Shown here piece by piece: positions 1-41,040 of a DNA stretch of 41,040 bases (its first letter is position 1; the number at the start of each line of letters is the position of its first letter). The translations under genes were made by a program, and so were the position numbers. Below the pieces are notes generated by a model that ran no database searches, was not told the DNA's origin, and was given only the letters and a program-made list of their open reading frames with translations. Source of the stretch: a virus; the IMG/VR virus record IMGVR_UViG_3300040809_001432, positions 1-41,040 of that record; one strand, given 5' to 3'.

Positions 1-3000
1 GACAATTTGTAGAAATAGCTAATGATTTAGGTTACAATGGACCAATTAAAGAGCATGTTGATTTAATATTAGATGAATATACAAAAGGAAAAAACAATAA
101 AGATCCTTATTTTTTCAGTGATATGGCTGCCAGTAAAGGGGTAATTGTTTACAAAGAAATAATAGTTGATACTGATCAAAGGTATTTTCAATTGTCTAAA
201 ATACATAATAACAATATGTTGGGTAATAAAGCAGTCAGCGTTTATAGAAATGGTAAACAATTGATCTATGGTCAGGATTATACTTTTAACACTGAAGGAT
301 TTGTTGATTTTTTTGGATTTAAAAAAGTTGACGATATTATAGAAATATGTGAGTATGACAATACCAATGGATCATATATACCACCTACTCCTACGAAATT
401 AGGTTTGTATCCTAAATATATTCCAGAAATTTTTATAGATAATACAAATAATAGTTTTATTACTGAAGAAAATAAAGGACCATATAAATTTTATGGACTG
501 CAAAAAAATGAGCCAAATGACGAAGATATATTAGGATGGTTTTATCCTCTATATTTAGATTATGATTTAGCTTGTATTTCTGATGAAAACAATGAATGTG
601 TTATTATAACTTTTGCTGGGTTAAATCGTGTTTTTTATATGCCTAAATCTGATCAAAATAAAGGAGCACAAGATTCTATCTATTTTGACGAATGGAACGA
701 AGGAAATGTCTACATACAAGGTCATGACGGTAGTTTAGTTTATGCATATAAAGATTTTCGAGATGAATTAATTTTAGAAATAGAAAAAAGAATTTATAAC
801 AATATTAAAATAAATTATGATACAAATTTGTTTGATATAAATGAAATAATTCCTGGTCGTTATAGAAATACTAATATAACAAGAAGCAGCTTAAATGATC
901 CATTAATTAGTGACTTTATAAAATGGACAAGATTTATAAATGTTGAATATGCTATGCATCAGTATTTTGATGTTAATAATAGTTTTACTTACAATTATAA
1001 CGGAAGCAAGTTAGATAATTACGAAGTGTCTCCTGGGTGGTGGAGACAAATTTATACATACCTTTTTGATACTGATAGACCACACACGCATCCATGGGAA
1101 ATGCTAGGATTTAGTATTAAACCAATATGGTGGGATGATCAATATGGAAGTTACCCATATACCTCAGACAATTTATTAATGTGGTCAGATATAGAAAAAG
1201 GCATAATTAGACAGCCTAATTTTTTTATCAATAAAAAATATACAAGACCAGGCTTAACAAAAATTATTCCTGTTGATAACAAAGGAAATTTAGTAAGTCC
1301 TTCTAAATCTGGTGTAATTAAATATTATGATAAAAAATTAGTTAAAAAATCTTTTGTATTTGGTGACGGGTCTCCTGTTGAAACAGTTTGGAGAAGATCG
1401 AGTAATTATAGATTTAGTTTGATAAAAAGTTTGATACTTTGTAAGCCTAGTTATGTATTTGGAACAGGGTTCGATAGGGCTAATCAAGTTAGGAATGATT
1501 CAGAGCAGATTATTTATTTGCCTACACAAAACCATTTTAGGTTACAAGATTTAGTTTTTCCATATGTAGAAAATGAAAATTTTTACACAAGTGGTCTTAT
1601 TAATTATATTGCAGAAAATCAAAATACTTTATTTTTTAATAATTATGAAAATTATAGAAACATTTTAGTATCTCTAAATAATCAAATTTCATTTAAAGTT
1701 GGAGGATTTACCGATAAAGATAAATTTAAATTAATTTTAGATAGTAGAACACCTTTAAATGAAGGAAATGTTTTTATTCCATTAGAAAATTATGATATTT
1801 TGTTCTTAAAAAGTTATCCTATAGATGAATATGTATATAGTGGTGTTGTAATTGAAAAACAAGCCGAAGGATGGTATATTAGCGGTTATGACACAGCTTA
1901 TTCTAAATTTAAATACATTCCGATAATACCGAGAGATGCTGATACAACAATAAATGTAGGAGGTATAAGCAAGTCATATGTTACATGGGAAGCTGGTAAA
2001 ACATATGCAATTGACGCTATAGTAAAAGTTGGTGATGATAGTTTTTATAGATGTAAAATTACGCATGTAAGTGGTGATAATTTTGATAATTCTAAATTTG
2101 TAACTTTGCCTAGATTACCTATTGTTGGTGGAGTTGATGCAAAAACTAGGAGATATTTTTCACAAAATGTCGAAGAATTATCTTACGGAACGTTATTATA
2201 TGATATACAAGAGGTTGTTGATTTTTTGTATGGTTATGGTCATTATTTAAAAACAGTTGGATTTACATTTGATAGATTTGTAGAAAGCCAGTTAGAAGTT
2301 GCAGATTGGAGCTATGCAGTAAAACAATTTTTATTTTGGACAACTCAAAATTGGGGTGCAGGTTCTTTAATTACAGTGAGTCCAGGTGCAGATAGATTAA
2401 ATTTTTCTACAAATTATGGAAGTGTTGGTAATGTAATAGATACTTCCCAAGGTTATTCTATATATAAAGCTGATGGAACAGTGATTAAAACGTCAGAGGT
2501 AAACTTTAATAGAGATAATGATAATAATTTTAGTGTAACAACTACAGGTAATGATGGTATTTATTTTATTAGAATACCCACTAATTATGCAGAGCATGTA
2601 GTTATTATAGATGATAGAACAGAATTTAATGATATAATATATGAAAAAAATTCAGGATATAGGCAAGAAAGAATTAAGGTAATAGGTTATAGAACAAATG
2701 CATGGAAAGGATCACTAGATATTCCAGGTTTCTTTTATGATGACGCAAAAGTTAAAGAATGGCAACAATATGTAGCATATAATGTAGGAGATATTGTAAA
2801 ATATAAAGAATTTTATTTTGTAGCTAAAAATAAAATTGATGCAGTTGAGAATTTTGATTTTACGGATTGGAAAAAACTTGATACCTTAAAAGAAGCTGGA
2901 TTGTACACTAATTTTGATTATAGGATAGAACAGTTTAAAGATTTTTATGATTTAGATAGTGATAATTTAGATGTAGAACAACAAAAAATGGCTCAACATT

Positions 3001-6000
3001 TAATTGGTTATCAAAAAAGGAATTATTTACAGAATATTATTAATAATGATGTAAGCCAATTTAAATTTTATCAAGGGTTTATACAAGATAAAGGTTCTAA
3101 AAATTCGCTTACAAAGCTATTTGATGTTTTAGCAAGTGCAGATAAAGATAGTTTAGAATTTTATGAAGAATGGGCAATTAGGCAAGGAGTTTACGGTGCT
3201 GTAGATAATTTTTATGAATTTGATTTTAAATTAAATGAATCAAAATTTAGATTAACTCCTCAACCTGTTGAAATAAATGTTAACAATAAAGATAATATAG
3301 ATTTAATTTATAGAATAAATCCAACTGAAGCATATTTTAGTGACGGTAATAGTTCTTCACCGTTTCCGTCTTTCAATAATACAAAAACTTATGTAAAACA
3401 TGCAGGTTATGTTTCTCCTAGTGATGTAGATTATACACTTGCAGATTATACAGATTTGTTAAAAGTAAATTTAAATGATATTAAAGTAAACGAATATTTT
3501 TGGATAGGTAATGATCCAAATGGTTGGAATATATATCAATATAAAAATTATAATAAATTTATCAAATTTGAGGTCATCGGTACAGACAACCTTGCCTTAG
3601 AATTTGAATTTGATATAGAAGATGATTTTCAAATAGGACAAATAGTCGGTGTAAGTAATGTAGAAAAAATTACATTTGTTGGGCAAGATTCTACAGTAAT
3701 TGCTAATGATTATGTAAGTTCTTTTTCAGGCGTTTTTCAAATTACGGATATTCAGATTAATAAGATTATATGTGCATTAACTGATCTAGCATTATTAGTC
3801 CAGATTAATACAGACTCTTTACAAGGCGATACAACTGGAATAGTAAGTATTTTTTCGTCTGTTAGGGTTTCTAATTTACAAGGATTAGAACAGTTAGTGT
3901 TAAAAGATTATCAATTAAATAAGAAAATTTGGGTAGACGAAGATGCTGATAAAAATTGGAGTGTATATCAAATTAATCACGAGTTTAAACTTTCTACCTC
4001 TGTAACAAATCCTGCAAAAAATATTACATCGTTTGGAAACAAAATTAGTATTAATGATAGAAATACAGTGTTAGCAATAGCAGATCCTTTACAAAATGAC
4101 GGAATTGTTTATGTTTATACAAGGCCTAGTATAAATCAAAATTGGAAATTATTTCAAATATTATCACCTGAAGAACCAGATAGCGAGTCGTTTAACATTG
4201 GTGATAGTGAGGAAAATGCAGGAATTATTTTTGTTATAACAAATAATAGTGTAGAAAATATAAATTTAGTATACAAAAATGGTGAAAAAATAAATGAAGC
4301 AAATTATAGCATTAATGTAGAGAATAATCAAGTAATAATGACATCTGCTATTTTAGCAGATGATACTATAACAATATCTTTCCTTAAACACATCATACCT
4401 TATAAATTTGGAGCAAGTCTTGATGTAGAAAATAACAGCAATCATATAATTGTTGGCGCACCGGATGCATCTTATTTAAAAACTAGAATAAAAGGAACTT
4501 TTGATCCTACTATGAATTATAGTTCAGGAGATATTGTAAATTATGAAGTTCAGGATATTGGAGTAAAAAATTATTATAGGGCATTAGTTGATATATTACC
4601 AGAATCTTCTGCTCAAGAATTTAACGCTTTTTTTAATTATAGTAAATGGTTGTATGATAATAATTTATATTTTGAAAATTCTTACAGTTTTCCATTGTTA
4701 TTTACAGGAACATACAACGAGAGAGAAGAGACTACTGATCATCTTATTATTAGAATTCCATCTACAGTTTATAATGGTATTAAAGTAGATGATCAAATAG
4801 TTTTACACTGGAACACCCTTACAAATGCCAATCAAACCCAATTAGAATTAGTAGAAAGACAGCCCTTTGATGGATTATACAGTCAAATTGATAATGTTTT
4901 CTTGAATAATAAACATACGATATTGTATAAATTTAGTAAAATTATAAAAGTTGCCAACTCTGCAATATCATTAAGCAAAGGGCAGCAAATAAGTTCTACT
5001 ACAGCTAATGCAGAAATAGAGCAGGCAATTAGTATTGGAAACTCAAATGATTTTATAATCTATTTAAAAAATATACAAGGAAGTCTATTACAAGTTGATT
5101 CAATAAAGGTTGGTATACAAATAGTTGGAAACTATGAATTAATTGCGCCCTTAGAAGAAGAATCTATCGTACAAGATGAGTTTGCTGGATTTATTGCAAT
5201 ATCGACTCCGGCATATACTACAACATATAATAGAACTGATTCAGGTAGAGGATTAATAATTAGAGAATTAATTACAGAAAAAAGTCCAGATCAAAATTTA
5301 ATTTATAGTAACATATTAGAATATGATAATGCTAGTTTGATTAGGATATTGAGTTATGAAGATTATAATTTAAATAATTTAGGAGAATATAATCCTATTA
5401 CTAAAAATTTACGATATTTTTTGATTAGGGCTTCAAAAACATTAACAGATACTTACGTAGATGACTCGATTAATTTTTATTTTAATCAATTACCTAAAAC
5501 TGTCTCTGTCTTAAAAGTTAGGAATACAAGATTTACAACTAAACCTGTTGTTGTAAAAGGTGAAACACTTAGACAAAAAAATAATAGTCTTGCTACTGTG
5601 ACTATTTTTAGTGATACAGTTGAAATAGATCCTGCAACAATTAATTTTTCTAATCCTGTATATCTTATACAAGTTCAAAATGTAAGCGAAACTTCTTTTA
5701 ATTTTATAGATGATCTTGTTGGTTCTGAGAGTGGTGAATTATTTTGTAGACCTATAGAGGAACCTGTTGTACCTAAATTAGATACTTTAGAAGAAATAGG
5801 ATTAAACACAAATTTACTCATTAATAATAATCTTGATATATGGAATACATGGGATGGATATATTATATATCAAGAAAATAGAACCGATTCAAACGGTTTA
5901 CCATATGTACCATATGCAAAGTATATAGAAGATGGCATAAATTTAACGTCGTTTGATGGCAACAATCCAAATGAAAGAGTCGGTCAAACTATTAGAGAAA

Positions 6001-9000
6001 TTAATGAATCAGGAAATCCTACAAATAATACAGCAGAGGTAATGTATGTACAACGGATTGGAAATAACAGGTTGATTTTATTTGTTAATAATGTGCAAGG
6101 TAATTGGAGGTTAGGACAAGATCAAGATCAACCTGCTCAATTACAAATGGATGCTCACCCAACCGGACAAGATATTTTTTCACGACTTAATATTTTCAAT
6201 TTTGACAGAGAATTTGGAGTTTCAGTTAATGTTATTTTACCAAGTGAAGATGTAGGTAAATTTTTTGTAATTGATTACGGATCAGAAATACAAGCAATTT
6301 TTGATCAAGTTACAGCACAACCAAAAAATATTTTGATTAATCAAGAATATTGGTTTTTTAATAATGAATCGATACAAGGTCTACCTAGATTAGCTGCTTA
6401 TCCTAATAACAATTCTGTTGTTTGGGAAAGGATATATAGTTTGTCAATTGATGACACTGGTACAGCGTCAACTTATGAAAAAGAAGGTGTAGTATTTGTT
6501 TATAAAAAAATTGGAGCAAAATATCAATTAGTAAAAAGGTTGTTGGGTCCTGATAGACAAAATAATTATAAATGGGGCAGTAATTTAAAAATTGGAAATT
6601 TTCAAAATGTTTCAAAAACATTTATACTTGCTGATAATCCAAAACGTTTATATTTTGTAAAAGATGGAAATGATAATGGTATTGTTTATAATTGGGACTA
6701 CGCTACAAATAAGAAATATAAAGGAGTGTATAATGAAAACGAAACATACTTTACTGGAGATATTGTATTTGTTCCTCGTAATGTAACAGAAAATGTATTT
6801 TCAAGTGATATAGGAATTTTTGATGGAACTTTGTTTGAATCATTAACCAATGGATCTGTAAATGTTTTAAAAAATAACAGTTATGAAATAAATACCGATT
6901 ACTGGAAATTAGCCGATGAATTAATTGATTATGTTGGTTTTGTACCAAACAATTCTGGTAATGTGCAGTTAGACTCTACCGACATAAGCACATTATCTGT
7001 TGATGGTCTTATAAAATTTGGTTTAAATTTTGATATAAGTGATAATGCAGAAGTTTTAGCTGTATTAATAAAATATGATAATACTAACAAAAATAAAATA
7101 AGCATTTTCCGAAATGATCAAGGTTATTATAGATTCAGTCAGATAATAGAAGCAGACACTCCTGAAATAGAGTTTGGTTATAGTTTTGCTTTAAGCAGCG
7201 ATGGTAACACTTTAGCAATAGGTGCTCCCTTATTTGATACAAAAAGAATAAATGTTGGTAAGGTGTATGTTTACAAATTAGAAAATACAAAATTTGTTTT
7301 GAAGCAAGAATTGTCTAGTCCAAATAATGAAATTGAAGAAATGTTTGGAATAACAGTAGATATAAATGATAATTTAATTGCTGTAGGAAGTGCTAATGCA
7401 GACATTAAAGTAGAAACAACGTATGATAGTAATGATACAATTTTTGATAACGGACTGACAACTTTTAAGTATACAAAGTCTGACAAAGGAGCCATATTTG
7501 TTTATGATGATATAAATGGACATTACGTGTACGGTAATAAAATTATCTATGATAACCCGTATGCTAATTCTTATGATCTTGGAGAAAATTTTGTATTAAA
7601 AAATAAATTTTTGTATGTTTCTGATCCTAATTATACAAATGAAAATGGTACTATCGGATATGTTTTAAATTATTCTAACATAGAAAATAAATTATACGAT
7701 AATATAAGTAGGCAAAAACAAACAGTTGATTTATCAAAAGTAAAGAAAATTTTCCTGTATAATACAAAAACTAAAGAAATAATAAAATATTTAGATTACG
7801 TAGATGTATTACAAGGAAAATTACCAGGTCCTGCTGAACAAAATATATCATATAAATTATATTATGATCCTGCAATTTACTCAACAGGAGGATCTTCTGT
7901 AGTAGTTGATCCAACGACAGCATGGACGACAGAAAATGTTGGAAAAATTTGGTGGGATTTAAGCACAGTAAAATATTACTATCCTTATATAAACGACATA
8001 TCGTTTTCTACTAATTTTTGGAATAAGCAATTTTTAAATACTAATGTAGATTTATATGAATGGGTAGAAAGTCCATTACTTCCATTAGATTGGAACGAAT
8101 TGTCAGAAACTAATGAAGGATATAGTTTAGGAATTACAGGTAGAGCAAAGTATACTGACTCATATACAGAAAAATCAATTTACAACAATGTTACTGATAG
8201 AATAGAAAAAAAGTATTACTTTTGGGTAAAAGATGCCAAAAATATACCAGATTTAGATAACCGGACAATTAGTGCATACAAACTTCAAACATTAATGAAA
8301 GACCCATTAAACGAAGGGTACGAATTTGTTTCTCTTATTAGTGATAATGAATTTGCAATTTATAATTGTGAAAAATTCTTAAATGATAAGGATGTAGCAA
8401 TCAGTTTTCAAATATATAAAGATACTGATCAACGCATAAACACTCATTTTCATTATGATATAATTACAGAAGATATTGAAACAAATAAAATAAAAGAAAA
8501 TTTATCTGTAAAATGGATTGATAGTCTAGTAGGATATGATTTGTATGGTAGGTCTATTCCTGATATATCTATAGGTGAGAAATATCGATATGGCAATTTA
8601 ACAGAACCAAGGCAAAGTTGGTTTGTTAATAGGCAACAAGCATTAAAAGAATATGTTCAACGTATAAATCGAGTACTTAAAGAAAATTTAATAGTTGATT
8701 CAAAAAATTTAAAAAATTTATATTTAAAAGATGAATATCCTTTAGAATCATCTAACCAATACGATTTAATTGTAGATAATTTAGATGCATTAAATTTATA
8801 TGGTATTGCAAAAGCTGAACAGGCAAGCATAGATATTACGGTTGAAAATGGAAAAGTTGTAAGTGCGAGGATAATAAATCCGGGTCGAGGTTATATAAAA
8901 ACTCCTACATTTACAGTTATTGGACAAGGATCTAATCTTGAATTAAATTTTACACTTAATGCTATCGGATCTATAGTTAATGTTGATATTGTAAATGCAG

Positions 9001-12000
9001 GAGAAAATTATAACAATAACGCTAGTGTAGAAATTAGAAAATTTACTGCATTGGTGTTAAATGATGAAACTATAAATGGTAAATGGGCATTATACGAAAG
9101 AAATTATACTGCTAATTCTTGGAATAGGGTTAGAAGTCAAGGATACGATACAAGAGCATATTGGAAATTTATAGATTGGTATAGTACTGGTTATGACAGT
9201 ACAACTCCTATAAATTTTATAATAGATTTTTCTTATCAATTAAATTCTATCAATGATACAATAGGAAATATTGTAAAAATTAATACTATAGGATCAGGTG
9301 GATGGTTGCTACTTAAAAAGGTTGATAATCAAGATAATGTTGACTATTCAATTAATTATGAAACTATTGGACGAGAAAATGGTACAATTGAATTTTTAAA
9401 TACATTGTATGATCCGTATGCAGCCTATTATAATTTTGATTTAAAAAGTTTTGATATTAGTTTTTATGACGATCTTCCAACCACAGAGGTAAGAATTATT
9501 GCTAATGCAATCAAAGATGATATTTTTGTAGATGATTTAGCTATAGAATATAATCGTTTATTTTTTGCAGCTATTAGATATGTTTTATCAGAGCAAGGTT
9601 ATGTTGATTGGTTGTTTAAAACAAGTTTTATAAGAGTAAAACATAATGTAGGTAATTTACGTAAAGATGTAACTTTTAACAATGATAATTTACCAAGTTA
9701 TGAGGACTATGTCAACGAAGTAAAGCCTTACAAGACAAAAATTAGAGAATATATAAGTTCTTATGAAAAAATTGACAATAATCCATTATTAACAGCAGAT
9801 TTTGATTTGGCACCTGCATATGTTGATAGAGATAAAAGGATATTACCACAACAGATTAAAGTCTTTGGAGATGTTTTGTATGGAGTATCCGACGAACATA
9901 TGACTTATCCTAATAAAAATTGGTTAGATAATTGTTATTATGTAGTAACAGACATAAAAATATCTTATTCTGGGTATGGATATAAAACAGTTCCTACTGT
10001 TAGATTCGAAGGCGGCGGTGGTAGTGGCGTTAAAGCAGTTGCATTTTTAGGTGAAAATGGATCAATTGTAAACATAGAAGTTATAGACGAAGGTTCGGGA
10101 TACTTGCAAGCGCCGCAAATTTATATTGATGGCGAAACATATAACGATTTTGCTCCTGCTAGGGTAAGTGTTATTTTAGGTAAACCTCTTGTACGTAGTA
10201 CGTTAACAAAAATAAAATTTGATAGGATAGCAAAGACAATTTTTTATAGTAATATCGATGAATCTTATACAGAAATAACTTCAGGATCAAAATATATATT
10301 TGATTTATACTGGCCAATGTCTTTATTGCCAAAAGATGTAAATGTGTACGTAAACGGAGAAAAACTGTTGTTTAGTAGATATAAGTATGAAAATGTATTA
10401 GATAATACCAAGTCATACACTAGGTATCTAGGTAGAGTAACATTGGTAGATGTGCCTAGCAATTATTCTGAGGTGAAAATTGAGTATAAAAAAGATATTA
10501 ATTTATTGCCAGCTTTAGATAGGTTAAATTATTATTATTCACCTATAGAAAATCAATTTGGAAATACTCCTAATCAGTTGTTAGACGGTATCGATTACGG
10601 AGGTGTTGAAGTTAAAAGTTTTGGATTTGGTAATACAACCGGATGGGATTCGCATGCATTTTTTGTTAATCAATATGATACATATGATACAACATTTGAA
10701 GACCATGTAAACACAGTTGGTAAAAATTTACTGTATAACAGCAATATAGGATATAAGATTCAAATAAATTGGACAAATTTTGCAAAGGCAGTTAATGCTT
10801 TAGTAAAAGGAGACAGTGTTGAAATTGATAATCATACATTGTTCTATTCAATATTTAATGTAAACCAATTAGGAGAACCTGTAACAGATCCTTTAGATGG
10901 TACAAGTATTTTAAATGTACTAGATGAATTAGTATCAGAACTGGTACTTGACCAAAACGGAAATGTTGTTTTAGATGAAAACGGCGATGCTTCGTATCAG
11001 TTAACACCAAGAATTACAATACGTAGTGTTGAACAAATATTGTTATATGGATTGAATAGTGTTGATTTAGAAGAACTTGCAATATACAATATTGAAACAC
11101 AAATAATTCCAATTATATCTACATTAACCGGAAGTCAGGTTGAAAATTTAATAAATGAAACAAATTCAGTTTTAAATGATGTAAAATTAATTTTTAAAAC
11201 ACCGTTAGAAGAAAATGTCCAGTATAATGTTTATTATAATGGATTAAGGATAGATGATATTAATTTTGTAACTGATCCAACTAATATAACTAATCCTAAT
11301 GCTACACTTGCTACAATAATAGGCGACGGTTTACAGCAAGAATTGATTTTAAGAGATATAGTTTCTGATTATCAAACAGATGATGTTGTGATACTACGTA
11401 AACCTACAAGCGATGGTAGTTTTTTACCTACTGATTTGGATTATGATACATTACTTGTTGGAGGAAATTTAGATTATACCAATGCTAAAGGAATAGAATC
11501 AGCAGATATTGTTGTAGATGGAGATAATTTTGTAACGCATACTACATCAAAAGGACCTGAAGAAAATGTTCCTGGTTTAGTTCAAGATACATTAGATATA
11601 AAAGTTTATGAAAGACCAATTGTAGGATCTTCTAATATTTTCTCCATGAATTATATAACAGATGGAATTAACAACACTTACAATATTGGAAATTATCCTT
11701 TATCTGCAAGAAATTTAATTGTAAAAATTGACAAAGAAATAGTAACTAATTATTCTGTGAATTCTAACAAAACAATTACATTTAATACCTTATTACCTGC
11801 TGGTAAACGTGTTAATATAACAACATTAGATTACAGTGGTTTTGATGTGTTAGATGTTGATACAATTGAATGTATATTGTCTACGAATATCTTTGTTGTG
11901 AATGCAAGATGGGAAGAAAATTTACAAAGTGAAGTATCTGTAAATGGAAAAGAAATAGACTATGTAATTGTGCCTTCTAATACAGAGTTTAGCGATAGTA

Positions 12001-13967
12001 GTAATAATATTTTAATAAAGTTTGGAAAAAACATAAATGTAGGCGATGTTGTACGTTATGTAATTTATTCAAATAAAGAAGGACAAGAAAAACAAAAATT
12101 TAGCACAACATATATAGATAATTTTATAGCCGATGGCAGTACTAATATATTTGAATTAACTAAATTACCAGAATTGCAACAACCTGCTGAATGGTATACT
12201 ATGGTTTTAGTAAATAATAAATTGTTAAATCCAGGTTATACAGAAACATTTATTTTAACAGATAGTAGAGAATATAATTTGAAATTGCATCAAGTTCCTT
12301 TGAGGACTGTAAGTTTTTATCAATTAAGGGTGTTTTTAAATGAAAGAGAATTAAAACATACAGACGAATGGACTTATAGTGCTGCAGAATCTTTTGATCC
12401 TTTAATACCAGATGATCAGCAAGTAGGAAGTATTGTATATCTTGTTGAAGGTATTGGCAACATTGGAGATACATTACGCATTTATATTAATGCATGGGAA
12501 GACAGTGTAGAGTCCGGCGGTGATTATAGATATGGGTACTATGAAAATGGCGAATTTACAGGAACTCCTGGAGTGTTGCACATCAATAAACCTTTAAACG
12601 AAGGAGACCTAATTAAAGTCTATCAATTTAGCAATCATGATAGTCAAAGGATTGATTGGCAAAGTTTTGATATGGTTGAAAGGACAAAATTAAGTCCTGG
12701 GAATATTGATCAAAGTTATACAAATATTGTTACAGATTTAAATCAAATTTACGTTGCATTTACTTTGCAAAGTGATAAATTTTACGCAATTTATAGGAAT
12801 GGGTTTAGGGTAGATGATCAATTTTATGGTACTACTACCCAAGGTAATCAAGCAGCAGAAATTCAAACACCTATTGGTAATGGTACAAATTATTTAAATT
12901 TTAATGAAATAGGATTAAATGTTTTAGCTGGCGATATTGTAAAAGTTGAAGAAATAAATGCTCAAATTAATATAGACCAAGATTCGCAAAATTATTATGA
13001 ATTTAAACAATTACGTAATGGATTGATTCCTTTAAATTATCCTGCTGTAACAGATAGTTATGTGTTTGTAGCTGTAAATGGAAAAATGTTGCATGCCAGT
13101 ATTGATTACTATGTTACAACTGATAAAATGCATGTAAAATTAGCGCAACCTTTGCTAGAGGACGATGTTGTACAAACAATACATTTTAGTAATCCGCAAC
13201 AAACAAAGAAATTTGCATGGAGACAGTTTACTGATATACTTAATAGGAATCATTATAGCATTATAGACGGGCAAAAGAATGTTAGATTAAGACAAGATTT
13301 ACATTGGTATGACAAAGTAATTGTTGTTGATAACGAGGAAGCATTACCTGCTCCTACTTTAGAAAGTAAGTATCCTGGTGTAATATTTATAAATGGCGAA
13401 AGGATAGAGTATAGAGCAAGACATGGTAATATATTACAACATTTAAGAAGAGGAACATTAGGAACAGGTGTAAAAGATATATATTATTCTGGAACAGAAA
13501 TTTATGATCAATCAATTGATAAGCTTTTACCTTATAAAGATGAAACAATTGTTGTAAATATAGTAGCAGATGGCAATTCGAATGAATTTACACTAGATTT
13601 TGTGGCTAATTCTGTTAACGAGTTTGAAGTTTTTGTAGGAGGTGTAAGACTTAGAAAAACTCCTTTAGAATCATATGAACTTGACACTGTTAACAGAATA
13701 AATTATGGAACAAACAATGAACATATATCACAGGACTCTCCCGAAGGAGATGTAACATTACCTCCTGAATTTGTTTTAGAAAACAATATTTTGCGTTTAA
13801 CAAAAATAGACGAAGTTGGAAACAATGTTTATCCTTCAGCAGGAACAGTTATAACCATAATTAGAAAAATTGGAAAAATATGGACAGAAGCAGGACAAAA
13901 GTTAGTTGATAGCGAATCGCCTATTAGTAGAATGATTAGATCAGTTGAAGCTGATTTACCAAGATAA
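1..13967 (+). CDS. Giant virion structural/adhesin protein, 5' partial
   Basis: The frame is open from the left edge (first full codon at 3) to a TAA at 13965-13967, giving at least 4654 residues. The first ATG at 123 is internal, because the codons before it read as ordinary protein, so the true start lies outside the window. The sequence looks like a mosaic of extracellular modules. Segments of the type 'VyvNGxxL...Y' recur around 230, 4260, 10340, 11225, 12195, 12320, 12780, 13060 and 13625. Four segments have a WxxxxxYxxGDxV...Y pattern resembling carbohydrate-binding modules, near 1980, 2757, 4500 and 6718. FG-GAP-like propeller strands such as 'LAIGAP' lie near 4020-4480, 5180, 6211-6600 and 7018-7420. 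Glycine-rich 'GxGY...P' repeats lie near 8850 and 9965. A 'GVIFINGERIEY' motif near 13378 resembles marine T4-like phage structural proteins. I infer a tail or baseplate adhesin. The exact virion location is not visible. Confidence 0.8.
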   Translation, partial: QFVEIANDLGYNGPIKEHVDLILDEYTKGKNNKDPYFFSDMAASKGVIVYKEIIVDTDQRYFQLSKIHNNNMLGNKAVSVYRNGKQLIYGQDYTFNTEGFVDFFGFKKVDDIIEICEYDNTNGSYIPPTPTKLGLYPKYIPEIFIDNTNNSFITEENKGPYKFYGLQKNEPNDEDILGWFYPLYLDYDLACISDENNECVIITFAGLNRVFYMPKSDQNKGAQDSIYFDEWNEGNVYIQGHDGSLVYAYKDFRDELILEIEKRIYNNIKINYDTNLFDINEIIPGRYRNTNITRSSLNDPLISDFIKWTRFINVEYAMHQYFDVNNSFTYNYNGSKLDNYEVSPGWWRQIYTYLFDTDRPHTHPWEMLGFSIKPIWWDDQYGSYPYTSDNLLMWSDIEKGIIRQPNFFINKKYTRPGLTKIIPVDNKGNLVSPSKSGVIKYYDKKLVKKSFVFGDGSPVETVWRRSSNYRFSLIKSLILCKPSYVFGTGFDRANQVRNDSEQIIYLPTQNHFRLQDLVFPYVENENFYTSGLINYIAENQNTLFFNNYENYRNILVSLNNQISFKVGGFTDKDKFKLILDSRTPLNEGNVFIPLENYDILFLKSYPIDEYVYSGVVIEKQAEGWYISGYDTAYSKFKYIPIIPRDADTTINVGGISKSYVTWEAGKTYAIDAIVKVGDDSFYRCKITHVSGDNFDNSKFVTLPRLPIVGGVDAKTRRYFSQNVEELSYGTLLYDIQEVVDFLYGYGHYLKTVGFTFDRFVESQLEVADWSYAVKQFLFWTTQNWGAGSLITVSPGADRLNFSTNYGSVGNVIDTSQGYSIYKADGTVIKTSEVNFNRDNDNNFSVTTTGNDGIYFIRIPTNYAEHVVIIDDRTEFNDIIYEKNSGYRQERIKVIGYRTNAWKGSLDIPGFFYDDAKVKEWQQYVAYNVGDIVKYKEFYFVAKNKIDAVENFDFTDWKKLDTLKEAGLYTNFDYRIEQFKDFYDLDSDNLDVEQQKMAQHLIGYQKRNYLQNIINNDVSQFKFYQGFIQDKGSKNSLTKLFDVLASADKDSLEFYEEWAIRQGVYGAVDNFYEFDFKLNESKFRLTPQPVEINVNNKDNIDLIYRINPTEAYFSDGNSSSPFPSFNNTKTYVKHAGYVSPSDVDYTLADYTDLLKVNLNDIKVNEYFWIGNDPNGWNIYQYKNYNKFIKFEVIGTDNLALEFEFDIEDDFQIGQIVGVSNVEKITFVGQDSTVIANDYVSSFSGVFQITDIQINKIICALTDLALLVQINTDSLQGDTTGIVSIFSSVRVSNLQGLEQLVLKDYQLNKKIWVDEDADKNWSVYQINHEFKLSTSVTNPAKNITSFGNKISINDRNTVLAIADPLQNDGIVYVYTRPSINQNWKLFQILSPEEPDSESFNIGDSEENAGIIFVITNNSVENINLVYKNGEKINEANYSINVENNQVIMTSAILADDTITISFLKHIIPYKFGASLDVENNSNHIIVGAPDASYLKTRIKGTFDPTMNYSSGDIVNYEVQDIGVKNYYRALVDILPESSAQEFNAFFNYSKWLYDNNLYFENSYSFPLLFTGTYNEREETTDHLIIRIPSTVYNGIKVDDQIVLHWNTLTNANQTQLELVERQPFDGLYSQIDNVFLNNKHTILYKFSKIIKVANSAISLSKGQQISSTTANAEIEQAISIGNSNDFIIYLKNIQGSLLQVDSIKVGIQIVGNYELIAPLEEESIVQDEFAGFIAISTPAYTTTYNRTDSGRGLIIRELITEKSPDQNLIYSNILEYDNASLIRILSYEDYNLNNLGEYNPITKNLRYFLIRASKTLTDTYVDDSINFYFNQLPKTVSVLKVRNTRFTTKPVVVKGETLRQKNNSLATVTIFSDTVEIDPATINFSNPVYLIQVQNVSETSFNFIDDLVGSESGELFCRPIEEPVVPKLDTLEEIGLNTNLLINNNLDIWNTWDGYIIYQENRTDSNGLPYVPYAKYIEDGINLTSFDGNNPNERVGQTIREINESGNPTNNTAEVMYVQRIGNNRLILFVNNVQGNWRLGQDQDQPAQLQMDAHPTGQDIFSRLNIFNFDREFGVSVNVILPSEDVGKFFVIDYGSEIQAIFDQVTAQPKNILINQEYWFFNNESIQGLPRLAAYPNNNSVVWERIYSLSIDDTGTASTYEKEGVVFVYKKIGAKYQLVKRLLGPDRQNNYKWGSNLKIGNFQNVSKTFILADNPKRLYFVKDGNDNGIVYNWDYATNKKYKGVYNENETYFTGDIVFVPRNVTENVFSSDIGIFDGTLFESLTNGSVNVLKNNSYEINTDYWKLADELIDYVGFVPNNSGNVQLDSTDISTLSVDGLIKFGLNFDISDNAEVLAVLIKYDNTNKNKISIFRNDQGYYRFSQIIEADTPEIEFGYSFALSSDGNTLAIGAPLFDTKRINVGKVYVYKLENTKFVLKQELSSPNNEIEEMFGITVDINDNLIAVGSANADIKVETTYDSNDTIFDNGLTTFKYTKSDKGAIFVYDDINGHYVYGNKIIYDNPYANSYDLGENFVLKNKFLYVSDPNYTNENGTIGYVLNYSNIENKLYDNISRQKQTVDLSKVKKIFLYNTKTKEIIKYLDYVDVLQGKLPGPAEQNISYKLYYDPAIYSTGGSSVVVDPTTAWTTENVGKIWWDLSTVKYYYPYINDISFSTNFWNKQFLNTNVDLYEWVESPLLPLDWNELSETNEGYSLGITGRAKYTDSYTEKSIYNNVTDRIEKKYYFWVKDAKNIPDLDNRTISAYKLQTLMKDPLNEGYEFVSLISDNEFAIYNCEKFLNDKDVAISFQIYKDTDQRINTHFHYDIITEDIETNKIKENLSVKWIDSLVGYDLYGRSIPDISIGEKYRYGNLTEPRQSWFVNRQQALKEYVQRINRVLKENLIVDSKNLKNLYLKDEYPLESSNQYDLIVDNLDALNLYGIAKAEQASIDITVENGKVVSARIINPGRGYIKTPTFTVIGQGSNLELNFTLNAIGSIVNVDIVNAGENYNNNASVEIRKFTALVLNDETINGKWALYERNYTANSWNRVRSQGYDTRAYWKFIDWYSTGYDSTTPINFIIDFSYQLNSINDTIGNIVKINTIGSGGWLLLKKVDNQDNVDYSINYETIGRENGTIEFLNTLYDPYAAYYNFDLKSFDISFYDDLPTTEVRIIANAIKDDIFVDDLAIEYNRLFFAAIRYVLSEQGYVDWLFKTSFIRVKHNVGNLRKDVTFNNDNLPSYEDYVNEVKPYKTKIREYISSYEKIDNNPLLTADFDLAPAYVDRDKRILPQQIKVFGDVLYGVSDEHMTYPNKNWLDNCYYVVTDIKISYSGYGYKTVPTVRFEGGGGSGVKAVAFLGENGSIVNIEVIDEGSGYLQAPQIYIDGETYNDFAPARVSVILGKPLVRSTLTKIKFDRIAKTIFYSNIDESYTEITSGSKYIFDLYWPMSLLPKDVNVYVNGEKLLFSRYKYENVLDNTKSYTRYLGRVTLVDVPSNYSEVKIEYKKDINLLPALDRLNYYYSPIENQFGNTPNQLLDGIDYGGVEVKSFGFGNTTGWDSHAFFVNQYDTYDTTFEDHVNTVGKNLLYNSNIGYKIQINWTNFAKAVNALVKGDSVEIDNHTLFYSIFNVNQLGEPVTDPLDGTSILNVLDELVSELVLDQNGNVVLDENGDASYQLTPRITIRSVEQILLYGLNSVDLEELAIYNIETQIIPIISTLTGSQVENLINETNSVLNDVKLIFKTPLEENVQYNVYYNGLRIDDINFVTDPTNITNPNATLATIIGDGLQQELILRDIVSDYQTDDVVILRKPTSDGSFLPTDLDYDTLLVGGNLDYTNAKGIESADIVVDGDNFVTHTTSKGPEENVPGLVQDTLDIKVYERPIVGSSNIFSMNYITDGINNTYNIGNYPLSARNLIVKIDKEIVTNYSVNSNKTITFNTLLPAGKRVNITTLDYSGFDVLDVDTIECILSTNIFVVNARWEENLQSEVSVNGKEIDYVIVPSNTEFSDSSNNILIKFGKNINVGDVVRYVIYSNKEGQEKQKFSTTYIDNFIADGSTNIFELTKLPELQQPAEWYTMVLVNNKLLNPGYTETFILTDSREYNLKLHQVPLRTVSFYQLRVFLNERELKHTDEWTYSAAESFDPLIPDDQQVGSIVYLVEGIGNIGDTLRIYINAWEDSVESGGDYRYGYYENGEFTGTPGVLHINKPLNEGDLIKVYQFSNHDSQRIDWQSFDMVERTKLSPGNIDQSYTNIVTDLNQIYVAFTLQSDKFYAIYRNGFRVDDQFYGTTTQGNQAAEIQTPIGNGTNYLNFNEIGLNVLAGDIVKVEEINAQINIDQDSQNYYEFKQLRNGLIPLNYPAVTDSYVFVAVNGKMLHASIDYYVTTDKMHVKLAQPLLEDDVVQTIHFSNPQQTKKFAWRQFTDILNRNHYSIIDGQKNVRLRQDLHWYDKVIVVDNEEALPAPTLESKYPGVIFINGERIEYRARHGNILQHLRRGTLGTGVKDIYYSGTEIYDQSIDKLLPYKDETIVVNIVADGNSNEFTLDFVANSVNEFEVFVGGVRLRKTPLESYELDTVNRINYGTNNEHISQDSPEGDVTLPPEFVLENNILRLTKIDEVGNNVYPSAGTVITIIRKIGKIWTEAGQKLVDSESPISRMIRSVEADLPR

Positions 13968-13970
13968 ATA
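13963..13970 (+). promoter_or_regulatory. Possible T4-type late promoter (GATAAATA)
   Basis: GATAAATA differs from the T4 late consensus TATAAATA only at the first base. It overlaps the stop codon of the giant gene and lies 17 bases before the ATG of the next virion gene. Such octamers are common by chance in DNA this AT-rich, so position is the main support. Confidence 0.3.
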
Positions 13971-13987
13971 TATACATAGGATTTATT

Positions 13988-14602
13988 ATGAATGATATTT
14001 TAAAAGAAAAGTACGGAATTTTAGTCGAAGGATACATTAAAATTTTTGATCCTGAAAGTAAAGAAGTTTACATAGATAAACGTAATGCAATTCATTATGA
14101 GAACATGAGTATTGCATTAGCTCAAAGTATGGCAAATTCAGGTACGGGATTTTTATATCAGATGGTATTTGGTAATGGAGGAACAAGTGTTGATCCTACA
14201 GGTATAATAACATATCTAACACCAAATAGCACAGGAGTTAATGCAAGTCTGTATAATCAAACCTTTAGCAAAGTAATTGACGAGAGCAGTATTAATAATA
14301 AGGATCCTTTTAGGAATAAAACTGAAATTAGGCATGTAAGTGGAACAAATTATACAGATTTGATTGTTTCTTGTTTATTAGATTATGGCGAACCTGAGGG
14401 TCAAGATGCCTTTGATACCGCTGCAACTGCCGACAGTTTGTATGTTTTTGACGAGTTAGGCTTGCAGAGTTATAATCCAAATGGAGAAGGAATGCTAGTT
14501 ACCCATGTCATTTTCCATCCTGTTCAAAAAAGCCTCAATAGATTAATACAGATTGATTACACCGTAAGAATACAAAGCCTATCAGGAATGTTAGGGGAAT
14601 AA
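13988..14602 (+). CDS. Virion structural protein, 204 aa
   Basis: This 204-residue protein starts at an ATG preceded by a good TAGGA ribosome-binding site (13977-13981). It carries a conserved-looking segment FGNGGTSVDPTG at about residues 61-72, followed by 'TYLTPNSTG'. That resembles a structural protein found beside baseplate and tail-fibre genes in marine T4-like phages (recognition from memory, not a search). There is no signal peptide, membrane segment or enzymatic motif. Its place between the giant adhesin and the tail-fibre paralogues supports a baseplate or tail-connector role, but the exact T4 counterpart is not identifiable. The ribosome-binding site of the next gene lies inside its last codons, so the two are probably translated together. 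Confidence 0.7.
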   Translation: MNDILKEKYGILVEGYIKIFDPESKEVYIDKRNAIHYENMSIALAQSMANSGTGFLYQMVFGNGGTSVDPTGIITYLTPNSTGVNASLYNQTFSKVIDESSINNKDPFRNKTEIRHVSGTNYTDLIVSCLLDYGEPEGQDAFDTAATADSLYVFDELGLQSYNPNGEGMLVTHVIFHPVQKSLNRLIQIDYTVRIQSLSGMLGE

Positions 14603-14606
14603 TATT

Positions 14607-16712
14607 ATGCCATATGAAATAAAATTTACAGACTATGTTAATAAATTACAGATTGTTGTAGAAGATAATACTATCAATAATGAAACATCATTAAAATTGC
14701 CTGGCAGGAATACAACATCTTATGGTACAATAATTGCAGAAAATTTTTTACACTTGCTTGAAAATTTTGCATCAACATCTGCACCAAGTGTGCCGGTAGA
14801 AGGGCAAATATGGTATGATTCATCTGTTGATATTGAACAATTAAAAGTATATAATGGCGTAAATTGGGTTCCAGCTAATGGTGTGAATAAATCTGTTGCA
14901 AAACCAAATTTTGCTCAAGAGGGAGATCTTTGGATTGATAGAGAGAATCTACAGCTTTACATGTACACCGAAGCAAGTTCTTGGGTTCTTATCGGACCAG
15001 AGTTTAGTGAAGGTTTAATTACTGGCGCAACTCCACGAGTAACTCTCGGTATAGATAATTTAAATTATAATTTTTTACAAATTGATGTAAATTCATCTCC
15101 TGTTGCTATCATATCTAATAAAGAATTTACTCCAAAAGCAAAAATTGATGGTTTTACTACTATATATCCTGGTATGAATTTATCAACAAAAAAATTAGCA
15201 GGTGAAAACAATTTAAAATACATAGGGACAGCAGAAAAAGCAGAAGCATTATATGTTGCTAATGAAGTTGTACCAGCAGGAAATTTTTTGCGAGCAGATA
15301 AAGTTAACACAACCTCGTTTGCAATAAATGTTTTAAATAATGACGGAGTAAATTTTGGTATTAATAATGAATTTACTGTTGGTATAGATGGAACAAATGC
15401 AGTTCTAAAAAATAATGTTTCAGGTTCTGCAATTGCTATAAAAACAAGATTTGGCGGATTATATAGTACTGTAATGACAGTTGATTCAAGCAAGAAAGTT
15501 GGCATTAATACAAGTAATCCTGATGTTGAATTAGAAATTTCAGGAGATTTAAAATTAAGTATACCAGTAGATAATCCAAATAAAGGTAAATTAATTGTAA
15601 GTAATGTAGAAGATAGTAATAGTTTGATTAACACAGGATCAATTGTAACCTATGGCGGAATTGGCATAGCTAAAAGTGTTTCAATTGGTGGCAATTTGTA
15701 TATGCCTAATACCGAAACAAGTATAATTGAAGTAAATAAAGTTCTACCTGCTAAGGATGCAGATGAATTAATTGGAACGCAGGAATCTTATCTTGGTAGT
15801 GAGACTTTAAGGTATAACGGAATATTTGCAAAACGTTTTTATGGAGATTTAGAAGGTAATGTTACTGGTTCAGTAACAGGTAGGGCAGGTTCTGCAAATA
15901 AATTAGCAAAGTCATCGGCATTTTCTTTTATAGGCGATTTAGAGATAGATGCCGAAAGTAATAATAACGAAACTACAGTGTCTTTTACCGGAACCGGTGA
16001 AGCTGTAATATTTCCGGTAAGCATTGCAAAAGAATTTATTGGTAATAAAGCCGAAGTAGAAACTACTCAAATCGACGATGAAGTTTTATTGAATAGAATT
16101 AGAGAAGATATCGGGCTTAAAAAGATTAGTGTAGAAAATTTATTAGCAAGTGTTCCAATAATGCCAATAGGAACGATTGTTCCTTATGCAGGAAAATCAG
16201 CACCAACTGGTTGGTTATTGTGCAATGGACAACAGGTAAGAGTTACTGATTATGAAAGATTGTTTGCAATAATTAAATATACATACTTAGCCCAAGAACT
16301 TGTAACATTAGGGTTTTTTGCCGTTCCAGACCTAAGAGGTAGATTTCCGTTAGGAGTTCATAATATGGGAAATTTGATTCCAACAGATACAAGAATTACA
16401 AATCCAATCGCTGAACAATTAGGCGCAACAAGCGGAACAGAAACAAAAGTTTTATCAAAAGAAAATTTACCAGATCACGAACATTCTTTGCAATACCAAG
16501 ATCACAATTTTTATGCAGTTAATCAACAAGACTTCTTTGTTCAGGATAGTGCGATAAAAGATTATCCTTATTATGAACAAATAGGCCAAGATACAGGTTA
16601 TGCTGTTGATAAAACTTCAGGAATTGAAACCCAAGAAACTACAATTTTTAGCCAACCTTTTGACGTAATGAATCCGTTTTTGGTTTTAAATTATATTATA
16701 TATGCAGGATAA
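14607..16712 (+). CDS. Tail fibre protein with C-terminal tail collar domain
   Basis: This 701-residue protein has three parts. The N-terminal ~130 residues form a module shared with the next two genes, with ENFLHLLENFASTSAP near residue 45 and two 'G(Q/D).W.D....L..Y' repeats. The middle is low-complexity fibre sequence with 'VGINTSNPD.ELEISGDLKL', typical of trimeric phage fibres. From about residue 519, 'MPIGTIVPYAGKSAPTGWLLCNGQ' followed by 'VPDLRGRFPLG' matches the phage tail collar family, as in T4 short tail fibres, and a 'LPDHEHSL' metal-binding-like motif follows near 622. The start is supported by AGGGG at 14593-14597. The role is probably host recognition or baseplate attachment. 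The receptor is unknown. Confidence is high for the collar domain. Confidence 0.88.
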   Translation: MPYEIKFTDYVNKLQIVVEDNTINNETSLKLPGRNTTSYGTIIAENFLHLLENFASTSAPSVPVEGQIWYDSSVDIEQLKVYNGVNWVPANGVNKSVAKPNFAQEGDLWIDRENLQLYMYTEASSWVLIGPEFSEGLITGATPRVTLGIDNLNYNFLQIDVNSSPVAIISNKEFTPKAKIDGFTTIYPGMNLSTKKLAGENNLKYIGTAEKAEALYVANEVVPAGNFLRADKVNTTSFAINVLNNDGVNFGINNEFTVGIDGTNAVLKNNVSGSAIAIKTRFGGLYSTVMTVDSSKKVGINTSNPDVELEISGDLKLSIPVDNPNKGKLIVSNVEDSNSLINTGSIVTYGGIGIAKSVSIGGNLYMPNTETSIIEVNKVLPAKDADELIGTQESYLGSETLRYNGIFAKRFYGDLEGNVTGSVTGRAGSANKLAKSSAFSFIGDLEIDAESNNNETTVSFTGTGEAVIFPVSIAKEFIGNKAEVETTQIDDEVLLNRIREDIGLKKISVENLLASVPIMPIGTIVPYAGKSAPTGWLLCNGQQVRVTDYERLFAIIKYTYLAQELVTLGFFAVPDLRGRFPLGVHNMGNLIPTDTRITNPIAEQLGATSGTETKVLSKENLPDHEHSLQYQDHNFYAVNQQDFFVQDSAIKDYPYYEQIGQDTGYAVDKTSGIETQETTIFSQPFDVMNPFLVLNYIIYAG

Positions 16713-16720
16713 TTAAAAAA

Positions 16721-18739
16721 ATGAGTTATAGAATAAATCGCACTGACGGTGAATTATTAATTGATTTAACAGATGGTATTATAGATAGTAGTGCAACTGA
16801 TTTAGTATTAATTGGTAGGAATTATAAAGGTTTTGGTGAATGGGTAAATGAAAATTTTGTTAAATTGTTAGAAAATTTTGCGTCAACATCACAACCGCCG
16901 CATCCTTTGACTGGGCAATTATGGTATGATAAAAGTGTAGGTAGATTAAAAATTTTTAACGGATCGTCATTTAGATCTGCAACAGGAACTATAGTAAATT
17001 CTTCTCTTCCAAACGATTTAATTGAAGGTGACATTTGGATTGATAATAAAAATAATAGATTATATCTATATGACGGGACAGACCTAACTCTAGTTGGTCC
17101 TACGTACGATGCAGGTCAAGGAAAAACAGGTTTTGAATCTCGCACACAAATTGATGTGAATAACGTATCTAGAACGGTATTATTGATGTATTTAGGCGGC
17201 GTATTATATGGAATATACTCGCCTGAACAAATGTTAATTCCTTATCAGTATAGTATAAATGGTTTAGAAGCCGATCAAAATGACACCCAAAATCCCAAAA
17301 GACAGCGATTGAAAAAAGGATTTAATTTAGCTAGGCCTAGTATTGAAACAGGCACAGAAGGTTTTTGGTATCACGGAACTGCTGTTAATGCAAAGTATTT
17401 AATTGATAATAACGGAAATAAAAAAACAAGTGTTAGCTTTTTGCCAACAGATGGAAATGGAGAAACAACAGGCAGTTTAAAAATAAAAAATAGTTCAGGT
17501 TTAACAATTGCAAAAGGAGATAAACCATTTGTTGAATTTAAAATTATAGGAACAACAGTTTTTGTTCAAAATTTAGAAATAAATGGTGATTATGGAGTAC
17601 GTGTAAAAAATAGCCAATTTCCTAATAATTATTTAGATGCATTTAAGATAGACTCTTCTTTGTATAAAATAAGTTTATGGCCTGGGTTGCCTACAAATTT
17701 ATTAAGCACAACACCTAGTTTAGACATGTATGGAGATCTGAATGTAACAGGAAATATTTCTGTTGAAGGTAGTTTAAGTGTACAAGGCGACTTAACATAT
17801 ATCAATTCGCAAGATTTACAAATAGAAGATAAAACAATAGAATTGGCAGTAAGTTCTAATGGTGTAAATTTGCCAGACGTTGATTTAGATGGTGGTGGCA
17901 TAGTATTAAAAGGATCCGAAGGCGATAAAACGTTACTTTATAATGATTCTTTAAAAGCATGGGCAACAAATCAAAATATTCACCTTGAAGTTAGTGTTGA
18001 TAATCCTACTCCGTCGATAAAAATAGACGGAAAAACAATCTTAACTGAAACTGAATTACAATACGTTACAACAGCCGCAGATTTAACTTCGGTTGGAACT
18101 TTAACAAGTTTAACAGTTGATGATATAAACATTGATTCAGCAGCTATAACAAGGATAAATGGCACAGGAATTACAATAGATTCAAATGGCGGCAATATTG
18201 ATGTAAGCAATGAAAACATAGTAAATTTAAAAACCCAGGTATGGCCCGCAACATATTCAAATCCTGATATGCGGAATTGGGCATCTACAATAGAATATGT
18301 TGACAGGGCAGTACAAGGCAAAGAAATATTATTATCAATTGATATCAATGGATTGATCATTGACGGTGATCCCGATAATACTCCTTTTTATGAAGGAACA
18401 ATTGATAATATAAGACAGGTATTGAATTATATGTTACCTATTGAAGAATCATTGATAGGAACACGGGTAAAAATATTAGGAACTAGGATAAAAGATATTA
18501 CTGCTGTATTTGGAATAACAGTTTCTGAAGAAGATGATACAGTTTTACAAAAATCAAGGGTATCAGTACGAAATGTTGATAATAGTTCAACAGTTTCGGT
18601 AATACAAGACATAGTTAGTAACCCTGCATTTGCAGGAACAACTACTAATATAGATATAGAAATTGAAAGATTTATATATTCTTATCAAAGCGACGGATTG
18701 CGTTGGAATAATACCGGAGTAATTAGGGTTACAGTTTAA
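16721..18739 (+). CDS. Tail fibre/structural protein, second paralogue
   Basis: This 672-residue protein repeats the N-terminal module of its upstream neighbour: ENFVKLLENFASTSQP near residue 45, then 'GQLWYD' and 'GDIWID' repeats. Its middle has 'GDLNVTGNISVEGSLSVQGD' followed by a 'DKTIELAVSS...DGGGIVLKG' block. That block is a module I recognise from T4-like cyanophage fibre proteins. There is no collar domain. The C-terminus ends in short beta-rich sequence ('GLRWNNTGVIRV'). It starts 8 bases after the previous stop, with AGGA at 16706-16709 as a rather distant ribosome-binding site. It is probably a fibre or a fibre-hinge subunit. Sharing a base module while differing at the tip suggests that the three proteins occupy equivalent attachment sites. 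Confidence 0.82.
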   Translation: MSYRINRTDGELLIDLTDGIIDSSATDLVLIGRNYKGFGEWVNENFVKLLENFASTSQPPHPLTGQLWYDKSVGRLKIFNGSSFRSATGTIVNSSLPNDLIEGDIWIDNKNNRLYLYDGTDLTLVGPTYDAGQGKTGFESRTQIDVNNVSRTVLLMYLGGVLYGIYSPEQMLIPYQYSINGLEADQNDTQNPKRQRLKKGFNLARPSIETGTEGFWYHGTAVNAKYLIDNNGNKKTSVSFLPTDGNGETTGSLKIKNSSGLTIAKGDKPFVEFKIIGTTVFVQNLEINGDYGVRVKNSQFPNNYLDAFKIDSSLYKISLWPGLPTNLLSTTPSLDMYGDLNVTGNISVEGSLSVQGDLTYINSQDLQIEDKTIELAVSSNGVNLPDVDLDGGGIVLKGSEGDKTLLYNDSLKAWATNQNIHLEVSVDNPTPSIKIDGKTILTETELQYVTTAADLTSVGTLTSLTVDDINIDSAAITRINGTGITIDSNGGNIDVSNENIVNLKTQVWPATYSNPDMRNWASTIEYVDRAVQGKEILLSIDINGLIIDGDPDNTPFYEGTIDNIRQVLNYMLPIEESLIGTRVKILGTRIKDITAVFGITVSEEDDTVLQKSRVSVRNVDNSSTVSVIQDIVSNPAFAGTTTNIDIEIERFIYSYQSDGLRWNNTGVIRVTV

Positions 18740-18753
18740 GATTAGGAAATTAA

Positions 18754-20313
18754 ATGGCGTATATTATCAATACATATAACAACGCACAATTAGCAATTGT
18801 GCAGGATGGAACAATAGATCAAACTACTGATTTAAAATTGGTAGGAAAAAATTATGCAGGGTATGGAGAAATACAAAATGAAAATTTTGTTTTTTTATTA
18901 GAAAATTTTGCCGGCTTGACTGAACCACCGAAGGCAATTGTAGGGCAAATTTGGTTTGATACTGCAAATAGTAAATTAAAATTTTATGATGGATTTCAAT
19001 GGAGGATTGCAGGCGGTGCATTTACTTCTGATGAACAACCTGCTGGATTAAGTATAGGAGATTTTTGGTGGGATACAAACAATGAACAATTATATGCATA
19101 TAATGGAACTGAATGGATATTAATAGGACCTCAAGGTATTGGCGAAGGAGTAACGCAATTTCAAAGTAGAGAAATTAAAGATAGTGTAAGTCCATTTCCA
19201 TTACGACCTGTTATAGTAAGTATTGTCGATGATGAAATTATACATATAATAAGTTCTATAGATTTTACTATTCATCCTGACGAACAAACAAATTATCCTG
19301 GTTTTGATAAAATCCATCAAGGATTAACATTAAAAAATACGATTAATTCAACAAATGGAGTTACAAGCACTCAGCATAGATGGTGGGGAACAGCTTCAAA
19401 CTCGGATAGATTAGATGGATTAACGGCAGATAAATTTATACAAATAGCAGATCCAAGTTTTGATTTTGAAGTAAGTTTTGCCGATGCTGGTATAAAGATT
19501 GGCAATGATAACGATTTACGGATTAGGATTGTAAATGATAATGTAGCTAATTTTGCAAATGAACAAGGCACAGAAATGATTTTCCAGGTGCTAGATGAAA
19601 ATTTACAAATTGCAATGCCACTTAGATTTAAAGCTGATGCTGTTTTACCTGGATATGTAAGTAATTATACGAACCCAAATATTTTTTCTGGAACAAGGAA
19701 TGTAGATATTGGAGCAGACTCTAATAAATTTATCAATGTCTATGCAAATAATTTTCGAGGTGTTGCTGACAGTGCTGATTTATTAAAAGGAAGATATATA
19801 GATTCTAATAGTGATCCTGCAACAGAGTATATGGAAGCTAATGTGAGTCATGTTGCAAATACTAGAACCATTGTAGTAAGAGATCATACAGGAACTATCC
19901 AAGGTACATTGTTTGATGGAACTGCTACAGCGGCACAATATGCAGATTTAGCTGAAAATTATGCATCAGATAAAGATTATGAACCTGGAACAGTGCTTGT
20001 AATAGGAGGAACCGCAGAAGTAACAGAATCTGCTGAATATTGTAGCACAAAGGTTGCAGGCGTTGTATCTACAAATCCTGCTTATCTAATGAATAAAGAA
20101 TGTGCAGGTGTAGCAGTTGCTTTAAAAGGCAGGGTTCCTTGTAAAGTAGTTGGAAAAACGAAAAAAGGAGATTTTTTAATTACATCACACATTGTTGGAG
20201 TTGCAACGGCTGCTGATACAATGTCTGCAATGCCTCATTCGGCTTGTATAATAGGAAAATCACTAGAGGAAAAAAATTCAGACGAGATTGGGATTATTGA
20301 AATTTTTATATAA
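18754..20313 (+). CDS. Tail fibre protein with 'ADLAE' C-terminal tip domain, third paralogue
   Basis: This 519-residue protein is the third copy of the shared N-terminal module (ENFVFLLENFAGLTEP, then 'GQIWFD' and 'GDFWWD' repeats). A fibre-like middle contains 'RNVDIGADSNKFINVYANNF', typical of repeated phage fibre shafts. The C-terminal ~130 residues begin with YADLAENYASDKDYEPGTV and contain 'VAGVVSTNPAYLMN' and 'GRVPCKV'. This is a compact domain common at the end of phage tail fibres and tail spikes. I cannot tell whether it is cleaved off as a folding chaperone or stays as a tip. The ribosome-binding site AGGAAA precedes the ATG. The stop codon overlaps a TATAAATA element that probably drives the next gene. 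Confidence 0.83.
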   Translation: MAYIINTYNNAQLAIVQDGTIDQTTDLKLVGKNYAGYGEIQNENFVFLLENFAGLTEPPKAIVGQIWFDTANSKLKFYDGFQWRIAGGAFTSDEQPAGLSIGDFWWDTNNEQLYAYNGTEWILIGPQGIGEGVTQFQSREIKDSVSPFPLRPVIVSIVDDEIIHIISSIDFTIHPDEQTNYPGFDKIHQGLTLKNTINSTNGVTSTQHRWWGTASNSDRLDGLTADKFIQIADPSFDFEVSFADAGIKIGNDNDLRIRIVNDNVANFANEQGTEMIFQVLDENLQIAMPLRFKADAVLPGYVSNYTNPNIFSGTRNVDIGADSNKFINVYANNFRGVADSADLLKGRYIDSNSDPATEYMEANVSHVANTRTIVVRDHTGTIQGTLFDGTATAAQYADLAENYASDKDYEPGTVLVIGGTAEVTESAEYCSTKVAGVVSTNPAYLMNKECAGVAVALKGRVPCKVVGKTKKGDFLITSHIVGVATAADTMSAMPHSACIIGKSLEEKNSDEIGIIEIFI

Positions 20314-20316
20314 ATA
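20309..20316 (+). promoter_or_regulatory. T4-type late promoter element (TATAAATA)
   Basis: This is an exact match to the T4 late promoter octamer TATAAATA. It overlaps the stop of the third fibre gene and lies 24 bases before the ATG at 20341, which also has a strong AGGAG (20328-20332, 8-base spacing). In T4 this element is read by gp55-directed host RNA polymerase with no -35 box. The octamer occurs by chance several times in 41 kb this AT-rich (for example 36896-36903, inside a gene), so the intergenic position is the argument. No comparable element separates the downstream enzyme genes, which may be read through from here. Confidence 0.5.
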
Positions 20317-20340
20317 ACACATAATATAGGAGTTTTTTTG

Positions 20341-21270
20341 ATGGTCACACTTTCAACAGGAGTTTCATCAGGAGGATCAATTGATGCAGCTAATTATAAC
20401 TTATTACAAACTGAAGTAGCACAAATTTTAGGAACTGGGTCAGGCGATAAAGGGTATGGACAAGCATTAAGTAGCAGTCAAGTCACAGCAAATGATATTG
20501 TTCAAGGTGTAGACGGAGACTTAGTTACAGCAGCACAAATGGATTACTTGCGATCTGATATTGAAAAATGTTGGAAGCATCAAGTTTCGACGGGATTTGC
20601 ATTAGGTGATATATCTCCTGGAGATTGGATCACGGCTGGGTCAGCAAGTACAAGTGGCGCATATAATCAATATTTTTCGTATGTGACCAGTATTGTTAAT
20701 AACAGATTATTGTTAGCAACTGGACAGTATACTGATACTTTACAGCAGAATAATTCTGTTCCTATTAACTGGACATCGCAGAGATCTGCAGAATATACAG
20801 TAGATTTTGGAACTGCAGAAGCAATGCGATTCTTTTTTAACTCAGGCGGTCAAATTCAGTTTACATGGTCAACAGGTAATTCAGGAACAGGGGCATCTGC
20901 TAGTAAAAATATAAGTTGGGCAAATTTCTTAAACACGGTTCCATACACGTCTACCTATGCAACATATACAAATTATACTTCTAGTTGGGTAGCAAAAATA
21001 AACACTGGAGTAGGTGGTTCAGGGGTTTACGCTGAAAATAAAGCAATTCTATATGTAAGACTTATAGATAGTAATACAACCATTGCTTATCAATGGGTTT
21101 TACAAGATCTTGATACAGGCGACGATACTACGCCAAATGACGGTTGGAATTATAAAACTGATGAACCAGTTACATTGCCTATTAATTGTAGACTAACAAC
21201 TAGAACTGCAACTGGAAGTTATGTATCACGAACTGCACCAACTGCATCCAATACTTCTCCATGGTCTTAA
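20341..21270 (+). CDS. Virion structural protein, 309 aa
   Basis: The ATG at 20341 is chosen over an in-frame TTG one codon upstream, because AGGAG at 20328-20332 is ideally spaced from it. The protein begins with a short glycine/serine-rich stretch and then 'AQILGTGSGDKGYGQAL'. It later carries 'AEAMRFFFNSGGQIQFTWS', a segment I recognise from virion proteins of marine T4-like phages. Sequence around it is rich in Ser, Thr, Asn and aromatic residues, as in beta-structured fibre or decoration proteins. No enzyme motif is visible. It is the last obvious structural gene before the enzyme cluster, and its own late-promoter-like element suggests high late expression. Confidence 0.72.
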   Translation: MVTLSTGVSSGGSIDAANYNLLQTEVAQILGTGSGDKGYGQALSSSQVTANDIVQGVDGDLVTAAQMDYLRSDIEKCWKHQVSTGFALGDISPGDWITAGSASTSGAYNQYFSYVTSIVNNRLLLATGQYTDTLQQNNSVPINWTSQRSAEYTVDFGTAEAMRFFFNSGGQIQFTWSTGNSGTGASASKNISWANFLNTVPYTSTYATYTNYTSSWVAKINTGVGGSGVYAENKAILYVRLIDSNTTIAYQWVLQDLDTGDDTTPNDGWNYKTDEPVTLPINCRLTTRTATGSYVSRTAPTASNTSPWS

Positions 21271-21618
21271 GTGGATGATAAATTACAAAAAGCATTAGAA
21301 TTTTCTAATTATCTAATTACATTTAACGAACAAAAAACTGTATTACAAGAACATTTTAAAGATAATATAGTTTACTACTATAATGGCGCTAAGTTTACTA
21401 TTACATTAGAATTGTTGAGTTATTGCAAATCTTGTGTTGATAGTAATAGGCATAGTGAAATTTTAGTTGATGATAATTGTATACCTTTTAAAATTGATAT
21501 TGCACCATTTTATTTTTCTATTTTAAATTTGTATAATGATTCAAAAGAAAAGTATTTTGAAGAATATTCAAAGTTGATTAAATCACGAACAGTAAAAACT
21601 ATTGTAGACTATGAGTAA
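21271..21618 (+). CDS. Hypothetical protein, 115 aa, GTG start
   Basis: This 115-residue protein begins with GTG directly after the TAA of the structural gene. No in-frame ATG lies near, and the first internal residues (DDKLQKALEFSNYL) already read as protein. It is mainly helical at the start and contains 'YYYNGAKFTITLELLSYCKSCV' split by short loops. There is no signal peptide or membrane segment. Small proteins of this general form sit beside fibre genes in marine T4-like phages, but the function is not recognised. It could be a fibre assembly factor. Its end overlaps the next gene by 8 bases (ATGAGTAA), which couples it to the glycosyltransferases. Confidence 0.6.
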   Translation: MDDKLQKALEFSNYLITFNEQKTVLQEHFKDNIVYYYNGAKFTITLELLSYCKSCVDSNRHSEILVDDNCIPFKIDIAPFYFSILNLYNDSKEKYFEEYSKLIKSRTVKTIVDYE

Positions 21619-22441
21619 AGGCATTTTACTCTTTGCTTTCAATAATAAAATTGATTATATAAAACAGGCATGTTTTTTTGCAATAACAGCAAAAGAATTT
21701 TTAAACTTACCTGTGAGCGTTGTAACTGATGATATTTCATATGCATCTAAGTTTGAAAAATATTTTGATAAAATAGTTCTTTTTGACAATCTAAAAGAAA
21801 CTAATTATAAAGTTTATTTTAATGGTACAAGTTCTGAAAAATTAAATTTTAAAAATTCGGCTAGATGCCATTCATATGATTTAACTCCTTATAATGAAAC
21901 TTTAGTAATAGATACTGATGTATTATTAGGCAATAAGATTTTCCGCGAATGTTATAATTCAATTGGTGATTTTTTAATTTATGATATTGCTTATTTTTTA
22001 AATGATATTAAAGGCGCTGAAATAGAATATTGTAATGATGTAGGAATAAAGTTTTATTGGGCTACGGCATTTTTCTTTAGGAAAACTATAGAAAATAAAA
22101 TATTTTTTGATTTACTAAAGCATATTCAAGATAATTGGAATCATTACAGATTTAATTATAAAATAGATCAAACATATTTTAGGAATGATTATGCATTTAG
22201 TATTGCAATTCATATTATGAATGGTTTTGGTATAGGAAATTTTGCTAATCCTATGCCTGGAAAACTTTATTTTTTATCAGATAGAGAATATATTGTTGAT
22301 TATAACAAAAATAGTTTTTTATTTTTATTACAAGATAAATTGACAGAACAATATTTTTTAAGTAGAACGAAAAATTTTAATGTACATGTATTAAATAAAT
22401 TCAGTTTAGATAAAATTGTAAATAAAAATATCAATGAATAA
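21611..22441 (+). CDS. GT-A-type glycosyltransferase, 276 aa
   Basis: This 276-residue protein begins with a beta-strand 'GILLFAFNNKIDYIKQA' and 'PVSVVTDD', as in nucleotide-sugar-binding GT-A folds. It has 'ETLVIDTDVLL' with the acidic DTD at residues 101-103, the position expected for the metal-binding DxD motif. The general plan resembles family 8-like or related small glycosyltransferases. Sugar donor and acceptor cannot be read from the sequence. There is no membrane anchor, so it is probably cytoplasmic. It overlaps both neighbours by 8 bases, and the next gene is a diverged paralogue, so the pair may add successive sugars. Confidence 0.7.
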   Translation: MSKGILLFAFNNKIDYIKQACFFAITAKEFLNLPVSVVTDDISYASKFEKYFDKIVLFDNLKETNYKVYFNGTSSEKLNFKNSARCHSYDLTPYNETLVIDTDVLLGNKIFRECYNSIGDFLIYDIAYFLNDIKGAEIEYCNDVGIKFYWATAFFFRKTIENKIFFDLLKHIQDNWNHYRFNYKIDQTYFRNDYAFSIAIHIMNGFGIGNFANPMPGKLYFLSDREYIVDYNKNSFLFLLQDKLTEQYFLSRTKNFNVHVLNKFSLDKIVNKNINE

Positions 22442-23243
22442 TGGTTTTTTAATTTATGCATCAGGTATTGACTACATAAAACAAGCCTATCTGTGTGGAC
22501 TAAGTATAAAAAAATGTAATAATTATCCAATTTCTCTTGTTACAACAGATGATACTTATATTACAGAAAAAATTAAAAATTTTTTTGATAAAATTATTAT
22601 TGTTCTACCGGATTTAAATCATCGTTATCATATCAGTAATAGGTCGTCTTTGTATTTTTTATCTCCATATGAAAATACAATTGTTTTTGATAGTGATACA
22701 ATTATATTAGAAAATTTTGATAAAAAATGGCAAGAATTATATGATCAAAATTTCATATACTATCCTACAGATGCATTTACGTATAGAAATGTCAAGGTAA
22801 CAAATGATTTTTATAGGAAAGCATTTGTTGATAATAATTTGCCTAATATTTACACAGGTTGTTATTTTTTTAAAAAATGTAATGAAAGCGATAAATTTTA
22901 TAGCTTATTAAAAATAGTTGCAGATAATTGGCCTGAATTTTACAAAATATATTTAGGCAAGGATAAATTAAATTTACCTAGTATGGATATTTTGACAGCT
23001 ATTACAGATAAAATGTTAAAAGTAAATAGTATTAAACAAAAATCTTTTTTTAAATTTATTCATATGAAAAATAGAATTCAAGACTGGAAAATTAATGCAA
23101 ATTCATGGTTAGATACAATTCCTTATTATATTAATGATGATAGTGAATTATTTGTCGGAAACCATAAACAGAGTGGAGTATTTCATTATGTTATTAATGA
23201 TTTTTGTAACGATTTTATAATTGATACATTTGAAAAATTATGA
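22434..23243 (+). CDS. GT-A-type glycosyltransferase, second paralogue, 269 aa
   Basis: This is a paralogue of the preceding gene with the same layout. The first strand reads 'GFLIYASGIDYIKQAYL' and is followed by 'PISLVTTDD'. The DxD-like motif is DSD at residues 86-88 in 'NTIVFDSDTIIL'. A 'FIYYPTDAF' and 'YTGCYFFKK' region corresponds to 'YWATAFFFRK' in the neighbour, a plausible acceptor-site loop. There is no signal peptide. It starts within the previous gene at ATGAATAA and ends in an ATGA overlap with the next, so it is translationally coupled on both sides. The linkage it forms is unknown. Confidence 0.68.
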   Translation: MNNGFLIYASGIDYIKQAYLCGLSIKKCNNYPISLVTTDDTYITEKIKNFFDKIIIVLPDLNHRYHISNRSSLYFLSPYENTIVFDSDTIILENFDKKWQELYDQNFIYYPTDAFTYRNVKVTNDFYRKAFVDNNLPNIYTGCYFFKKCNESDKFYSLLKIVADNWPEFYKIYLGKDKLNLPSMDILTAITDKMLKVNSIKQKSFFKFIHMKNRIQDWKINANSWLDTIPYYINDDSELFVGNHKQSGVFHYVINDFCNDFIIDTFEKL

Positions 23244-23770
23244 ACTTTTACGTTTCTTATTTTGCAGATTCAAAAGAAGTCTGGCAATTTAGCAATGTAC
23301 AGCCAGATAGTGATGATTTTATTGTAATTAATAAAATAGAAGATTTAGGAGGATTAGACGTAAGGAAAGATTGTATAACAAATTACAAAGTTAATTATGA
23401 TAGTTTATTTGACAAATATTATATAACAAGTAAAGTAGATGTAAGTAAAAATACTAGTTTTATAGAAATTAAAGAATTTGTGTATGCAGATATATTTATT
23501 GTTCAAGATTTTAAATCAAATAAATGGAAATTTATTTTATCAGATCAATGCCAAATAGATGATAATCCTGAAAAATTATATTTTTCAATATGTCAAAATA
23601 ATAATCCTAATATTTTAATTAGATTAATTGAAATTAATTTTGATACTTTATATTATAGTAAAGAAATATTATTTCCTTTTCAGTATGAAATTGAAAATGA
23701 TAAGGAAAAAATAAGTATTTTTACGCACTATACTTCAATTAACTATTCTTATAAAAAAAATTATGAATAA
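23240..23770 (+). CDS. Hypothetical protein, 176 aa
   Basis: I do not recognise this 176-residue protein. It is acidic and rich in aromatic residues, appears to alternate short beta strands, and has no cysteine-cluster, DxD or nucleotide-binding motif. It has no signal peptide or membrane segment. It starts in an ATGA overlap with the glycosyltransferase gene and overlaps the next gene by 8 bases. That makes it a genuine member of the same translation unit rather than a chance frame. A role as partner or specificity subunit of the flanking glycosyltransferases is possible but only inferred. Confidence 0.55.
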   Translation: MNFYVSYFADSKEVWQFSNVQPDSDDFIVINKIEDLGGLDVRKDCITNYKVNYDSLFDKYYITSKVDVSKNTSFIEIKEFVYADIFIVQDFKSNKWKFILSDQCQIDDNPEKLYFSICQNNNPNILIRLIEINFDTLYYSKEILFPFQYEIENDKEKISIFTHYTSINYSYKKNYE

Positions 23771-26309
23771 TATATTTAAAATTGCAGAACATGATGTAAT
23801 TTTTTTGTCTTATGACGAACCAAATGCTGAAAAGAACTATGCAGATTTATTAACAAAAATACCCTGGGCTAAACGAATACACGGGGTACATGGTTCAGAT
23901 TCTGCACATAAAGAATGTGCAAAGATAAGTGAAACAGAAAGATTAATAGTTATAGACGGTGATAATATTGTTGATAGTAATTTTGTAAACGAGGAAATAA
24001 AATTTAAAAAAAATGTTGATATAACAAAAAATGTAATCAGTTGGCCAGGTAGGAATATTATCAATGGGTTAATATATGGTAATGGTGGTATAAAATGTTG
24101 GCATAAGCAAACTTTACTAGATATAAAGACGCATGAAAATGCCGATCCAGATAACATACATGCACAGGTTGATTTTTGTTGGGATATAGAATATATTACA
24201 ATGCAAAAGTCTATGAGTGTTGTAGAAAATAACTTTACACCTCAACAAGCATGGCGAGCTGGCTTTAGAGAAGGTGTGAAAATGTGTTTATTAGAAGGTG
24301 TTAAACCGTCTATAGAAGAATTTAATAAAATACATTGGAAAAATTTGCATAGATTATACATATGGTGTATGACAGGACAAGATGTAAAAAATGGAATATA
24401 TGCTATATTAGGCGCTAGGCAAGGTTTGTACAAGACTATGTGTACCGATTGGAATTTTATAAATGTTAGAGATTTTGCTTATTTAAATTCTTTATGGAAT
24501 GACGAATTAGCAGGTATAGATGAAGATAGTGCTGTTGATCTCGCACAACAGGTCGGAGATAAAATTAAACAGCATTTAGATATACCTATTTCTAGCTTGC
24601 CATTAAGCGTAGATCAAAGCAAATTTTATAAAACTACATTTACAAATAGCGTTAGACCAAAGCATCCTTCGTTAGCTACTGATAAAGAAACAGCAAGTTA
24701 TGATATTGTAATGATAACATATAATGAATTAAATGGTACAGAAAATTACAATAGATTAAAAGACAGATTTACAAATGTAAAAAGGATTCATAAAGTAAAA
24801 GGAATACATCAAGCTCATATAGCAGCCGCAGAGATATGCGAGACTGATATGATGTGGGTAGTAGATGGTGATGCAGAAATTGTAGAAGATTTTTGTTTTG
24901 ATTATATAGTTCCTGATAATGAAAAACAATTTGTACATGTTTGGCGCAGTCGAAATCCTATAAATGATCTAGAATATGGGTATGGTGGAGTAAAATTGTT
25001 ACCTACAGATATGACACGTAATATGGATTTATCAAAACCCGATATGACTACAAGCATAAGTAGACATTTTAAGAAAATGAATGAAGTAAGTAATTACACT
25101 AGATTTAATACAGATGAATTTACTACCTGGCGTAGTGCGTTTAGAGAGTGTTGTAAGTTAGCAAGTGCAGTAATTGATAGACAAAAGCAAAAAGAAACAG
25201 ATGAAAGATTAGAACGTTGGTGCAGTGATTATGGAAAAGATAGACCATTTGGAGAAGATGCAATCAAAGGCGCTAATCAAGGTAAAGAATATGGCATTAA
25301 AAATTGTGGAGATATTGAAGAATTATCAAAAATAAATGATTTTGATTGGTTAAAAATTAAATTTCAAGAATTTAACAATGTAAAAGTAGATAGTATAAAT
25401 GTTCCTAAAGAAGTAAATAAAAATATTGAATTTTTACATGGTTTACACGAGTATTGTTTATATAAATCTGAAAAAAAAGTTGCAGAAAATATAGATTATG
25501 TTTTAAATATTGCTTATTCTAATGATCCAGTTAGAGCTATTATAAATTATTTTTTGCCTAAAGCAATGTATAATTCTTTAGAGCAAGGAACGTTAATTGA
25601 TGATTTAATTTTATACTGTTTGACTAATAATGATGGAAAAAACACTAGATATTTTAGATTTGTGAGAGATTTTGTAAAAAAAGGAAAAAATTTAAAAATT
25701 TTGTCTGATGCATTTAGTCGTAGTCAAATGCGTAGTAAAATTTGGTTAGTTGACGAATTATCTAAAATTAATAAAAATTTTGATAACATAGTTTTATTAG
25801 CAGGATGGTATGGTCAGTTAATTGATTTATTTGGAAATCAAAGTATAAATGAAATTACTTTTGCAAAATTTAGAAATATAGAACTTGACAAAGATTGTTG
25901 TTTAGAAAGTGATTACAATTTTAATTTACGTAGATTAGAGGGTCATAAAGTTAAAGCAATAAATGTAGATATTAATAATCTTACCCTACATGAAAATGGT
26001 TATGAATGGGAAATTGAAAATTTTAAAACTGAAGAAAAATATTTAGAGAAATTTTTACCAGATTTAATAATTAACACAAGCTCAGAACATATGACAACAG
26101 AATGGTTCAATCAAATACGTTTTAAAAAATGGACAAAAAAACCTCTGGTTGTTATCCAAAATAATAATTTTTTCGGAATACCTGAACATGTAAACTGTGT
26201 ACATAGTATTGATCATATGAAAAAAGTATTTCCTATGGAAAAAATATTATTCGAAGGAGAATTACAACTTAAAGGATATAAACGTGTTATGTTAATAGGG
26301 TATGCATGA
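23763..26309 (+). CDS. Fusion: two glycosyltransferase-like domains plus methyltransferase-like C-terminus, 848 aa
   Basis: This 848-residue protein contains an internal duplication. Domain 1 (about 1-240) has 'HDVIFLSYDEPNAEKNY', 'HGVHGSDSAHKECA' and DGD at residues 65-67. Domain 2 (about 318-500) repeats this as 'YDIVMITYNELNGTENY', 'HKVKGIHQAHIAAAE' and DGD at 368-370, each followed by a 'YGNGGIK'/'YGYGGVK' motif. These resemble family 2-like GT-A glycosyltransferases. The C-terminal ~190 residues start at 'SQMRSKIWLVDEL', carry 'LLAGWYGQL' near 680, and end with 'INTSSEHM' and 'VMLIGYA'. This looks like a Rossmann class I methyltransferase fold, although the SAM-binding residues are not certain. 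The three parts could couple transfer of two sugars with capping. The 8-base overlap at its start and ATGA at its end place it firmly in the operon. Confidence 0.65.
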   Translation: MNNIFKIAEHDVIFLSYDEPNAEKNYADLLTKIPWAKRIHGVHGSDSAHKECAKISETERLIVIDGDNIVDSNFVNEEIKFKKNVDITKNVISWPGRNIINGLIYGNGGIKCWHKQTLLDIKTHENADPDNIHAQVDFCWDIEYITMQKSMSVVENNFTPQQAWRAGFREGVKMCLLEGVKPSIEEFNKIHWKNLHRLYIWCMTGQDVKNGIYAILGARQGLYKTMCTDWNFINVRDFAYLNSLWNDELAGIDEDSAVDLAQQVGDKIKQHLDIPISSLPLSVDQSKFYKTTFTNSVRPKHPSLATDKETASYDIVMITYNELNGTENYNRLKDRFTNVKRIHKVKGIHQAHIAAAEICETDMMWVVDGDAEIVEDFCFDYIVPDNEKQFVHVWRSRNPINDLEYGYGGVKLLPTDMTRNMDLSKPDMTTSISRHFKKMNEVSNYTRFNTDEFTTWRSAFRECCKLASAVIDRQKQKETDERLERWCSDYGKDRPFGEDAIKGANQGKEYGIKNCGDIEELSKINDFDWLKIKFQEFNNVKVDSINVPKEVNKNIEFLHGLHEYCLYKSEKKVAENIDYVLNIAYSNDPVRAIINYFLPKAMYNSLEQGTLIDDLILYCLTNNDGKNTRYFRFVRDFVKKGKNLKILSDAFSRSQMRSKIWLVDELSKINKNFDNIVLLAGWYGQLIDLFGNQSINEITFAKFRNIELDKDCCLESDYNFNLRRLEGHKVKAINVDINNLTLHENGYEWEIENFKTEEKYLEKFLPDLIINTSSEHMTTEWFNQIRFKKWTKKPLVVIQNNNFFGIPEHVNCVHSIDHMKKVFPMEKILFEGELQLKGYKRVMLIGYA

Positions 26310-26533
26310 ATTTAGAAAATTTTAGTCTAAGAAAGCTACAAAAAGAAAGTTCTCGTGCGTTAGCTACAATAGAAGCAACAAATAATAATATATACCAATT
26401 TAATAAGAATGCACATCACGATAGTCAAAATTGGTATAAAACTGTAATTAAATGGTATGTAAAAGAATATGGAGGATTACCCAGTGAAGTAGGTCCTGGA
26501 AAAGAGATCAAGCTTTTAACAGAAAATGTATAA
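26306..26533 (+). CDS. Small hypothetical protein, 75 aa, just before a radical SAM gene
   Basis: This 75-residue protein is bracketed by two overlaps: ATGA with the upstream fusion gene and ATGTATAA with the downstream radical SAM gene. The sequence is basic and helix-prone at first (LRKLQKESSRALATIE). It then has a conserved-looking 'FNKNAHHDSQNWYKTVIKWY' stretch and a short tail. It has no cysteine, signal peptide or membrane segment. I do not recognise the family. Being small and coupled to a SPASM-like radical SAM enzyme, it could be that enzyme's substrate or partner, but nothing in the residues proves this. A stand-alone virion or regulatory protein is equally possible. Confidence 0.6.
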   Translation: MNLENFSLRKLQKESSRALATIEATNNNIYQFNKNAHHDSQNWYKTVIKWYVKEYGGLPSEVGPGKEIKLLTENV

Positions 26534-27593
26534 TTACAAAGATATAAAAACAATTCATTTAGAAATAACACAAAATTGTCAAGCTTCATGTCCTATGTGT
26601 GATAGGAATCAAAACGGCGGTGCATTAAATCCTCACATAAACTTAGATGAATTAACAATTAATGATGTAAAAAATATATTCACACCGGATTTTATTTCTC
26701 AATTATCTACAATGTATATGTGCGGTAATTTAGGCGATCCTATTGTTGCTCGTGATACATTAGAGGTTTTTGAATATTTTAGGAGTAATAATCCTAAAAT
26801 GTGGTTAAGTATGAACACAAATGCAGGAGCTAGAGATGAGAATTGGTGGCAAGAGCTTGCTAAAATTTATGGCAGGATGGGAGCTGTTATTTTTAGTGTA
26901 GACGGCCTACAGGATACTAATCATATTTATAGGCAAGGTGTAGTTTGGGAAAATGTAGAACGGTCTATGCGTAGCTTTACAAGTGCAGGAGGAAGAGGAC
27001 GTTGGGACTTTTTAATTTTTGATCATAACCAACATCAAGTAGAAGAAGCGGAGCGTTTAAGTAAAGAATGGGGTTTTGAAAAATTTATTAAGAAAAAAAC
27101 TGGAAGATTTGTAACCGCAAATGTTGAAGCAAAGGAAACACATCAAGCAGTAAATAAAAAAGGTAAAAAAACTGCCGAACTTGCAAAACCCAAAGACGAA
27201 TTTCAAAATACTGCTGTAAAAAAGTTGCCTACAATATTAGAAAAGTATGGAAGTATGGACAGCTATTATGATGTTGTTCCGATAAATTGTAAAGTAAAAA
27301 ATGAAGGCAGTTTATTTATAACAGCAGAAGGTTTAGCTCTACCTTGTTGTTGGACAGCTGGCCGGATGTATAAATGGTGGCATGAAGATCCTAAAACAGA
27401 ACAGATTTGGCATTTTATTAAAGATAAATCGTTAATTGATGCAAAAAAAGGCCTGAAAAAAGTTTTTGAATCAAGTGTTTTTAAAGATATCGAAAATAGT
27501 TGGAGTAAAAAAAATTGCAAAGAAGGAAAATTAAAAGTTTGTGCAATTAAATGCGGAAAAGAATTTGATCCTTTTACTGCTCAATTTAAATAG
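26526..27593 (+). CDS. Radical SAM enzyme with SPASM-like C-terminus, 355 aa
   Basis: The radical SAM signature CxxxCxxC is at C18, C22 and C25 ('NCQASCPMC') near the N-terminus. These cysteines hold the [4Fe-4S] cluster that cleaves S-adenosylmethionine. 'MYMCGNLGDPI' takes the place of the usual GGEP strand. 'FSVDGLQDTNHIYRQG' matches the core barrel. The C-terminus has a second cysteine set (C255, C274-C275, C331, C339, C343), consistent with a SPASM-type domain binding auxiliary iron-sulfur clusters, as in enzymes that modify peptides or sugars. It differs in layout from the four other radical SAM genes here, which carry the extra cysteines before the core. It overlaps the 75-aa gene by 8 bases. 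The substrate is unknown. Confidence 0.85.
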   Translation: MYNYKDIKTIHLEITQNCQASCPMCDRNQNGGALNPHINLDELTINDVKNIFTPDFISQLSTMYMCGNLGDPIVARDTLEVFEYFRSNNPKMWLSMNTNAGARDENWWQELAKIYGRMGAVIFSVDGLQDTNHIYRQGVVWENVERSMRSFTSAGGRGRWDFLIFDHNQHQVEEAERLSKEWGFEKFIKKKTGRFVTANVEAKETHQAVNKKGKKTAELAKPKDEFQNTAVKKLPTILEKYGSMDSYYDVVPINCKVKNEGSLFITAEGLALPCCWTAGRMYKWWHEDPKTEQIWHFIKDKSLIDAKKGLKKVFESSVFKDIENSWSKKNCKEGKLKVCAIKCGKEFDPFTAQFK

Positions 27594-27596
27594 TAT

Positions 27597-28865
27597 ATGT
27601 GTGGATTTTATTTTACGAATATAAAACCTAAAAATTTTTATTTTTTAGATGTTATATCAAGAGGTTTAGATTATTGTGTTTTTGACTCCAATGATTATTT
27701 TGCTATACAAAGCGTGTTGCCTTGTGTTAATACAATAGATTTTACAATTTATGAAAGTAAAGAATATTTGTTTTTATATACAGGAGAAATTTACAATTAT
27801 GATAGGAATTTTAATTCAGACACAGAAATGTTTTTTTATGATTTAATCCATAATAGAAATATTTCTAATTATAATGGTATGTATGCTTATGTGTTATACA
27901 ATAAAAAAACAAAAAATATAAAATATGGCAGAGATAAAACAGGACAAATTCCCTTATTTGTTTATAATAAAGCAGGACAAATTATTATATCTAACACAAT
28001 TAAAAGTATTGTTAAATCAATATCTCCAAGTTTGAATACAAATAGTTTGTTATTATGGAAAAAATCTAAACATTATATATTTAATGAGACACCTTGGCAA
28101 GATATATATCTAGTTCCTCCGTCAAGTACTGAAAGACTTGTTAACTCTAAAAAGACAATCAAAGAAACATTTCAAGAATTACAATTAGATTATGTATCAA
28201 AATTATCTGCTGCATCTATAAATAGTGGCGGTGTAGATAGTGGTATTGTTAGTAAATGGTTTGGACAATTTGAAGTTGCAATCAATCATGTTGGCAAAGA
28301 CTTTGTAAGTAATAAATTATCTTTTGCATTTGATGTAGAAGAAGACGAATGGATAGATTATGTAAATAATTTTATTCAAGATGTGTATCTTTTTCCTTAC
28401 ACGTGGAGTTGGGTAGGTTATTATATTTTAGGTAAAAAATTGCAAAAAAAAATTAATATTTTATACACTGGCGAAGGAGCAGATGAAATATTTGGCGGTT
28501 ATCCAGGATATGCAAAAGGTGAGAGAACTCCTTACTCTGATTATTTTCCGATTTATGGGAAAAATTTTTTAGTAGAAAATAAGTTAAGTGATCAAAAATA
28601 TTTTATACCAATTGCTACTATGGGAGCAAACTTAGCATTGGGTAATTTTTGTATAGAGGCAAGATCTCCATTCCTAGACAGACGTTTTTTGAATAATAAA
28701 AATTATTACAAAGAAAATGATAAGAAAATTTTGAAAGAATATTACAAAGAATTGTATAAAAAAGATTATTCAGCGAAGCAAGGATTTGCTGGATTTCCAG
28801 ATGAGTATGGAAAAAATACAAGTTGGAAAGATGCATGTTTTGAACAGTTAAAAACACTTATTTAA
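27597..28865 (+). CDS. asnB: Asparagine synthetase-like glutamine amidotransferase, 422 aa
   Basis: The N-terminal glutaminase half has the catalytic cysteine at residue 2 (MCGF), GEIYN at 63-67 and DTE near 75-77. The C-terminal synthetase half has the ATP pyrophosphatase loop SGGVDSG at 210-216 and GEGADEIFGGY at 292-302, all classic for AsnB. At 422 residues it is much shorter than E. coli AsnB (about 554). The region aligning with the glutamine-binding Arg (RLSI in E. coli) reads 'AIQSVLPCV', and the Asn before GEIYN is Thr, so ammonia supply from glutamine may be altered. AsnB relatives in O-antigen loci amidate sugar acids. Given the glycosyltransferase and CMP-sugar neighbours, sugar or protein amidation is as plausible as making asparagine. 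The symbol denotes family, not proven function. Confidence 0.88.
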   Translation: MCGFYFTNIKPKNFYFLDVISRGLDYCVFDSNDYFAIQSVLPCVNTIDFTIYESKEYLFLYTGEIYNYDRNFNSDTEMFFYDLIHNRNISNYNGMYAYVLYNKKTKNIKYGRDKTGQIPLFVYNKAGQIIISNTIKSIVKSISPSLNTNSLLLWKKSKHYIFNETPWQDIYLVPPSSTERLVNSKKTIKETFQELQLDYVSKLSAASINSGGVDSGIVSKWFGQFEVAINHVGKDFVSNKLSFAFDVEEDEWIDYVNNFIQDVYLFPYTWSWVGYYILGKKLQKKINILYTGEGADEIFGGYPGYAKGERTPYSDYFPIYGKNFLVENKLSDQKYFIPIATMGANLALGNFCIEARSPFLDRRFLNNKNYYKENDKKILKEYYKELYKKDYSAKQGFAGFPDEYGKNTSWKDACFEQLKTLI

Positions 28866-28883
28866 TAATTAGGAATATCAATT

Positions 28884-29555
28884 ATGTCAAAAGGTAAAGT
28901 TACAGCATTTATTCCTTGTAGAAAAGGAAGTACACGGTTAGGATTTGATAAACAATTAAGTTTATTTGCAAATACTACAACATTACTAGATATAAAAGTA
29001 CAGCAACTTTTAGAAGCAAAAAAAATAGATAATGTTGTGCTTTCTACTGACGATGAAAAAATTTTTGAAAAGTTTAATAATATTGATAGAGTTTCTGTTT
29101 TTGAAAGAGATAAAAAATTTTTAGAACTAACAGATGCAAATCATTTTGCAGATATAGCAGTTTCGCATATAAACGAAGGAAATATTTTAATAACTCATTG
29201 TACAGTACCTTTTTTTTCTAGATATGACGATGTAATTACATTTTTTAATGAAAACAATTTAGAATGTGTTATAACTGGTCGTAAAGTTGGCCATATGGTA
29301 GTAGAAAATAATAAGATAGTAAATTGGGATATACAAAACAAAGGAGTTTGGCCACAAACTCAAAAATTACCGAATTGGTTTGAATTTTGTACTGCTGTAG
29401 AACCTCTTATGAGTTTTGATTTAATGAATAATTTAAGAAGTAGATTAAGTAATAAAATAAGTATTTTTGAAGTAAATGATTTAGAAGCATTTGATATAGA
29501 TTATTTAGAACAATGGCGTATTGCAGAAGAGATATGGAAAGCAAAGCAGAAATAA
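28884..29555 (+). CDS. CMP-sugar synthetase-like cytidylyltransferase, 223 aa
   Basis: This 223-residue protein has the family's N-terminal nucleotide-binding loop as 'AFIPCRKGSTRLGFDKQL' (usual form IPARxGSxRxxxKN). It also has 'VVLSTDDEKI', 'HCTVPFFSRYDDV' and a C-terminal 'FDIDYLEQWRIAEEI' with the conserved metal-binding aspartates. It resembles acylneuraminate/KDO cytidylyltransferases (NeuA/KdsB type), which join CTP and a sugar acid to give a CMP-sugar. The particular sugar (sialic-acid-like, KDO-like or other) cannot be assigned. The Lys/Cys substitutions in the loop make the nucleotide specificity less certain. AGGAA precedes the ATG. The tail overlaps the start of the next gene. Confidence 0.82.
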   Translation: MSKGKVTAFIPCRKGSTRLGFDKQLSLFANTTTLLDIKVQQLLEAKKIDNVVLSTDDEKIFEKFNNIDRVSVFERDKKFLELTDANHFADIAVSHINEGNILITHCTVPFFSRYDDVITFFNENNLECVITGRKVGHMVVENNKIVNWDIQNKGVWPQTQKLPNWFEFCTAVEPLMSFDLMNNLRSRLSNKISIFEVNDLEAFDIDYLEQWRIAEEIWKAKQK

Positions 29556-30322
29556 ATTTTTTTAATAAAATTTTTAAAATAGGGTTTACTGATCCTTCTT
29601 TTAAAAAAGTAAGTTTTGATTATGCTGATTGGTGTACTTGGTTAGATAAACACGATGTTTACTTAGCTAAAATTATGCCAAATACTATAGATTCTATGCA
29701 TGATTATTTTTATAAAAATAAATATTATCCAAAAAATTTTTACAATAATGATTTTACTTTTTTTAATAGCTTACGCACAGAAGACGCACAAGATAAAATA
29801 AATAAAGTAATAATTAATGCAATTAGTTTGCGATTGCAACCTGTTTTCAGTCCGCCTATAGTACATTATCATTTAAATTGGTTGCATCCAGGTAAAACGC
29901 TGGTAAGGGCTGCGGGTTTAATTAATAGGGCATGCCCTTGTTTGTTTATTGTAGAAAAAGGTGTTATAGTAAAAAATAAATCTTTCATACTTAAAAAACA
30001 ATTACATAATTTAGAAGAAATTTTATCTTTATATAATGGAAATGAAACATTAGGATCTTTTTTTCAAAAAAATAATAAGGTAATTTTACAATTGCAATCT
30101 TTTACAGGGCATTATGATAAAAAAGATAAAAATAATTGGATTGAATATCCTAAAAATTTAAATTGGAATGCATATTGGGATTATCTTGAAAAGTTAACAA
30201 AAAATTATAATACAGATCAAATTATTAAATTTATTCATAAAGTTTCAAATAGGACTGTAGTGTTGCATAATTACCCTAAAGTATTTCCTAAGGCTTTTAT
30301 TTTTAATAATTTTTTTGAATAA
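29534..30322 (+). CDS. Hypothetical protein with HPG(K/N)TL motif, first paralogue, 262 aa
   Basis: I choose the ATG at 29534 over one at 29513, because AGAAGAGA lies just upstream and the shorter form overlaps the cytidylyltransferase less. The protein is not recognised. Its core 'LNWLHPGKTLVRAAGLINRA' followed by 'LFIVEKGVI' aligns with 'ERVHPGNTLIRACKFLQ' and 'TVLRVSSKEFV' in the next gene. Both then have a strand ending in a 'LQ.....H' pattern and a C-terminal 'YLEKL'-like helix. It has no signal peptide, transmembrane helix or known catalytic motif. The two are diverged duplicates. Their position after the CMP-sugar gene suggests a linked step, but the sequence does not show one. Confidence 0.6.
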   Translation: MESKAEINFFNKIFKIGFTDPSFKKVSFDYADWCTWLDKHDVYLAKIMPNTIDSMHDYFYKNKYYPKNFYNNDFTFFNSLRTEDAQDKINKVIINAISLRLQPVFSPPIVHYHLNWLHPGKTLVRAAGLINRACPCLFIVEKGVIVKNKSFILKKQLHNLEEILSLYNGNETLGSFFQKNNKVILQLQSFTGHYDKKDKNNWIEYPKNLNWNAYWDYLEKLTKNYNTDQIIKFIHKVSNRTVVLHNYPKVFPKAFIFNNFFE

Positions 30323-30342
30323 TTTGAAAAATTAATATAGGA

Positions 30343-31203
30343 ATGGATATAAAAATTTTAAAAAAAAGATTAAACGAACAATTTTATAAAGAGTATGACA
30401 GATATATCTTGCCTTATTATAAATTAACAGGAATAAAAGAAGATAAACAAAAAAGTTTTCGTGAATACATGCATACTTTTGTTGATAATAAGGTTGATTT
30501 AGTTAGATATGATAATTTAGATTGGTATCCAGATAATCGTTATGTTCGAACCAGATCGTATTATAATCAGTGGATAAATTTTTTTGCAGCAAATGATTTA
30601 AACTTTTTTAAAGTTTTTAAAGATGAAGCTTGTCATAGGCACGCAAGGCAACATATAGAACTTTCCTGTGACTTATTAACAAATGAACCTACAGTTTTTC
30701 CTGTACGTATATTACCTGAGAGAGTTCATCCAGGTAATACTTTGATTAGGGCTTGTAAATTTTTGCAAAAGCCTTTGACTGTTTTAAGGGTGAGTTCTAA
30801 AGAATTTGTTGATAATGGAATAATAATTAAAGAATGTAAGTCTTTAGATGATATACAGCAATGTTATGGCGATAAAAAAATCTTTGCTTGGTTTTATAAC
30901 AAACAAAAAACGTATGGTTTACAAGTAGTGGTATTTCATTCAAATTGGACACAATTTGATGAAAATGGAAATTTAAGATGGAGAAGTGATTTTAAATTAG
31001 ATGGAAAATCAATATATCCTTTGCACAAATTTTTAGATTATTTAATTGATCAAACAAATTCTTTAAAAAAATGCCAAAAAATACAGTTTACTTACAGTGG
31101 TAAAAATTATACGTTAAACAATCCTATTAATAAACAATTGTCTAGAAAGATTTTTTTAGATGCTATTAAATGGGGAAATCAAAATTTAACATCAAATTGG
31201 TAA
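30343..31203 (+). CDS. Hypothetical protein with HPG(K/N)TL motif, second paralogue, 286 aa
   Basis: This 286-residue protein is the second member of the pair. It has a longer charged N-terminus (RTRSYYNQWINFF, then 'CHRHARQHIELSCDLL') and the shared core 'RILPERVHPGNTLIRACKFL' around the middle. The HPG...R cluster is conserved between otherwise divergent paralogues, so it probably marks an active or binding site. The family is unknown to me. An AGGA sits directly against the ATG, too close for an ideal ribosome-binding site. It is followed by 59 bases of non-coding AT-rich sequence, the widest gap in the window. Confidence 0.6.
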   Translation: MDIKILKKRLNEQFYKEYDRYILPYYKLTGIKEDKQKSFREYMHTFVDNKVDLVRYDNLDWYPDNRYVRTRSYYNQWINFFAANDLNFFKVFKDEACHRHARQHIELSCDLLTNEPTVFPVRILPERVHPGNTLIRACKFLQKPLTVLRVSSKEFVDNGIIIKECKSLDDIQQCYGDKKIFAWFYNKQKTYGLQVVVFHSNWTQFDENGNLRWRSDFKLDGKSIYPLHKFLDYLIDQTNSLKKCQKIQFTYSGKNYTLNNPINKQLSRKIFLDAIKWGNQNLTSNW

Positions 31204-31262
31204 CTTAACTTTTTATATTATCACAAATTAATTAACAAATTGTATTATATAATAAGTACAGT

Positions 31263-32654
31263 ATGGCAAAAGTATCTAATACATTTTGTATCCTTCCATG
31301 GGTACATTTAAGCACAAGACCAGACGGCTCTATGAGAGTTTGTTGCACAGCAAATGCAAGTTCAGTTGGACCTACTAATGATAAAGAATATGGAGGACAA
31401 ATTGGTATTTTAAAAACTGAAGATGGCAAACCTAATAATTTAAATGTAAGTGATTTTGTAAGCAGCTGGAACAGTACATATATGAAAAATGTACGAAAAC
31501 AAATGTTAAATGGAGAAATACCACCTAGTTGTATAAAATGCTTCAAGGAAGAAGAAGCAGGACATAATAGCAAAAGAATGTGGGAAACACGGTATTGGAG
31601 CGAAAGAGTAAATGTTGATAAATTAATTGCAGATACAAATGCGGACGGAAGTGTTCCTCCACAACTTACATATATTGATTTGAGATTTGGAACTAAATGT
31701 CAACTTGCTTGTGTGATGTGTTCACCACATGATAGTTCTGGTTGGATAAATGATTGGCAAGCAATATATCCGCAAATAGAAAATGTTTCTTTAAAAGAAA
31801 CTATGCAATGGAAAGACAAAGGTAGTTATAATGGTAGTAGTTATAACTGGCATAAAAATAATCCAATATTTTGGGATCAGTTCTATGAACAAATTCCTAA
31901 TATGCAACAAATATATTTTGCAGGAGGCGAGAGTTTAATCATTGAAGAACATTATGATATATTAGAACAGTGTATAAAACAGGGTTATGCAAAAGATTTA
32001 GAATTACGTTATAATTCAAATGGGGTCGAATGGAGAGATGATTTATTTGATCTATGGAAAGAATTTAAATTAGTAAGATTTCATTATAGTGTTGATAGCA
32101 TTAAAGAAATGAATGACTATATTAGATATCCTAGTCAATGGAATAGAACTGAAGAAGTATTTCATTTGTTAGATACTGAGACTAGCAATAATGTAGAAGT
32201 TACAATAGCTTGTGCGGTCCAAGCTTTAAATATATTTTATATACCTGATTTTATAAAATGGAAACTACAGCAAAAATTTAACAAAGTAAATATGTGGCCT
32301 TTTGGTGCAGGTGGTGTAAATTATCATTTTGTTTATCATCCTCCGCATCTAAACGTTAAAATATTGCCAAAATGGTTTAAAGAAAAATGTCGTAAAAAGT
32401 ATGAAGAGTTTTATCCCTGGTGGGAAGAGAACTGGGAATTAGGAATTCCTGCTTGGTATAAAGGAAAAGTTCAATATGCTGATTGGCGTAATGCCGGTTA
32501 CGGAATTAGTAGATTAGAAGGAATGCTTCAATTTATGGAGTCGGAAGATTGGAGTTTAAGATTGCCAGAAACACGAGAATTTTTACAAAAGTGTAATAAA
32601 CAAAGGAATTTAGATTTTAATACAATCTTTCCAGACATGGATAAGGTGTTTTAA
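31263..32654 (+). CDS. Twitch-type radical SAM protein, 463 aa
   Basis: An N-terminal four-cysteine 'twitch' region (C9, C27-C28, C90, C93; 'FCILPWVHLSTRPDGSMRVCC') precedes the radical SAM core. The core has CxxxCxxC at C146, C150 and C153 ('CQLACVMC'). It reads 'FAGGESLII' at about 219-227, where most family members have GGEP. 'NSNGVEWRD' and 'YSVDSIKEMNDYIRYPSQW' match the SAM-barrel strands of the twitch-domain radical SAM family, common in marine phages. The auxiliary cluster probably contacts substrate, and the substrate is unknown. It starts after the largest gap, with no clear ribosome-binding site. The neighbours are an SGNH hydrolase and an oxygenase. Confidence 0.87.
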   Translation: MAKVSNTFCILPWVHLSTRPDGSMRVCCTANASSVGPTNDKEYGGQIGILKTEDGKPNNLNVSDFVSSWNSTYMKNVRKQMLNGEIPPSCIKCFKEEEAGHNSKRMWETRYWSERVNVDKLIADTNADGSVPPQLTYIDLRFGTKCQLACVMCSPHDSSGWINDWQAIYPQIENVSLKETMQWKDKGSYNGSSYNWHKNNPIFWDQFYEQIPNMQQIYFAGGESLIIEEHYDILEQCIKQGYAKDLELRYNSNGVEWRDDLFDLWKEFKLVRFHYSVDSIKEMNDYIRYPSQWNRTEEVFHLLDTETSNNVEVTIACAVQALNIFYIPDFIKWKLQQKFNKVNMWPFGAGGVNYHFVYHPPHLNVKILPKWFKEKCRKKYEEFYPWWEENWELGIPAWYKGKVQYADWRNAGYGISRLEGMLQFMESEDWSLRLPETREFLQKCNKQRNLDFNTIFPDMDKVF

Positions 32655-32676
32655 AAAATTAAAGATTAAGGAAAAA

Positions 32677-33489
32677 ATGTTTATTTTTCGTAAAAAGGAT
32701 AAAAATGTCCCAGATAAAAATGTCTCAGATATAAAGTATCTAGATAAAAAAATTAGGATATATGGATGTAGTTTTACTTATGGAGTATGGCAAAAATATA
32801 CAAAAGATGGAGCCCCACTATCACCACACACTGAGTCTTGGACAGGTTTTTTTGCAAAATTACTTCCTGAATACCAAATTATAAATTATGCTACACCGGG
32901 TTGCAGTGTAAAATGGGTGACTTATTTGTTTAATAAATTTAAAAAAAAATATCCAAATGATATACACATTACTCAAATACCACTTTTAGGAAGGCATAAT
33001 TGGTGGGAAGATGATTTATCTATTGAAGATATATACACGCCTTACAAGTATGAAGATATACCAAATTTAACAAAACATCGGCGAAATCACCGATATAGTC
33101 ACCAACTATCTCCTTCAATACTTGAAAATTCTCAGCATTTTATACGCCCGTTTCGTATATGGACTAAACAAGAAATATCACGCTGGGGCAAAATGTATTT
33201 TGGTGGATTGGTTAATTTGGATCTTGAATTTATGGTTTGGTCATATTTTTTATATGATCATGCTGATTTTGCTTTTCATCAAAAAGGCCTCCAAGATTTT
33301 CCTGGCATGCTGAAAAGCGATAGTGATTATAAAAAACAAAATTTTATTTCTTTTTGGAATGCAATTGAACAAGAGCCAAGCTTAACAACTTACCTAGATT
33401 ATATAGTAGACGATGGACATCATTTAAATCCAGTAGCATTAGAATTTCAAGCTAATTGGGTATATCAAAATATAAAAAATTTATTATAA
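32677..33489 (+). CDS. SGNH/GDSL-type hydrolase, 270 aa
   Basis: Three blocks of the SGNH hydrolase family are visible: block I 'IYGCSFTYG' with the likely nucleophile Ser32, a block II-like 'NYATPGCS' (70-77), and block V 'DDGHHLN' (245-251) with the Asp and His of the triad. These enzymes cleave or transfer acyl esters, often O-acetyl groups on sugars, and some act as transferases. There is no signal peptide. The first ~22 residues are charged and probably disordered, so the enzyme is likely cytoplasmic. In this glycan-type cluster it could remove or move an acetyl group. TAAGGA precedes the ATG. Confidence 0.75.
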   Translation: MFIFRKKDKNVPDKNVSDIKYLDKKIRIYGCSFTYGVWQKYTKDGAPLSPHTESWTGFFAKLLPEYQIINYATPGCSVKWVTYLFNKFKKKYPNDIHITQIPLLGRHNWWEDDLSIEDIYTPYKYEDIPNLTKHRRNHRYSHQLSPSILENSQHFIRPFRIWTKQEISRWGKMYFGGLVNLDLEFMVWSYFLYDHADFAFHQKGLQDFPGMLKSDSDYKKQNFISFWNAIEQEPSLTTYLDYIVDDGHHLNPVALEFQANWVYQNIKNLL

Positions 33490-33491
33490 TT

Positions 33492-34397
33492 ATGGAAAGA
33501 GAAAAGCGAAGATATCCTTTTGTACGGATAAACAATGAAGAAGAAATTGCGAATCATAAACATTATTTTTTAGATTACGAGCATCATCTAGTAGATTTAA
33601 AAAATATTAATGTAATTCATGATATAGCATCTAAGTTACAGCCTGTTCGCACAGAAGAGGATGTGTTTACTAAGGAAGAACTAGATTGGATTTATGGTTT
33701 TGCATTTAGTAGGTGTAACACTGTAAGGAATAATGATAATGGAACAATTTTTGTAAGTGGCAATTTACAAGGAGTTTATGAAAAATTTAAAGATAAAATT
33801 AATTACCTAATTCCAGGAGCAGATAAATCTCCAGTAGTAGGAGGAAATTATTTTATTACTCCTACTCAGTATGGGTTGCATAATGACAGTACAAGAGAAA
33901 ATGACTGGAAAGATAGTTTAAAATTTATGGCAATAGATGGTAATATTAGGAAATATGTACCATGGAGAAATATAATTATTCCAATTTTTACAGGACCAGC
34001 TGATATCGAATCGCATGCTATATTTTTTAAACAAAGGCACATTGATTATGCTCATGTATATCATCATGGCGTGAATCCTAACAAGAAAATTGCAACAACG
34101 TATCCAATTGTAAAAGATTATAGCACAATTAAGTTCCATTTATTAGGAAATCTTATACAAGAAGGAGAAAAAAATCTTGTTCCTTACGATAAAGAACATC
34201 ATGAAAAATATTTATATTATACTCCCTATAAAAGATTAACAGGACTCGAAGTAGAATCAACAGTAATGTGGAAACCTGGTTGCCCTATTGTTTTTGATGC
34301 TTTTCAACTACACGCAACTAATAAAGGATTTGAAAATAAAATGTGGGATTTAAAAATGGGGTTACTATTAACATTTTTACGTAAAGTTGATATATAG
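33492..34397 (+). CDS. Fe(II)/2-oxoglutarate-dependent dioxygenase-like protein, 301 aa
   Basis: The ATG at 33492 is taken as start. A longer reading would begin at TTG (33456) inside the hydrolase gene. The facial-triad pattern is present: HxD as H130-N131-D132 ('YGLHNDST') in an expected strand, and a distal H274 in 'CPIVFDAFQLHATN', the usual 'fD...lH' strand of double-stranded beta-helix oxygenases. The Arg normally binding 2-oxoglutarate is not evident and Lys residues follow, so cosubstrate use is less certain. Expected chemistry is hydroxylation or oxidation of a small molecule, sugar or side chain. It sits between an SGNH hydrolase and a tandem radical SAM protein, 2 bases after the former's stop. 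Confidence 0.7.
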   Translation: MEREKRRYPFVRINNEEEIANHKHYFLDYEHHLVDLKNINVIHDIASKLQPVRTEEDVFTKEELDWIYGFAFSRCNTVRNNDNGTIFVSGNLQGVYEKFKDKINYLIPGADKSPVVGGNYFITPTQYGLHNDSTRENDWKDSLKFMAIDGNIRKYVPWRNIIIPIFTGPADIESHAIFFKQRHIDYAHVYHHGVNPNKKIATTYPIVKDYSTIKFHLLGNLIQEGEKNLVPYDKEHHEKYLYYTPYKRLTGLEVESTVMWKPGCPIVFDAFQLHATNKGFENKMWDLKMGLLLTFLRKVDI

Positions 34398-34401
34398 TCA
34401 A

Positions 34402-36822
34402 ATGAATAATATTAATGAAAAAATAATTTGTCCTGCAGTATGGGATCATTTATGTGTTAATACAAATGGCCATAACAGATTATGTTGTAATTCTAAAACT
34501 AGAGATTCCGATACATTTTTGTACAATCTTGATAATCATTGGAACAAATATAGACTTGATATTAAACAGCAAATGTTAGCAGGTATTAAACCAAAAGAAT
34601 GCAATTCTTGTTGGGATAAAGAGAAGAATAATATTACTAGTTTAAGAGAAACATTAGTAGAAAGATATAAGTTTTATAATTGGTGGGATGATTTTGTAAA
34701 CTCTATTAACATTCATAAAAAGTATCCTACAGAATGGGATTTAAAATTAGGAAATTTTTGTAATCTTAGTTGTAGAATGTGTAACAGTTATAGCAGCAGT
34801 AAATATGCAACTGAATTAAAAAAAATATACAAAGAAACTGGATATGATTATGGTATAGATCCAAATGAAAGATATTTTGAACAATTAGAATGGTATAATT
34901 CAGATCTTTTTTATGACATTTTTAAAAAATCAGTAGATAATGGTTTAAAAGCCATTAAATTTACAGGAGGAGAACCATTGATGGTGCCTAATGTAAAAAA
35001 AATGATAGATTATTGCATTAAAACCAATGTAGCTAAAAATGTAGAATTAAAAATTATTACCAATGCTACGCTTTTAGATGATGAATGGGTTGATAAATTT
35101 AAGAATTTTAAAGATGTGATTTTAAATTGTTCAGTTGATGGAGTTGGTGATATTTTTGAGTATATAAGACATCCTGCAAGTTGGGATACAGTTTATAAAA
35201 ATTTGAATAATCTTAAAGAAATAAAAACAAAAAATATAGTTTTTACAATTTCTTTCACTATGCAAATTTATAATATATTGCAATTACAAAAAATGATTAT
35301 GTTAAGGAGAGAATTAAATGCACAAACTGTAAATGTAATACCTTTATCTGAGCCAAATTATTTTGATGCAAAAAATGCTCCGTTATTTTTAAAAAAACAA
35401 GCTATAGAACAAATTGATGGTATAGTAACAAAAAATCATTTCGAAGAAAGATTTGTAAACAATGCCAGAAGTAAAATTAACCAACAAGCTGATTCTAATG
35501 TTAACCAACTTTACAGTAAGTTAGTAAGTATTACCGAGCTTAAAGATAAGTATAAAAATCAAGATATATATAGTACTGAATTAGGTGAGGTTTTTTTGAA
35601 AATAAAACAAATTGCAGAAAATGTAGATACAAATACTAAAAAAATTGGGAAGACATTTTGTGTCTTACCTTGGACTCATATAGCAACAAACTCAAATGGT
35701 AATCTTAGAGTTTGTTGTAATTCTGTATCCGGTAAAAATTTAATAAGGAAACCTAATGACGAGCCTTATAAGATATATAAGAAGGGAGAAGTAGTAGAAG
35801 CGTGGAATAGTGATTACTATAAAAATTTGAGGAAGCAATTTTTAAATGACGAAGTGCCTGACATATGCACAAGATGTTTTGATTTAGAAAAAAATGGCGT
35901 AAAAAGTCCAAGAAATGGATGGAATGAAAATTACTATGACGAAAATGCATTATATGAAGAAAATGCACCATTCAAAATAAAATATGTAGATATAAGATTA
36001 GGAAATCTTTGCAATTTAAAATGTAGGATGTGTAATCCCTATTCTAGTAATCAATGGGTAAAAGAATGGAAATTATTAGAAAAAGATTTTTTAGATACTG
36101 AGTTAGATAGACTTGAACAATTGAACTGGCCAGAAAAATCTGCATTATGGGATAATTTAAAATTAGTTGCAAACGATGTTGTTATGATTTATCTTACTGG
36201 AGGAGAACCTACTATAATAAAAGAACAACATAAATTATTAGATTATTTTTTAGATAACAATTTAGCAAAGAATGTTAAATTAAAATATAATACTAATCTA
36301 ACAAATATTCCGCATCATTTATTAGATAAATGGAAAAAATTTAAAAATGTTCAAGTAAATTGTTCCATTGATGCTATTGGATCATTGGATAGATACATTA
36401 GGTATCCGAGTGATTGGAATACTATTGCAGAAAATTTTCAAATTGTAAAAAATTTAGAAAATTGCACAATAGAAGTACATTGTACTGTTCAAATGTATAA
36501 TATTATGAGGCTATATGAAATTTTGGATTGGACAATGCAACAAAGAACAAAAATATATTTAAATGTGCTTCATCATCCGGATTATTTAAGTGTTAAAGTT
36601 TTGCCTAATGAATTCAAAAAAATTATTTCAAAAAAATTACAAGAATTTACTTATATCAAAACTGTACCCGGTTTAATAAATTACATAAATTCAGATGATT
36701 GGTATAATAGTTTATTCCAAAAATTTGTCAAAAAAACCAAAATTATAGATTTCGAAAGGAATCAAAATTTTTTAGATCATGTGCCTGAATTTGAACAGTA
36801 TTTTAAAACAGAAACTTTATGA
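34402..36822 (+). CDS. Tandem twitch radical SAM fusion protein, 806 aa
   Basis: Two complete twitch radical SAM modules lie in one chain. Module 1 (about 1-400) has twitch cysteines C10, C28-C29, C67 and C70, a core CxxxCxxC at C120/C124/C127 and TGGEP at 188-192. Module 2 (about 412-806) has 'FCVLPWTHIATNSNGNLRVCC' (C420, C438-C439), C489/C492, a core at C537/C541/C544 and TGGEP at 599-603. Each ends with a 'SVDG.G/SIDAIG...YIR.P..W' segment. Both modules keep all cluster cysteines, so both look active. The in-frame TTG at 34387 is rejected in favour of ATG 34402. The layout could channel an intermediate between two radical steps or process a repetitive substrate. It ends in an ATGA overlap with the next gene. 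Confidence 0.88.
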   Translation: MNNINEKIICPAVWDHLCVNTNGHNRLCCNSKTRDSDTFLYNLDNHWNKYRLDIKQQMLAGIKPKECNSCWDKEKNNITSLRETLVERYKFYNWWDDFVNSINIHKKYPTEWDLKLGNFCNLSCRMCNSYSSSKYATELKKIYKETGYDYGIDPNERYFEQLEWYNSDLFYDIFKKSVDNGLKAIKFTGGEPLMVPNVKKMIDYCIKTNVAKNVELKIITNATLLDDEWVDKFKNFKDVILNCSVDGVGDIFEYIRHPASWDTVYKNLNNLKEIKTKNIVFTISFTMQIYNILQLQKMIMLRRELNAQTVNVIPLSEPNYFDAKNAPLFLKKQAIEQIDGIVTKNHFEERFVNNARSKINQQADSNVNQLYSKLVSITELKDKYKNQDIYSTELGEVFLKIKQIAENVDTNTKKIGKTFCVLPWTHIATNSNGNLRVCCNSVSGKNLIRKPNDEPYKIYKKGEVVEAWNSDYYKNLRKQFLNDEVPDICTRCFDLEKNGVKSPRNGWNENYYDENALYEENAPFKIKYVDIRLGNLCNLKCRMCNPYSSNQWVKEWKLLEKDFLDTELDRLEQLNWPEKSALWDNLKLVANDVVMIYLTGGEPTIIKEQHKLLDYFLDNNLAKNVKLKYNTNLTNIPHHLLDKWKKFKNVQVNCSIDAIGSLDRYIRYPSDWNTIAENFQIVKNLENCTIEVHCTVQMYNIMRLYEILDWTMQQRTKIYLNVLHHPDYLSVKVLPNEFKKIISKKLQEFTYIKTVPGLINYINSDDWYNSLFQKFVKKTKIIDFERNQNFLDHVPEFEQYFKTETL

Positions 36823-38204
36823 AAGTAACAAACGCCATTGTAAATATTGCAAATGATAGCAATAATGTAGGATTTTTATTTTGGAATGATTATTATATAA
36901 ATAGGAAAAAGTATAAATTCCATGCAAAGTACGCAACAGAATTAATGAATTTAACAATAACTACTACTAATGCCTCGTTTGATCAAAATATAAATTTTAT
37001 AACAACAAATAATATTAATGAAGGATTGCAATTTTATAAAAAATTAAATTTTGAAGTAGTTATAGTACAAACTCCTGGTCATATTTTAAAAGGTAATTTT
37101 TTAACTGAATTATTAAATTATACTAATACCTTAGATTGGTCTTTAATTGGACATATCTTAGATAAAGGTAATTGGTTAACACTTCATGATCAATGTTTTG
37201 TAATAAATTTAACAAAATTTTTTGACAACGAATTAGATTTTAATATAGAAAAGCAAAATTTACTTGTTCCGTTATATGATCGAAGTTTTGATAATTTTCA
37301 CGATAATTATACTCCTAAGTTTGTAAAATTTAATAATAATTTTAGCAAAATGCAAGTAGGGTTTGCAGCAAATATTTTATCAAAGTCTTTATTAACTAAT
37401 TCGTTACATATTTTTCCTGAAAGTATAAGAAATACCAAAACCCATCTTTATCCTGAAAATGATATGCATTATGAAGATTGGAATGGCATAGGATTAACTG
37501 ATGTTAAAGGTAATCAGTTATCTCAATTAACTAAAATTATTGAAAATCATGCAAATCCTAAAAGCAGGCAAATTCATTTTTTTAACAATGAAAGTTGTAA
37601 CATAGATAGAATTAAAAAGTTTACAAAAAAAGAAAAATTTGAAAACTTAATTGTTCCTGCTAGTGGATTTTATGCTAATCAATTCTTAAAACATTTTGAT
37701 GTTAAAAAAATTATATTTTTTGATATAATGCCTGACATTTTAAATATTAAAAAAGAATTAGACAAAATATGGGACGGTTCACAAGAAAAATTAGATGAAA
37801 TCAGTTATAAACACAAAGATATAATATTTGATAGTAGTAAGGAAAAAAAATTAAAGGATATGTATGTAAATGATTTATATAGTTTTACTAAATATAAAGA
37901 AGTTTTAAAAGAATATGTAGAGATTGATATTATTCAATTGCCTGAAAGATTTGTAGACATTGTTCCTAAAAATGGAGACACGTTTATATGGTTAAATTCT
38001 ATTTACACTTATTGGTATAATCTTTGGTTACATAAGCCACACAACATTGTAGAATCATATATAACATTGATGAAGTCTTTAGCTAAAAATAAAAATAAAA
38101 TTTGGATAGAAGTAAAAGATCCGTTAGGAGGATATAAACTATTTGAAAAAAATGATTTTTTCCTGGATTATGCTTATAAAAGTGGTTATTCATTATGGAC
38201 TTAA
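36819..38204 (+). CDS. Hypothetical protein, Rossmann-like C-terminus, 461 aa
   Basis: This 461-residue protein is not recognised with confidence. The N-terminal half has strands such as 'VVIVQTPGHIL' and 'WSLIGHILDKGNW', then 'LHDQCFVINL', recalling glycosyltransferase-like folds but without a clear DxD. The C-terminal half has 'LIVPASGFYANQFLKHF' near 280, followed by 'KIIFFDIMPDIL'. That is a beta-loop-alpha-beta arrangement like a nucleotide- or SAM-binding Rossmann domain ending in an acidic residue. It then runs to 'IWIEVKDPLGGYKLF'. I infer a transferase, possibly a methyltransferase. The gene is bounded by an ATGA start and a 10-base end overlap, so it belongs to the cluster. Confidence 0.5.
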   Translation: MKVTNAIVNIANDSNNVGFLFWNDYYINRKKYKFHAKYATELMNLTITTTNASFDQNINFITTNNINEGLQFYKKLNFEVVIVQTPGHILKGNFLTELLNYTNTLDWSLIGHILDKGNWLTLHDQCFVINLTKFFDNELDFNIEKQNLLVPLYDRSFDNFHDNYTPKFVKFNNNFSKMQVGFAANILSKSLLTNSLHIFPESIRNTKTHLYPENDMHYEDWNGIGLTDVKGNQLSQLTKIIENHANPKSRQIHFFNNESCNIDRIKKFTKKEKFENLIVPASGFYANQFLKHFDVKKIIFFDIMPDILNIKKELDKIWDGSQEKLDEISYKHKDIIFDSSKEKKLKDMYVNDLYSFTKYKEVLKEYVEIDIIQLPERFVDIVPKNGDTFIWLNSIYTYWYNLWLHKPHNIVESYITLMKSLAKNKNKIWIEVKDPLGGYKLFEKNDFFLDYAYKSGYSLWT

Positions 38205-38827
38205 AACAATTAGCAAAGCTAAGATGTGCATGGGTAAAAATGAATTATGAAGTGCCATCATCAGATATATTATTTGAATTTAAACGAATACAACATTTAT
38301 TAGTAAATCATCGCACAGATTATTCTTACGGTTGGCAAAGTTTAACTTTGCATGGGCATAATTTACATTGGACAGAAGCTATAGATAAATATCCTGGATA
38401 TGAAGATCAAATTGATTCTAATTTCGATTATCACTGGACTGAGCTAGCAAAGGAATGTCCGATTACCACAGAGTTTATTAGTTCTCTACCATATAGTAAA
38501 TTACATAGGGTAAGATTTATGCTTTTACGTAAAGGTGGTTATATTAGGTTCCATAGAGATACAGACAAATTAACATTATCACCATTGAATATAAGCATAA
38601 ACAATCCTAAAAATTGTTCTTTTATTGTATATGATGATATTTTAGATATTGAAAAAACTATTCCTTTTGATGATAGTACTAGTTTTCATGTAAATATTGG
38701 TTTACGACATGCGGTTTTTAATAATTCTAATGAAGACAGACTGCATATTATAGTTCATGGTAATCATATAAAAGATTTTAATTTAATATGTCAAAATTTA
38801 ATTGTTAATTATGATAAGGAAATATGA
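38195..38827 (+). CDS. Aspartyl/asparaginyl hydroxylase-like oxygenase, 210 aa
   Basis: The sequence 'HRVRFMLLRKGGYIRFHRDTD' supplies H120-R121-D122. 'INNPKNCSFIVYDDI' and 'VNIGLRHAVFNNSNEDRLHIIVHG' supply a distal H172 and Arg near 181. The spacing fits the Asp/Asn beta-hydroxylase (cupin-type, 2-oxoglutarate) family, with two His as iron ligands. In that family the substrate is a protein or peptide side chain, so this gene hints at a polypeptide target, though small-molecule members exist. It is cytoplasmic, with no signal peptide. It overlaps its neighbours by 10 and 4 bases. It is the second oxygenase of the cluster and not closely similar to the first. Confidence 0.72.
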   Translation: MDLKQLAKLRCAWVKMNYEVPSSDILFEFKRIQHLLVNHRTDYSYGWQSLTLHGHNLHWTEAIDKYPGYEDQIDSNFDYHWTELAKECPITTEFISSLPYSKLHRVRFMLLRKGGYIRFHRDTDKLTLSPLNISINNPKNCSFIVYDDILDIEKTIPFDDSTSFHVNIGLRHAVFNNSNEDRLHIIVHGNHIKDFNLICQNLIVNYDKEI

Positions 38828-39993
38828 TAGATAAAGATACTTTTTGCTATGTTCCTTTTAAAGAATTATATTTTGAGGAATTGTATGGAGGAAATATAAG
38901 GAGTTGTTGCATACAAGATATAAAAGACGAAATAGATAGTAATGATGTTTTTGAAAATGATCCAAATATATGGTTTTTAAAAGCAAACAAGCGTATAAAA
39001 CAATTGCGTACAGCTTTTGTTAAAGGCCAAAAACCAAAAGAATGTTGGAGATGTTGGAAATTAGAAGATGATAATGCAGTAAGTTATAGACAAAAATGGA
39101 ATAGGCGGTATCAGAATGAAACTAGAGCCGTCAGCTTACGAGTTATAGATATACGATTAAGCAATAAGTGCAATTTGCAGTGTAAGATGTGTGGTCCGCA
39201 CTTTAGCGATCAAATAGGAAAAAATGTTTTAGAAGCAGTTAAACATACCAATTATAAAAATGAATTTCATAATAATAATTTTAGGCCTACAGATAATAAA
39301 TTATTATTTAATTTAAAAAATAGTCTTCCTCAAAATAAAACTATAGAAAAAATAAAATTAGGCGGCGGCGAACCTATGATTATGGATGAAGTTGAAGATT
39401 TTTTACAGGCTTTGGTTGAAAAAGGTAGGACAGATTTAGATATTTTTGTTTTAAGTAATTGTACAACAATTAAAACAAGTATAATAGATATATTAACAAA
39501 ATTTAATAAAGTTGAAATAAGCTGTAGTATTGATGGAGTAGGTAAGTGGATAGAATACCAAAGATTTCCATGTAGTTGGAAAAGTATCGAAAGAAATTTT
39601 AAAAGGTTACAAGATGCAGGAATTACCGCAACCCTAACCCCTTGTTTTTCAATGCTAAATATTTTAGGATTAGCAGAATATATTGACTGGGTAAATTCGT
39701 TAGGCATTGTTTATACATCATTTAATGAAGTTCATTTTCCTAGTTGTTTGCATTGGTCAGTGATTCCTATAGATTTTAGGAAAGACTTAAACGATAGGTT
39801 AGAAAATATTTCTTTTAAGGTGCCTAGATCAGAACATTTATTTACAAGTATAAAGCATAGATTAAAAACTGAGCATAGGCTATTAACAGATGCCGAAAAA
39901 GATACGTTAAGGAATAAAATATTATTATGGGATTATAACAATAAAATTAAATTTAAAGATTTTGTACCTTTTTACAGAGAATTAAATTTATGA
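38824..39993 (+). CDS. Twitch-type radical SAM protein, 389 aa
   Basis: This 389-residue protein has the same order as the other twitch members: C8, C28-C29, C74 and C77 for the auxiliary cluster, then CxxxCxxC at C116, C120 and C123 ('CNLQCKMC'). 'LGGGEPMIM' (GGEP at 181-184), 'LSNCTTI' and 'SCSIDGVGKWIEYQRFPCSW' follow. It has the short conserved tail 'WDYNNKIKFKDFVPFYREL'. The twitch motif begins 'FCYVPFKELYFEE', a loose variant of the PW.HL form, suggesting substrate specificity different from its neighbours. It starts at an ATGA overlap with the hydroxylase gene, which suggests co-translation of the two oxidising enzymes. Confidence 0.87.
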   Translation: MIDKDTFCYVPFKELYFEELYGGNIRSCCIQDIKDEIDSNDVFENDPNIWFLKANKRIKQLRTAFVKGQKPKECWRCWKLEDDNAVSYRQKWNRRYQNETRAVSLRVIDIRLSNKCNLQCKMCGPHFSDQIGKNVLEAVKHTNYKNEFHNNNFRPTDNKLLFNLKNSLPQNKTIEKIKLGGGEPMIMDEVEDFLQALVEKGRTDLDIFVLSNCTTIKTSIIDILTKFNKVEISCSIDGVGKWIEYQRFPCSWKSIERNFKRLQDAGITATLTPCFSMLNILGLAEYIDWVNSLGIVYTSFNEVHFPSCLHWSVIPIDFRKDLNDRLENISFKVPRSEHLFTSIKHRLKTEHRLLTDAEKDTLRNKILLWDYNNKIKFKDFVPFYRELNL

Positions 39994-41040
39994 ATTCACA
40001 AAAAAACATTGTTTGTAGTAAGATGTGGACAGATATAAATGTTAGAATACCATATAAAAGTATTATCAATTGTTGTAAAAAAGATAACACAGTTGTATCT
40101 TTAGAAGAAATACAAGAAAAAGGTATAGATGTTTTTCATTTTAGGAAAGAAGAGTATGATGACAAAAAGCATTTTGTAGAAAATAATTGGTTTCCAAAAA
40201 ATTGTAGAAATTGCGAACAAAATTGGCCAAATAGTATTTGGAATAGGTGGAATAAATGGAGAGAAAAAACAACGGATGAAGTAGCAGAATTTCCTTTACT
40301 GTCATTGGAAAATAATATGACAGAATATATTGAAATTATGTTGTCTACAGTTTGCAATCAAACATGCATGTATTGTGGAAGTCATACAAGTAGTCTCTGG
40401 GCAGAGTTAGAAGGGCTAAAACAAACTGAAGATACAGAATATTTAAACCTAGTTTTAGGAAATATTTATGAATTTGTAGATAAAAAACAAATAGATAATG
40501 TTACTTATAATTTTTTAGGTGGTGAGCCATTTTTAGATCTACGATTTAATAGTGTACTAGATAATCTTGTTAATATACATAAAAAAAATAATACACATAT
40601 TGCCAGATTGTTAATAACTACAAATTTAAATATAAAAAGAAAAATTTTACAAAATTTTTTGTCCAAGTGGAACTCGTATAATTTAGATAAAACAAAGTTA
40701 GTAATATGTCCAAGTATTGATAGGATTGGGCGTATGGGGGAAATAATTAGAGATGGTTTAAATTTTAATTTATTTGATAGCAATATAGATTTGTTATGTG
40801 ATTATGCAAAAAGAAATAATAATTTTAGGATTAGTTGGTCGCCAGCAATTAATTTGTTAAGTATTTCTGGTCACTTAGAATTGCTGCGTTATATTGAAAA
40901 CAAATGTTCTAATATGAATAGCGTTCACCAATGGACTATAGGAGAAAATTTCATAAATGGTCCTTTACCTATGCATCCCGGTTTAGCACCAGAAAGTTAT
41001 AAAAATTACATGGACGAATCTATACAATTATTAAAAAATC
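39990..41040 (+). CDS. Twitch-type radical SAM protein, 3' partial
   Basis: This frame opens at ATG 39990 (ATGA overlap with the previous stop) and stays open to the right edge: 350 codons with no stop. The twitch cysteines are C9, C28-C29, C72 and C75, and the radical SAM core is C122/C126/C129 ('CNQTCMYCG'). 'FLGGEP' ends at 180. The following 'ICPSIDRIGRMGEIIRDGLNF' fits the SAM-barrel strand, more divergent than in the sister genes. The visible part lacks a C-terminus, so extra domains cannot be judged. It is the fifth radical SAM gene and sixth radical SAM domain here. The cluster therefore may continue beyond the window. Confidence 0.83.
   Translation, partial: MNSQKNIVCSKMWTDINVRIPYKSIINCCKKDNTVVSLEEIQEKGIDVFHFRKEEYDDKKHFVENNWFPKNCRNCEQNWPNSIWNRWNKWREKTTDEVAEFPLLSLENNMTEYIEIMLSTVCNQTCMYCGSHTSSLWAELEGLKQTEDTEYLNLVLGNIYEFVDKKQIDNVTYNFLGGEPFLDLRFNSVLDNLVNIHKKNNTHIARLLITTNLNIKRKILQNFLSKWNSYNLDKTKLVICPSIDRIGRMGEIIRDGLNFNLFDSNIDLLCDYAKRNNNFRISWSPAINLLSISGHLELLRYIENKCSNMNSVHQWTIGENFINGPLPMHPGLAPESYKNYMDESIQLLKN

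Follow-up and report, generated by a model that had tools for sequence, protein, structure and literature searches.

The window, which is the whole stretch of DNA analysed here (41,040 nucleotides), contained a gene for a protein of 806 aa in which two radical SAM modules, designated N and C in order, were joined by a linker. The frame was open from TTG at 34387 or ATG at 34402 through TGA at 36822 with zero internal stops, and the 41-kb sequence was free of undetermined bases. The gene had the following features.

34402..36822, + strand: fused gene of 806 aa (N module, linker and C module); open frame with two NF033640 matches
34420..35574, + strand: N module (twitch and radical SAM core); NF033640 positions 2-389, 293.7 bits
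34429..34611, + strand: N-module twitch ligands CX13GX4C (residues 10-28) and CX2C (67-70), by motif scan
34759..34782, + strand: N-module radical SAM motif CNLSCRMC (CX3CX2C, residues 120-127), by motif scan
35575..35649, + strand: linker region, the end of N followed by about 18 residues that relatives lack, beginning at residue 399 (nt 35596)
35591..35597, + strand: T7 run at the junction, closely preceded by SD-like AGGTGAGG; a TTG lies at 35596
35650..36804, + strand: C module (twitch and radical SAM core); NF033640 positions 2-398, 378.1 bits
35659..35877, + strand: C-module twitch ligands CX13GX4C (residues 420-438) and CX2C (489-492), by motif scan; Pfam SPASM match at residues 420-492
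36010..36033, + strand: C-module radical SAM motif CNLKCRMC (CX3CX2C, residues 537-544), by motif scan

The best family for the fused gene among the best 25 of 33 matched families was NF033640 (N_Twi_rSAM, twitch domain-containing radical SAM protein; NCBIfam), with an E value of 1.7e-198. Each half alone matched the whole model and exceeded its curated cut-off of 170 bits. All 8 expected cysteines were found in each half, out of 11 cysteines per half in total, and GGEP was located at residues 189 and 600. The preliminary description had claimed two intact modules rather than one degenerate copy, with seven or more expected cysteines and a TGGEP strand in both, and the full-length matches with every ligand in place bore this out. 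The N-module twitch ligands were invariant or nearly so in the module alignments A3 and A6, and CX9-15GX4C was present upstream of the radical SAM core in 607 of 766 modules. When compared with relatives, 2 of 104 clade-invariant positions were changed in the N half and 10 of 106 in the C half, with zero changes at cluster ligands in either. The Pfam SPASM match in the C module was N-terminal to the core. SPASM peptide maturases (RiPP) have a C-terminal SPASM that holds two auxiliary clusters, and the gene of a precursor peptide close by.

Fold prediction, proposed earlier as a check, gave confident models of both modules (pLDDT about 94.5), with AlphaFold2 mean pLDDT of 94.7 for N (model m69ff82f4fcea) and 94.5 for C (m82c0752a6328). 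The modelled cores of both halves matched SkfB, anSME, BlsE and viperin, with best Z scores of 14.6 (N) and 13.8 (C), and these matches scarcely covered the N-terminal twitch part. Alignment A4 was rejected as input for full-length folding, as MAFFT placed N orthologues onto the C half; the modules were therefore modelled individually, with no predicted mutual orientation.

The phage setting assumed in the preliminary description was supported, as genes for a tail collar and tail fibres were located upstream of the radical SAM region. The region 26526-41040 encoded five NF033640 modules over four genes and one more distant radical SAM gene, together with asparagine synthase-like, cytidylyltransferase-like and Asp/Asn hydroxylase-like genes. 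The genes of the region referred to below are listed here.

31263..32654, + strand: gene A, a twitch radical SAM gene that is in synteny with N and C in relatives; 409.9 bits to NF033640
33492..34397, + strand: gene H, lying between genes A and N; 56-64% conservation among the relatives that bear N
38824..39993, + strand: gene D, twitch radical SAM; 249.5 bits to NF033640
39990..41040, + strand: gene E, diverged twitch radical SAM, truncated by the window end; 119.2 bits, below the cut-off

Zero family matches were obtained for gene H and for the gene at 36819-38204, and comparison of gene H and an 848-aa gene with PDB sequences also gave zero matches. DNA relatives of 26526-34400 were not found among named phages. 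The nearest named relatives of the gene at 13988-14602 were the jumbo phages Phosso, Atu_ph07 and Munch, suggesting that the window may represent part of a jumbo phage genome. An open frame of at least 4614 aa with an FG-GAP match was also seen at 123-13967, upstream of the tail fibre genes.

Orthologues of N were detected on 15 other IMG/VR contigs, all as stand-alone genes (identity 44-52%). C was present as its own gene in 14 of the 14 N-bearing contigs reaching far enough, the 15th contig ending earlier. It directly followed N with an overlapping stop/start in 4 of the 14, and a third radical SAM gene, M, lay between them in the other 10. The gene order in relatives was thus A-(H)-N-[M]-C, and gene A was 76-81% identical in those N-bearing relatives that were compared. 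The preliminary description had stated that separate genes in relatives would count against its reading; such relatives exist, and they refute the duplication it proposed while the fusion itself stands. Locus L013 had the order A-H-N-C as in the window, with N and C overlapping by 14 bases in different frames, and its junction, TACTATGACTCAATCTAA, contained the N stop and the C start. L013 and L171 were 96-97% identical in DNA except for M, the insert of L171 measuring 1136 bp with edges at TATGA (L013:5988-5992 vs L171:6277-7414), and L167 and L181 also differed by the presence or absence of M at the same site. These differences indicated that whole genes are gained or lost at stop/start overlaps. 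As M behaves as a one-gene cassette, N and C appear to be two adjacent cassettes that fused. The C half seemed to have evolved somewhat faster than in L177 at a similar distance of gene A (about 53 vs 65% identity), and the N half was without such acceleration when compared with L177. Judged by gene A, the closest relative was L199 (91% identity), which had neither N nor C in its 2.1 kb of downstream sequence. Two overlapping frames at L199:8380-9281 encoded a radical SAM core (8380-8973) and its apparent C-terminal cysteine-rich domain (8970-9281), a split that is the reverse of a fusion.

The junction itself was examined for the main caveat to the fusion, the possibility that two real genes, N with its stop at TGA and C with its start at TTG 35596, were joined by a one-base homopolymer error in the assembly. 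The T7 run at 35591-35597 lies at the relevant place; if the run were one T shorter, N would end in TELGEVF*, where relatives end (KYYD/KYYE), and the stop would overlap the TTG start of C (TTGA), in the same overlap style as the genes of relatives and with the SD-like AGGTGAGG ahead of the TTG. On the other hand, the genes of the window contained 62 A/T runs of at least 7, of which zero broke the frame, making a miscall at the T7 run unlikely; we estimated its chance at about one in ten or less. Moreover, TTG at 35596 was the sole in-frame start for C near the junction, where all frames lacked an ATG from which C could start as its own gene. Nearly all genes of the window start with ATG and a TTG start is needed nowhere else (20338 being TTGATG), and C would be extended at its N terminus by about 18-20 residues and have no ATG, unlike all relatives. 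An assembly artefact was thus considered improbable. The suspicion raised earlier about the linker (about 35590-35650) was justified, as a T7 run lies exactly at the junction. The exact N-C junction had zero other occurrences in IMG/VR, and the fusion was present in one contig only. The linker was also compared with M as a possible remnant of it, and this candidate was rejected, as the local score of 15 was equalled by 974 of 1000 shuffles.

A real fusion in which internal initiation at TTG 35596 or slippage at T7 also yields C alone, with fused and free enzymes side by side, was judged no more probable than the artefact. The SD-like AGGTGAGG before an in-frame TTG and the slippery nature of T7 agree with it, but the feature is known from no relative, TTG starts are unneeded elsewhere in the window, and such patterns are frequent by chance in A+T-rich DNA. 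A composite account, in which the T7 junction gives fused and free forms or an intermediate is handed over directly, in a gene built by cassette shuffling at stop/start overlaps, is in our estimate equally doubtful.

Substrate channelling, in which the product of one half is passed to the other, is less probable still. The syntenic neighbourhood of N and C in relatives suggests that the two may act in one pathway and is in line with such a transfer, but a third enzyme gene lies between them in 10 of 14 relatives, and in the precedent FbiC the transfer is reported to occur by diffusion (PMC8498797).

N and C were placed in different clades of a 321-module tree, and their most recent common ancestor spanned 231 of the 321 tips at an unsupported node. 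The topology was tested by a 50-row IQ-TREE analysis with a mixture model, in which group support was 99 for N and 100 for C with its near kin. Forcing N and C into one clade cost 60.9 log-likelihood units and was rejected (p-AU 0.0046). The separate clades and the rejected joint clade indicated that N and C go back to an old duplication and that only their joining is recent. The two modules are indeed clearly diverged from each other, as first described (33% identity), and the duplication-fusion in the sense of a local event has to be abandoned. Local tandem duplication followed by fusion would fit the observation that the best match of the N half within the window is the C half, but it has virtually no chance of being correct, as the N and C orthologues are separate genes in separate clades, 45-59% identical to their window counterparts, and a joint clade was rejected.

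Frames with two modules were rare, numbering 3 of 763 module-bearing frames from 279 loci, a redundant set in which some contigs were sampled more than one time. In addition to the window gene, they were as follows.

L120:9527-12184, minus strand: tandem fusion in a Bdellovibrionales MAG, two NF033640-type modules in one frame (886 aa)
L245:2948-5212: tandem fusion in a virus, two NF033640-type modules in one frame (755 aa)

Both resemble the window gene in carrying two NF033640-type modules in one frame and differ from it in the module pairs, which belong to other subclades, suggesting that fusion arose independently. Relatives of the L120 modules occupied separate frames in L129. In the host order of L120, the NF033640 family was present in 20 of 60 genomes, with up to 19 copies, and the tandem fusion was found only in L120. 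The Bdellovibrionota genomes G024 and G033 each had 19 NF033640 copies, many within one dense cluster.

The fused gene is a true, uncommon architecture in a family and a type of phage region that are already known. It probably arose by fusion of the neighbouring, long-diverged N and C genes, giving two independent sites that serve one pathway and are co-expressed. In the ancestral state, N and C would have been separate, overlapping stop-to-start or with the M cassette between them. In the phage of the window, the N stop and the C ATG would then have been lost, leaving the halves joined by the linker of about 18 residues. Each half is expected to bind a SAM-cleaving [4Fe-4S] cluster and an auxiliary cluster of its own, and may run its own radical reaction, with both reactions in one pathway. 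The fusion would fix 1:1 co-expression and proximity, and the active sites most likely operate independently, as in FbiC, rather than through a physical channel. The location of the gene behind those for tail fibres, with cytidylyltransferase, amidotransferase and hydroxylase-like genes around it, hints that the pathway most likely modifies a virion or cell-surface component. Fusion of N and C in this manner shows a possible origin of fusions in phage enzyme cassettes, in which a stop/start junction of the TATGA type becomes an in-frame linker, and two enzymes of an uncharacterised family tied to one pathway offer a handle for finding the substrate.

FbiC, the fused CofG/CofH of F420 biosynthesis, is the closest known dual radical SAM fusion, and its domains have been reported to be independent (PMC8498797). 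Like the fused gene, FbiC has two complete radical SAM domains whose genes are separate elsewhere, but it belongs to a different radical SAM family. The halves of FbiC are not known to carry N-terminal twitch domains. No gene for F420 biosynthesis was recognised in the window, and no CofG, CofH or FbiC model was among the best 25 of the 33 families matching the fused gene. The resemblance lies solely in the dual fusion, and the gene is not classed as FbiC.

As for the genomic context, radical SAM gene cassettes are contained in the host-recognition cluster of pelagimyophages (PMC7029224), and a T4-like marine genome has 12 radical SAM genes (PMC5332604). As described there, both resemble the window in being marine phages with radical SAM gene cassettes in a variable region after the tail fibre genes, and they differ from it in that the passages on these cassettes describe no fusion (PMC7029224, PMC5332604). 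The likeness does not imply kinship with the pelagimyophage/T4-like group, since the gene at 13988-14602 is nearest to jumbo phages. Both halves are like NF033640 members in matching the whole model above the cut-off with an N-terminal auxiliary-cluster domain, whereas the members found here are nearly all single-module genes and the fused gene has two modules. With separate, neighbouring N and C genes in close relatives, it represents a rare fusion within a known type of phage cluster, not a new enzyme class.
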